NCBI GenBank assembly: GCA_030522415.1
Contig: CM060130.1
Span: 22,094,465 to 22,158,464 of the forward strand
Direction: 5' to 3'
Length of the DNA: 64,000 nt
Source of the DNA: Channallabes apus
Taxonomy: Eukaryota > Chordata > Actinopteri > Siluriformes > Clariidae
How positions within the stretch are numbered: the stretch's first letter is position 1; every line of letters starts with the position of its first letter. Positions 1-64,000 of the stretch are shown here, piece by piece. A model generated the notes under the pieces. That model was not told where the DNA came from, did not search any database, and saw only the letters and a program-made list of their open reading frames with translations. A program made the translations under genes and the position numbers.

Positions 1-1144
1 TAGATTACAGTAAAAAGATCAATATTCTGTAAAGCTCACATAAAATATTATCATTCACAAATAAATAAAAAACATCTAATAGATAAGAGAGAAATATCTG
101 TAAATATCCAGGGATCCTGAACAGAGTAACAGAATAGGATTCGCCCTTTTTGTTTGTGTGAAATGGAATTGTAGCTGTTAAAGGAGAAAGATCACTAGTG
201 GGAGGGACTTAGAAATGACCAAATTAGGACAAAGTGGGTAAAATAATTATTCATCAGCTAGGAATATACATGAACAATTGCTTTATTTCCACCTAAACAC
301 ATATATTACTGTTAAAACACAGCCAGACCTAACCTTCCTGGAGACTCCTGACTGTTTTGTGAGGTTTATGAACTACGCAGCTAGGATAGCATGTGAGAGA
401 GACGTGCACTGAAACTTAACTCTTACTGCTGACATTAAACTGGAAAATACTGGTTTACTAGACTGCTGTTCCTGTAATTCACTCTCATGGAGTTTCTTTT
501 TTCTTTTTTGAGTTTTAGAGGACAATTACACTTCGTACCCTGAAAATATGTCCCCTAACAGTCACTTTTACATGAGGAGGATCAGGGCTCTACATTAACT
601 TTTGTATTCTCTTGTCCAGTCAGAAGTTTGAATTTCCACTTGTCCTGACCAATAATCCACTTGTGTGAATATAACATGATTCTTTTCTTTTTCTTTTAAT
701 AAATCTATACATGAGGTTTATGTTTTATTATATAACTGAATAACAAACATTTTTATAACACTTGATTTTTCTCAGACAACAGAATTACTGTTTTTCTAAG
801 ATATGACGGTTTAAGAAAGACATACTGTTGACTAGGGCAGTGTGATTATGGCAAAAAAATTATAATCACAATTATTTTGGGCAATACTGAGCTCACAATT
901 ATAATCACTGACTTTGAAAACATAATTTATGTATTAAATTAAACAGTTTTTTAACTGGGTTTTTTTTTTACGTTAAATATTCAGCTAACATACTAAATAA
1001 ATAAATAAATAAAATAAAATAACATTTGAGGGACAGAAATAGATAAATAGATACATCAATATTGAGAGGGAGATGGAGAGGTGCCAGGGCCTGGCTGAGA
1101 GTGGGTCTGGCCTTTTATTGGGGACTTGTAATGCAGACCTATTT

Positions 1145-1175
<31 letters not shown>

Positions 1176-1308
1176 TTGTCCAGGAAAAAAGAGGAAGCCA
1201 AATCATTTTCTTTCCATGAATTGCTTATAGAAAATTTGTGTAGGGATAAGTTTAGTTTTAAATTAAACTTGCTTTAACATACATACCTAATTACTTTAAA
1301 TAATAGTT

Positions 1309-1346
<38 letters not shown>

Positions 1347-1616
1347 CAATACAGCAGCTAATCAAAATTTAACTCAGTCATATACAGTAGGTCAGTTTCT
1401 TATCAAAACAGATTTTGTGTGTATATAATGACACTACAGTATCAGTTTTGTACTTATATTATTCAGCTTTTTTATCTGAGTGGGGAGGGTTTCAGCATTA
1501 TCTGACAACCTAGGCACTATTAAATTTTATTTGGAATCTCACAGTGCAATGGTAAGATCAAATTAAATACAAATTATGAGAGCATGAGAAAAAGCGAAAA
1601 ACTTTATTAAAATGAT
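1..1616. other. Intronic AT-rich DNA of gene A with simple repeats
   Basis: No gene is seen here. The first 30 or so bases resemble gene C intron sequence at about 46937-46965, which lies between the short cassette exon and the GTPase exon. The window therefore probably opens inside the equivalent intron of gene A. Simple repeats are (TTTA)n at about 1145-1177 and (AAT)n at about 1310-1344. Confidence 0.5.
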
Positions 1617-2612
1617 TGAAGAATTTTATTTGTCACTACATAGTTATACAAGTACAACAGTAGTGAAATGCAATTGCAACAAACTCCAGTCCAGACTGCA
1701 GATTTTTAAGAAATAAAAAAAGAATAAGTATGTACAAAATAAAAATATGACTCTGACAACTATGATATAAATGATATACAATATTATATAAATATACAAC
1801 CCGAAAGACAAAGAAAAAGAAGATACAGAATTATGTTGTCATCTGTAATACATGATAAAGTGACTGTGTGCTGAATTTGGCGGTCATTGGTGAGGTTGTG
1901 TGTTTATTGCCCTTATAGCCTGATGAAAAAAGCTGCTGTTCAGTCTTCCAGTTTGTGCCCTGAGTGGCCGGAGTCTCTTACCGGATGGCAGCCACTGAAA
2001 CAGATTTGGGTGGTGAATGTCTTTTATAATGCGCTGTCCCCTGGACCTGCAACGTCTGATGTAAACGTCCTGTAAATCTGGCAATTCAGTCCTGATGCAC
2101 AGCACACCTGATCACTGTACTCCGGTCCCTTTTGTCCTGGTAGCTACTGTTCCGGTAGGGTAATATTCCCAGAGACAACCGATTGGATGATTGAGGTGGT
2201 GAAGGTTTTGTGCAGACCTCCGGAGATCCTGAACTTCCTCAGCTGTCTGTAGTAGTACAAGCGCTGTCTAGCCTTCTTCACCAGTGAAGTAATATGAGGT
2301 GTCCTGCACAAGTCCTCAGAGATATGGACTCCCATATATTTGTAGCTGATCATCCTCTCCACCAGAGTCCTGTTGATCTTGAGCGTTGTGTACTGAGAGT
2401 CTTGCTTTCCCCTCATGAAGTCCACCACCATCTCCTAGGTCTTTGAGACATTTAAGTCCAAGTTATTGATGTCAAACCAAGAAGATAGTGCTGCTGCCTC
2501 CTCCAGATGTCTTTTCGTTTTCTGGATCAGACCAACCACCCCTGTGTCATCTGCAAATTTCACAATGGAGTTGGAGCTGTGTCCAGCATAGCAGTCGTGG
2601 GTGTAATTAATG
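1617..2612 (-). mobile_element. L2/CR1-type LINE fragment (reverse transcriptase end and 3' UTR)
   Basis: Read on the minus strand this is the C-terminal part of a non-LTR retrotransposon reverse transcriptase. The FADDT catalytic motif lies near 2548-2562. It is followed by the conserved tail: a VERMISYKYMGVHIS block, an SLVKKARQRLYYYRQLRKF block, and near 1950-2060 an RRCRSRGQRIIKD and LPSGKRLRPLRAQTGRL-type ending. The frame is broken by stops and shifts, including a TAG just before EMVVDF. The 3' end near 1617 has a TTTATTTGTCACT-type tail. It is 5'-truncated, as most LINE copies are. The family name is from motif recall; the exact clade is uncertain. Confidence 0.8.
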
Positions 2613-2715
2613 AAATGAATGAATGAACTTAATGAAATATACTGTAGTGATGCTTAATGGTACAGCTCTTCAGGTGTAATTCTCTCTCATTCTGACTGCT
2701 TCTGATGTTTCCTAG

Positions 2716-2787
2716 TGAGTGGAGAGACTCAGGACTCAGCAGCACCAATCAGAATCAGCAGAAGTATGGATGGAGATCGTCCAAGAT
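2716..2787 (+). CDS. Gene A 24-codon cassette exon
   Basis: This 72-nt exon lies between a TTTCCTAG acceptor and a GTATGT donor, entering and leaving in phase 1. It encodes SGETQDSAAPIRISRSMDGD followed by RPR. It is the same length and phase as the gene C exon at 46763-46834, which supports it as a real exon despite its size. The last base T joins the TG that opens the GTPase exon at 3267 to give a Leu codon. Where gene C has an RRRNS basic kinase-type motif, this copy has RISRS. It probably forms a linker between the coiled coil and GTPase. The rest of gene A lies left of the window. Confidence 0.75.
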
Positions 2788-3266
2788 GTATGTGATTAAT
2801 GTTTCTTGTTGTCTGCTCAGTATGTCACTCAACACTAGTTTAGGGGTAAAAGAGTGTAAATATGAATTATGTGAGCATGAGTAAGAGCGGAAAAATGTAA
2901 TATTTTAAAAGTGGGATCCCAGACTGCGCAAAAATCATGACACTGTCGCTATAGAATTCATTTGTTAATAGTATTATGGCATCATATTCGCCAGATCGGA
3001 CAAGTACTTTTAAAATCAACTTGCTCTGAGCCATTTTGTGGTTGTCCTAGACAATTTAACTGTTAATGTTTAACCCTTTGGGAGGGACTTGTTGCCGGGC
3101 GTTATGTCACGCAGTTAGTGAGCTTATAGAAAGATGATTAAAATTTATTTAATTACCTAAATGATGAACAATTAGTCCACCACTATACACCAGAGAACAA
3201 CATAATCACCACAATGCAGTAAGTAAGTGATTCTGTATTAAATTATTTATTCTTCTTCATTTTCAG

Positions 3267-4534
3267 TGGGTGGAGAATCGTCTAGTCCACATTCTCTAGT
3301 GTCGGTTCCTGTAGCAGAACTGAGGCTGGTGCTGCTGGGGAGGACGGGGTCTGGGAAGAGTGCAGCAGGAAACACCATCCTGAGCAGAGAGGAGAGGAAC
3401 CAGGCTGCTACATCTACAGCTACATCTACATCCACCCAGCAGAGTGAGAGCACACAGGGGGAGGTGGCTGGGAGGAAGGTGACTGTGGTGGTCACTCCTG
3501 ACTGGTTCTCTCCTGGACTCTCTCTGGAGAAGCTGAGACAGGACGTGGGACTCTGTGTCCATCTGTCTGCTCCAGGACCCCACGCCTTCCTCCTGGTCAT
3601 ACCTGTAAAGCAGCCTACAGGAGAGGAGAGAGGGATGCTGGAGAAAATGGAGGAGATTTTTGGAGAGAGATGTTGGAGAAACACCATGATCATATTCAGT
3701 GTTACTGATGAACTTCAGAAGAAGAACTTTGATGAGTTTATCCAATCAGGAGAGCAGGAGGTCCAGAGACTAGTGGAGAAATGTGGGAACAGGTTTTACT
3801 GTCTCAACATTAAGGAGAGTGGAGATGGTTCTCAGGTCTCAGAGCTGCTGGAGAAGATAGAGAAGATGGTGGAAGGAAGCAGAGAGAAATTCTACAGCAG
3901 TGAGATCTACCTGGAGACAGAATCTCAGATAAGATTGTTGGAGGCAAAGATCTTACAGGAAAAAGCAGATAAAAGGATGAAGGAGGAGATGGAAGTAAAG
4001 GAACAAATAGAAAAGGAGATAAAGAACACCCTGATAAAAATAGAAGGAGAAATCAAGGAGCATGAAGGAGACATCAGACAACTCGATGTTCGAACAACTG
4101 AACTTGAGAGAAAGATGAAAGAAGAGAGAGATGAAGAGAAAAAGGGAGAACTTGAGAAGGAGCTGAAACAAGAAATAGAGCGAAGGACAGAAATGGAAGA
4201 AAAGGTGAAGAAACTAAAAGAAAAGAGAGAGAGGGAGAGGAGAGAGATGGAGGAGAGACACCAACAGGAGATGGAGAAGATCAGGGAGGTGTATGAAGGA
4301 GACGTCAGGATGGAGACAGAGAGAAACCTCATGAGGATCATTCTCCTACTTCAGAGAAACATTTTGGCCTCAAAAGTAAAGAAGCAGGAAGAGCTCAGCA
4401 AAGAGATGGAGGAGAAGAACAGCGAGCTGGAGACTCTTAAACAGAAACTTTTTAAGATCACAGAATGTCACGATATGCAGAAAGAAGCATATCAAATATC
4501 TGTGTTGAGCTTTACAGAACCAAAGACAGAGTAA
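3267..4534 (+). CDS. Gene A terminal exon: AIG1/GIMAP-family GTPase with coiled coil
   Basis: This is the final coding exon of gene A. It follows a polypyrimidine tract and CAG acceptor ending at 3266 and runs 422 codons to TAA (4532-4534). The apparent first codon is GTG spanning the splice site, so this is not a gene start. From the exon start it encodes an AIG1-type G domain with P-loop GRTGSGKS (residues 25-32) followed by AAGN. The G3 position reads VTPDWF (residues 76-81), where gene C has DTPDWF, so the Mg-coordinating Asp is replaced by Val. A TDEL G4-like segment follows. Residues from about 215 are a Glu/Lys/Arg-rich coiled coil containing EERHQQEMEKIREVYEG. GIMAP proteins are GTP-binding proteins of immune cells, usually associated with membranes. 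The substitution predicts impaired hydrolysis or magnesium binding. The C-terminus differs from gene C. Confidence 0.9.
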
Positions 4535-7004
4535 TTTTTCATGAATGTGGGGAGGAGAGGATGAGTATTTCTAACACACTGACACAGTCAGGTAGGACAG
4601 GGACACTTCACTAAAGGAAATGTGGTACTGCACTATCACAACCTTTTAACGAGCAAACCATCAGGACATTTCTATTTCTATTCCAACATCAATCCCCTTA
4701 TCAACTATATCAATTAAACAGAACTGCAAACAACATCATCAGCATGGCTGTGACTCCACCACAGACCAATATTCAGTACAATAACATGATATTGTTGTAC
4801 TGCTTAATTAATGTAGTGCTAAAGAGGCAAATGTTTAGTAGTAAATAACATAATATACTATGAATATTTTCATTAGGACTCTTTAAACACCTGTGTTACT
4901 GCAGTACATTATTTCCTAATCATAGGAACATGACCAAACATACTGTAGTTCCTGTCTTATATTGCTTTAATGCAACAGTTCTATAAACAAGACAAGAACA
5001 CACTGTAGATCGACTGACATTTAGGACACAATATGATGAAGCCTTTTATTTATTTTTGCCCTGCTCGTGTAAATACATCCAGATTTTATAGCATGTCAGC
5101 AAGCTAGCTTATCAGATCACACTAATTTGAGCTAATTGTTGCTTGTGAACTTAAACAGCGTGGAGTAAACAGTGAAACATTAAATAATAAGTTCTCCAGT
5201 AAGCATGTAGTTTAAGATCAAACAGGTTATTTTACTAATTTTCTAGCCGTCAGTTATATATCTAACACTAAAATCCTCTAGAGAATATTGTACAGCACAA
5301 AAGGTCAAAACACTAAAAGCTGACAGTGGTTGCAGGGAATTGGACCCCTGTACAGTGTGTACCCCGCCTAGTGTCCCGAGTCCCCTGGGACAGGCTCCGA
5401 CCCTGTACAGCAGGGGTTCTCAATCTTAATATTCAAAGGACCGTAACAGAGTTCTATTAAGGGACAAAGGTCTGAAACCATAATGATAAGTAAATGACTT
5501 TTATTAAACTTCCTTATAACTTACAGTATAAGCAACGTACATTAACATTTAAGGCAATCGGAGACAAAATACATTCAAGCCTACAGTATTACAAACATTC
5601 CACTGTTTGACTGCAAACCAATGCTTAAACCAAATCAATCCTAACTGTAAATTAGTGCAAATGTAATGGAACTGTTTGCCTGCAAATTGTTGTTTGTGAA
5701 CTTAAACAGTTCCAACTTTTAACATTACAAAAGTTTACAGGTGTTTTAATATAAATTGAAACTACTTTAACTATAATGAAACAAACTTTGTCTAAACAAA
5801 CTAGATAACCAAAGTGTACTTAGTTTAGATGCCCAAATAAATAAATTAAACAAACCGATCTTAAATGACAAAACAAGACACTGTAATAATAAAAGGATTT
5901 TGAAATGAAAGTTACATGATGCCCTAAGGGGCCGTTCACATGTTACGTCTAAAAAGTGTGTAAATCACCAGCTTTCTCCTTCTTTCCAAAGCGTCCAGGA
6001 GTTTGTGCTCCCATGCCGTTTACCATTAACCATGTCGTAACCAAGAGACCTGTGGTGCACTTGTGACATTTTGAAAAGCTGAGACATTTTATCTCACTGG
6101 GGACACTCCCATGGACACTCATGGAAAATGCATTATTTTTACAATGATGTCGCTCTTTATTGTGACCTCACTTGTTGCATATTTTCATTTAAGATACCAC
6201 AACTAAGCACGCAGAAGATGTGACACGGGAACAGTCAAAATATACAGCAACCCAGTCTGAGAAATGACACAGACAGATTTCAATTAGCCGAGTGGACACT
6301 AGACAGATACACTGACCTTCTCTGTGCACATTTTGCTAATTGTTCAACTGCCAATTGTTAGCCAACCCTGAACTCGTCATAAAACCATTACATTTAGCCA
6401 TAATCTTGGGTCAGTATTTCAGGATCCAGATAGACTACAAAACTAATAATTTCTTAATAAGTATAACACTTTTTTATATTTCTAAGTAGAAAACATGCAC
6501 TTTATTACACTGTATTATTGCATTCGCCTCCACATCTGCATGCAAACCAAGTATGACATCATAAACTACAGTATAGTAGTGGAAAGTATAGAAAATGTAT
6601 TATACTGTACTTTGTGCCAGGAAGACTTTACAGTCCAGAAAACATGTTTCAAGCTTCATTTATCATATAACTATAACTATATAATCTATATATCTGGTTA
6701 TATATCTATGTCTACATTTATAACTACATGATTATCTATCTATACTGTATATCTTCATCAATCTGCGTACAGTATATAGCTATATCTAACTTGATATCTA
6801 TATTAATATCTATGTAGTTATGTACTGTATGCATCTTCACCACCTGGATTTAACTAAGCAAATTGTTAAAAGCCTTCCATTAAATAATTACTGCAGTGAT
6901 TAATACAGTTCAGCTGTTAACAAGTTATTTAACCCTAACTGCAGTGAGTAGTTTCTCATCTCTTAGGATAGGATAGCGGTGAACCATCATCTTTAAGAGA
7001 GAAA
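4535..7004. other. Intergenic DNA with SINE and hAT-like fragments
   Basis: No gene is seen. About 5336-5404 resembles the tail of the tRNA-derived SINE found complete at 21331 (ACCCCGCCTAGTG and CCTGGGACAGGCTCC segments). A CAGGGGTTCTCAATCTT-like motif at about 5410 resembles a hAT-Charlie terminus, but no matching right end was found. The rest is AT-rich, with TATATC-type low complexity at 6660-6830. Confidence 0.5.
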
Positions 7005-7215
7005 TGTTGTTGAGAAATGTTGTTGCATCATGCCTAGTGCCTACCGTACAAGCCTGTGGGGCAGTATTATGATCTGGGGTTGCTTCTGTTTGTCAGGTCC
7101 AATATCAGAAATGTTATGTGCCCTAAAAAAAATTGGTCAGCTAATGACCTGAATACACTGAATGACCAGATTTTTTCATTAATGGATTGATTTCTTCCCT
7201 GATCACACGGCCCGG
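7005..7215 (+). mobile_element. Tc1/mariner-like transposase fragment
   Basis: The plus strand near 7055-7110 reads GSIMIWGCFCLSGP and then a degraded stretch ending near WIDFFPD. This matches the region just after the first catalytic Asp in a fish Tc1-type transposase. It has stops and no visible inverted repeats, so it is a short relic. Confidence 0.55.
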
Positions 7216-7342
7216 GCAGTGTATACATATACAGTATATACCTACATACATATACTGTACATGTACGAACACACATATTCAGTCATACTGTATAGATATT
7301 AAACATATATGAAACATGAATGTGAGAGAGAGAAAGGCAGTG

Positions 7343-7344
<2 letters not shown>

Positions 7345-7376
<32 letters not shown>
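7345..7376 (+). repeat. (TC)n microsatellite
   Basis: Sixteen or so uninterrupted TC units. Confidence 0.95.
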
Positions 7377-7378
<2 letters not shown>

Positions 7379-8010
7379 AAGTGAATATAACAATAGCATT
7401 GCAAAACACTTGTTGCAGTATAACATGCCCTGAGTAAAGTATTTATTGAGAGACACTCTGTAACTCTACCTCAGTTGAAAACGTAACTACTTCATTACAG
7501 CAAGTAAGCCTGTTATTATTAATGTTGTGTTTGATTTTTACAACAATAAAAATGTATTCTTTTATTTTTCTTGAGAACAACAGAAGAAGGGTATGTTTTG
7601 TAGCACAGTTCTAACAGGAAATCAAACCCTGTATTGAAACATACTACGTTTACGCAGCCCTAATAAGTACATATTCAAAGTACCCCTATAGCTACAGTAA
7701 TAAAACATGAAATGGTTATTGTTATTAAATGCAGTGTTCACTTTAAATCATTTGTAATAAATTGTTATTCTAAATAATTTTGACTTTAGGCTGAACATTT
7801 AGCTGATTTATGGTTATGAGTAAAATCATTCAGCTGACTCTGGTGGCCAGTTGTAAGGAACTAGACAGAGCATTAGGACTCCAGTGAGGGAACAAATAGA
7901 TTGAGCTGAGAAACTGTAGAAGTACAAACCTACATGATTCAACACATACAGAAGACATTAATACAAGTGAAGGAAAGAATTAATGGGAACAAATTATATA
8001 AAAAACATTT

Positions 8011-8063
8011 TTTCACTGGTTCTGATGTTAACTAGTGAATGAAGAGCCTCAGGACTCAGTTTG
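8011..8063 (+). pseudogene. Relic of the cassette exon
   Basis: A CACTGGTTCTGATGTTAACTAG stretch followed by TGAATGAAGAGCCTCAGGACTCAG mirrors the acceptor and first third of the 24-codon cassette exon at 2716 and 46763. The similarity ends after about 24 exon bases and no donor follows. It lies 3.5 kb beyond the gene A GTPase exon, so it is probably a remnant of another duplicated copy in the array. Confidence 0.5.
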
Positions 8064-8892
8064 TGTGTTTTTCCTGCTTACAGTGTTAGTTATTGTGTCT
8101 TCATTTCCAGATACACAGTTTGTACTTCCTCTTCACTGTTGATATTGTGCGCTGAATCTGTGTCATTAAAAAGGTAAAGTGTCTGTCTCTTGTCAGTTTG
8201 TGTTTATTGTTACGATAAAAAGTACTACAGTAATATCCACTAGTAATATCTAGTATCTCAAAATATGAAAATACTAGCTGTGCCCGCGACTTTGTTCTCT
8301 GGGAATTTTGGAATTGTATAGTTTTCACAATTCGACAGACATACTTTAACTGACCAGTACATTTTAAAACACAATTGCACACTCATAAGCACATTTTAAA
8401 AATGTACAGTACAGTGTCATCTGTTGAATTTTGGAATTAGCTAAAAAAAATTGTGTTACCGAGAACTGCGTGGAATGAAGTTGTGAGTTTGCGTTTATTA
8501 TGTAGATAATAAACTATTTTAGGTTTACGCCTAGTTTACACCTGACCCTAAAACATTAACCATTAAAATGATCTCTTTTTTGTATAAAGACAAAGGAGAG
8601 ATGTGAAGAGAGAGAGGAGAGGATACCAAAAATAAAGTTTGACAGATCAAACACTAGAACAAAACAAAGCTCTAGAAATGTGGAAAATCTTTGTACACTA
8701 ATGAATTACTAATATAAGGAACATTTGCAGCTGTTGATTTTCAATTACCTCTCTGAAGTTAATTATTTTTTTGTATAATTCCATCTTGTTCTGCCTTCAC
8801 TTTATCTTTTTATTCATAGATAAAAATATGAGGGTTATTCATGACAAAACACAAAAATGAATATCTACAATGTTTATATTATTGATATAGGT

Positions 8893-9967
8893 ACTTGTGT
8901 CTTGTGTCTCTCAACTTTCTCTTCACAATATCCCACAGATTCTCTATGGGGTTCAGGTCAGGAGAGTTGGCAGGCCAATTGAGCACAGTAATACCATGGT
9001 CAGTAAACCATTTAGCAGTGGTTTTGGCACTGTGAGCAGGTGCCAGGTCGTGCTGAAAAATTAAATCTTCATCTCCATAAAGCTTTTCAGCAGATGGAAG
9101 CATGAAGTGCTCCAAAATTTCCTGATAGCTAGCTGCATTGACCCTGCCCTTGATAAAACACAGTGGACCAACACCAGCAGCTGACATGGCACCCCAGACC
9201 ATCACTGACTGTGGGTACTTGACACTGGACTTCAGGCATTTTGGCATTTCCCTCTCCCCAGTCTTCCTCCAGACTCTGGCACCTTGATTTCCGAATGACA
9301 TGCAAAATTTGCAACCTGTAGCCCATTTCCTGCACACGCCTGTACACGGTGGCTCTGGATGTTTCTACTCCAGACTCAGTCCACTGCTTCCGCAGGTCCC
9401 CCAAGGTCTGGAATCGGTCCTTCTCCACAATCTTCCTCAGGGCCCGGTCACCTCTTCTCATTGTGCAGCGTTTTCTGCCACACTTTTTCCTTCCCACAGA
9501 CTTCCCACTGAGGTGCCTTGATACAGCACTCTGGGAACAGCCTATTCGTTCAGAAATGTCTTTCTGTGTCTTACCCTCTTGCTTGAGGGTGTCAATGATG
9601 GCCTTCTGGACAGCAGTCAGGTCGGCAGTCTTACCCATGATTGCGGTTTTGAGTAATGAACCAGGCTGGGAGTTTTTAAAAGCCTCAGGAATCTTTTGCA
9701 GGTGTTTAGAGTTAATTAGTTGATTCAGATGATTAGGTTAATAGCTCGTTTAGAGAACCTTTTCATGACATGCTAATTTTTTGAGATAGGGATTTTGGGT
9801 TTTCATGAGCTGTATGCCACAATCATCAATATTAAAACAATAAAAGGCTTGAACTACTTCAGTTTGTGTGTAATGAATCTAAAATATATGAAAGTCTAAT
9901 GTTTATCAGTACATTACAGAAAATAATGAACTTTATCACAATATGCTAATTTTTTGAGAAGGACCTG
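8893..9967 (-). mobile_element. Truncated Tc1-like transposon with broken transposase
   Basis: Transposase on the minus strand starts at 9638 with a paired-like helix-turn-helix region (KQEGKTQKDISERIGCSQSA), then shifts frame near 9300. The second frame (9337-8879) has the PQSVMVWGAMSAAGVGPLCF block, the second catalytic Asp in LIFQHDLAPAHSAKTT and the third acidic site in SPDLNPIENLWDIVKRKL. The segment carrying the first catalytic Asp is deleted: the frame jumps from VQEMGYR to FCMSFGNQGARVW. The C-terminus is lost at about 8893. At the right end, two copies of ATGCTAATTTTTTGAGA (about 9769 and 9943) give an IR/DR-type terminus ending GGACCTGTA near 9967. The left inverted repeat is missing, so the copy is inactive. 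Confidence 0.88.
9129..9638 (-). pseudogene. Tc1 transposase N-terminal half (pseudogene)
   Basis: The frame starts MGKTADLTAVQKAIIDTLKQ and holds two DNA-binding helix-turn-helix subdomains separated by a basic GRKKCGRKRCTMRR hook, ending near VYRRVQEMGYR. After that the frame continues as nonsense because of an internal deletion plus frameshift. The catalytic half lies in another frame at 8879-9337. In intact relatives this protein binds the terminal repeats and moves the element by cut and paste into TA sites. Confidence 0.85.
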
Positions 9968-11110
9968 TATATAGACTTTAATTGTTATATTGTTAATCTA
10001 GCTGTGTCTGCGACTTTGTTCACGTGGAAATTAATTCCACTCTTATAAGCATGTTAAATTTGGTATTAACTAAAATGAATAGTTTATTTCCTAACATCAA
10101 TCACAAAAAAAAAGGATTTACAATGTAGGAAGTACTGAGTGCATAAATGAACATAATACATTTCATAAAGTGACAATTTCATTTCAGAAGGTCTAAATCC
10201 ATTTTATGACTGATCTTAGGAAATATTTTTATATTTTAAGATACTTGATTGTTGATTTTTGTGGGGGTGAAGGCGTGCATTAAGGACTATTTAGGCCTGG
10301 TTTAGTTTGAACACAGACTAAATGGTCATGTCTTGGCTAGGCTACTGTATATACTGTAAGACCTATAAGGGTTTGGTTTGGTGAGTTTTGACATGTAAAA
10401 TACTGAATGAGGAAATCAAACTTTTACAATAAAACCATCTAATATGATATATCATGAAAAGGTCACATTACTGTTTATGCAGCATTAATGTTTCAGTTAT
10501 TGTCAGATTGTCAGGTTTTATAGATCTGTTACTGTTTGCCCCATTTATTTAGTTTAACATTACAGTAGTTATCAGTGCAGACAGGATGTGATTGGTCAGT
10601 GTGAGTAGGAATGTTCCTCGGTGTAAATGATACTGTACAGTGTTGTTAAAACAGAATATTCAGGACTGTAAAGACTTCTCGAATGGACTGAAGATGAATA
10701 ACAGCATTTATGTCAAGGAAAGAACACAAACGCTGTCCACCAATGTTGATAGGTTCACATTTGTCTTTTTTTGTTTTAAAATTACTTGAGATTTATGAAA
10801 ATGCAATATATGTCACATTTAATGATCCACTGCAATGCACTTTTGTGTGACTGTGGCTTTTCTCTCTCACGCATTCATGTTTTTTCTAGTTTAAGGTTTA
10901 TATTACTGTACACACACATACACACGCACATTCTGTCATTCAGATATCTTAACTTAAGGAGAATAGCAAACAATTCAGGAAGAGGACACATATGAGGAGG
11001 AAGCTTCTGTCCAAAAGTTCTTTCAAACCAAATCACCAACGGTGGGGTCTAGTAATAAAATGCTGAGCAAAGTTAGTTAGGTGTCAATGTACAAATGATC
11101 TGTGCTGTGT
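9968..11110. other. Intergenic, no gene seen
   Basis: AT-rich sequence with no coding signal. A TAGCTGTGTCTGCGACTTTG motif at about 10001 matches a similar motif at about 8276 on the other side of the Tc1 copy. This suggests both belong to one unclassified repeat family. Confidence 0.4.
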
Positions 11111-11460
11111 CGTATGCTTTAAAGAGAATAGAAAAAGGTAATAGAAGAATGAGTTCATCAGAGGGACAACCCATGTGAGATGTTTTGGAGATAAAGTCAG
11201 AGAGGCCAGATTGAGGTGGTTTGGACATGTTCAGAGGAGAGATGGTGAATATATCGGTAGAAGGATGCTGAGGTTGGAACTGCCAGGCAGGAGGTCTAGA
11301 GGAAGACCAAAGAGGAGATTTATGGATGCAGTGAGAGAGGACATGAAGTTAGTTGGTGTGAGAGAAGAGGATGCAGAGGATAGGGTTAGATGGAGGCAGA
11401 TGATTCGCTGTGGCGACCCCTGAAAGGGAACAGCCGAAAGACAAAGAAGAAGAAGAACAA
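11110..11460 (+). mobile_element. LINE 3' end (C-terminal reverse transcriptase fragment)
   Basis: An 82-codon frame at 11175-11423 reads VREARLRWFGHVQRRDGEYI and then RRMLRLELPGRRSRGRPKRR, and ends RVRWRQMIRCGDP. This is the well-known C-terminal tail of a fish endonuclease/reverse-transcriptase retrotransposon. It is followed by a CCTGAAAGGGAACAGCCGAA 3' end and an AAGAAGAAG-type tail. Everything 5' is missing, as expected of a truncated insertion. Confidence 0.8.
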
Positions 11461-13152
11461 AGAAAAAGAAAATATTTACCTCTGAAAATCCTCACACAAC
11501 ATGAAGGGTTTTTGTTGTTTTGTGGAGTATTTATCAGCTTTCTGTTTTTCCAACATCTATTTGATTGAAATTACATCAATGTACTAAAACACATACATGA
11601 TCCTGCTGTAAATAGTTTTTTTGTTTATCTCTTTTTTTATTGTCAAAATGATAACTTTAAGTTTTCAAAATAATAACTGATTAATGGTGGTGATCGTACC
11701 TCCAATAATGAGGAACATTCCTAATGATCTAGCTGATCTTCTATCAGAAGAAATGCAGACATGATATAAACTAGACTCTGAGTACTCGGGTCTGCACTCG
11801 TCTACACTTTGTTGGCTAAACACATCTTTCACTCCGCTTCACTGGATTGTTCATGTTTGGAGATACATTCTTGTCCAGATCTCTCGATCTCTTATCAGTT
11901 ACAATGAGATAATACATCATCATCTTTAACGCATTACATTTTAAATGCATGTAATATAAAAATTAACCAAACACATTTAAAAATCAGGTTTTGTGCAGCA
12001 GCATCACTTAAAGAGCATGCGCATTAATCAATCCTCCGAGAGCTTTGTTGTTTTACATTTGATGTTATAACAGGTTCACTCTTTTTGCACGGGTGGCACC
12101 ACAGACACATGGAGGTCCTGGGAAAAGAGGGTAATTTTATTTAGAAAAACGGGGTAGGAGAAGGGTTACAGGAGGGAGAAAGTGAAGAAAGGGGGAGATT
12201 TTTAACGCAGAGAAAGCTCGAGATCCATTAACATTAATTATCCTCAGCCGGCCCGACCTGACCGCCTCGTCCCTGCACTCACCTGCAGATAGGGGAGGAC
12301 ACCTACGTAGGGAGCCTACTGTACTTAATGAGTGAGGAGCGACAACAGGTTGAGGTGCACGCCCATCACAGGCGCACACAGGAATAGATGTTTTCAGAGT
12401 GAATTTGAAAGTAAAGTAATTAGTAATCTGATTACTTTTTGTATGTAATAATCAACAATGTAATCAAATAACACATTACTTTTTGTGAGTAACTTCCCAA
12501 CATTGCCTGTAACCACAACAACCACTTCATCCATCATGTACCTACTGATATTTCAAGTGCAGGATTTCTTCGAGTCATGGTTCAAAAGCAAAACCTGAAT
12601 GTGTTGGAGTTCTTGAGAATATTTTTTGTTTCATCTGTAAAGCATTTTATGGTTTTGTCGTGTTGTTTTCTTATTTTTTTCCTTTTCTTTCCTGACTGTT
12701 TGTTGGAAATCATCAACCTGACCTGCTTCATTTTATTACAATACTGAAAATATTACCTGACTTGTTTACTTGTACTGACTAATAAATTTGGAAAGTATTT
12801 TAATTCAATTGCTTTTTCATAAATCTTCAGTTCATTAATGTCGAAATTGTTTTAAACAACTGTTCAAATGATTATTTTAATTTTTGTCAGTCAGAACTGA
12901 CTGAAAATAACAGAAAATAAGGCGATGCTCAGCATTTTCACTTCATATGGAATGTTTTACTCAGAATGAAATAACTTCATGAATATTTAACAGTAAATAA
13001 TTTATCTGGTGTGTGTGTGTTATATCAGAAAGGTTATAACTGTAGCTGAGTGAACATTAATAGCAGCTATTCTGACTGTAATTACCAAGTAGCTCTCTTT
13101 GCATTTCATCTAACATTACTTTTCTCTCTATCGTGTTACGCAGCACCTTTAG
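11460..13152. other. Intergenic or gene B intron, paralogous to other array segments
   Basis: No ORF is supported. About 12600-12900 aligns by eye with 61560-62200, and about 12920-13330 aligns with 38080-38570 in gene C. This stretch is therefore a diverged copy of the gene C intron upstream of the first micro-exon. A pyrimidine/purine-rich stretch at 12060-12390 contains a TTTTATTTAG run and may be an old LTR, but no termini were identified. Confidence 0.5.
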
Positions 13153-13157
13153 GATTG
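13153..13157 (+). pseudogene. Gene B counterpart of the 5-nt micro-exon
   Basis: The sequence GATTG lies between an ACCTTTAG acceptor and GTAAGTAAATAACTCGAC. In gene C the same place has TACCG followed by the identical GTAAGTAAATAACTCGAC donor. Conservation of both flanks across paralogs is the only support for an exon this small. Confidence 0.35.
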
Positions 13158-13365
13158 GTAAGTAAATAACTCGACTTAACAATCATGATATTATGACATT
13201 TTTTTATTTGTACAATATTAGATTTTAATTCAGCAATCAAATTAAAACATAAAACATTTTCAGATCACGATTTAAAGTCAGAGTCCACTTCCATAAGTCA
13301 GTTTCTTTCCCACAATGCACCTGTGCGTAAACCCATCTTTAGATTGATAAATATTTGTGTTTTTT

Positions 13366-13566
13366 AGGAAGTGGGAATCTGATATTCTGTATATTCCTTT
13401 ATGTACTACAATAACACATAGATATATTACAGAATATTTAACTATAGATATAAAATACACAGGGGGAAATGCACATATACTGACATACTGTATATTGGTA
13501 AATACATGCAGATATCAGAAAATAGTATTTTACAATAAATCACAAGATATTTCTGTTCCTTAAGGG
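13366..13566 (+). repeat. 201-bp segment repeated in gene C (39268-39468)
   Basis: This segment from AGGAAGTGGGAATCTG to GTTCCTTAAGGG appears identical, base for base by eye, to 39268-39468. The surrounding homologous intron sequence has clearly diverged. No coding potential is apparent. Confidence 0.9.
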
Positions 13567-13936
13567 AGTTACGATAGTAATGGAGGTAAACAAATGCAAG
13601 TGCACATCAGCGTTGGTTTATTTAACAGTAACAGATAATCCAAAATGTGAAACAAAGTCACAAACAAGCAGAGTCAAAATGAAGAAGTCACAGGCATCCA
13701 GCAGCTTGGTAATGTCAGGCTAGAGCTGAAATACTTCACACTGAACAGTGGCTCTGAGTCCCTTTTAATTAGTTACTGTCTGACTGGACACACGTGTTGC
13801 CGGTTAGTAATCAGGAGATCCTGAAAGGAGAAAAGCGTTTCATGGGGAGGTGTAGTCCATGCCCTCCATGTTTATAAGTTGAATGGCAGTCTGGGAAATT
13901 AAGTTTCTTAAAGGACATCAAAGCGTATCTAGTAGT

Positions 13937-13980
13937 ATACTATATATATATATATAGTATATATATAGTATATATAGTAT
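13937..13980. repeat. TATA/TAGTATA low-complexity palindromic run
   Basis: Alternating TA with interspersed TAGTATA units, self-complementary and able to form a hairpin. Confidence 0.8.
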
Positions 13981-14140
13981 AAGGCTTGGTAAGCCTTGGT
14001 ATATATATATTTACGCATAGTGTAGCGAACAGCTACAAAACTGTTTATGCCTAATACTGTAGGATACAAATACAGAGACAGTTACAGACTATAACAATTT
14101 TTTTATAATCTTACTCTGCTTTTTTTTTGTCTTTATAAAG

Positions 14141-14157
14141 ATGTCTGGGTTTATCAG
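14141..14157 (+). pseudogene. Gene B remnant of the VWVHQ exon
   Basis: ATGTCTGGGTTTATCAG followed by a GTGAGT donor corresponds to the 3' half of the gene C exon at 40862-40893. The 5' half of the gene C exon is absent here, and the upstream TTTATAAAG could serve as a shifted acceptor. It is best read as a decayed exon. Confidence 0.45.
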
Positions 14158-14742
14158 GTGAGTGTATATATAATATAATATCATATATTTATGGATATCT
14201 TATTGATGATCGCAGCATTAAAAATATATTTATTACTGAATAATGTTATAATTATGTCAGTGACAGATAAATAGGTTACCATGGTTACAATAGTATCTGT
14301 AAAATGTTGTTTATTTTGGATTTAAAATTTTTTTCAAACATATGCAAGATGTTTTACTGACTGATCTGAGGGCCACTTACACCACACAGCTAAACACGCT
14401 ACTTGTGAAAATAATTATAACACATGACATGAGTGCTCTCTGGGAAATGAAGTCCCTTACACATACAAAAACTCCCCAAGTCCATAGGGGACCCCTCCAG
14501 AGGTTATACCTGATACTGTTATATGTGTATAAAACTTTGTTGAAATGTAAACTAAGATCAAGCAAATTAATGTGAAATAAATTATGACCCTAACCCACAT
14601 TCAACTTCATCTGCAGACTTTGTATTAAACTCCATTTAACGTGATCTTGAAAAGGATTCGTATATATTCAGTTTAACTTGACGATCTGTGCAGACATTCT
14701 ATAACTGGAATAAAAAATGACTCACTCCATAATCATCTATAC

Positions 14743-14878
14743 GAACCCGGAGTACCCGGAGGAACCACACCAAGCACGGAGAGAACATGCAAACTCCATG
14801 CACACAGACCCTGAGGCAGGAATCGAACCCAGACCCCTCAGGCCTCAGTGCTAACCCCTATGCTGCAGGGCTGCTGGA
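14743..14878 (-). mobile_element. tRNA-derived SINE fragment, reversed
   Basis: The reverse complement of the SINE head seen at 21331: CCTCAGGCCTCAGTGCTAAC, the B-box complement GGAATCGAACCC, and GAGAACATGCAAACTCCATG are all present. Both ends are truncated. Confidence 0.7.
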
Positions 14879-15172
14879 ACTAAATCAATTCATGTGGAAA
14901 AATTACTGGCTTCAAGAGATACAAATTTCAAATAAAATGCCAAAGTTTTGGAAAAATATCTGAAAATATATTGCTCATTGTGTGATGCCATCTAAAAAAA
15001 AATCTACATACTTGTTTCGGGAGGATGTTTATCACTCCTGTAACGATCAGTTTAGTGTTTAGTGATTGTGTTCTTCAGCTGCATTAAAACTCAGTGTGTT
15101 AATAAATACAACATCAGTTTAAATCCGCCTCAATCAGCTCAGTGTGTAGTGTTAGTAATATCACCTCTGAGT

Positions 15173-15173
<1 letters not shown>

Positions 15174-15218
<45 letters not shown>
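15174..15218 (+). repeat. (CA)n microsatellite
   Basis: About 22 CA units. Confidence 0.95.
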
Positions 15219-15220
<2 letters not shown>

Positions 15221-15321
15221 GACGCGAACAGATAAACAGTTCATGTGTATTTAACACTATTTACAGTACAGAGTATGGAGTCGGGTATAAAACCTTCACA
15301 CTGATTTATTCTCTTCCACAG

Positions 15322-15382
15322 AGTTACAGATGATGGACAGAAGATGAGAGAATGAAAATGAAGAACTCGGCTCTACAGACTG
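15322..15382 (+). pseudogene. Gene B copy of the TEDERMKMK exon, with in-frame stop
   Basis: A 61-nt exon between CTCTTCCACAG and GTGAGTAT. Its length equals the gene C exon at 41656-41716 and its 3' part encodes WTEDERMKMKNSALQT. In the frame that joins the next exon, codon four is TGA (15331-15333), where gene C has AAA. The donor leaves in phase 1 with G, which joins AG at 21314 to give Glu. The stop supports gene B being a pseudogene. Confidence 0.65.
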
Positions 15383-15698
15383 GTGAGTATCGAAAGAGCT
15401 ACAAAAGCAGACATGTGATTACACTGTAAAACTCCAACTAGACGAATGTTAAATAAATTAATATTGTATTGTTGGTTCAACTTCTTCCAGTAGAATTTGT
15501 TGATGGTGTCGTTCCAGCGGGAGACAGGGTGGGGTTTTATAAAACCATGTGATTATATCTCAGGGAAGGTAAATTGCTACTGTAGCTCAACTTAAATCTA
15601 TTAGTTTATTCAGTCTGTGACTTCAAACACATTATCTGTTACCTGACCAACAATACAGTTTTAATTCCTTCAACATTTATTTAGTTGGAGTTTTTACA

Positions 15699-15724
<26 letters not shown>
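15699..15724 (+). repeat. (GT)n microsatellite
   Basis: About 13 GT units. Confidence 0.9.
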
Positions 15725-15729
<5 letters not shown>

Positions 15730-17457
15730 TTTATTGAAGGTTGTGATTAAGAAAGGGAGTGTGCAAAGCAAACAACTGAATGAAACTTTTTTTTTTTTTT
15801 AGTCTAGGATGCAGTCATTTCCCAGTGATTCTAAAGATGTGTTTCTTGTGTTATGTCTTCACCAACTTCAAACAGACAAAAATGACTTCAGGTCCCGAGG
15901 GGCATTCTATTACCTGCCTTGAATGTCCTACAAACAGCAGGGGCAACAAGCAGGGCTTCTATTCTGTCAGCAGGAGCCCAAATTGTGTGCAGCATCATCA
16001 GACAGATGTAGAATAGCAGAGAGCGAGTCACGGAGAAGAGCAGTGAGGAAAGAAGAATCAGAAAAAGCTGGCTTGGGTGATTTACAAACAGCATAAACAG
16101 TGAAAAGCTAAATCAGAATCATATGGCGTTATATTGATGCCACAATCCTGATAACATACTAATTAGTTTCCTCAAAAATCATTAGAATGACTAAAATGTT
16201 AATTAGCTAATATATTTGCCAGCCTTGCCTTGGCTAAGGTCAAGTGTTTATGATCGTCTCAAACTTAATAAAGAGGCGTATAATAGTCCTGTATAACACC
16301 TCTACTGTGGTAAAAAACAGATATGCTTAACCTAGCCAATGTATTAGAATTCAGGGGAGGACAAGCACCTTTTCAATGTTTCTAAGATGATCTGGCTGCA
16401 GACCTTCTCTGTGAAGTCATTTTTGCACTCGGCCCAACTGCCGATCAAACTCCCAAACGTACTGCAATAAGCAATAATAAAAAACTAAACGTAGATATCC
16501 TGTAAAATTATGAACTTGCTTGTAATTATCTAGAATATGGAAAATAGCATGCAATTCATTATAAAGTCTCAGTGATCGTAAATCACTGAAATTAACATAG
16601 TATTTTATTTCAATGAAATTTCAACAAAACAATTCAGATTTAAAGTACAGTACCATAGTAGGACAAATCAGCGTTTCCCACAGCTTAAGCGTTAAGACTA
16701 TTTGTTTTGGCTCAAGTAACAAAGCCCTTTTTGTTTCTAATTTTTAGGCTTACCAGTATATATAATTAAACAATTATCTTTCATTCGTTGGCCGCACATG
16801 TTACCTACAGTATAATGAATTAAGTAAAGTGATCCATTAGCACTTCTGGGTGGTAGGGTATTGGGTAAAGTGTGAGGCAGCCTTAGTCGCTGGTCATTGT
16901 ACTTGCCAATATCTGAATATATTTTTAGAATTTTAATAACTATTTTATAATGGCAAATTATTATATTAAAAAGACCACAATGGTGCTGTTTGGTCAACAC
17001 GCACCATGCCATGTATATTAAATACAATGAAATAAAATACAATAAAAAATAACATAACACACAAACATCTCATGGCAATGGTCATAATGGTGGAAGGGTG
17101 ATGATTTGGGAAACATGCAGCGATTGAGACAAACGTCAAGTTATCTGTCCTGCAGCTTAAGCTGAGCTGACATTACAACATGTTTCACCTTCAAAGTTTA
17201 TATTCCCAGTCAAAACTGACTGATATGATTAATTTATTGAAAACAAAGGCCAAATGTACAACTTATAAATATAATAATACTGTATAAATCTACAATTTTA
17301 AAGTAGACTTGCTGTCATTTCTAGGACCTCCCCACTTCCCCTTTATTCTCACCATTAGCCGGGTTGCCTGTGTACACTGCGGGGCGTAACATGTCTTTGC
17401 ATGCTGCCCATATCTTTATACCATACTTAGATGGTTTGTTTGGCATATACTACTTAA
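15725..17457. other. Gene B intron or intergenic DNA, nothing recognised
   Basis: AT-rich, with short chance ORFs only. No conserved protein motif or splice-bounded frame was found. Confidence 0.5.
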
Positions 17458-18552
17458 CCTTCCTCTTACTGTATGTTAGCTTTCTGTTACTATCTTTTAT
17501 GTTAACAGGTCAGTGTTGACCCGTGTCTTTAATCAGTCATATTACCCTCAAAACAATTATTTATCATCCAATTTTTGTCCTTACCTCTTGGTTACTTTGA
17601 TACACTTCCTTGTCCATTAAAAGAATGGTTTTAATATTTTTGCTGTGACCTCATGAGCATTTACTTTAACAGTATACCTCTTGTTTTCTATTTAAAAAAA
17701 TGATTAAATGAACCTCAAGATAATTAATTAAATAAATAAAAGGTTTTCATGTTACCTTACTATTACTGAGGGGTATTAGAACACAACTCTTGAATAAATT
17801 TATATATAAATTTATTATAATATTAATTACTATAGTAACATCTATAGTGTTACAGGTCAAATTTAACCAATATATATTTATTTCAAAGAAAAAGGCAAAA
17901 AAGTATTTTCAAAAATAACTATAATATAAAGAGAAAGCCAAACAAGTAAATCTCAAAATGTGGATTTGCAAGGCCAAACAATCAACGAACAATCAAGCAA
18001 ATCCAACCAATAGAAATGAGACACTAGTTACAAAAAAACGTCTTTGTGTGCAAGAACATGCATGTGCATTTAGATGCATGTGTGGAAAAAGTGACACTTT
18101 TAGTGTGTTCTTTGCAAATATATATATTTTGCAGTAGAAGCAGAGTATGTTTGTCTTTCTGTCTTTATTGCTAGGTCAGACCTGACACCTCTTTCTTTTA
18201 GAATCAGGTGGCCTCAGTGGGGTTGTGACTGTGTAGGTTGATGTTGAGGCAGTGCTGGCCGAAGAGGATGCTGGCACTGATGATCTTTGTGTTGCTGATG
18301 GTGTGGAAGGAGTGCTACATGAGCTCTGCAGCTGTCGGACCAAGGCTGCAGCGGCTGTGCACCTGTTCCCTTCACTCAATATGTGCCTTGACAAGGGAAC
18401 TGCCTAACTCCTCAAGTAACATTCTCTGCTTAATTCCGCGTAAGTTCCACCCTGTCCTTCACCTGCAAAATTTCTGCAGGCAGCTCAAGTTTATTTTTGT
18501 TTATGGTGCCCACCATGGTAAGTTTCCACCTGAGAAGTTCTTGCCCAAGGTG

Positions 18553-18708
18553 GTCGGTGCTGACCCTAACATACTGTAAGAGGAAGGTTTTAAATGGGCA
18601 CTGTCCCCTAAAATCGAGATGCACAGTGATGTCTAGACCTGGTTTGTAAACTTCTGCGAAACTTCCCAGCTTGTCTCATTGACTTCGGGCTGCTCTTGTG
18701 TAAAAAAA
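18553..18708. repeat. About 150-bp repeat inside the piggyBac copy, matching 20050-20205
   Basis: Both segments start GGTCGGTGCTGACCCTAACA and contain the piggyBac-like end AAGAGGAAGGTTTTAA, then coding complement for FRGQCPFK. This is a direct repeat within the element and probably reflects nested or tandem piggyBac insertion. Confidence 0.7.
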
Positions 18709-19058
18709 GATGGTAAAAAAAAAAATACAAATTCATATGTGATATTGTGACCCCGCAGTCCAGTAGTCATATCGAGGACTACATGTTTTCCTTGATTTTT
18801 CTCAGGAATGCCACTTGCACGTTTGCCTGTGTAAATCTGCAGATTCCATGCATATCTGGTTTTTGCATCACAAGCTGCCCAAATTTTAATTTTTATAGGC
18901 ATGTACTGCCGGTAAGGGCATTTTCCACGGAAAGGGACACAACTTCATCTACTGTTACCTCTGGCCCTGGGTTGAACATCAGTGGAAGGAGCTGCACCCA
19001 CCTTTCCTAGACATCCCTGATGGGAATAAGCTTGTCAGATTTTTTTCTGTTGTCAAAT

Positions 19059-19609
19059 CTAAGGACTCTTTATCATTCGAAATGACAGAAGTGACATTGT
19101 TGTGCATAAAATATTTCTGCCTGTCGACGCATCCCAGAGACTATCAGTGGCCTCATTGCTGGATTTGTAAACACCAGCAAGGAGAAGAACACTAATATAA
19201 GCATCCAGGTATTCCTCATCAATGTCATTCCACATGTCGCCATTAACCATTTTTCCTTCAAGGTTTGTCATAGCAATCATGACTTTCTTTAGTGACAATG
19301 GCATAAACAGATCAAAACATGTCTTGATGTCATTTACTCTCGTCACAGCAAACCAGGGGTCATTTTGATGACGTTTGCAGCAGCTGCCCTGACATGTAGG
19401 TCAGGAGGTACTGAGCTCCAACAGATGTTACCACTTTCGGATTTGAACGTTTCAGCAGGAGTGAGTGCAGCTTCAGCATCGGTGACCTCCTCATCAGACT
19501 CATCAGATGTGTCTGTGCCTTCTGGTAGATACTCTACAATGTCTTCCTCCTCGGAAACCTGCTCATCTGTATCACTATGTGTGTCACTGTTCTGTGTCCT
19601 CTGTCTCAT
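19059..19609 (-). pseudogene. piggyBac transposase N-terminal and dimerisation region
   Basis: Two overlapping minus-strand frames hold the acidic N-terminus (SEEEDIVEYLPEGTDTSDES) and the conserved region FDLFMPLSLKKVMIAMTNL through SLWDASTGRNILCTTMSL. They are offset by a frameshift near 19345. Intact relatives excise and insert at TTAA. This copy continues in broken frames toward 18176. Confidence 0.75.
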
Positions 19610-20826
19610 TTTCAGAAAAGATATGATCCAGAGCTTAGCTTACTGTAAATCTTCTTCTCATTCTTGACTGCTGCAAACAGGAGATGTGACTCTGTTAGTC
19701 GCCAACGCTAAACTAAATTTGTCTTATGCAAGCCTTACGTGTCTGAACATGTCTGTCTTTGTTTGTTTGTTTTGTTTGTTCAGGTAATGAGACACACAGA
19801 CAAAGAGAGAAGCCCCTCAAAGTGTGTTTATGATTTTTGTTTTGACCCTAACTATTGTTTTATAACCTTAAATTATAACTGGGTCAAAACTGACCCCAAC
19901 AACACAAAGGAAATCATTTTCTCCAGAGCATTTTATAATTTAGTACAATTGTTTTTTTTTTTAATTAAACACAGATTCCTGACAAAGTCAAAAAGCCTTG
20001 ATGCACTAAACAAAATTAGGTAGTAGTTTTACGCATTTAAAAAGTAAAACAGGTCGGTGCTGACCCTAACATAAGAGGAAGGTTTTAAATGGGCACTGTC
20101 CCCTAAAATGGAGATGCACAGTGATGTCTAGACCTGGTTTGTAAACTTCTGTGAAACTTCCCAGCTTGTCTCCTTGACTTCGGGCAGCTCTTGTGTGGTT
20201 GCCATTAAAGCTAATCACACATGACCGGATATGGAACGTCTGCAAAGACATGCCTGACCAGTGTCCCCAGACCATAAGCTGGATGCAGAGCCACTGAGAG
20301 ATCAAACAAAATCAATTATTATTCACTGGATCTAACTCTTTCCAGGTGTTTCCACAAACCCTTCTCCCCTCCAGGTTTGTCATGTTCATGTCAATGGTTA
20401 CAGTGGGGTCTGAGAGGAAAAGTAAAAAAAAAGGACTTGATGTTATCCACTCGGGATATGGTATTTCGGGTTAGCATTTGGTTCCATTTGTTGACCAGAA
20501 GGAGACCACAACCAAGCTGGGTCTTTCACCTCAGGTTATACTCTGTGTCATCCTCAACCTGACACTTCCTCCTCTAAACACTCCACACTGTCAACCTGAC
20601 TTCTCTCCTCATCACTGTCAGTGTCAAATATAATATACTGTATAGTATATCCTGCAGACAAACACTGAACTGTGAGTAAGGAATCGAAAAAGCTTTGTAT
20701 ACAAGAGCTGCTAGAAAGTTCTATGATTGAACCAATGTTGCAATTTAGTTTTTCAACAGGTGGGGTAAAAATAGTTTTTGATAGGTTTCCATGTGGGTTG
20801 CCATAGAAGCCAAAAAGATGCATAAG

Positions 20827-20828
<2 letters not shown>

Positions 20829-20869
<41 letters not shown>
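20829..20869 (+). repeat. (GT)n microsatellite
   Basis: About 20 GT units, followed by GCGCGC. Confidence 0.95.
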
Positions 20870-20875
<6 letters not shown>

Positions 20876-21313
20876 CGCATTTATGTTTGTGTGTCTGCTT
20901 AAAGACACCTGCATGTTTAGTTGGGAAAAGGAGTGTAGAAATGTGCTTAAACTATATTTTATACAGTCATTGTAGTCTTACCCATCCATTTCCAATGACC
21001 GGCCATTTTTGACCGGAAACACCATAAGTGTATAAAAGTTAAAACATTTTTTTATTGAAATATTTCAAATGTATTTCAGGTGCGAACAAAGTCATTAAAA
21101 CTCATGAGAAAAATGGATAAAATGTGCTGGCCTTTTTTAGAGAGGAAACTTGTAAATCGGTCAGATTTGAACGGAACACAGCATCAGGGTTAAAAACTGC
21201 TTTTGTTGTTGTTGCTGTTGACATCACTTGATCTTAGTTGTTTGTTTATAGAACTTTAGAACATTTTCCATCTACACATTATTTTAATTAATTCTCTCTC
21301 TCGTTTATTTTAG

Positions 21314-21988
21314 AGTATAAGATTCATTATGGCGGCGCGGTGGTGTAGTGGTTAGCACTGTTGCCTTGCACCTCCAGGGTCTGGGTTCGATTCCCCGGCC
21401 AGGCTCGAATCCTGTCTCTGTGTGCATGGAGTTTGCATGTTCTCCCCGTGCTTGGTGGGTTTCGTCCAGGTACTCCGGTTTCCTACCACAGTCCAAAGAT
21501 ATGCAGGTTAGGCTAACTGGCGTTCCTAAATTGACCGTAGTGTGTGATTGGGTGTGTGAGTGTGTGTATGTGTGTGTGCCCTGCGATGGATTGGCACCCT
21601 GTCCAGGGTGTACCCTGCCTAGTGCCCGAAGTCTCCTGGGATAGGCTCCAGGTGCCCCGCGACCCTGAACACAGGATTAAGCGGTATAGAAAATGACTGA
21701 ATGAAAAATTCATTATTTGGAACATCATAATATCAGAAAGTTGGAAGAAACTGAAAAAAACCTACAAAACACTAAGCTGAAACTGGACAGCATGTCTAAA
21801 TCACTGGAGCATAAAGACCAATAGCAAGAGGATTATTAAAAACAAATAGGGAATAAAGATGCGGAACTAGACCAATGTACTGAAGCACATCAGATGAAGA
21901 ATAAAACGCTTGAAGAGAAGGACACACTGCTTACAAAGGTGAAAGAAGAATTAGCAAAAACAAGTACAATGTTAGAAGAGAATCAGAC
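21314..21988 (+). pseudogene. Gene B coiled-coil exon, split by a SINE and truncated
   Basis: After a CTCTCGTTTATTTTAG acceptor, the frame joins in phase 1 from the exon at 15322: EYKIHYLEHHNIRKLEE, then KSLEHKDQ. Gene C has the same SLEHKDQQLEDY segment at 45779. In-frame TAG (21832-21834) and TAA (21847-21849) codons follow, and further on EEKDTLLTKVKEELAK and LEENQT remain recognisable. A SINE (21331-21707) with a 9-bp target duplication splits the exon near its start. An LTR-like element begins at 21989, removing the rest. This is clear decay of a gene that once encoded the same coiled coil. Confidence 0.8.
21331..21707 (+). mobile_element. Full-length tRNA-derived SINE inserted in a coding exon
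   Basis: The head resembles a tRNA with pol III boxes: A-box-like TGGTGTAGTGGTTAGCAC and B-box GGTTCGATTCC. The body contains GGAGTTTGCATGTTCTCCCC and CAAAGATATGCAGGTTAGGC, typical of a common fish SINE. The tail is AATGACTGAATGAA. The 9-bp duplication ATTCATTAT is found at 21322-21330 and 21708-21716, which fixes both borders. Confidence 0.88.
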
Positions 21989-22950
21989 TGTGAGGGTTGC
22001 CCACTAGAGGGCAGTGTTTACTGTGTTGTAGTTTTTGGTTGTAGACCCAGTTTCCCAGAAGGCACCTTGGTCAGCTGACGCGGATGCTCAGCTGAACCGA
22101 GGAAGCTCATTAGCATTAGTATAAATACCTGTTTGTTCTGGGAAACTGGGTCGAGTATTAATTTCAGTTCTGTTTCATCTGGTTCTGTTTGGTTTAATTA
22201 TCGTTGGCCTTTTGGTTTCTGGAGCTCTTTAAGTTAAGTTTGTATTTGTCTAGATTTAGTTTGTTTCTTTGTCTCTGTGTCTCCTAGCAGGATTAGCCTC
22301 TAGGAGAATTAGCCTTTTGTGTTTACCCTTATGTGTGAGTAACTTCCTTTGCATGTCTAGATCTTAGTCTGTATAAATACTAATGAGGGCAATACTAACC
22401 TGTTTAGATCTTAGTCTGTCTAGTCTTCGAGTCTGTCTAGTCTCATCGTATGATTAGCTCTTAGTCTGTTTAGGTACTAACCTGTTTAGCAACTAACCTT
22501 CAGAGTTCTTAGTCTGTTTCATACCTAGTCTGCTGTGTACCTTGTCTGTTCATCCCTTGGGTCTCAATTGCTACAAGCCTGTTTAGCAATTGGTCTGTTT
22601 GGCTACTAGCTAGCTTAGTAGCCAATGGGCGTAACAGCTAGTAGACCAAGTCAAGCCTGTCTTGTGTTTGTTTATCCCTTGCATGCATAGTCCCTAGTGT
22701 TTAGTCCGCTAGTCTGTTTGGTCTGTCTTGTGTTGTCTAGTTTGTATTGTTTCAGTGTTTGTAATCCCTAGTTTGTGTGTTTTAGTTTCTTATGAGTTTT
22801 CGTTATAGTATGCTTCAAAGTTCAAGCCAACTTGTTTTGTTCATGATTTTTTTTTTTATTATTATTAAAGACTTTTTGTTACACCGCATCCCCCTCTGTG
22901 TCTGTGCCTCACCTCCTTGCCCACAGTCCAACACCTAACAGTACGTGACA
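21989..22950 (+). mobile_element. LTR-like element (solo LTR candidate), family L
   Basis: Bounded by TGTGAGGGTTGCCC and AGTACGTGACA, that is TG...CA. Near the start are the family blocks ACTAGAGGGCAGTG and CCCAGTTTCCCAGAAGGCACC. The middle (about 22370-22750) is an irregular tandem of CTTAGTCTGTTTAG-like units. Near the end, TTATTAAAGACTTTTTGTTACACC resembles an LTR polyadenylation region. No matching target duplication was found. It truncates the gene B coiled-coil exon on the left, so one flank may have rearranged. Confidence 0.6.
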
Positions 22951-24499
22951 CCAGGGGCGTAGCAAGCTTTTCAAAAGTGTGGGGGATGAATGTGGTTTGT
23001 TTGTTAACAATAAAAATGATGAATACAATGACAGAAGGGTAAAAAAAGGTATTAACATACAAGATATAAAAAGCTTTCAATTTAAATGAGTGATAGTGAT
23101 ACTAGAGTGATACTAAAAACACACTCAGATCACACTTGCTAGACTTGCTAAAGATTTAGAATCAGAAATGCTTTAATAATCTGAGGGAGAAATTTTGTTA
23201 CTCCAAATATACAGACAACTTTTCATACAAACAACATACTGTATATTCAGAACAAAAATAGAAACAAATATGTACTGTACATGTATAAATGCAACCAACC
23301 TGTCTGCTTATTGTCTGCCTTTTCCTCCCTCTTCATCTCTGTCTTCCTCACTCCTGGCCACATCCTCACATACACCCTAATCAAAACATTTAAAGTGAAT
23401 TTGATATAAACACACCATACACACGTGTGCACCTGAGATGGAAATAAGCACCACCCATGACACAAACACACACACAGCCGCTCTTCCTTCATAAACCTCT
23501 TTTACAAACTGTAACATTCATTTAATTGCTGTGAACCTTCCTGTGCTGCCTCTGAAACTAATGCCTCCAGCAACGTCCTCTCCTAAACAAGGTTGCAGTG
23601 GTAATAGGTTCAAACAGTTACAGCTGTGGCACTAGAAAACCTCAGTGAATATCGAAAAGTAATACAATGAAATAAATGCAAACAGCATCTAATGGTAATA
23701 GGCTACTGTTGTTTAATGTCAACATTTTTCAACTTTCATCTCTCAACTTCACTTACAGGATTTCTCTTGAAAAAGGTGTCAATCTTCTCCTGCCTCTTTC
23801 TTTTCTGCATCTTAATGATACTGCATGACAAAAGGACAGTGGTAAGCTTGATAGTGGCGTGGGTCCGACAGTGGCGTGGGTCCGACAGTGGCATGGGTCT
23901 GACAGGACTGTGACTGCTACATTTTCTTTACTTGCAGATAAGCAAGTAAGCAATGAAGATATAAAACAAAAAGTCCTCACAAAAGGCTTTTTTCTAAATA
24001 ATAATAATAATATAAACAAAAGTATAATAATATAAATAATAGTATAAATAATTTAACAATTTACTGTTTTTAAACATTAAAATAATATACACATTAAAAT
24101 ATTCTTCCATAGTCAACAGGTATGCAAACTGACATTATTTCTCACTTTTTTCTCCTCAACAGATACAATCAAACACAGCAGGCAAGTCAGCTAATGAACA
24201 AACAATGCTCAAAATATCAAAATCAATTGCACTGGCAATAAACCCATAAATACATTGCTTAACATTGTCAATTTGTCCCTCATCGTCAATTTCCTGCTTC
24301 TTCCTCACAGTTACTTTATGCACTGCATGCCACACACATAACCGAATTTATCCAGGTTAGCTACTGAACACTATCCCAATTAGCAATTTTTTTTAACTTA
24401 TGATGTAATTTATTGATGTTAAGAGGATAACCCCTTGAGATGAAACATCTCGTTTTCGAGAGGGTCCTCAAGACATAGGACAAAGACAAAACAACACAT
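22951..24499. other. Intergenic DNA with a possible hAT end and a 17-bp tandem repeat
   Basis: CAGGGGCGTAGCAAGC at about 22953 resembles a hAT terminus, but no partner end was located. No gene is seen. Confidence 0.4.
23854..23904 (+). repeat. Three copies of a 17-bp tandem repeat
   Basis: The unit GTGGCGTGGGTCCGACA is repeated three times. The third copy carries two substitutions. Confidence 0.9.
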
Positions 24500-24835
24500 T
24501 GTTGCTTTCTCCGCTTTATTTAATCGTTTCCCGCGGCAGCGCAACAGCCCGTCAATTCATGCCCATGCAGTGATGAGAAACACAAACAAGTCGATGCATG
24601 TCCATTCTTTTTATTTTCTATGTTGTCAGGCGAGATTACAAACTTTCCGGGTGGATTCCGTACTTAAATCAAACCAAAAACTCTAAAGAAAAAGGCTCAG
24701 GCTCTATATTCCTGCTTGTATCACATTTCCGCGTTTTTTTCCGCATATCGGACTACATTACCCATACAGCATTGCGCGCACTGGACTACACTCCCGTAAA
24801 CAGCTGCCGTAAAAATCAACCTCTCTCCCGCAACA
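24500..24835 (-). repeat. 3' LTR of the gypsy element (minus-strand sense)
   Basis: 336 bp with TG...CA ends. On the minus strand the purine-rich AGAGTGGGGGTAG immediately precedes it, as expected of a polypurine tract priming plus-strand synthesis. Confidence 0.93.
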
Positions 24836-25572
24836 CTACCCCCACTCTGGATGGTGATTAACTGAACACCACTCCAGCACCGTTACCGGACTAATACAGA
24901 ATACATTCCACACCTATTAAGGGGAGTGATATTACACATTAACCATGTCAACTGAAGGCAGAAATAGATACAACACATTATCTACCCATATATGTTTATA
25001 CACTTATCTTTTACATTGTTTTCCCCCTTTTTTTTTCTTTCCACAGTTCGTGGCAGCTCCATTGTCGAGCATAAAGTCTATAGGAGCAACATGCTCAATG
25101 AAGACATTCACCAATATATTCCAACCCCACTTGACGGGGTAACAGTCCATTAGATGGAAGGGTAGCACGGTGCTAAGAAGGGTTAAATGGTAGCTTTAGA
25201 AAGGGAAGTCTTTGTCCACAAGCGAGGGAATTTACTCCCAACTTAATTTGCGAGATGGTTGTTTGGATAAGGGTCCGGCTGACTTTTCACTATTAGCCTG
25301 TATAAAAGAAAAGGGATTAACAACAATCATGGCCTACAACTAAACAATTAAGCTCGATCAACATACATTCGGCTTGTTTTCTTCGTAACCAAAATAAAGA
25401 ACATCCACCACGTATAACAAGGAACATATCTTAAGTGATATTTTCAACAGGGGACATGCATAAATTTTTTTTTTTTTTTTACAATAACAGATTATCAACA
25501 AAACAAATTTCCTTTTTTTTTTTTTTTTTTTTAGTTCTCCTTTGTATGTATGTATATTCAAATAATTTGCAG

Positions 25573-27490
25573 TTATTGAGTCCAGTCTCCAAATCTTTGT
25601 GGCGGCCTCTTCAGTCGTTGCGGCCTACCCTTCCTTTGGCCGTATACAGTCCCTGTCAAACTATGCGGCACCGTGCTACCTTCTTCCTCTCGTACGTCCT
25701 CTGTGCTCCGCTCTGTTATTATCATGCTGGAGTCATCCATTCGGGGCAGGCTGTCCGGCCCGGTGGAATCACTGGTTTCCTCGGTAAAGAGACAAGACAG
25801 ATCCAAGTCGAGTTCAGCCCCTTCAGTGTCCACGCTTGGAACAGGTACTTCCTGAGGTTGCCAGTCCTCCGAGTCTCTGAACACCCAGTTGTTCTCCAGG
25901 GGTTGCCGAGAATGATAGGGTTTGAGCTTGTCATGGTGAACGACCTTTACTTTAGTCCTCTGACTCTTCTGAATCCGGTACACTAAATCATCCAGAGTTC
26001 CAAGGATAAAATAAGGTCCCTCATAATTTGGAAGGAACTTCCTGATCTTGTTTTTCACTCGTTTGGTTCCTTTAACAAGGTACCACACAGCATCGCCAAC
26101 CTTGTAGCGTGTCCTGACTGCTCGTTTATCATACTGCTTTTTCGCCCGCTCCACTGATTGGCCTAGTGCGTCCCTTGCAATTTGGTGTGCCAATTCCAGC
26201 CTTTCTCTCATCTGAAGCACATATTGCGGAATTGATTCTATCGGGTTATCATGAGGTGGTTTCCCTGCAACAAGATCAATGGGCTCTGTTATCTCCCGGC
26301 CGAAAAGCATCATGTTTGGGGTGAATCCAGTAGAACTGTGTTTGGTTGCTCGGTATGCCATCACAGCGTAGGGAACCATAAGATCCCACTCCCAGTGACA
26401 TCGCTCAGAGGTTGTGGCCAGGATTTTCTGTATAGTAGCATTAAACCTCTCCACTTGGCCATCTGACTGCGGCCGAAAAGGTGTTGTGCGGGTCTTATCA
26501 ATGTCGAGCAGATCACACATGGTTTGAAAGACCTCCGATTCGAAGTTGGTGCCCTGGTCACTATGGAGGCTCAGTGGTGCTCCATAACGGCAGACCCATT
26601 CACCCACTATAATCCCCGCTACCGTCACAGCCTGGTCGTTGGGAAGAGGATACGCTTCCACCCACTTGGTGAAATAATCTTGCACTACAAGAATATAGTG
26701 ATTGAAGCGTTCTGTTTCATTCATGGGGCCCATTAGATCAACAGCAATTCTTTCCATAGGCGCACCTACTCGCACGGTACCCATAGGTGCCTGAGGCCTC
26801 TTTGAGGGTCGAGCCTTCGCAGCACAGCTAGTGCAGGTGCGGCACCAAAGTGAAACATGTTCTCGCATTTTGTACCAATAATATCTGGTTTGTAGCCGCG
26901 ACAGTGTTCGTTCCACTCCGAAATGTCCACCCACGGGCCCCTCATGCATCTGATGCAGGACACCATCTCTGAAGACAGCTGGCAGAACAATCTGGGGGTA
27001 AAACTCAGGACCCTCGTTCAGGTAAAAGCGTCGCACCAGAATGCTATTCTTAAGGTACAGCCTTTGCCACTGACTCCAGTAAGCTTTTGTTGCTGGCCCG
27101 TATGGCGACACGTCTTCCCAGGCAGGTCGCTCTTTGCTTTCCGTCATCCACCTCTGAATGGGAGCGATATCAGTATCAGCTGCTTGGGCAGCCCGCAATT
27201 CTTCCTCAGTCCACCCCGAGAATGCAGGAGCAGCGTAGGTGAGAACAGGCTGTACTACCCCCACTTGACAAAGCTCAGGGGATCTAGCGACGGATCCGTC
27301 ATTTACAGATTCAGCATTGACATCACACTGAACAGACTGGTGACGGAGCTGGGGGCTACTCGAGATGGAACTCTTGAGGTTGCATGGGCAAGTTGAACGA
27401 CATGGCCTCCGGGAGAGCACATCAGCATTCTCATGACAGCGCCCTGGGCGATGAACAACCTGGAAGTCATACTCCCCCAACTTCTCAACT
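25573..27490 (-). CDS. Gypsy pol: end of RNase H and integrase
   Basis: On the minus strand the meaningful part begins at the deletion junction near 27490 with EYDFQVVHRPG and ENADVLSRRPC, the end of an RNase H domain. It continues into integrase with an HHCC zinc-binding module (HQMHEGPVGGHFGVERTLSR, then WCRTCTSCAAK). The catalytic triad context is AVDLMGPM, LHSDQGTNF and PQSDGQVERFN. A C-terminal GPYFILGTLDDLVYRI module is followed by a stop at TAA (25575-25573). Integrase inserts the cDNA copy into host DNA, and all three acidic residues are present. The open frame extends upstream to 27681, but that part is out of frame with the real protein. Confidence 0.88.
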
Positions 27491-30107
27491 CCACCTGCCA
27501 GTATCCTGAGGCAAGGTCTAAGGTGCTGAACCACTTTGCAGCAGCAAGAGTATCTAGGGTGTCTTGGATCCTTGGAAGTGGGTAGGCATCCTTTATGGTG
27601 CGTTCGTTCAGGACCCGATAATCCACACATAATCTGTAAGTTTGGTCTTTTTTTCGCACCATAACGATTGGTGAGGCCCAACAGCTGTTACTTGGGGAGG
27701 CTAAACCAGCATCGAGATTCTGCTGGATCTGATCATCCGCACTCTGCTGTTTTTCGAATGCCATTCTACGGGGTTGTTGTTTCACAGGTGGACCAGGTTG
27801 GGTTCGAATGTCATGCTGGACCAGGTTGGTGCGTCCAAGGTCGGTGGGGCCAGTGGAAAACACATCACTGTTAGCACAAAGAAGTTCGGCCAGCTCACGC
27901 TGTTCTGCCTCCCTCAGGTCCGTTATACTCTCTGCATACAGCGGCTGTAAGTGATGGGGAACAGCAGTGAGGCATGTGTCAGATGGGGGCAGCTCAGCGG
28001 GGTGGGCCTGAACCACATCGGCTGGTTGGAGGATTCCAGCAATTACTCCCTTTTTCACTTTTACCACAGTAGTACCGGGGTTATACAGTCTGACGGGAAC
28101 ACGATTACTTGGCTGAGTACCGATTATAATTCGTGCCACCATCACCTGGTGTTTCTCCATGAAGCCCTTGGTTGGACTCAACACCATGTCGCCTTGTACT
28201 TCTTCTCGGAAGTGTGCGTTGCCTGGAACAATGTATTCACGCCCTGCCTCGAGGACAGTGGTGCGGGCTATGCGGACCACGTGCACGCGAGGTTTGTTCA
28301 TCGGGTTAAAATATGAAATTTGTTCCCCGAACAGTACAATTTTCTGTCTGCCAAAGTCAAGACGTGCCCGTGCTTGCTCCAAGAAGGGATGCCCCAGTAT
28401 GGCCTCAGTGCCCTCAGCTACATCTGCTACAATAAAGTTAACACTGACTGTTTGGGTTCCTACTTGAACTGGAACATCAACTTCCCCAAGGACACCGACA
28501 TTTATTGAACTTATTCCTTGCAGGGCCTGCACCGTTGATAGTTTGAGTGGGGGCCTTACATCGGCCTTGATGGACTCGTAACAGAGCCGAGGTAACACGC
28601 TCCGCCTGGCCCCACTGTCCAGCAGTGCACATACTTCCATGTCATATAGCAGCAGGTGGATGCACATTTCTGGCCCGCCTCCCTTAACTCTGAGGACAGT
28701 GGAAGCAGGCTGAGTCTCTGGAGGTAGGGAAAGTGCTGGAGTTTCATGTTCTAGGTTGAGCCTAGGAGACGGACAGTTTCGTTTCATATGACCAATGCCT
28801 CGGCAGTTGTGACAGATAATTTCCTCCCATTTAATTTTGTTTCTCCTGAATTTTTGTGATCGCTGTCTGAACTCTGCTTTTGAGTTTTTATGTTGCCACT
28901 CGTGGGTTAACTGCACTGAATTTCCCTCGTCACTCCCACCCTGGTCTGGACATTCACGTACCGTTGCTGTTCTGGTCTTCCGTTCCCCCGGTCGTATGGC
29001 AGATTGCATAAGCCGTGTTACACTCGTGGCTGTTCGGCGTGTGATGTCGTACCTGTGCGCGATCTCATAGGCGCGAGCCAAAGTGCGTGGACGCTCCTCC
29101 AACAGTCGTTGCACAATGTCGGCATCTCCCATAGCATTAGTGAACACTTCGACGCTAACAGAGTCCTGCTCCTTCTCAGAACGATCTGCATAAGCAATGG
29201 AAACTTTTTCATATATGTCGTCCCTTAGCACATGGAGCGGCTCATCAGCTCTGCGAACCCTTTGTCTTAGCTCAATACCAATAGCGGCCGCGTGTTCAGA
29301 CGAGGGACCATATGCAGCCTCCACTTCCTCTACAATGCGGGCGTAATCCCAACGACTAGATCTGGGGTTTTTATGGATCACAGCCCCCGCTGCACCTGTC
29401 AGACAAACCCTCAACTGTACAGTCTTTGTCCTTTCAGACCAGTGGTTGGCTCTGGCACAATCTTCAAAACGGTTCAGAAACTCTCTCCATGAAGTAGAAC
29501 CATCAAACTGACCTGGTCTCAATGTGGGAATTCTTTCTCTGTGGCCCCCGCACTCATCTCCACTGTCTGATGACAAATCACAGAATGTCTGTCGTAATTT
29601 CCTACCCCGTTGTCTGGGTTTAATAGGCTCTGGGAAACAACGTTCATCAGTACTAGAATAGACAGCATTTATATTACCCTCGTCCTCACGGAAGCTATAC
29701 TGAGTGGCACAGTCATTATGTTCACAGGGCTGGCGTTTCGATATGGGTGTCTCCTGAAACATCTGGTTAGCCGTTAACCCTTTGTATATTGATTGTGAGT
29801 AGTTTAAATTTACAGGAGTATGCTGCATATAGTTGTGTGTATCAATGCCACTATCGTGTGCATGCTCATCTTCCCTTCCACTAATAAATGGATTGTTTGA
29901 TTTTACTGTTTGCTGTGATGTGTGAGGCTCATAACAACATGTAGATCTGTTCATTGAAACTGATGCTGGACATGGAGTAGAAATGCATTTAAATGGATTG
30001 CTATTATTATCAGTCTTTAAAACTTGTGCATCCATTTCCTTTAGCCAGTAAACAAATGAAATATGAGTTCGTCTTTCATCCACCATCTTTGTTTTTCTCT
30101 CCGACAA
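27303..30107 (-). CDS. Gypsy Gag, protease and start of reverse transcriptase
   Basis: One frame starts MSERKTKMVDERRTHISFVY. The Gag capsid-like region includes LRPGQFDGSTSWREFLNRFE and YEIAHRYD. A zinc knuckle CHNCRGIGHMKRNC has CX2CX4HX4C spacing. The protease contains ALLDSGARRSVLP, with the DSG active site. Reverse transcriptase begins MVRKKDQTYRLCVDYRVLNE and reaches FSTLDLASGYWQVE, where a deletion near 27490 changes frame. The remaining residues down to 27303 are nonsense. The YxDD catalytic site is absent, so this copy cannot encode a functional polymerase, and any movement would have needed proteins from another copy. Part of the frame overlaps the integrase ORF because of the shift. 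Confidence 0.88.
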   Translation of the reverse strand: MSERKTKMVDERRTHISFVYWLKEMDAQVLKTDNNSNPFKCISTPCPASVSMNRSTCCYEPHTSQQTVKSNNPFISGREDEHAHDSGIDTHNYMQHTPVNLNYSQSIYKGLTANQMFQETPISKRQPCEHNDCATQYSFREDEGNINAVYSSTDERCFPEPIKPRQRGRKLRQTFCDLSSDSGDECGGHRERIPTLRPGQFDGSTSWREFLNRFEDCARANHWSERTKTVQLRVCLTGAAGAVIHKNPRSSRWDYARIVEEVEAAYGPSSEHAAAIGIELRQRVRRADEPLHVLRDDIYEKVSIAYADRSEKEQDSVSVEVFTNAMGDADIVQRLLEERPRTLARAYEIAHRYDITRRTATSVTRLMQSAIRPGERKTRTATVRECPDQGGSDEGNSVQLTHEWQHKNSKAEFRQRSQKFRRNKIKWEEIICHNCRGIGHMKRNCPSPRLNLEHETPALSLPPETQPASTVLRVKGGGPEMCIHLLLYDMEVCALLDSGARRSVLPRLCYESIKADVRPPLKLSTVQALQGISSINVGVLGEVDVPVQVGTQTVSVNFIVADVAEGTEAILGHPFLEQARARLDFGRQKIVLFGEQISYFNPMNKPRVHVVRIARTTVLEAGREYIVPGNAHFREEVQGDMVLSPTKGFMEKHQVMVARIIIGTQPSNRVPVRLYNPGTTVVKVKKGVIAGILQPADVVQAHPAELPPSDTCLTAVPHHLQPLYAESITDLREAEQRELAELLCANSDVFSTGPTDLGRTNLVQHDIRTQPGPPVKQQPRRMAFEKQQSADDQIQQNLDAGLASPSNSCWASPIVMVRKKDQTYRLCVDYRVLNERTIKDAYPLPRIQDTLDTLAAAKWFSTLDLASGYWQVELRSWGSMTSRLFIAQGAVMRMLMCSPGGHVVQLAHATSRVPSRVAPSSVTSLFSVMSMLNL

Positions 30108-30168
30108 AGTCTGGTTCTCTTTTTAACAGTTTAATTAGTCCGTACAACTCACCACGTGCGACGAGCAA

Positions 30169-30186
30169 ATCCCGGACGAGCCCCCA
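30169..30186 (-). other. Retrotransposon primer-binding site, tRNA-Pro type
   Basis: On the minus strand TGGGGGCTCGTCCGGGAT lies one base inside the 5' LTR. It matches the 18-nt tRNA-Pro primer-binding site known from gammaretroviruses. A matching tRNA 3' end would prime minus-strand synthesis. Confidence 0.85.
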
Positions 30187-30187
30187 G

Positions 30188-30523
30188 TGTTGCTTTCTCC
30201 GCTTTATTTAATCGTTTCCCGCGGCAGCGCAACAGCCCGTCAATTCATGCCCATGCAGTGATGAGAAACACAAACAAGTCGATGCATGTCCATTCATTTT
30301 ATTTTCTATGTTGTCAGGCGAGATTACAAACTTTCCGGGTGGATTCCGTACTTAAATCAAACCAAAAACTCTAAAGAAAAAGGCTCAGGCTCTATATTCC
30401 TGCTTGTATCACATTTCCGCGTTTTTTTCCGCATATCGGACTACATTACCCATACAGCATTGCGCGCACTGGACTACACTCCCGTAAACAGCTGCCGTAA
30501 AAATCAACCTCTCTCCCGCAACA
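30188..30523 (-). repeat. 5' LTR of the gypsy element (minus-strand sense)
   Basis: Partner of the LTR at 24500-24835, identical except for about one base. It should hold the element promoter. Confidence 0.93.
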
Positions 30524-30527
30524 ACAT

Positions 30528-32100
30528 GTACATTAGCAGTTACTCAAGCTCTCCCTCATCCCACCTCAACCGCCCCACCGACCCCACATACTCATTATTG
30601 AAAACAGATACAGTTCATGTAAACAAGAAAACACATATGTGTATGCAAGTATTACTGTAAAAAGCATGATGATATAATACAGAAAACATAAACAGAACAT
30701 CTTCCCAAACATATATCAAGCTTATTTAAAACCCTAAAAAGCATAAACATTCAAAGTACCTGGAAAACGGAGTAAATAATCATAACAACCATAAGTTCCC
30801 GCCTCCTCTGCACGAGCTGACCGATAAACCTAACACACCAAGAGAGGAAAGACTGACAGGCAGAACAGCCAATCATCAGCCGGTGTCATGTTTGAGAGGG
30901 AGGGGAGAGGAGAGCTGAAGCGAGTGTAGACACAGAGCGGCCAGAGAAACGGAGGAGCGAATGCGAAGGGGTTTGTTCACAACTGCGGGAAAACTGTAGA
31001 AAAAGTGTGTGTGTGTTGAACCCTCTCACCGGGAAAAGTGTGTGTTAAAACATCCCCCACGACACACACAAACTCACGCGCACGAAAACAACACAAGTTT
31101 TTTTTTAAGTGAAAGTACGAGCCGCTGTTTTCCGCATGGCAAAGAACAACTTTATTTATTTCAGTCATAAATTCACAATCACATTCCAGCTCTTATTCCC
31201 AGCTGTGGTCAAATAATGGATATCATATTTATTTATAAGACATGTTGGCATATTCACGAATCAGGACATTCGCATAGTTAACACTATCAGATTATAAGTT
31301 AGCGTCCTATCAGGTAATTAAATTAACTTAATTTCAGACCATTTAAACCGAGGCAATGCCATGTCTTTAATAGTTTTGCCCCTGTTAAGAGATTACAAAA
31401 ACTATATAAGAAACGTACTATGAATTTCAAAGCACAAATTTGTTCATCTCATTTCATCCTTATGAAAAAAATAATATGAAGCACATACACACACATTCAT
31501 CATGATCCGTACTTGGTCAGGCTTTTAAGATAAAGTCCTTCCATGCGCCATCTGGCGGATATTCAGTGAAGCACAAAACATTTATTTTTAATTCTCGAAT
31601 TTAAAATACTGGAATGCTGGCTACATTTATATCGTCCACAAGAGGGCAGCATCAGCGCGTTTATGAATCAAAACAACATAGTTGCGCAGATGCTGCCCCC
31701 TTGTGGACGATATATGTGTATCCAGCATTACGAGAAGGGAAACGTGTAATATGGAGAAAGGCAAAACAACACTGGCAACATTAGTGAGATAATGAACCAA
31801 AAGCGAAACAATACAGGACAAAGTAGATGTGATAAGGAGGGGGAAGCTAAATATGGTACAGCTCCAAGAACTAGGCAGAGTCGTCTTTTAGAATGGAGAG
31901 TCACTGAACGTCCACAAGGGGGCAGCATTGGCAGGACAACATTCATGGAAATAAAGTTACAGAAACAACTTTTCCTCCAAAAGCTCACATTAAACACTCA
32001 CACTGTAAATGTTTAAAAGTGGGTGGGGGTGGGGGGTAAACAATTAAATTACTGATTAGAAATATAAACTAATACAAAGAACATTACATAAAGATACACA
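30528..32100. other. Intergenic DNA with a foldback repeat, no gene seen
   Basis: A locally GC-richer stretch at 30780-31100 contains CpG-bearing motifs and a (GT)-rich spot but no supported ORF. A palindromic repeat is listed separately. Confidence 0.45.
31629..31713. repeat. Inverted repeat (foldback/MITE-like)
   Basis: Arms at about 31629-31652 and 31690-31713 (ATCGTCCACAAGAGGGCAGC versus its complement, one mismatch) flank a 37-base loop. Related single arms occur at about 31910 (GTCCACAAGGGGGCAGCAT) and 62763 (GCTGCCCCCTTGTGGAGGAT). Confidence 0.8.
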
Positions 32101-32115
32101 GACAGACAGACAGAC

Positions 32116-32194
<79 letters not shown>

Positions 32195-32208
32195 CAGATA
32201 GATAGATA
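32101..32208 (+). repeat. (GACA)n/(GATA)n microsatellite
   Basis: About 27 tetranucleotide units, mostly GATA, starting with GACA. Confidence 0.95.
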
Positions 32209-32214
32209 AACTGG

Positions 32215-32532
32215 ACTAATCAGATTTAAAAATGTCCAGCTGTTATGTTCATACAGTAAAATACTTAATGTTGTACACAGTGTATTAAAACATATACAGG
32301 AACTGAACTCACAGTCTAAAACATTATAAACATTCATAATGACACACTGTTCATGTTCTGTGCTCTGATACAGAGTCACTTTTACTCCTTAATCTTCTGT
32401 TTCTAAACATGATATTTGTTTATGTGTTTATGCTTCTTTGTACACATATAACACCAGAGTCCAGTCTGTACCAAATGTAGAGTTTAACATTAGAACTAAA
32501 GAGCTGCTGAAGAAATGAGCTTAGATTAATCC

Positions 32533-32573
<41 letters not shown>
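32215..32573 (+). repeat. Upstream block duplicated at 62910-63260
   Basis: From CAGATTTAAAAATGTCCAGC to the (ATT)n run, the sequence is nearly identical to 62910-63260, differing by a few bases. It marks the start of the duplicated unit that carries genes C and D. The (ATT)n run occupies about 32533-32573. Confidence 0.9.
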
Positions 32574-32575
<2 letters not shown>

Positions 32576-32604
32576 AACAGTTAACTAATTAGTTTAGACA
32601 AACA

Positions 32605-32736
32605 GAGGAGAAGCCCAGAGAGCTGGAGACTCTTCAGAGACACATTCAGAGACTCACAGAGACTCACAGACTGAGGGAAGAAGTTCACCAGGAAACAGTG
32701 AGGAGTTTAATATATCAGAACCAGCAGCAGCTTTAG
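32605..32736 (+). pseudogene. Gene B GTPase exon, surviving C-terminal 43 codons
   Basis: The open segment EEKPRELETLQRHIQRLTET continues with HRLREEV and ends QNQQQL before TAG (32734-32736). It matches the C-terminal coiled coil of the gene C GTPase exon (EEKNRELETLKQKHSDLTET, then HSLCKEV). The G domain and most of the coiled coil are missing upstream, where the (ATT)n run now lies. The tail still reads without a stop, so the truncation may be recent or the copy may have been pasted by recombination. Confidence 0.75.
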
Positions 32737-33240
32737 TTCACACTGCATGTAGGACTTTGGTGTGATTTTGCTGTTGCTGGTAAAAATCCCACAACGTAAC
32801 AGAACTCTTTTATTGTGACTTGAGGTCAGAGGTCGGATATTTCCTAACATGTGTATGATTTTGTGCCACTATAACAAATACAGCTGTTAATAAACTCCTG
32901 GTGCTGTGAGAAATGTTATTACTGAAATCACACCAAACTCACAGAACAGTTACACACACAGTAGTGGCGGTGCTGAGAAAGTGTGTTAAGGAAACTGGTA
33001 CTGTGTTACCACAGAAAAGGTCATCTCTACTCTAAATAAATGTTTATATAGATAATTACAATCTGATAAATATTTTGTCACTACAATTTACATATTTAAA
33101 AATAATTAAAATAATCAAATTGCATTAAAAAGAAGAGTTTTGAGGATTTAAAGAAATAGTTTAAAAGACTTTAAAAAATAGTCTTTAGTACAGACAGTTG
33201 CTCAGTTATGTGACACACTGCATTATTTCTTAAAATTAAC

Positions 33241-33276
<36 letters not shown>

Positions 33277-34261
33277 GTGAGTGAAACACAGGCACTGAGC
33301 AAGGACGTGGAATGTTTAATTTTTATTTAAGGTATTTGTATCGTTTTTGTGTGGAAATGTACAGATCATTTGTAATAAATCTCTTCACCAGTAGAGGACA
33401 ACAACAGACTGCTGTTTATGTTTCTTTCTCATTATAGAAGTCAGATTGGCTCTTTATTTCTGTACATCAGTGGATGAGTAACAGCAGAACAGATCCATGC
33501 AGTAGGCGTGGTCACTGAAACACTCTTATTCCTGTACAGCTCATCCTCTCTCTCTTATTGCTGCTCCACACTGCAGCTCTCTATCAGGATCCATCACCTG
33601 CTCCAACACACCACACTGAGAGTTAATTACACACGTCATGTTCAGCTCAGAACCAGGAAACATCTGCAGTGTGTCTAATAAATTCAGTTATGATCAGGTA
33701 ACCCTGTAGCTCAGCCACATCAGTTCCGACCCTCCAGGTTCGAGTTGTTCATTTCCACTGGAACCTCAGACAGACCTGCAGCAGTGATACACACAGACAC
33801 ACTGGGGCTCTGGATGATGAAGGACCTTTCCTGCCCAAACACTCTCTACCATACAAACAGGCCACAAACACACACTATCATTGTACTAACACACACACTG
33901 TAATACTGGAATTACTAATTCACATATTAATTCCAGATTAACAAAAAACAACACTGCACTGTGACACTCTAACACTGCTATACATCAGGACCAGCTTAAT
34001 CTTACACACATAAACACATACACACATACACACATGAACACAGCTTTAAGCATTTTTATTAACAATATTTCCAATACACATATGCACATGGAATTAGATG
34101 CTAATAAAATTACACAGCTAAAGAAATGCAAAATAATATTTTGATCCATAAAAAGGTTAAGTGCAATGAAGTGGATGATGCAGAGACAAATATAACTATA
34201 GCAATATATGAGATAGAAAAGGCAAATGAACCAGTTAATTGAAATCATCTGGTTTCTCTCA
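32737..34261. other. Intergenic DNA between gene B relic and gene C, no gene seen
   Basis: AT-rich, with an (AG)n run. This stretch is absent from the equivalent place upstream of gene D, where about 63260-63650 holds different sequence. Confidence 0.5.
33245..33273 (+). repeat. (AG)n microsatellite
   Basis: About 14 AG units. Confidence 0.9.
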
Positions 34262-34340
34262 GGCGGCACGTTAGCTTAGCACTGTCGCCGTGCACCTCCG
34301 GGGTCCGGGTTCGATTCCCGCCTTGGCTCTGTGTGCATTC
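34262..34340 (+). mobile_element. SINE head fragment
   Basis: GGCGGCACG, GCACCTCCGGGGTCCGGGTTCGATTCCC and CTCTGTGTGCAT segments match the head of the SINE at 21331. The rest is missing. Confidence 0.65.
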
Positions 34341-34951
34341 ACAAAGACTGTCAATTAGTACCATGAGAATAATAATAAAGGGTCCAAATCAATCACCTGA
34401 TGTAAACCCGATAGAAAAGATGTCCAGTCGACAGATTAGAACAGACTAGAACTGTCTAAGATCAGGTTAACGTCTTTATTCATGAAGAATTTAAAGCCGT
34501 CACTACAAACAAAGGCTTATAAATATCAGTTAGGGAGTTTAAAATGATTCCTTGTGCCATTCCATCTAATTGTACATTAATTAATTATTTTTTTATGTAT
34601 TGGAATATACTATATTTAGCTGTGTAGTTAGTTTAGTTAATATCAGTGTCAGTGGGTCTCATTTAAATGGTGTTTAATAATGAAAAGCGATGCTGAATAA
34701 TTGAATACTTGTTTCTCCGCACTGTAGACAGACAGACAGATATAAAGTCACATTAACAACAGCACATGAGTTAAACATGAATATAAACACGACACACTGT
34801 TCATGTTTTCTACACAGTTACAGTGTCAGTTGCATTACTTTAGTAGTAATAGTGACAACAGGACATAGTGTAAGCTAATTATTAACTATGTAGGTGAACT
34901 ATGAACAGGGACAGGGTGTGAGGGAGGCAAAGATCTCTCAGTGACTGTAAT

Positions 34952-34965
34952 GATAGTGAAAGTTC
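34952..34965 (+). promoter_or_regulatory. Imperfect interferon-response-like motif upstream of gene C
   Basis: GATAGTGAAAGTTC differs at one base from the GAAANNGAAA core. It lies about 100-190 bp before the 5' untranslated exon. The matching place upstream of gene D has a perfect core. Function is inferred. Confidence 0.35.
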
Positions 34966-35051
34966 CTGACTTTGACCAACAGGTGTGACGGAGCCGTTAG
35001 ACTTCATACAAATATTTTAGTTTCTCTGTGAAAAGCTAAAATATTGTTTAA

Positions 35052-35144
35052 CTGTAATGAGGTAAATAGTGAAGATGATCTGGTGTGAAATGTGGACAGA
35101 CTTCAGCTAAAGCAGCAGATATGTTTATATGAGGAACAGAAAAG
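35052..35144 (+). other. Gene C 5' untranslated exon (3' border supported)
   Basis: The donor GTAAGA at 35145 ends an exon whose sequence from CTGTAATGAGG onward is shared base for base with gene D (63657-63749). The true start is not known; 35052 is only where the shared block begins. It contains a short upstream ORF, ATG TTT ATA TGA (35121-35132), which could reduce translation of the main frame. Confidence 0.5.
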
Positions 35145-35308
35145 GTAAGAGGAGTTAGCATCATGCTAAAGTACATGTTAGTCACCAACCACTCAATAAC
35201 CTGTTAAACTAATCCTCCAAATACACCGTGGAATTGTGCTTTCTAACAGTGTGTTTGTGTGAGTTAAGTTGTTTAAAAGGATGACTCTCTCTTTCTGTGT
35301 GTGTTTAG

Positions 35309-35360
35309 GATTTTATTAGTTTGAACCGACAGTAAGAGATAAAGATGGCGACTGCAAACA
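35309..35360 (+). CDS. Gene C start exon
   Basis: The acceptor GTGTGTTTAG ends at 35308 and the donor GTAAGT begins at 35361. Coding starts at ATG 35345 and gives MATAN plus one base. The codon four positions upstream in the same frame is TAA, so translation cannot begin earlier in this exon. The exon and both neighbouring intron ends are repeated exactly at 63914-63965 (gene D). Confidence 0.8.
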
Positions 35361-38300
35361 GTAAGTTACATTTACAGAGATACATTTATCTGTATTATTT
35401 ACTGCAGATTAAACTAACCGTATGTGTGTGTGTGTGTGTGTGTTTCCTACACAGATGACTTTAAACTCATTGGTCCCGGTGATATAGAGGAGTATAATCA
35501 CTCTGCTGTGACTCTCTCGTGTCGTCTGTCTCCTGAAATCAGTGCTGTTAACATGGAGATCCGGTGGTTTAAGGAGACAGACTGTGTTTGTGTCTATAAG
35601 AACAGACAGGTGACAGAGGGGAGACGTTACGAGGACAGAGTGAGTCTGTTCACTCAGGAGCTGGAGAGAGGAAACGTCTCCTTACAGCTGAGAGACTGTA
35701 CAGTGTCAGATGGAGGACATTACCTGTGTCAGGTCACTGATGGAGACAGAACAGAGGAGATTACAGTAGGGATGGACAGTAAGTGTTCCTGAACTCCACA
35801 CTGTATAAACTCTACATCATCATCTGTGCTTCTCATCTCAGTAGATGAAACACACACTCAGTATTCAGTATGAGGTTCAGTATACAGGGTGCTAATGTGG
35901 ACTGGAGTTTATTTTAGTCCAATAAACAGTGAGTGTGTTTTTCACTCTGATACACACCTGCACAAGGGCCTAAAAGCAGCAGCTTGTACAAATACTAATT
36001 AAATAGTGATTGATAAGTGAATCACATGTTACTTTTCCTGCTAATCAGGGATTCGTTCAATATAACTTTACATCAGAGACATTTTTACATCAGAGAGGAA
36101 ATTTAATTACACACTAAATGTGGCCTTTAGATTGTTAGAGTTATTTGATATTTAATAGAACAGATAATAAATATAGTGCTGAGAAACCAAACACACACAT
36201 TGAGGTTAAAGTGAGACATACACTGGACTACTGACTAACCTCAACTAACCTCAACTATAAAGAGTAACTATTAAAAATGTAAAAATGTTAATTGGTCTGG
36301 ATAAGGGTGTCTGCCAAATGCCATAAATGTAAATGTCTGATGATTGAGATTTTTAGAGTAAGAATATCTGACTAGTGGTTAATAACAGGTGTATAACAGT
36401 CCAGAGAACACATTAGTTAGTCAGGTATCTGACTTGGCACACACTAATGCACTGTGTACACACTTCTCCACTTCTATACGGCTGTAAATTAATAACAGAG
36501 ACTAATAACAGGAGTTACAGCTTTTAGTGTTGGACTTGTGTTTTACATAAATCAGTCCACAAACTGATCCACAAGTTCCCTCAGCTCCTGATTCTGCATT
36601 GGCATCAGATCCTCTCCCTGATGAATAAGGTGGCGGCTTTGCTCTGTGGCAGAGAGAGAGACAAGGGCTAAGGAGTGAGGAATTGCTTCAATCCACCATT
36701 TCAAAAGATTAATATGATACAGCTCAGTGCTTTTGCACTTACCCGGCTGTTGCAGACGATAGTTCACTGGCTCGACTCGTTCCACAACGGTTAAGGGTCC
36801 TTACCAACGGGCAGGAACGTGAATGTAGCATTGAGGAGAAGCAGCAGTACGCGATCACCCACCTTAAATACGCGTGACTGAGCCGGCTGGTCGTAGGCGT
36901 GCTTCTTCTTCTCTTGTGCCTCTTGTGTGTGCCGTCCCATGATAGGGAGAACTTTGTTGATATTTGTTTGAAGTTCCTGTACAAACTCACTTACAAACCT
37001 GAACAGTGAGCGCTGCTCCTCAAAGGCTTCCTTGGCAAACATCACACTTTATTTTTGACATGAATGGCGTACCTTGGTCTGTAATTACTTCTTTGGGGGG
37101 GCTGAAAGGGTACGATTATGATAGGCAGTGGAATTAGCAGAGCGGGGGCGGGTTTAGCAGGTGCTGTACACTGACCGGTAGGACAGGTCTGACAGAAGTC
37201 ATGTACCTTGGCCTCCAAGTGGCGCAGTGGTAAAGTGCTCGTCCTATCATCCGGAGATCGCCGGTTCGAACCCCGGGTGATGCTGTTACCTCAAAAAAAA
37301 TCCCCAAAAAACATTTTTGAAATAAAATTCAAAAAAAGAAGTGGCGTACCTCTGCGTTGAGCCCCGGCCAGTGAAATCTGTACTTTATTTTCTCTATAAT
37401 GTTTTGCACGTCCCAAGGTGACCTCCAAAGGGTGTGAAATGTTCCAGGTGCATCACAGTGTGGATTTTAGCCTGTGGGACGACCTGAGATCACATTCAGA
37501 TTCACATTGTTTTGTATGATTATACATATAAGTTATTTTCTACAAAGAAATATAAGGCTGGCCGGAGCTGCGGGTCGTCAAAACACACTCTTACAAGTGA
37601 AGCGCAGTCTTACAAAGATTCTAAATATCTACAGTTGAACCTTGGATTACGAACATAATTGATGTTGGCTGTGGATTTGCCCGTGGCATTACAGTTAAAG
37701 CCTCGAACTCCATTATGGGAAATTATTGACTTTGGAAAAACTTGTAAAAGTAAAGATGTAAAATTGCGTCAGAGACAGAAGCGTTGTTACATGAAATTTG
37801 TCAGAGTGGAAGTTCTTTAGTCTTTAATAGTCGGGTCTGAGCTTTAGGCAGAGATCACTCATGTAAGTAACACACTGCACATAGCAGTCTCACTGGACTT
37901 TTTGATGTTTTTAACAATAATTTTCTCTGCACATCTAATGGCAACTAAATGAGCTGCTTATTCAGAGTTCAGTAGGAAACATCACCGGAAAGGGAACTAA
38001 TTAATGCTGTAATAATAACTCTAATAATAATTATTACTGCTGTAAGTAAATTTTTCCTGATACAGATAGAAATGTGAATGAACGTGGTGATGCTCAGCAT
38101 TTTCATTCGATATGACGCGTCTTATTCACCAGTTGATCACAGATGTGTGTTACTGCACCCAGTATTTAATTGTTTAATTATAAATTATTTATTATTCACT
38201 ATGTTGTTATATTAATATAAATATTAAACTTTTAGCTGAACATCTTTGAACTAAAAGCAAAGAATGAAGTTATTCTGTTTGTAAATCATAAGTTTTTCTC

Positions 38301-39894
38301 ATTATATTTTATCTAACATTACATTTCTCTCTCTGTTGTTCCACACGACACCTTCAGTACCGGTAAGTAAATAACTCGACTTCACACTAATGATAAACAC
38401 TGATATTTTATAAACTCATCACATGTATTAGATTTTAATTCAGGGATCAAATAAAACATAAAAACTATTTTCAGATGATGTTTATGTGAAGGACTCTGAT
38501 CAGTAAGTGAGATTCCACTTCCATCAGTCAGCTTCTTTCCCACAATGCACCTGTGTGTAACCCCACTGCACTGCAATAATGTAGACAGAGACGTTTACCA
38601 TGTCGAGTAAAAGACACAACACACATGTAACATATAACACACACCACTGCCAGACTCCATCAGAATCTCATACAGAATCATATAAGAATAAAAATATAAC
38701 ATTTCCCAGGATTCCTCTGGATGGAACAGTTGTCTATTCTGCAAGTGTCCAAGTAACATATCAGTATTTTTGTATTATTTTAATAAGCTGTGACTCATAA
38801 TTGTGTTCTTACTGAAACACAGAGTGACATGACATTTCCTGACACTTCACAATAAACATAAATCAGAGCTTTAACAGTGTTCAGTGCTTGTAGACAGAAT
38901 AATTGCCATCACTCGCTCTGCATAACAATCACACCATATTGTGAAAAAGCATTGAAGAGTTGACTCGGCCTAGCGTTTAGCCTCTTTAAGCTAACAGTAG
39001 TAAGTCATGTTAATGCACACAGCATAAAGACAACCTGACTGACCTGAGAACAGAAGTCCTTCACTTCATTTATAAAACTTCTATAATAGGAGAGAGGGAT
39101 TTAGGAGTGAAAGAGAGAAAAACAGAACGAGATCACACATCTTCCCAAGTCTACTGCGACATATCATATGCTGTCGTAACCAATATATAGACGAGGCCGT
39201 AGCAAAGCACATCATTCTGTTATCTGTTCAGTTTATTACATTGATAAATGTCTGTGTTTATAATTAAAGGAAGTGGGAATCTGATATTCTGTATATTCCT
39301 TTATGTACTACAATAACACATAGATATATTACAGAATATTTAACTATAGATATAAAATACACAGGGGGAAATGCACATATACTGACATACTGTATATTGG
39401 TAAATACATGCAGATATCAGAAAATAGTATTTTACAATAAATCACAAGATATTTCTGTTCCTTAAGGGGAACTAGCGGTATATTAGCACAATGCTACATT
39501 ATACAGATTTACTGTGTGTGATGACTGATTGTTGTCTAGTTTTCCTCTTTTTTATTAAGACACACATCAGCTGTGTTTTAACCAGAGTAACAGTTACTTT
39601 CACATTTTCACATGAAACAATTCACATTTATAATCATGTATTAAATCTTCACTCTCTATTATTTACTTTCACAGCCAAAGTTCGGTGAGTATAAAGTCTT
39701 TTCTCTGATAGTGATGTGTTGATGCTGCATGAATAATATATTTATTGTGCAGATGAAATAGATTGGACTGTGCTGTGTGTTCAGACTGCAATAGCACATA
39801 GATATATGAGCATCATGAGCATAGTGTAGTGAACACAACAGACTGTGATCGCTGGCAGAACATTCATCATGCTGTTTAGTTTATCATTAGTGTT

Positions 39895-39978
<84 letters not shown>

Positions 39979-42900
39979 CTGACCTACACACTGATACTGA
40001 GAGATAAAAAGCTGAAGGTTTTTGTTTGATTGTAATTTTATAGTAATAACTCCTTTATAAAGTTACTGAGACTGACTAATATTACTGTAGTGTTCACTGT
40101 CCGGCCTCCCAACAAGTCACACACACTAATATTTCATTTGATCACAAGTTGTGTTGATGGTGTGTAATGTGGTGGATAATTCCTGTGTATAAATGCTTCC
40201 TCATGCTCACAGAGTCCAGCGTATGTCCAGGACATCTGGGAAGAATAATGATGTATTGATGTAATAACCTGAACATTCAGTACATTTAATTAGATTATTT
40301 TTGTTCTGATTTGCCTCATTAACAAGTGGTTTTCTGATAGTCACACAGCTGTTTAGTCCCAATCCTGTGAGCTCTGTGATTTCTGCTGTCATTTATGTAA
40401 AGATTTCATTTCTTTCTTTTTTAATGATGCAATTTCTCCAAGTGTTTGATATCTGATCACTTTCACTTATGATTTTTTTTCAGATCATATTTTTTTTTCA
40501 TGAAGTTTACAGTTTTTTCTTTTTTGTCCAGGTAGTGTACTGTATATAACTTTAGTGAGAGAAGTGAGTTAGAGAGTCCACGCTAGATAATAGTGCATGA
40601 AAGAGATTATAACAGAATGTGAGTGAGTGATTCAGTAAATTTGTTTCTTACAGAGTTAATATGATAAAGCTAAAGACATTTCTGTTCCAAAATCAGCAGA
40701 GAAACAGAAGAGAGACAAACTAATGCAGGACAAAACGTATTTACTGAGAACAGACACAGAATGTTTATATCTAATACTATTCCATATAATACAGAGACAT
40801 TTACAACAATTACCAAAACATTTTTAGGAATCTAATCAAACTTTCTTTGTATTTTTGTCAGATCGTCAAATAAAAGACGTCTGGGTTCATCAGGTGAGTA
40901 AACTGTACTAAACTATTAATGTTCATAAATCTCTTACTGATACTAGCAGCTTAAGAACATGACAGTTAACAATTTACTGTGATTACTGATGTCATCATTA
41001 TTGATATGACTGTAAACAATTTGTTTAAACATAAACAAAATAAATCATGAAACAAGAAAAACAAGATAAATAAATTATAACCTTCACACTTATTGAAGTT
41101 CATCTGCAAACTTTGTCTTAAATGTAATTTATAGAGACATAAAAAGGTTTAATACATATTTAATTGAACATGAGGATCTGTGTAGAGACCCAACACCAGG
41201 AACAACATTAATTTACTTAAAACCATTTTATTAAAATCTGTTGGACAAATTTACTGTCACTTCAGAGAACAAATCCATGAGAAACTCTGTGTCTGAATTG
41301 TGTTGTGTGTTTTAATCACGGCTGACTGATGGTCATGAAAGTATAAGTCAGATAATAAACATTGTCATTAAAAATATATAAATGTCTGGGTCAGTTCACG
41401 TTCTTTCATAAGTATATTAATATATTGTGTTATTGTGTAAAAACACAATATATTCCAGCCAAATAATAATAATATTAACCACATCTAAACACTTGATTCT
41501 CCTGTAGAGGGGAGGATGTTTATCTCTCATCATGTTAGTGTATAGTGTTAGTAATATGTCACACACACACACACTTCATGTGTATTTAACACTTTATTTA
41601 CATACAGTATGGAGTCGGGTATAAAACCTTCACACTGATTTATTCTCTTTCACAGACTGACAGAAAATGGACAGAAGATGAGAGAATGAAAATGAAGATC
41701 TCGGCTCTACAGACTGGTGAGTGTGGAAGGAGCTACAAAAGTAAACACACCTGATCATGTGTTGTACAGTAAAGTGTTCAATAGTGAGATCTCCAGTAAA
41801 CATCTGAAACTCACAACCTTTATTTCCACACTCTCTATTATTATATTCTCTATTATAAACATTATTTAAATATTATAGAGAAAGCACACAGAAAGTGTTG
41901 CAAATTAGCTCAACAACGGAATATTTACAACTAATTATAACTAATAATAAATATTTAGATTAGAATTAACTGTAGCAGAATTAACATACAATTATCTGAT
42001 CGGTCCGTCTCCCGAGCAGATACTATAATTATTTATCAATTCTAAGAAAGGTTATTTCCTGGCCAAGGAAGGATAGCTTTCTTACTTTGCAGTACTAGCA
42101 GTAATTTACCATGTAACCCACGGATCAACAATTCAGTGGCTTTGGATTGTGAGCAGCACACAGAGACAATCTATTGTGAAAATAATGAGTTTAATAAAGG
42201 AGGCTATAGCTAACATATAACAACATTAAACAAACACATACATACAGGGTAAAGGACAGTAAGGAAGAAAGAAAAGAACAAAAGAATGGCAGCATTTCAC
42301 ATCAATTAACCACAACCTAATGAGAATCATCAAAGAATCAAGGTTCACCTTAAAGAGGGGCTCAAACTTAAACACGCATCTAAAGAGTTTTAAAGGATAC
42401 TTGCATTGGTCTTTGTTTCTGAAAAAGAGTCCTGATTCAGTAGACACGAGGGTGTAGATGATCGACCTCAAGGTGAGTGCTGGAGATTTGCCTCTGGTTC
42501 CTCGAGAGGGAGGAATAGTCCACAGCGAGTTGACAAAGTTACTTGAAGGTAAAACTGCCGAAGGTTAAACTAAAGAGATGAGTTTTTCAGAGTGTAGGAG
42601 AGTGTTCGTTTCAAAAGAAGAGATGTTTGAGCACCGAATAGCCTGGGTTAGGGACTTTTGATAGTGCCCTGACACACCCACCGTTTGGCCAATCAAAGGC
42701 ATGAATTTTAGCTGAAGAAACTTTCTTTGTCTCCTTCAATGGCCCATTGGAATTTTTACTGCTGGTCCAGAGGGTTGTTGCAGTTTATTTCAAAATACTG
42801 TAGAAAGTATATAATGCCTTTCGTGATCACATGGGATACATCATTGTTTGAGAAATATGGAGCAGATAATTTTGATACCAAGAAAGGCACCTTTAGGAGA

Positions 42901-45900
42901 TAGGAAAGCAGAGATACATTCATACACTCGAATATATGTAATTAGAGTCTAACTATGGTAAATAAAAGTTGTAACTAGTGTAATCAGATGAGGGAGCATA
43001 CACACAATGCACGTGTATACAGGATACATTTATAACTGTATAATCATGATATAAAATAGAGTAAATGTCCTTAGGTGTGTGCGTGATGTGTATTGCAAGT
43101 GTGGAGCCAGACGCCATGTCTGATTAGGCCGTTGGTGGCCGGCACAGAGGCCTCCTGCTAGTCTTTGGAATGTGTTTGATGTTGAGACTGGGGGAACTAA
43201 TCTATTTAGCCTCCTCGTAATAAGGATGGTGAACTCACTGGCAATAAACATCCATATAAATGTAGAATGTGGGTCCAGGTCTGTAATTCATATGCAAATG
43301 TCAAAGGCTAAAAGGGTCCAAACAATCATCTGTGATCCTAAGCAGACGCTACATTAGTGATATTCACTATACACACTTAACTTTTAATATCTGTAACTAT
43401 GAATTAATCTAAGTCACACGTTTTAAACTCAAGGCGCTGAGTCCAAACACACCTTAAATGGGATTCAGTGATTGATGCCGAATCCTGAAACACATCTGAA
43501 ACACATCACCCAGTGTACAGAGCAATAAAGACAGTCTGCTGGGGAAAAGAAAAGATGAGAGAGAGACAGGAGACTAAGTACATGTCAGTTCCTAACAGAG
43601 ACAGTCCTGTGTGAGTTCTCCATCAATCTCCTAATGTTAGATAGTTTTGAAATTTGGAAAAAAACTAAACATTTTTTATAAAACATCAACAAAGACAGCA
43701 TCAGTATAATTAATGTTATCACTTGATGTTTCAAACAGTTGTTTACTTTGTTCTTTTTTAAGACTCGATCCTACATTCAATGCCTAGTTTAATAGATGTT
43801 AATTACCAGAAAAATATATTTAAAAATAAATAGTTGTAGTTGATGGGCTGTTAAATAATGTTGAATAATGCTTACTGTAATGGGGTGCTCGTGTGGGGTT
43901 TGGAGAAGACATGGAGGCGGAGGTGATAGAGTGAAAAAGGGGTTTTTTAATAAAGGAACCAAAATGTGAACATGTACCAACAGGACTCAAACTGAACTAA
44001 CACACAGAGCTGAACCGAACACACGGACTAAACCAAACATGGAGCTAAACTAACAGACATGGAGCTAACCTAACACGCAGAGTAGACTAAACATAGAGTT
44101 AAACAAGACACAGGGCTAAAGCAAACACAGAGCTATATAAAACACAGAGCTAGACTAAACACAGAGCTAGATTCCACATAGAGCTAGACTAAACATAGAG
44201 CTAACCTAAACACAGAGCTAAACTAAACAGAATGAACCAAACACAGAATAACACAAACCAGGAGCAAGGGGAAATGGCATGACACCAAGAACACGAACTA
44301 AACACCCACTTAACATAACCGTATCCAAACAGATGCCCGACCCAGAACAAAGGAAACAAAAGTCTATTTAACTTGGTACAGATTAGGCTGCTAACCTCGA
44401 TCAGGTGTGTTCCCATTACCTGACCGAGGTGCACTCTGGGAAACGGAGTTCAAAACCAAACTGAAACATAACAAAAAACAAAATGGAGTCCTGAAGTATG
44501 GCGCCATCTGGTGTTCGACCGTGACACTTACATGTACTGGGTGTGATGTGAGTTTGACATCCTGCTCTAAAGCTGGTATTCTCACCCAGTGGGGCGTGGC
44601 TGTTGTACTGTTACATTAGAATATCAGAGTCTCGATGGACACATCATCAGATAGAGACAAATGTTTTGCCACTAGCTAGCTAATGTTTGGACACAGTTAC
44701 AAAATGGAGAACTTTATATAATAAAACTATGATGTGTGAGATAAACCTGTGCTAGTGAACGCTCCAAGACATGTGCTGTAATGTATTCAGTCACGTTAAA
44801 TACATTAATTGTGTATTTATAGTGGCAGGCAGTGTGTTGAATGTTCTGAAATCATGTCAAATGAAGCTAAAAAAACATCAAAGCTCAGAGACACTTAAAC
44901 ACAAAGCACCCAAGATGTGTTGGGAAGCCAAAAGAATATTTTCTAATGAAAAGGGTCGTGTTTCTGGTACAACAGAAGGTCATCACAATATTAACAGTGC
45001 AGTCAGAAGCGTTGTTGAAAGATAGTTATTTGGTTTCTGCTCATATAGATGGAGCTTGTTTTGTATAACGGTTAAGATTTGTGTAAGGAGTTAATGGGGA
45101 ACCAACTGCAAACACAATTCAGTCCATACCACTGTCTACTGACACCATGAGCAGAAGAATTGTTCTCATTACTGATGACATTGAATGTCAACTTGTGGAA
45201 AGAATAAAGACACGCCTATAATTTACCATACAGGGGGACAAGTTCACTAATCTTTGCAACGTCCCACCTAGTCTTGATCTCCTCATTTCCAAGCAAGTCC
45301 AGGTGTCTCACTAGTGGGAAATGGAATATTTATTTTAGTCGTTACAGCTGACGGCGGCAAAACACATTACAGTCTAATTTATTCCTTTATTTTTTTCCAT
45401 GTTATGCTTTTTGTTTATTGTGGGCCTTAAATTCCAAAAGTTTGAGAACCCCTGCTCTAAAGCATGTATTATACAGATATTAAAATTAAAGCCTTTAAAT
45501 ATTTCGCCAGTTTTAAACTGACCTACATTTAGGTATATAACATGTGATGATATTATAATAAGTAAGAGTGTGAAGTACCTCCCGGGTTTTACTATAATAA
45601 AATCAATCAGTCAATGTTTCTAATTAATTAAATTGCTCACTTTTGTTTTTCTATTAAATAATTACAAATTGCAATTTTGACTTCTGTACTTCTGTAACTG
45701 ATGACTGATTATGATCACATTAATCATTCAGTTCACTCTCCTGCTTAATATTTTAAAGAACTGAAGGGAGCATTAAAATCACTGGAACATAAAGACCAAC
45801 AGCTGGAGGATTATAAAAGACAAATAGAGAATAAAGATACAGAACTGAGAAACAGAGAGAAAATCATCGAGGAGAAAGACGCACAACTGGAGAATATGAA

Positions 45901-48634
45901 CAAACTGCTGAGTGAGAAAGAAACACAGCTGAAGAACACAGATAAAGAACTGGAAACCAGTAAAGACAAACTGGAGACACTGGGACAGGAGCTGCAGGAC
46001 GAGAAGAGACAACTAGAGGAGATGATGATCGTACTGGAGCAACAGAAAACTGAGTTATCAGAAAAAAACAAACAGCTTGAAGAGACAGAGAGACGTGTAA
46101 CTGAGAGAGAGACACAGCTAATGGAGAGAGACAAACAGCTTCAGGAGAAAGACAAATGCCTAACAGAAAATCAACAAATGCTTCAGATGAAGGACAAGAC
46201 ACTGGAAGAGAAGGACACACTGCTCAGAGAGGTGAAAGAAGAACTGGAGAAAACAAAGAGGACATTAGAGGAGAATCAGACACAGCTGAAAGACAAAGAG
46301 AGACAACTGGAGAGTGTGGAGAATGAACTGGAATCCAGTAAAAACAAACTAACTGAACGAGACAAACAGCTTCAGGAGAAAGACAGACTTCTAGAGGAGA
46401 AAACAAAGCAGCTGCAGGAACAGACAGATCCAGAATCATCAGCCGCCATCAGGAGAAGAAACAGCAAGGAAGCGTTACCTCCAACTAGTGAGGAATTTGT
46501 TATTTGTATTAATTAAAATATGTTTTTTTTTTTATATCAGTACAACTAGTGAATCTACACCTAATAAATCATATGTAAGGACATGAAATATACTGTAATG
46601 ATACTTAATGCTGCAACTCTTCAGCTACTGTAAGGACGTGTAATTTAAACAGTGAAAGTGGTGAATTATAGTGTATAAAACATTACTTTAATGAGATTCT
46701 CTGTCTAACTCTACCTTCTGAAGAACGTCTCTCTCATTCTGACTGGTTCTGATGTTTCCTAGTGAGTGGAGAGACTCAGGACTCAGCAGCACCAATCAGG
46801 AGAAGAAACAGTATGGAGGGAATTCGTCCTTCATGTAAGTGATTAAAAATATAATTGTCTAAATCTGCTTATTCTGTCTCTTCATAGACATCTACCCCTA
46901 AACTAGTGTTGAGTTACACACTGAACACTAACTTTAATTAGATTACAGTGAAAAGATCAATATTGTAACTCTGGCATTAAACAGTATCAGTAACTAATAA
47001 TGAGAAATAGAAGCACATGTTGTCCTTCACCTGCCATGATTGGCGTCTGTCATGTGACAGGGCAAAGATCACTCATGGGTGGGGCTTCCAATAACACAAA
47101 TGTTTAATTCTAGCTCAACACATGTAATTGCTGTTTAAAAAAACTATTTGTTTGTGGAATTTAAATTTGTTTCACATAAAGGCTTAGGCTTATCTGATTT
47201 AATCATTATTGTCCTACAGTCCACCACCAGAGAACAACATAATCACCACAATGCAGTAAGTAAGTGATTCTGTATTAAATTATTTATTCTTGTTCATTTT
47301 CAGTGGGCGGAGAATCGTCTAGTCCACATTCTCCAGTCTCGGTTACTGTAGCAGAACTGAGGCTGGTGCTGCTGGGGAGGACGAGGTCTGGGAAGAGTGC
47401 AGCAGGAAACACCATCCTGAGCAGAGAGGAGAGGAACCAGGCTGCTACATCTACAGCTACATCTACATCCACCCAGCAGAGTGAGAGCACACAGGGGGAG
47501 GTGGCTGGGAGGAAGGTGACTGTGGTGGACACTCCTGACTGGTTCTCTCCTGGACACACTCTGGAGAAGCTGAGACAGGATGTGGGACTCTGTGTCCATC
47601 TGTCTGCTCCAGGACCCCACGCCTTCCTCCTGGTCATACCTGTAAAGCAGCCTACAGGAGAGGAGAGAGGGATGCTGGAGAAAATGGAGGAGATTTTTGG
47701 AGAGAGATGTTGGAGAAACACCATGATCATATTCAGTGTTACTGATGAACTTCAGAAGAAGAACATTGAGGAGTTTATCCAATCAGGAGACCAGGAGTTC
47801 CAGAGACTTGTGGAGAAATGTGGGAACAGGTTTCACTGTGTCAACATTAAGGAGAGTGGACATGGTTCTCAGGTCTCAGAGCTGCTGGAGAAGATAGAGA
47901 AGATGGTGGAAAGAAGCAGAGAGAAATTCTACAGCAGTGAGATCTACCTGGAGACAGAATCTCAGATAAGAGTGTTGGAGACTAAGATCCTGAAGGAAAG
48001 AGAAAAGAAAAGGATGAGAGTGGAGATGGAGGTGAAAGAAAAACTAGATAAGGAGGTGCAGGACTCTCTGAGAAAGATAGATGGAGTGATCCAGGAGCAT
48101 GAAGGAGACATCAGACAACTGAATGACCGAACAAGTGAACTGGAGAGAAAGATGAAAGATGAGAGAGATGAAGAGAAAAAGAGAGAACTTGAGAGGGAGT
48201 TAAAGCGAGAGGTAGAGCGAAGGACAGAAATGGAAGAAAAGGTGAAGAAACTAAAAGAAAAGAGAGAGAGGGAGAGGAGAGAGATGGAGGAGAGGCACCA
48301 ACAGGAGATGGAGAAGATCAGGGAGGTGTATGAAGGAGAGGTCAGGATGGAGACAGAGAGAAACCTCATGAAGATCATCCTGCCTGAACTCCAGAGAAAC
48401 ATTTTGGTCACAAAAACAAAGATGCAGGAAGAGTTCAGCAGACAGATGGAGGAGAAGAACAGAGAGCTGGAGACTCTTAAACAGAAACATTCAGATCTCA
48501 CAGAGACTCACAGTCTGTGTAAAGAGGTTTATGGGAAAACTGTGAGCAGCTCAGAGTCAGAGAGAGCAGCTGTAACAGGAGAGGTGTCGAAGGGAATCTT
48601 TCAGACATTGACCGACTATTTTGTCACTGGATAA
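35345..48634 (+). CDS. Gene C: immunoglobulin-V / coiled-coil / AIG1 GTPase fusion gene
   Basis: Proposed coding exons are 35345-35360, 35455-35778, 38358-38362, 39675-39684, 40862-40893, 41656-41716, 45759-46487, 46763-46834 and 47304-48634. All borders are AG/GT, phases match at every junction, and the lengths sum to 2580 nt (859 codons plus stop) with no internal stop. Predicted layout: residues 1-5 MATAN; V-set immunoglobulin domain about 8-113; linker 114-149; coiled coil 150-392; cassette with RRRNS 393-416; AIG1 G domain about 430-640 and a second coiled coil to the end. The start ATG has A at -3 and an in-frame TAA 12 nt upstream (35333-35335), so this transcript has no signal peptide. 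No membrane segment is seen. GIMAP family members are immune GTPases. What an immunoglobulin V domain does in this context is unknown. The two micro-exons are the weakest part of the model. Confidence 0.75.
35455..35778 (+). CDS. Gene C immunoglobulin V-set exon
   Basis: A 324-nt exon in phase 1-1, as is usual for immunoglobulin domains, between TTTCCTACACAG and GTAAGTG. It encodes NDFKLIGPGDIEEYNHSAVT, then LSC (first Cys), EIRWFKETD (core Trp), RVSLFTQELERGNVSLQLRD, and SDGGHYLCQV, the DxGxYxC pattern with the second Cys. The sequence is closest in style to the V domains of butyrophilin/MOG-like fish proteins. It has both core cysteines but no upstream signal peptide, so a disulfide may not form if it stays in the cytosol. 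A (TG)n run at about 35422-35442 lies just before the acceptor. Confidence 0.88.
35779..36295. other. Gene C intron, nothing else recognised
   Basis: The first part of the 2.6-kb intron between the immunoglobulin exon and the first micro-exon. AT-rich, with no coding signal. Confidence 0.6.
36296..36345 (+). mobile_element. SINE 3' tail fragment
   Basis: CTGGATAAGGGTGTCTGCCAAATGCCATAAATGTAAATG-type tail, common to fish V-SINE-like repeats. A second copy of the core is at about 59850-59880. Confidence 0.6.
36552..37100 (-). mobile_element. Ty3/gypsy integrase fragment (different family)
   Basis: The minus strand holds KEVITDQGTPFMSK (the second integrase Asp region, near 37060-37090), then degraded YDQPAQSRVFKVGDRVLLLL and ERVEPVNYRLQQPGKCKSTE plus LYHINLLKWW. 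This is the C-terminal part of a gypsy-type polyprotein, inserted in a gene C intron. Frames are broken and the part with the last catalytic Glu is deleted. It is distinct from the element at 24500. Confidence 0.75.
37206..37290 (+). mobile_element. tRNA-derived SINE fragment (second family)
   Basis: AAGTGGCGCAGTGGTAAAGT resembles a tRNA A-box region and CCGGTTCGAACCCCGG a T-arm/B-box. It is followed by A-rich sequence with AAAAAATCCCC. It is not a functional tRNA, because no proper acceptor stem closes it. Confidence 0.65.
38358..38362 (+). CDS. Gene C 5-nt micro-exon (proposed)
   Basis: TACCG lies between GACACCTTCAG and GTAAGTAAATAAC. It converts the phase-1 end of the immunoglobulin exon to phase 0, adding Ile-Pro. 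Without it and the next micro-exon the downstream exons do not join in frame. The gene B copy at 13153 keeps the same donor. It needs transcript evidence. Confidence 0.45.
39268..39468 (+). repeat. 201-bp segment identical to gene B 13366-13566
   Basis: See the gene B entry. In gene C it lies inside the intron between the two micro-exons. Confidence 0.9.
39675..39684 (+). CDS. Gene C 10-nt micro-exon (proposed)
   Basis: CCAAAGTTCG lies between TTTACTTTCACAG and GTGAGTAT. It enters in phase 0 and leaves in phase 1, adding Pro-Lys-Phe and the first base of Asp. Good splice signals and exact phase fit support it, but its size makes it uncertain. Confidence 0.5.
39896..39977 (+). repeat. (CA)n microsatellite, long
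   Basis: About 40 uninterrupted CA units within a gene C intron. Confidence 0.97.
40862..40893 (+). CDS. Gene C 32-nt exon
   Basis: Between TTTTTGTCAG and GTGAGTAA, encoding DRQIKDVWVHQ, phase 1 to 0. A decayed gene B counterpart is at 14141-14157. Confidence 0.6.
41656..41716 (+). CDS. Gene C 61-nt exon opening the coiled coil
   Basis: Between TTCTCTTTCACAG and GTGAGTGT, encoding TDRKWTEDERMKMKISALQT and leaving with G in phase 1. That G joins AA at 45759 to give Glu. The gene B copy at 15322-15382 has the same 61-nt length. Confidence 0.75.
41717..43875. other. Gene C intron DNA, partly repeat-like, no gene seen
   Basis: About 42000-43380 has a GTTTAATAAAGG motif and lower AT content than the surroundings and looks like inserted repeat DNA, possibly an old LTR. 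I could not define its ends. No protein motif was found. Confidence 0.4.
43876..44526 (-). mobile_element. LTR-like element of family L (651 bp)
   Basis: Bounded by TGTAATGGGGTGC and TTCGACCGTGACA, with CTTAC duplicated at 43871-43875 and 44527-44531. On the minus strand a TTTATTAAAAAACC polyadenylation-like site lies near the end, giving orientation. The middle (about 43990-44240) is a degenerate tandem of ACACAGAGCTAAACTAA-like units. It also has the family CTGACCGAGGTGCACTCTGG block. It lies within the intron before the gene C coiled-coil exon. Confidence 0.75.
44573..45454 (+). mobile_element. hAT (Charlie-type) element, internally deleted
   Basis: The right end TTTGAGAACCCCTG and a degraded left end CTGGTATTCTCACCC are flanked by an 8-bp duplication, CTCTAAAG (44565-44572 and 45455-45462). 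Inside, on the plus strand near 45140-45215, STDTMSRRIVLITDDIECQL followed by VERIK matches hAT transposases of the ZBED/Charlie type. Upstream at 44851-45025 is KLKKHQSSETLKHKAPKM and related degraded sequence. Much of the transposase is missing, so it is inactive. Confidence 0.75.
45759..46487 (+). CDS. Gene C coiled-coil exon
   Basis: A 729-nt exon, phase 1-1, between TAATATTTTAAAG and GTGAGG. It encodes about 243 residues of almost uninterrupted charged heptad-type sequence, with repeated motifs such as RDKQLQEKD (twice), NKLLSEKETQLKNTDKELE, TLGQELQDEKRQLEEM and LEEKDTLLREVKEELEKTKR. Near its end AAIRRRNSKEALPPT echoes the APIRRRNSMEGIRPS of the following cassette exon. No transmembrane segment is present. 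It likely drives self-association between the immunoglobulin and GTPase parts. The gene B homologue at 21314 is broken. Confidence 0.85.
46763..46834 (+). CDS. Gene C 24-codon cassette exon
   Basis: 72 nt, phase 1-1, between TGATGTTTCCTAG and GTAAGTGA. The joining codon is A+TG (Met), then SGETQDSAAPIRRRNSMEGI and RPS, ending T+TG (Leu) into the GTPase exon. RRNS fits a basophilic (PKA-like) phosphorylation consensus. Because it is phase-symmetric it could be skipped without breaking the frame. A gene A copy is at 2716-2787. Confidence 0.78.
47304..48634 (+). CDS. Gene C terminal exon: AIG1/GIMAP-family GTPase with coiled coil
   Basis: Follows TCATTTTCAG and runs 443 codons to TAA (48632-48634). 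The P-loop reads GRTRSGKS (exon residues 25-32) followed by AAGNTILS. The fourth position, Gly in gene A and usual in the family, is Arg. The G3 motif DTPDWF is intact at 76-81. LLVIPVKQPTGEERGMLEKM and IIFSVTDELQKKN are G-domain core segments. From about residue 215 a long Glu/Lys/Arg coiled coil includes REMEERHQQEMEKIREVYEG. The GKS lysine is kept, so nucleotide binding is not excluded, but the Arg could alter the loop. The last 40 residues (TVSSSESERAAVTGEVSKGI onward) differ from gene A and end TDYFVTG, with no membrane anchor. Confidence 0.92.
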
Positions 48635-48859
48635 CAGAGTTTATAAAACCACAGACACTCAAACAGTCTGAAATAAAGTCTTTCAGCCAATGATTGTGGA
48701 CTGGGACAAAAATAAATAAATCAGCCCTGGCATTTTTGCTCCAGGCAGCTGAACACTACAGTAGAAGAATTGGTCTAGATGGACATCACCCATGTACAGA
48801 ACATGTCAGATCATTTTACTATCCTGGAAAAGCGTGTTTTTTGTTTGTTTGTTTCTTTG

Positions 48860-49040
48860 TTTGACTCAGTCTGCTTGAAGAGATTAATGAGAAAACTGTG
48901 AAAAAACTGTGAGAAGCAGTTCTGAGCCAAAGAGAGCAGCTGTAACCGGAGAGGCATCGAAGGGAATTTCTCAGAAATTTAAAGAATTCTTTCACTGAAT
49001 AACAGAGTTTATAAAGCCGCAGACACTCAACCAGAGACAG
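48860..49040 (+). pseudogene. Duplicated copy of the gene C C-terminus and 3' flank
   Basis: GAGAGCAGCTGTAACCGGAG and TCGAAGGGAATTTCTCAG, followed by AACAGAGTTTATAAAGCCGC, repeat the end of the GTPase exon and the sequence just after its stop (48530-48665). Stops break the frame. This is a short local tandem duplication of the 3' end, or the leftover of another GTPase exon. Confidence 0.7.
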
Positions 49041-49162
49041 TGGACAGAGCTGGACTGGGATAAAAATCCAATTAAGTTTTTTAGCTGCACTGCATATAAG
49101 TTATCTTGCTTTTCAAACACACACACACACACACACACACACTAGGATAAGGTCATGAAGCT

Positions 49163-49408
49163 CCTCCCTACTGATTCAGCTTCCTCTCCTCCTCCTCCTC
49201 CTCATTCTGCCCTTCACTCCGGCCCTCATCATCGATTACACTTCACTCCTGCTCTCCTCTATAACTCTAAACCTGATCTTCTACACCTGTCTGATGAAGC
49301 TGCACAATGAAGAGGAGGTGACTGCAGCAGTCTCTACAGATGTCTGGAATCTTTGCACATTTGGCTGCAAATGTTTAAGCTTTTTGTCACATAGCTTTTA
49401 TAAATGAC
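49163..49408 (+). other. Open segment with two hydrophobic stretches
   Basis: A frame free of stops until TGA (49406-49408) reads LIQLPLLLLLLILPFTPALI, then LLLSSITLNLIFYTCLMKL followed by HNEEEV. These look like two membrane helices. The first lies on a (CTC)n run, so composition could explain part of it. No clear acceptor joins it to gene C. It is either a chance ORF or an old or alternative membrane-anchor exon. Confidence 0.25.
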
Positions 49409-49539
49409 CTATTTTTATATGGGCGGAGGAAGATACTTCATCACTATGGTGTCACGTGATTGATCTTATGCTGTCAGCAGACAAATCAATGGGTCCATCA
49501 GTGGATCACAGTCTCTCCGTGATCAATCAATAAATGTAA

Positions 49540-49563
49540 TAATAATAATAATAATAATAATAA
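49540..49563 (+). repeat. (AAT)n microsatellite
   Basis: About eight AAT units. Confidence 0.9.
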
Positions 49564-49699
49564 TTTGTATCAGCCATAAATTGCATTGGCCCACTGGGAA
49601 AACCAGAGTCCCTGATGGTGGACATCACTGAGAAGAGAAATTAGCATAAAGTTAATTAAGCTAAGAAACTGTTAAGAATCTGTTCAGTTGGCTGTAAGT

Positions 49700-49900
49700 G
49701 TGTATAATATAATTTAAGTTAATTCTTTATTTGTCACATATACATCACTGCACAGTAAAACTCTTTCTTCACATATCCCAGTGTAACTGGGGTCAGAGTG
49801 CCGGGTCAGCCATGATACAGCGCTCCTGGAGCAGACAGGGTTAAGGGCCGCGCTCAAGGGCCCGACAATCACAACTTAATGGAGCTTCCTGATGTCTTAT
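49700..49900. repeat. Fish interspersed repeat, unclassified
   Basis: CAGCCATGATACAGCGCTCC and GGTTAAGGGCCGCGCTCAAG form a phrase that recurs in fish genomes. No ORF or termini were seen. Confidence 0.5.
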
Positions 49901-50147
49901 GTGGTAACACCTTCTATATCCTGAACCCAGACTAATATACATCCACATGGCTCCTGTCTGCTAGAACCCTTTTGTTTAATCAGGAGAATGTAAATGTATT
50001 TCCTCTCTCCTGTCTGTCTCCGGGTCTCTCTATGACTGACATGTTAATGACGGGTTCTTTTGATGTTTGTGACATAGCACCGCTTAAATGTGCTCTCTTT
50101 GCTGAGAATAAACAGAGATCTTCAGACATCATGCCTGCGTGTGTGTG

Positions 50148-51720
50148 TTCAAGTTCACATTCAAGTAGGCTTTATTGTCACTTCAACCATATACAGTTAG
50201 TACACAGTGAAACAAAACAACGTTCCTCCAGGACCAAGGTTCTACATGCAACATAAATCACAACATAAATTTACAAAAACTAACTAGCTAAGAATATCTA
50301 CAGGTTTTACACACAACATAAAGTGCACGTGCAAATGTGCAGACAAGAGCAACAACAAAGTGACAGTGCGACAAACACGACATAACATAACAGAATAATA
50401 TGGTGTAGACAAAGGCCGACCCTGCAAGGTTCCTGAGGCATCCAGAGAAGGACCAGCTCCAGCTGGATTCAGCTTTATGATGGTTGGAGCTACACATGCT
50501 GCTCCTGTGCTTCCAGTGATCCAGACCACATCTGCCCTCTGCACCTACTGACTCGTCCCTATGCTGAACTGGTCTTCATGACAATTTAAATAATTTCTGT
50601 CATATTGAATTTTCACCTGCACAACACACAAGATGTTATATCATTTCTATCTGTTATCGCCCAAATGAGGATGGGTTCCCTGTTGAGTCTGGTTCCTCTC
50701 AAGGTTTCTTCCTAATGCCATCTCAGGGAGTTTTTCCTTGCCACCGTCGCCGCCACCCTTGGCTTGCTCATCAGAGACATTTCATTCATTCATCTCATTA
50801 TTATCTGCACATTTTTCTCACACATCCACACTTCCAATTATTTTCTTTTCTATAATAATTTTTTTTTATTTTTATTTTTTATTTTTTTTTTTTTGTTGTT
50901 AAATTTCTTAAATTTTTGTGAAGCTGCTTTGAGACAATGACCATTGTTAAAAGCGCTATATAAATAAAATTGAATTGAATTGAATTGAATTGAATTGAGG
51001 TAGTGGAGAAACTGTAAACATTCCTTAACACAGCAGCAAGAATTGAGGAATTAGTGCAAAAAGTAGTCCAGTAATGATTATTGTGCAGAAGAGATAAACA
51101 GTGAAGCATTTACAGGGTGGTGTGTATGTTAGTTTGGTGGTGTAGGTCAGTGTGTCTGCGCTTGTGTTGATTAGTCAGTCCAGTACCAATATACTGAGGT
51201 AGTTGAGTTAAGCTGAGTGATAATGTGTGTGTGTGTGTGTGTGTGCGCGCGCGCGCGTGTGTGTTTGTGTGTGTGTTTATCAGTCCAGTCCCTTTTTGTT
51301 GAGGAGACGGACGGCTTGTGGAAAAAAGCTGTTGCACAGTCTGGATGTGTGTGCCCGAATGCTTCGGTACCTTTTTCCAGATGGCAGGAGTGTGAAGTGT
51401 GTGTGAGAGGGGTGTGTGCGATCAGCCACAATGCTGGTGGCTTTACGGATGCAGTATGTGGTGTAGATGTCTTCAATAGAGGGGAGAAAGACCCTGATGA
51501 TCTTCTCTGCTGTCCTCACTATCTGCTGTAGGGTCTTGCGGTCCGATATGGCACAATTCCCGAACCAGACAGTGATGCAGCCGCTCAGGATGCTCTCGAT
51601 AGTTCCTCTATAGAAGGTGGTCAGGATCGGTGGTGGAAGCTGGGCCTTCCTGAGTCTTATCAAAAAGAAGAGACGCTGTTGGGCTTTCTTGTGCAGGGAG
51701 CTGGTGTGTGTGTGTGTGCC
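50148..51720 (-). mobile_element. L2/CR1-type LINE 3' part, with a nested SINE-like insertion
   Basis: On the minus strand at 51720-51280 are LHKKAQQRLFFL, IRLRKAQLPPPILTTFYRGT, IESILSGCITVWFGN, and LLPSGKRYRSIRAHTSRLCN with SFFPQAVRLLN. This is the C-terminal end of a LINE reverse transcriptase, the same broad type as at 1617-2612 but better preserved. The 3' untranslated part runs to about 50148 (TTTATTGTCACTTCAACC). A separate repeat, about 50405-51000, is inserted inside it. A (GT)n/(GC)n run lies at about 51224-51258. Confidence 0.8.
50405..51000 (+). mobile_element. SINE/LINE-tail repeat ending in (TTGAA)n
   Basis: GGTTCCTCTCAAGGTTTCTT, GGGAGTTTTTCCTTGCCACC and CTGCTTTGAGACAATG followed by AAAAGCGCTATATAAATAAA and a (TTGAA)n tail are typical of a very common fish element. 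It sits inside the LINE 3' part. The left border is approximate. Confidence 0.7.
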
Positions 51721-52379
51721 CCAGACTGGTTAGTGTATCAAGGTGCAGCGGACACAACAAGAAATAACTCTTCTTCTCTTAACTTAAAACTTGTAGCTCA
51801 GACACACCTCTTCTTCATTTAAACCTAACACTGAAGAAATAATATTATACCTCAATGTGTTCGATGCCTTTTATACAATAGAATTTTGACAAAATAATAT
51901 TTGAATATAGAAGCACATTATATCTATTTATATTCACAGTTCATGTTGTCGTACATCCTCAAAACACTAGTTGCTTCTGTAATTAGTATTATAACATCTA
52001 GGAGCTCAATGTCACGCGTGTGGCGTTACGGGCTGTTCTTATCGCCGTGGGCATATTAATGGCAGGCATAAACGCAGGGGGGTTGGATTAACAAAAAATG
52101 TCTTTATTCAAAAACACTCAAAACCAAAATAAAACACTGGCTCTGAAAGCATACCATCACACACATACTAGGAATTCAGGATCAAAACCCCCACAGGGGG
52201 GACACGGAACAAAACCCATTCAAGGGAAAAATGAAACAAAACACACTTAATGATAAGAGAACTTACACACTCAAGGGGCACCAGAAACATAACACACTCG
52301 GACTCTGGGAGCTGGTACACATAATCTCTGTCTATGGTGAGATACCATCTCTGTAACATGTAAGCTCTAATACCTGAAA

Positions 52380-52790
52380 CATACAACAACATACAGTGAC
52401 AAGAGCTCAGTGTTGTGACACAGGCTCGGACATACAGGCTCTAATACCTGAAACATAGTGACCAGAGCTCTGTGTTGTGACACAGGCTCTGGGATACAGG
52501 CTCTAATACCTGAAACATAGTGACCAGAGCTCTGTGTTGTGACACAGGCTCTGGGATACAGGCTCTAATACCTGAAACATAGTGACCAGAGCTCTGTGTT
52601 GTGACACAGGCTCTGGGATACAGGCTCTAATACCTGGAACATATAGTGACCGGAGCTCTGTGTTGTGACACAGGCTCTGGGATACAGGCTCTAATACCTG
52701 AAACATATAGTGACCGGAGCTCTGTGTTGTGACACAGGCTCTGGGATACAGGCTCTAATACCTGGAACATATAGTGACATATAACAAACA
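52380..52790. repeat. Minisatellite, about 62-68-bp units
   Basis: About six copies of a unit containing CAGGCTCTAATACCTGAAAC and GAGCTCTGTGTTGTGACACA, with small length changes (ACATAGTG versus ACATATAGTG). Predicted proteins across it are only repeat artefacts. Confidence 0.92.
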
Positions 52791-53039
52791 GTAACAGACT
52801 CAAGACATACATAGACGGTATAACCCAAGCTCGGTTAGGTGGTAACTAAAGCAGGGCTCTACGAGCGGCACCCACAATCGCCATAGCGCATCACGCATGC
52901 ACGCTCCTATGAGTGACCAACGCTCCATCCTAGGAGCTACCCATCCACACGCTCACCTGGATGAGCGGCACTCTCTCCCACACGTATAGCTAACACCTGG
53001 AAAACATACACACCCATACTCACCTACGCCCATCATACG

Positions 53040-53261
53040 CACACCCACACAAACCCACGCTCCTATGAGCGGCCTTACACAAACACACACCTAACAAACA
53101 CATGCATATCATACACACCTATACTCACCTAAGCACATCACACATACCCACACACGTAAGCTATGCTCCTATGAGCAGCCCTACACACACACACGCATAT
53201 CATACACACCTAAGCTCATCACACATACCCACACACGTAAGCCACGCTCCTATGAGCGGCC

Positions 53262-53296
<35 letters not shown>

Positions 53297-53400
53297 AAAC
53301 CTATACCCCGATACTCACCTAAGCACATCACACATACACACGTAAACCCGTACTGAAACCACGCTCCTATGAGCGGCACTACAGGCAAACGCCAACCCGG
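53040..53400. repeat. Degenerate tandem array with CA runs
   Basis: Repeated CGCTCCTATGAGCGGCCCTAC units separated by ACACAC and CACATACCCACACACG stretches. Confidence 0.8.
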
Positions 53401-53914
53401 CTAAGAGTCGCGCTATACCCGCGCACACTCACACACGCCCACAGAACAAACATTCACATTCATACACACTCGTAGAGTATACCCAGGAGCCGAGCTTAGG
53501 TTACATACCGGGAGAGTCTCCAGAGACCGGGGAAGGGCACTAGGAATTGGTGAGAGACACAAATGACTTGACAATGGCACTAGAAACACAGGGGTAACCA
53601 TCACAGCTTCCAGACACGTAACTAAGGGTGAAATCAAAGAAACACATAATTACATTCACTCAGAAAACACATTCTCAGAGCCAGTCTAACACAAAGTGAA
53701 ATTAAACAAAACAAAAGCCCACTAGACAATAACAATGCTCGACCCAGTTTCCCAGAGCTAATAGCTTTTTATACAAGTTCTAATGAGCCACCTCAGCACA
53801 GGTGAAACCTTGTCATCACCTGACCGAGGTGCCTTCTGGGAAACTGGGTCTTCTAACAGAAAACTACAGAAACCAAAATTCAGCCACAGTGCCCTCTAGG
53901 GGCAGTCCCTTACA

Positions 53915-54570
53915 CTCAATCACCAGACTTTTAGGTCATAGGCGGTTATACAACCATTTCACTGCATGTGTGAATTTGACTGTGTGTGACTGTTTATGAC
54001 TGTTTATGACTGTATGACTGTACGTGATTAATAAAATTTGTACTGAATTTGAATTCAAACTAAGAATAAAGTGTGAGAGAAGCTACTGGTTTTTACTGTA
54101 AGTGCAGATGGGTTGATGATTTTACAGATGTTTTCTGTCCATTATTTGTTTGTTTGTTTGTTTGCTAGTTTTGTGTTGGAAAGTTTTCCTTAAAAACTTA
54201 AAAATATATTGTGGTGCGATGCTCTGAGCAAATCCATATTTGACATAATTTGAAAGTATTTTGCATAATCATTTAAGATTCTTAATTCATGTCACAAATG
54301 TGTTTCAGCAGTTTGTGGAAAAATCAGTAGTGTTACATCCAAGTACAGATACATAGTATTTCACTCTACTGTGTCACTACTTTTCTCTCAGACAGTTCAA
54401 AGTCAACTAAGAGTGTTTTTTATTTATTTTTATTTTTTTACATTGAATACATGGAATACAACAGAACAGAAAACAACCTCAATGTACCATTTCAATCATT
54501 TATTAAAACACTGTCAGGCTTAAAAACATACATGACTGAAAAACATCACATCTGCATAAAATGGCAATAG
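53915..54570. other. Intergenic, no gene seen
   Basis: Contains TGTATGACTG-like repeats at about 53980-54030 and AT-rich sequence before the minus-strand transposase-like gene. Confidence 0.5.
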
Positions 54571-54574
54571 GGTA

Positions 54575-56874
54575 CTATATGCAGTGCAGAATCTGTTGTT
54601 TATACTTCATTTGAAGATCAAATGGTTTGAAATAAAACAGCTCATTAACGTTCACTACCTTTACAATTTGGTCTGGATGAGATCTGACTGTAAAAGCATG
54701 GTAATGGTCATCAAAACAGAGTGTTTCCATCAGTGTTCCACAGAGCAGTACATGTTCATCTTTCACAGCAATAGTCTTGATCTTACAAAACACTGGCATC
54801 TCACATGCTGCTTCTGTACAGATAATAAAGGCAGGGCGATACTCTGTGCCATGATGTTTGATCCACTTTACAGAATAGACAAGTTCTGATATTTCCACCC
54901 CTAATTTGGAAGCAATGTCCATGCCACCTTTAAGTCCACTGAGTTCCATCATCTTCCCTGGACCAAGAGTCAATGTGTGCTGGCTAAAAGACTCCCAGTG
55001 TATTGCCATACAACTCTGGTGCTTTTTGGCTAGCGTTTTGGTGATGTTTTTCAAGCTTTTTAATTGTGTTTTAAAGAATTTGTGTTTCGCTTCATAACGC
55101 ATACACCACATGTGCAGAATTGGTCCAATTTTCCTTATACACTGTGGGTGGTAATGTATCATTATGTGATGCTTTGGCAACAGATTTTTTTCAGGAAAAA
55201 ATTTTTTGAATAGCTGGTGATGTTCAGTTATTAAATGTTTAAGATAAATGGTCATGCCTTCTGTTAGGACTGGTGAAAATACAATGTTAACAATCTGTAG
55301 AAGTAAAAGCAAAAGATACGGGTGTTCATCATCTCTCTGCACTAAATCACCAAATAACAGAGGCATGTTGCGTAACAAGCACCAAGATTGGATGGCATTT
55401 AAACCTAAATCGTTGCTTCCACCAAACAATTTGACCATTGGAGGACGGTTCCTCTGCTGATTGTAACCATAATCAAAAGCATGTATTCGACCAGCAAGAT
55501 CATCAGCACTTAGGAAATTATGCACAATGTACTGCAGAACAAGTTTTACCTCTAGCTGAGCAACACCTTCCAAAATGTCGTGCATTATATCCACAGCAAA
55601 ATTGTTTGCTGTGTTGAAATACTTCAGTGAATTTAACAAACACACCCGTTTGACGCCATAAACATGAGGTAGTGTAGAGTCATCTTGTAACCTTTTACAA
55701 TGCAGAGCATGCATCTCAGTTGTTCTTAGAACAACTTCAGGGTTATCTTCGGGAAACACATATTGAAAGCGATCTTTCTCAAGAACACAGAGACGACAGC
55801 AATATTGAGCCCCAAATGACTCCAGAAATCCTAATAAAGTGTGTAAGCCAAGGTTATCCCCTGTGACTTGAACAACTGTCCCCCTTACACAATGTCTAAA
55901 TAACGGATTCTTAACCCCCTCAACCTCAAGCACTTTTAGATCATTTACTAGAGGCTCAGTTATAGAATTAAAACCATACCGTCTAATATCCTGTGCATGA
56001 AAGAGGGCACATAAATGAATGTTATCCAGTGAGGAGTTAAATATGGGGGGAAATTCCTCAATGTAAAATAGATAGCACCCAATTTGTGTATACCTTTTTT
56101 GGAACCCAAAGGATTAGCGGTCTCGAAATCATCATAAAATAAATGAATTTGTAAAGCATCTTTTTCTGTGCAAAATAAAGGATTACTTTTAAAATGTGCC
56201 GCATCACTTAAGTCAACATAAACACCTTCCTTTGGAACATGCCTGGGTTTAAACAAATCAGTAAGATGCGGATTTTGTAAAATTGACTTTAGTGTTTCTA
56301 AAATGGGAAGATAAGAAAATGTATCTGTTACAACAACTTGATCAAATGTTCCAGTGGTTTTATTTCTCCTGCTATTAAAACTTTTTGCCAAGCACTATTT
56401 CGGTTGGTTCCACATGTCATGTGGAGACAGACAGAGCAAAGCTGCATCCTGGGCCTGACTGTGAATCTCAAAAACTATTTCCTCCATAGATGAAACAAAA
56501 CCACTTACAGCAGAATGACGTAACCCAGAAAATTTTAGTTGCGCAACAGATGCACACATATCCAAAGTGCTCTTTTTTGACTTTAACAATCCAGATGTTG
56601 TGGTCACCTCTCCAACAGAGCCAATCTGATCAAATGTTTGAGCACTACTTTGTCCTTCTGCCTTAGCAGTCTCATAGTTGTCAATGGGGTCAAAATGCTG
56701 GTCACTTTGCTCAGGATGTTTTGTATTCAAATGTTTTCTGAACCCTGAAAAAGTCCCAAACACAGAACAACAACCTGCCTCTACACATTTAAGGCGAAGA
56801 TTCTTTCCAGGAACAAAACCATGAACTAATCTGAAGTGCCTAAGAAGCAATTTTGAACCATATAACTCAAACAA
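54575..56874 (-). pseudogene. Tnp2-like transposase gene with C2H2-type fingers, one stop and one frameshift
   Basis: Minus-strand frame beginning about 56874. Finger-like segments LYGSKLLLRHFRLVHG and KCVEAGCCSVFGTF then FRKHLNTKHP come first. DQVVVTDTFSYLPILETLKS, then LFYDDFETANPLGSKKGIHK and LGAIYFTLRN, are the conserved region of animal Tnp2/CACTA-like transposases. NNFAVDIMHDILEGVAQLEV and HHIMIHYHPQCIRKIGP with MRYEAKHKFFK follow, ending at about 54575. One in-frame TAG (56397-56395, after MWNQPK) and a 1-bp frameshift in a six-G run (56045-56050 on plus) interrupt an otherwise continuous frame of about 765 codons. So few lesions suggest recent inactivation, or sequence error. Family assignment is by recall of motif patterns. 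Confidence 0.65.
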
Positions 56875-56919
56875 AACACTTCATGAGGGCAGAAAAACTT
56901 AGCTACTTAAATTTATCAC

Positions 56920-58474
56920 CTAGCTAAGCAGCCTTGCTCTAACCTCAGCAACACGAGGACTCTCCTTCACTTTGCCAACATCTATGTTGTACACAGTGGT
57001 CTGAATGAAAGTGTTCATGTTGTGTAGCATAATGTTGTAAGAGGTGCCAAAAACAAAGTGTGCCTTAAACAGCTCGTCAACGGCACCAAGAGAAGAGGTT
57101 GACTTGCATGGAATGGCCTGCCGATCAAGAACGATGAAGTACTGGTGAACTGAATTCTTCTGAGGTCCCACGGCCAGGAGGTAGGGCTGAGCAACAGCTG
57201 TAATTTCCAGAAGATGCTCCTCAATGTTTGTTCCACTCTGAGAAAGCCAAGCAAATTGGAAGAGAACTATCACCAATATGTTAAATATAAAACAGAAAAA
57301 TAAATAAAACACGAAAAAAAATAACCTTCTTGAAGACAACAAGGTGTTTTTCTGCTTGAGAGGCAGACACCTTTCCTGGTCTTTTCCGGCCTTGGGCAGA
57401 AGGTGGGATCAGATGCAACAGAAGTATTATAGAAGAGAGGTCGCTGTCCCAACCTGTTTACACACATACATTATGTTATCAAAATCTGATCAATAATGCA
57501 AACTGGAAGTGAAATAAAAGAATGGAAAGAACATGTATGGGTACCAAATCTTAATATTCCTCATTAATATTTAAAGTATAAACCTAATCTTAAACATCTT
57601 ACCAAAGTCAACACCCTCTTCTGGGTCACCAGTAGGAGATTCAGCTGCCAGCAGTAGTTCTTCCAAATCACTGGTGCTTGGAAGCTTTTTACACTGCTGA
57701 ATCACTTTTGTCTTGAATGCAGTTGTCCACTTTTCCAGTAGCTTGCCTGACACTCCTTCTCCAAACATCAGAACAAAGTCTTGCTCAATCTAAGAAGAGG
57801 CAGAAAAGGATGAGCCAATAGTTTTTTTCTACGTACCAGACAAATCATTATGGATATAAACCCAAGCAAGTAGTGAATAAACTTACATTTAAACATCAGT
57901 ACAATTTATTCTATTGTTAAATTGTTAAACGTATGATTATAAACACTTTACCAAGCCTTTAATGTCTTTGAATCGTGGAAAGACGGAAAATCGTGTCAAT
58001 ATATCACTTGACTGCATGGGGTCAAGAACCATGTTGCGGCGATAATCGAATGTCAATTTCATTTTTTTCTTGATGGCGTCCTCATCAGAAGAATGGCTCA
58101 GGAATGCAATTGCTTCCTTGCATTCATCCTCACTCAGGGTGGTCTCGGAATTCAACTCTGACTGCCGTCTTACAGTTGGTCCACCAGACACTGCTTCAGC
58201 AGAAGTTCCTTGTCCTGATGATGAACAACAAAACATTTTAAAAGCTTCAACACTGCTCAATGAATGACAAATGAAGTTAATCCTTAAACAGGCAATTTAG
58301 CAAGAGAACTCCTGTAAAAGATTGCAGAATGAGCTACATAAAAGTCAAAAAAAGGTAGATTTCGGAATTTCATTGTGTACCTTCAAATGACGCACGTGGT
58401 TCCTTAGCTAAGCCTCTCTGTATACAGTAGTTTTGATTCTCCATGCCAAGTACCCAGACCGCTTTCGCCATCAT
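56920..58474 (-). CDS. Multi-exon gene of a multicopy fish family (329-aa model)
   Basis: Minus-strand exons 58474-58381, 58214-57952, 57789-57603, 57453-57326 and 57237-56920 join in phase to 990 nt (329 codons plus stop), starting MMAKAVWVLGMENQN. Order of landmarks: LTFDYRRNMVLDPMQSSDIL and RFSVFPRFKDIKGL; IEQDFVLMFGEGVSGKLLEK; GWDSDLSSIILLLHLIPPSA; EEHLLEITAVAQPYLLAVGP; DELFKAHFVFGTSYNIMLHN and TTVYNIDVGK, ending RARLLS. These motifs recur in many uncharacterised fish proteins that behave like a mobile or expanded family. Function is unknown. It is next to, and on the same strand as, the Tnp2-like ORF. Confidence 0.6.
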
Positions 58475-58589
58475 AATAATGTTCCTTAGAAAAATACAAA
58501 TAAAGATAAAAAGTCTTTATATTCAACAGCAAAATACACCGTCTGTAGTATGGCTATGTGAGATTAGCAGCATTTAAAATGCCAACACA

Positions 58590-58613
58590 GAATAAATAAA
58601 TAAATAAATAAAT
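58590..58613. repeat. (AAAT)n microsatellite
   Basis: About six AAAT units in the intron between the two exon groups. Confidence 0.85.
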
Positions 58614-58766
58614 AATATTTGTATATATCAGTAAGTCTCATAAATCAACTTTAGTCCAAATAATTATTAATTTTTATTTAAAAAATACATTTATGAGTTA
58701 ACAGTCTTTTTTTCCTTTTTTTTTAAACCACCAAAATGTAAAAGTACAAATAAAAATGATACCCAC

Positions 58767-59417
58767 CTTTTTAGCTTCATCATCCAGCCTCATTCGTTTA
58801 CTGGAGGAGTTTTCTTCAATAATAACTCTATCCTGTGAGTCACTGGAGTCAATGGAAGAAGACAGGGACTGATTTGACTGGCCATGAGATGCTTGTGGAG
58901 ACGCTGAGCCCAAGTCTGTTTGCAGATAAATAATTATGGGGAATTATTGTTAATTAGTAGTATTACATTTCTAATGAGTAATGTAATAAATACAAACCCG
59001 CATTATGTTTTATGGTAAGAACTCCGACTGAGGATCTGACTACATCCTCAAAAACATCATCATCCACCTCAGTCCCTGATTCATCAAAAACCTTCACATT
59101 CTCGGGTACAGATGGAACACCAAACTTTAAAAATGCTTTAAAAAAAAAAAACACCCAATTTTATGAGAAAGTATACAGACTTACAAGGTTTTCCACAGCA
59201 ATGATTAACTTTGAACATCAGGGCACAAGCAATATGTGACTATACATATTCTCATATAAAATTACTAGACATTCATCAAGTAACAAATAAAAATACATAA
59301 AAATTAATGTAATGAAAGGATGTGTTTGTTTTTACCAGCAGTCAAAAATTCCTCCAGGCTCAGGTCAGTTATCTTGACACATTTTTGAGAATCCCCAAGT
59401 TTCACCTTAACCAGCAT
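58767..59417 (-). CDS. Upstream exons of the same family (N-terminal ubiquitin/PB1-like start)
   Basis: Minus-strand exons 59417-59336 (MLVKVKLGDSQKCVKITDLS and LEEFLTA), 59135-58998 (AFLKFGVPSVPENVKVFDES and DVFEDVVRSSVGVLTIKHNA) and 58915-58767 (LGSASPQASHGQSNQSLSSS to RMRLDDEAKK) join in phase. The first two resemble the short ubiquitin-like N-terminus of this family. The third ends in phase 0 and cannot join the 58484-58381 exon without hitting TAA. Either a middle exon has been lost (pseudogene) or was missed, or the downstream part starts separately at 58474. Confidence 0.5.
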
Positions 59418-61347
59418 GATCTGTAAGAAGTGACAAGAGTATAACACAGATTATAGTATAAAAAGATTTCATGCCCAACATATAAATAAAAATGCCCACA
59501 GTAATACGGTTGCAATAATTTGCATAATCACCTCCGTTAGATCAATACCACGTGTAGTATGGGGATGTGAGATCAGCATCATTTAAAATGAATTGGTCAT
59601 ACAAAATAGCAAAAAAATAAAAAGTCAAAGAATTCAGTAAATACTCACTTTTCATCTAGTGATGTCATACATATTCATGTGGGATTGTCAGTTCTGTCCA
59701 CCGATCAGCCATAACATTATGACATAGCTAATGTTAACTGTTATGAGACAAAATATTAACTGAAAATCTCATTTTGTTCATTGAATTATGTAACATTTAC
59801 CCTGAAATTTGACATCATCAGTTAATCATGGTGTGTTTTGTCCCTCACAGCTCTGGATAAGGGTGTCTGCCAAATGCAGTGAAAGCTAGTGATGAACTGA
59901 ATGATGGTTCATTTCAAAGCATAATTACACTGTAAAGAACATTCTGTAGAATTTACAATAATTTACTGGCAAAAAAGTTGCCAATAAAATCCTGTAAAAT
60001 AGCCGTTAATTGGTGTAAAATGGATTACAGTATAATACTGCTTAGCAATTTATAAAAAATTGATGTTTGCAGAATACAGAATTTTTATTTTTTTACAGGA
60101 TTATAAAATTAAACTTGTAAAAAGGCATTACAGGGTTTTTTTTGTAATTACGCTAAATTACAGTACTTACCTGGCAACAAAAGTTGCCAATAAAATCCTG
60201 TGAATTCAACAAAAGCCAAGATGTAGCTGTAACATTTTTACTATGAAATTCCTGTAAATAACTATTTTAACTGTGAACTGTACTGTGCTGTGAACTGTAA
60301 CTGTACTTTACTATTATACTGATGTAAATGCATTAAAACTAAGATTTAGAAAAATAATCACTCAAATTCAAAGCTGTTGTCAGTAAACTGTTTATTAACG
60401 CTGACACCTGACAACACTTCAGCACCGTCACTGGTAACATCATTTTACTTTTTCAACTACAGAAAAACTTATAAAAACATCAGCTGTTACAAAACAACTA
60501 CAAACAACTCGAGATTAAAGCATAAAGCAATAGTTAAATAAAAGTTAAAGGGACTGTTTGCCTAAAAATAAAAATGGTTTATTCAAATTATTTCATAAAT
60601 ACTTCAAAACTCCCAATTTTCCACCAATGAGTTCAGGAGTGATCAGTCGTCTCTTCTGATCGAGTTTCTGTTCCACCCTTCACAACCTGACTCCAGTTTA
60701 GACTGTATGACTCGAGACGATCTATCAGTGTGTATGTGAGTGTGGAGACGTCAGCAATATTAGTTAATATGAGTTAATACTTTCCCCATATCCTCATCGA
60801 AGTACCAAACAGGAACATTGAGGACGCAGTTCATGTTCCATCTGTTGTCTCATCTGCATCTGTTTGTCCTATGAGCAGAAACGCTGTGTGTCCACATGTA
60901 GGACAAGTGTATGTTAGATATAGACAATTTTTAAAGTGACACCTCTTTGACAATTGATTGAATTAGGTTAACTACTCGCTGTTGTAAGACAGTGGGATAC
61001 AGGTCATGCTCTGCTAAGAATGAACACGTGTACTTTCTGACTCGACACATGGTGGATGTATATTTTAATAATTAAATTACAATATATACTAATAGAATTT
61101 TTATTATTAAATATGTATGTTGTACAATTGGAAAAACAATAAACTCACTGCAAGCTCAATATTGTCATGACATTTATACTCATGATGTCATATGTAAATG
61201 TCTAACCATAACTGTACTGGACATCTGGGACAAGTACTTAATTATTCTACCAGAAATGTTACTGTAGCCTGAGATCTTGTATTACTAGAACAAATCCATA
61301 GATGTGTTTATAGCAGATGAGTGTGATTTCATATTGCTTTTCTGCAG
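59418..61347. other. Intergenic DNA with a CACTGTAAA-type repeat
   Basis: At 59850-59880 is the CTGGATAAGGGTGTCTGCCA SINE tail. From about 59928 (CACTGTAAAGAACATTCTGT) to about 60290 is a repeat with AGTTGCCAATAAAATCCTGT occurring twice (about 59980 and 60185). This resembles short non-autonomous fish DNA transposons. No gene is seen. Confidence 0.5.
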
Positions 61348-61528
61348 GTCCTTGGAAGAACAGTTTCTATGGCAAGAACTATTTCAACCCGAAGATCGAG
61401 TCCTATGCCACTGTGAACCACATCTCGCAGCTTTCAGAAGACCAGGTCCTGGAAGTGGTGCGCTCCAACTACGACACGCTGACTCTGAAGCTGCAGGACG
61501 GGTTGGACCAGTTCAAGCGCTATTCGGA
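61348..61528 (+). CDS. Isolated conserved exon, possibly ARMH3-like
   Basis: After a TTGCTTTTCTGCAG acceptor, phase 1, the frame reads [40 protein letters not shown] and [20 protein letters not shown]. The codons are GC-rich and unlike the AT-rich neighbours, which suggests a conserved gene. The probable donor is GTATAT at 61529, after which the frame stops within a few codons. The text resembles, from memory, the C-terminal region of ARMH3 (C10orf76), but I am not certain. No other exon of such a gene is visible within the window, so it is either a duplicated stray exon or part of a gene continuing elsewhere. Confidence 0.5.
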
Positions 61529-61591
61529 GTATATATCTTGAGTATATATGTATATATTTTGTTTCATTTTGTGGAGCATTTATTGATTTTG

Positions 61592-61913
61592 TGTCACGAC
61601 TGCTAGGTGTGTGGTTCGGCATAAACGCAGAGAAGGCAGGGAAATCGTCCATCTTTTATTGATGTAGCTCATTCACACAAAACAAACATAGTTTATCTTC
61701 AAAAAACAATCCTACTGTACGCAGTTAAACACAAAGATGACGTTTAATACTCGACGCCTGACCCACCTCGGCTTCAGGTGAGTGCTCCCCTCCCCTAACC
61801 GAGGTGCCCCATGGGAAATGAAGTTCAAACTTAAACTTAACCTACCAACAAAAACATAACAGAAACACAAACCAAGAGGGGCGTTTGTCGCCCTCTAGGG
61901 TTTAACCCTTACA
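61592..61913 (-). mobile_element. Solo LTR-like element of family L (322 bp)
   Basis: TGTCACGACTGC to TTTAACCCTTACA, flanked by TTTTG at 61587-61591 and 61914-61918. On the minus strand CATCAATAAAAGATGG is polyadenylation-like. The homologous sequence at about 12650 lacks the insertion, giving a pre-integration site. Confidence 0.82.
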
Positions 61914-61918
61914 TTTTG

Positions 61919-62909
61919 TCAGTGTTTATTTTTACTTTTTTTTCCTGATTATGTTCATTAGAAATCATGGTTTAGGTGTTTTGCTGAACTGCTTCATTTT
62001 TTTCTTTTTTCTTTTTTTTTTACAATTTTAAAAATATTATCTGACTTGATTTCATGTACTGACTAAATAATGTTAAAATATTTTCATCTTTCAGAACTCT
62101 TCAGATCCTCAGTGTTTCCCAAGTTTGAAAGATTAAAATTTTATTTAAACGACTGGAGCATTTTAATTTTTGTCAGTCAAAACTCATTAAAGATGTTAAT
62201 TATAGATTAATTAAACATGACGAGCTACTGTTGACCCTCAACACACTGTATTGGATTTTCTTTCTTTTTTCTTTTTCTTTTTTTATCTAGTATAAATGTT
62301 CACATGTACAATATGTGTTTCATTACTAGATTGTAATAGAAAAGAAATAAAAAACATAAACAATATGAAATGTTCTATTGTGCTCTGCTTATCTAAAATA
62401 TAACCATTTTCCTCCAGATGTTTCGGAGTGATGTTTGTAGCTGTGTACGATGGAGGTGTGTAGTGGATGATAACACCAGGCCACACTAATCAAACACCAA
62501 ATTATTCATGATAATCTGTTATACAACATCCACATATTAGAGACACATCCACATTGATACGGTTGTGTACAAAATGTAGGTACGTAGGTTGTGATAGAAA
62601 GGTGTCAGAACACACAGTGCATCTCTGTTATGGTGGTAAAAGGGGCAGCTACTCAATATTAGGGGCAAATCATCAGTAATGAAACTCTGCAGCATCGGCC
62701 GTGGATTTGGGATTCTGAGCTTTAAAGATATTCAAAGGTTGTGAATACATACATGAGCAGCTGCTGCCCCCTTGTGGAGGATCCAAGTGTAGCAATACCA
62801 GAGGTACACTACAAAAATAGTCAAATTAAAAGTAATTAAATTAATGAGTAGATTTATAAACAAATAGGCAGAAGAAAAGCACAGAATAAATAATACAGAT
62901 AGATCTACA
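61919..62909. other. Intergenic DNA paralogous to 12600-12900, no gene seen
   Basis: About 61919-62200 resembles 12660-12900. A CTGCTGCCCCCTTGTGGAGG half of the foldback repeat lies at about 62763. Confidence 0.5.
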
Positions 62910-63225
62910 GATCAGATTTAAAAAATGTCCAGCTGTTATGTTCATACAGTAAAATACTTAATGTTGTACACAGTGTATTAAATCATATACAGGAACTGAA
63001 CTCACAGTCTAAAACATTATAAACATTCATAATGACACACTGTTCATGTTCTGTGTTCAGATACAGAGTCACTTTTACTCCTTAATCTTCTGTTTCTAAA
63101 CATGATATTTGTTTATGTGTTTATGCTTCTTTGTACACATATAACACCAGAGTCCAGTCTGTACCAAATGTAGAGTTTAACATTAGAACTAAAGAGCTGC
63201 TGAAGAAATGAGCTTAGATTAATCC

Positions 63226-63259
<34 letters not shown>

Positions 63260-63260
63260 T
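62910..63260 (+). repeat. Upstream block duplicated from 32215-32573
   Basis: Near-identical to the gene C upstream block, ending in (ATT)n at about 63218-63260. After it the sequence diverges: CAGTGGTGTTCAAAATAATA at about 63271 is a common fish transposon-type terminus. Confidence 0.88.
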
Positions 63261-63461
63261 AGGATGTACAGTGGTGTTCAAAATAATAGCAGTGTGTTGA
63301 ATAAAGTGAGTAAAGCTCCATATCCATATAATAACCTTTAATTTAAATCACATAAATGTATTGGACTCCCTGTACATTCTATTCTGTATCACAACATGAA
63401 GAAAAATGTGCTAAATGTATTATTAGTTTAAGTGAAGAGAAGACTCCCTGTACTTCACTTA

Positions 63462-63518
63462 GGGGGCGGGGTTATCAGAGCTGAGGGGGCGGGGTTATCA
63501 GAGGTGAGGGGGCGGGGC
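63462..63518 (+). promoter_or_regulatory. Three GC boxes upstream of gene D
   Basis: GGGGCGGGG occurs at about 63463, 63486 and 63509 within a 23-bp direct repeat (GGGGGCGGGGTTATCAGAG). These match Sp1/KLF-type sites. Gene C has no equivalent. Confidence 0.6.
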
Positions 63519-63538
63519 TTTCTCTCTGTAATGGAGCT

Positions 63539-63550
63539 GAAAGTGAAAGT
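63539..63550 (+). promoter_or_regulatory. Interferon-response-like element upstream of gene D
   Basis: GAAAGTGAAAGT fits the GAAANNGAAA core recognised by interferon regulatory factors and ISGF3. It lies about 20 bp after the last GC box and about 110 bp before the block shared with gene C. The position suits an interferon-inducible promoter. Function is inferred. Confidence 0.55.
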
Positions 63551-63656
63551 AATTCTGGACTCGGAAACAGAACAACTGCACCGTCACACTTCCTGATATA
63601 ACGGTTTAAAACAGGAGGAATTTATACAGTGACAATTTACACACGATATTTAAACT

Positions 63657-63749
63657 CTGTAATGAGGTAAATAGTGAAGATGATCTGGTGTGAAATGTGG
63701 ACAGACTTCAGCTAAAGCAGCAGATATGTTTATATGAGGAACAGAAAAG
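63657..63749 (+). other. Gene D 5' untranslated exon
   Basis: Identical to gene C 35052-35144, with donor GTAAGA at 63750 and the same four-codon upstream ORF. Confidence 0.55.
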
Positions 63750-63913
63750 GTAAGAGGAGTTAGCATCATGCTAAAGTACATGTTAGTCACCAACCACTCA
63801 ATAACCTGTTAAACTAATCCTCCAAATACACCGTGGAATTGTGCTTTCTAACAGTGTGTTTGTGTGAGTTAAGTTGTTTAAAAGGATGACTCTCTCTTTC
63901 TGTGTGTGTTTAG

Positions 63914-63965
63914 GATTTTATTAGTTTGAACCGACAGTAAGAGATAAAGATGGCGACTGCAAACA
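63914..63965 (+). CDS. Gene D start exon
   Basis: Identical to gene C 35309-35360: acceptor TTTAG, ATG at 63950, coding for MATAN plus one base, donor GTAAGT at 63966. The gene continues beyond the window and presumably encodes another member of the family. Confidence 0.75.
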
Positions 63966-64000
63966 GTAAGTTACATTTACAGAGATACATTTATCTGTAT

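Follow-up and report, generated by a model that had tools for sequence, protein, structure and literature searches.

The window, i.e., the whole 64,000-nucleotide stretch of Channallabes apus DNA analysed here, carries on its forward strand a gene whose model joins an immunoglobulin V-set domain, a long coiled coil and an AIG1/GIMAP GTPase domain in one protein. The original prediction had described nine exons with matching phases, 2580 nt in total and free of internal stops, and the model could be rebuilt accordingly, with 859 residues, a terminal stop only, GT-AG borders at all eight introns and agreeing phases across all eight junctions. The gene is composed of the following features.

35309..35344, forward strand: 5' UTR part of the first coding exon, preceded by an acceptor AG at 35307-35308
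35333-35335, forward strand: in-frame TAA in the same exon, 12 bases 5' of the ATG, which closes the frame
35345..35360, forward strand: exon 1, with the start ATG and MATAN, without a signal peptide; several relatives begin MATASN or MAAARN
35455..35778, forward strand: exon 2, the whole butyrophilin-type V-set domain
38358..38362, forward strand: exon 3, a tentative 5-nt microexon; the AG, the 5-nt spacing and GTAAGT are kept in a decayed copy
39675..39684, forward strand: exon 4, a tentative 10-nt microexon, among five splice-filter candidates
40862..40893, forward strand: exon 5, linker DRQIKDVWVHQ, from the relatives' alignment and a decayed copy at 14137-14163
41656..41716, forward strand: exon 6, TDRKWTEDERMKMKISALQT, where the long helix begins; its linker motif is common in relatives
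45759..46487, forward strand: exon 7, long coiled coil of 243 codons, from the heptad score
46763..46834, forward strand: exon 8, short linker SGETQDSAAPIRRRNSMEGIRPS, with an 87.7% identical copy at 2686-2799, in front of the other AIG1 exon
47304..48634, forward strand: exon 9, AIG1/GIMAP GTPase domain, C-terminal helical tail and stop, from Pfam, GIMAP7 and motifs
48672..48677, forward strand: first AATAAA past the stop codon

Exons 1, 2, 5, 6, 7, 8 and 9 are backed by relatives or by copies or pieces in the window, and copies or pieces of exons 5, 6, 7, 8 and 9 are present elsewhere in the window. In the alignment, the Tachysurus protein P0002 reads KDFWVYQRDRKWTEDERKKM where window exons 5-6 read KDVWVHQTDRKWTEDERMKM; at the exon 5 position P0002 has DKDFWVYQ and P0007 has RHVCVYQ, and MPPKFE of Garra P0041 corresponds to IPPKFD of the window. 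Exons 3 and 4 appear to be the least secure of the nine. A simple splice filter for candidate exons of 3-30 nt, applied to a 5083-nt stretch, returned five candidates including exon 4; exon 3 is absent from this list, its acceptor falling slightly below the pyrimidine threshold, and no exon 4 was identified in the decayed copy within the window. As the two microexons amount to 15 nt, the frame survives the loss of both, and the fusion is thus independent of these two exons.

The 344 nt at 35052-35395, including exon 1 and the ATG, recur with 100% identity at 63657-64000, i.e., in the last 344 nt of the window, where a second ATG lies at 63950. The next gene copy seems to start at this right edge, and it would stem either from a tandem duplication of very recent date or from a duplication in the assembly. 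An ISRE-like GAAAGTGAAAGT at 63539-63550, some 400 bases 5' of the ATG in this second copy, is the sole match in the window, with 0.64 expected by chance; a simple pattern for interferon-type elements gave no match 5' of the gene in 34301-35345. Two further features of the window are related to the gene.

13065-15413, 21798-21988 and 32596-32705: decayed gene copy with the order kept (around exon 3, exons 5 and 6, parts of exon 7, tail of exon 9)
2716-4534: AIG1 paralog (3.2-kb) with its own exon 8; 93% DNA identity over 1231 nt in the exon 9 stretch

At about 13.1 kb the decayed copy retains the 5-nt exon 3 with its acceptor AG and GTAAGT donor. A Gypsy-type retroelement lies inside the decayed copy (25573-30122, minus strand), an exon 8 fragment at 8015-8059 falls outside the order of that copy, and a partial second copy of the exon 9 tail (48903-49034, 82% identical) is located just 3' of the gene. 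Within the window, neither the decayed copy nor the sequence that precedes the AIG1 paralog yielded a V exon; the upstream part of the paralog, with any V and coiled coil, may lie beyond the left edge, so it is not callable as V-less.

The V-set match of the window model reaches 47.4 bits against a Pfam cut-off of 26. The domain matches butyrophilin/MOG, its nearest solved relatives are cell-surface proteins, and the other immunoglobulin models in the Pfam list fall on the same region. Up to E 1, the window model has no Pfam match to B30.2 or to a C-like second immunoglobulin domain, and its matches include no NACHT or LRR either. The pair of cysteines that forms a disulfide in secreted V domains is widely kept in the 70 relatives that carry both V-set and AIG1 (first cysteine in 64/70, second in 70/70), as is the sequon GN(V/I)SL, present in 49/70 of them and in 4/4 FIIND proteins. 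The C' strand region (exon 2) contains a CxC motif with its cysteines at model residues 49 and 51, of which the first is found in 69 and the second in 60 of the 70 relatives; a role in metal binding or redox is possible.

The original prediction spoke of an antigen-receptor-type fold tethered to a GTPase. The fusion is supported, but the wording suggests a surface receptor, and no means of leaving the cytosol was found: there is the in-frame TAA, and the model lacks a leader and a transmembrane-like segment other than the GTPase core strand. The first V strand lies at model residues 9-11, with about eight residues before it. No hydrophobic leader was found in the window model, whose N-terminal 8-residue hydropathy maximum is 0.42, and hydropathy gave no transmembrane-like segment apart from the GTPase core strand, the AIG1 stretch VGLCVHLSAPGPHAFLLVI being the strongest 19-residue hydrophobic stretch of the model (1.58); these signal and transmembrane calls come from crude hydropathy and not from a trained predictor. 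Clarias P0033 reads DFISLNLQKEIKMATASNEFK where the window would translate as DFISLNRQ-stop-EIKMATAN. The V domain starts 1-12 residues after the protein start in 46/70 relatives; five of the others start inside V, two have 13-20 and 17 have more than 20 residues before V, and the leaderless status therefore does not cover these three groups. In several relatives with more than 20 residues before V, the extra part resembles translated upstream or intron sequence. N-terminal hydropathy of 2.0 or above was recorded in five of the 70 (P0056, P0074, P0081, P0094 and P0178), most of which resemble, by eye, translated upstream or intron sequence. In 56/70 relatives hydrophobicity peaks at the AIG1 core strand, and P0175 has a hydrophobic tail at the C-terminus. 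The TAA, the hydropathy, the short starts and the FIIND and GTPase partners point to a V domain that lacks a signal peptide and would reside in the cytosol.

The coiled coil predicted behind the V domain and its linker spans model residues 144-393, for which the heptad score is 0.520 versus at most 0.293 in 300 shuffles. The linker motif was found in 50 of the 70 V+AIG1 relatives by a strict pattern, which misses all seven clupeid rows, Umbra, Chanos and 11 others, and in 52 by a loose one, which matched beside the real motif at least once (P0045); it is also present in 4/4 V+FIIND-CARD proteins. Several relatives align with the window across the V/linker/coiled-coil junctions.

The AIG1 domain scores 161.7 bits against a Pfam cut-off of 27 (E 2e-47), and the G domain matches GIMAP2/5/7, with an E of 8.8e-32 for GIMAP7 (3zjc). 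Its P-loop GRTRSGKS is intact, fitting the G1 pattern GxxxxGK[ST], and DTPDWF is also present. A conserved box between G3 and G4 is a mark of the AIG1/GIMAP family; it reads LSAPGPHAFL at residue 516 of the window model, and the pattern is shared by 64/70 relatives. The G4 guanine-specificity motif has the form TKxD/RKxD, and SVTDEL stands at the equivalent position in the window. By the pattern GxxxxGK[ST], the P-loop is intact in 30, degenerate in 34 and not found in six of the 70 relatives; a narrower pattern gave 30, 32 and eight, respectively, for the same proteins. It is intact in nine catfish proteins (not found in two), in 9/9 from electric fishes, in 11 from characins (21 degenerate, three not found) and in one from cypriniforms (five degenerate); in clupeids six are degenerate and one was not found, and it is degenerate in both Umbra and Chanos. 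GTPase activity throughout the family is not supported, the P-loop being degenerate in 34 and not found in six. With the P-loop intact in the window and degenerate in many relatives, the window's protein may plausibly switch with nucleotides, but this is not a general property.

Taken together, three protein searches with the first 160-175 residues as key gave at least 178 distinct proteins (the first found 127, of which 120 were listed); they reach only relatives that share short exact words. The original claim of a single gene for V domain, coiled coil and AIG1 GTPase is supported, as the gene model that unites them recurs in relatives. Searching fish proteins for V-set and AIG1 in one sequence gave, among the matches listed, at least 70 proteins from at least 29 species of seven orders. 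A Pfam re-scan of 60 of the 70 recovered both domains in 60/60 (50/50, then 10/10), and for the other 10 they are given by precomputed annotation. The species comprise seven Siluriformes, nine Characiformes, two Gymnotiformes, five Cypriniformes, four Clupeiformes, one Gonorynchiformes (Chanos) and one Esociformes (Umbra). Umbra was placed in Euteleosteomorpha by taxonomy look-up and the other species presumably belong to Otomorpha; the fusion, if it had a single origin, is therefore as old as the split between the two.

V precedes AIG1 in 68/70 of these proteins, and such a bias in order speaks against an origin of the 68 by random merging; the two exceptions with AIG1 first, P0083 and P0178, are probably merged neighbouring genes. 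The reading of the fusion as a chance event was rejected, since 70 relatives have both domains with V first in 68. Channel catfish is represented by the V-AIG1 protein P0070; in some species the fusion is present in several copies, and more than one V match was obtained in 7/70 V+AIG1 proteins. As far as seen, the V-AIG1 relatives are automatic predictions, with names of the trichohyalin-, golgin- or interaptin-like kind among others.

The same type of V domain occurs on other effectors. Four characin proteins among the matches listed (P0069, P0085, P0098 and P0113) carry V followed by FIIND, UPA and CARD in that order, with no matches to NACHT or LRR. Of the four, P0069 alone combines a complete V with a short start; the first-strand stretch is missing from P0085, and the starts of P0098 and P0113 lie within V. 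In Electrophorus P0111, V occurs together with CARD in a prediction containing an additional, unrelated piece, and zebrafish P0140 is a V-coiled coil protein with a short start and without AIG1. Tandem V domains without AIG1 are found in the cyprinid-like P0017 and P0018, whose contigs of 1892 and 1761 bases, with frames of 571 and 547 residues, we read as transcript assemblies. Tachysurus vachellii P0122 has four tandem V domains and the C-terminus VEMSKCS; read-through of the V exon donor in the window (35779-35792) gives SKCS-stop, so that both end alike in SKCS.

When paralogs of one species are compared, conservation is lower in V than in AIG1 for 79 of the 88 usable pairs; this comparison drew on 38 proteins from seven species and on 88 of the 95 pairs that these could form, with part of the listed Colossoma, Brachyhypopomus and Prochilodus proteins. 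Mean entropy is highest in the N-terminal A-A' stretch (1.88 bits), followed by the CDR3-like (1.04), CDR1-like (0.65) and C'-C'' (0.51) regions, as calculated from 55 of the 70 proteins (the 15 left out include all clupeid, Umbra and Chanos rows) with loop borders placed by eye. An antigen-receptor-like hypervariable V is not supported, because the CDR-like loops are conserved and the peak lies at A-A'. The diversity of A-A' would fit either recognition via the N-terminal edge or relaxed constraint there.

The explanation that we favour and consider probable is a tandemly duplicating cytosolic family of fishes with sensing by a leaderless V domain and output by a GIMAP domain; such a protein would be a receptor or adaptor whose immune effector can be exchanged. 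Sequence or modelling shows the fusion, its spread, the exchange of effectors, the V fold and, for the window's model, the missing signal peptide and transmembrane-like segment; oligomerisation, GTP-driven assembly, ligand sensing and a role in immunity are inferred. FIIND-UPA-CARD and GTPase domains work in the cytosol, and we infer the location of the protein from this type of effector together with the absence of a leader. The leaderless butyrophilin-type V domain would be the N-terminal binding module with its partner in the cytosol, the short linker and the long coiled coil would multimerise the protein, and the C-terminal AIG1/GIMAP domain would serve as the output. Binding of a ligand by V might then nucleate assembly. 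GIMAP2 forms septin-like oligomers; where the P-loop is intact, as in catfish and electric fish, the domain could bind GTP and form septin-like oligomers or scaffolds on membranes, and where it has decayed, it could act as a nucleotide-independent assembly module. The characin V-FIIND-UPA-CARD proteins would couple similar recognition to the inflammasome.

The chief alternative holds that V is a homotypic or heterotypic assembly module and not a sensor, so that V-V contacts among V-coiled coil, tandem V, V-AIG1 and V-FIIND-CARD proteins build a cytosolic scaffold whose trigger lies elsewhere. It would account for CDR-like loops that are conserved across paralogs, for the proteins with more than one V (7/70 of the V+AIG1 set, four V in P0122) and for the zebrafish V-coiled coil protein without AIG1, but the lower conservation of V than of AIG1 in 79/88 pairs suggests changing partners, and we hold this alternative to be unlikely, though deserving of serious attention. 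Entry into the secretory pathway, whether through a signal that escaped recognition or by an unconventional route, would make V luminal or extracellular; we regard it as improbable. The widely kept disulfide cysteines and GN(V/I)SL sequon fit a secretory history or location, and the solved structures nearest to V are cell-surface proteins; against this stand the in-frame TAA and missing hydrophobic leader in the window, the V domain 1-12 residues from the start in 46/70 and the fusion to FIIND-UPA-CARD and GTPase domains, which are cytosolic by established knowledge.

Two further alternatives concern the gene itself. One is that adjacent V and GIMAP genes in tandem arrays have been joined computationally only. 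Against it, V comes first in 68/70 across seven orders, the stretch between V and coiled coil is conserved (50/70), the phases agree at 8/8 junctions, and the decayed copy keeps exons 5 and 6, pieces of exon 7 and the tail of exon 9 in the gene's order. Mergers of this kind do occur, as P0083 and P0178 with AIG1 first probably illustrate, several other predictions hold transposon pieces (e.g., P0157 and P0100), and no cDNA record of a V-AIG1 protein was seen among the relatives; even so, we give a merger at this locus very little credence. A short V-only protein could be the main product and the long form a minor one if the exon 2 donor were read through to the stop at 35790-35792. The frame indeed runs on to GMDSKCS-stop, an AATAAA follows at 35921 and P0122 has a similar end, but exon 2 has a GTAAGT donor, and the coding exons beyond it, 2.2 kb in all, have remained open, which leaves this product a highly improbable main form.

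Beyond the window's gene, the cytosolic sensing that we favour could be part of a bony-fish cytosolic receptor system, in which one leaderless butyrophilin-type V cassette is combined with interchangeable effectors (GIMAP-type GTPase, FIIND-UPA-CARD or coiled coil alone); the system would have expanded through tandem arrays, and its V end would be changing faster than its effector end. We propose this tentatively, at slightly less than an even chance. The known butyrophilin-type V domains are extracellular modules, and both GIMAP GTPases and FIIND-CARD proteins act within the cell. A conserved family with such a V on such effectors would mean intracellular recognition or assembly by V in fishes and, if the receptor system is real, a fold of the antigen-receptor type would do the recognising for innate defence within cells. 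Such a family would also explain many trichohyalin-, golgin- and interaptin-like entries in catfishes and characins as misnamed, probably immune, proteins. The binding partner of an intracellular V could be tested directly, since both channel catfish (V-AIG1, P0070) and zebrafish (V-coiled coil, P0140) have relatives.

In human GIMAP2, GIMAP5 and GIMAP7 the GTPase domain is not preceded by an N-terminal V and a long coiled coil as it is in the window's protein, and the P-loop, a feature of GIMAP/AIG1 GTPases, is degenerate in 34/70 relatives of the window gene. Butyrophilins have a signal peptide, a transmembrane segment, and a C-like second immunoglobulin domain and/or B30.2. Compared with butyrophilin/BTNL/MOG V domains, the window model has neither signal peptide nor transmembrane-like segment nor a B30.2 match, and it has the CxC in the C' strand region. 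CARD8 and NLRP1 have the domain order FIIND-UPA-CARD, which is the order of the characin V-FIIND-UPA-CARD proteins (relatives, not the window's gene), but NLRP1 contains NACHT-LRR where the characin proteins contain V.

By title and abstract, no paper found in the open-access literature describes a V-set domain joined to AIG1 or to FIIND in fish, subscription journals and preprints being largely outside this search. The original view that the V-AIG1 joining was not known is thus upheld as to its description, but not as to the sequences, which are already in public protein sets as automatic predictions; the fusion looks like an undescribed family, as far as the literature search reaches. What is known are the domains and the idea of modular cytosolic immune proteins; what is new is a V domain in a place where none was found described. 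GTPase IMAP member 8 is expanded in anchovy, and the available text of that report does not mention an immunoglobulin domain on it (PMC13403563). The snail AIG proteins, according to the available text (PMC7053062), have DD-CARD or other domains before AIG1 and coiled coil, and resemble the window's protein in the accessory N-terminal domains and coiled coils on AIG1; they differ in that no immunoglobulin domain is seen there, the word 'immunoglobulin' occurring 0 times in the main text. In comparison with the fish NLR-C receptors with B30.2, as presented in the available text (PMC12436146), the putative recognition domain of the window's protein is the N-terminal V and its model has no NACHT/LRR matches, but both would be cytosolic protein families that have expanded in fishes and in which a recognition domain is coupled to immune effectors.
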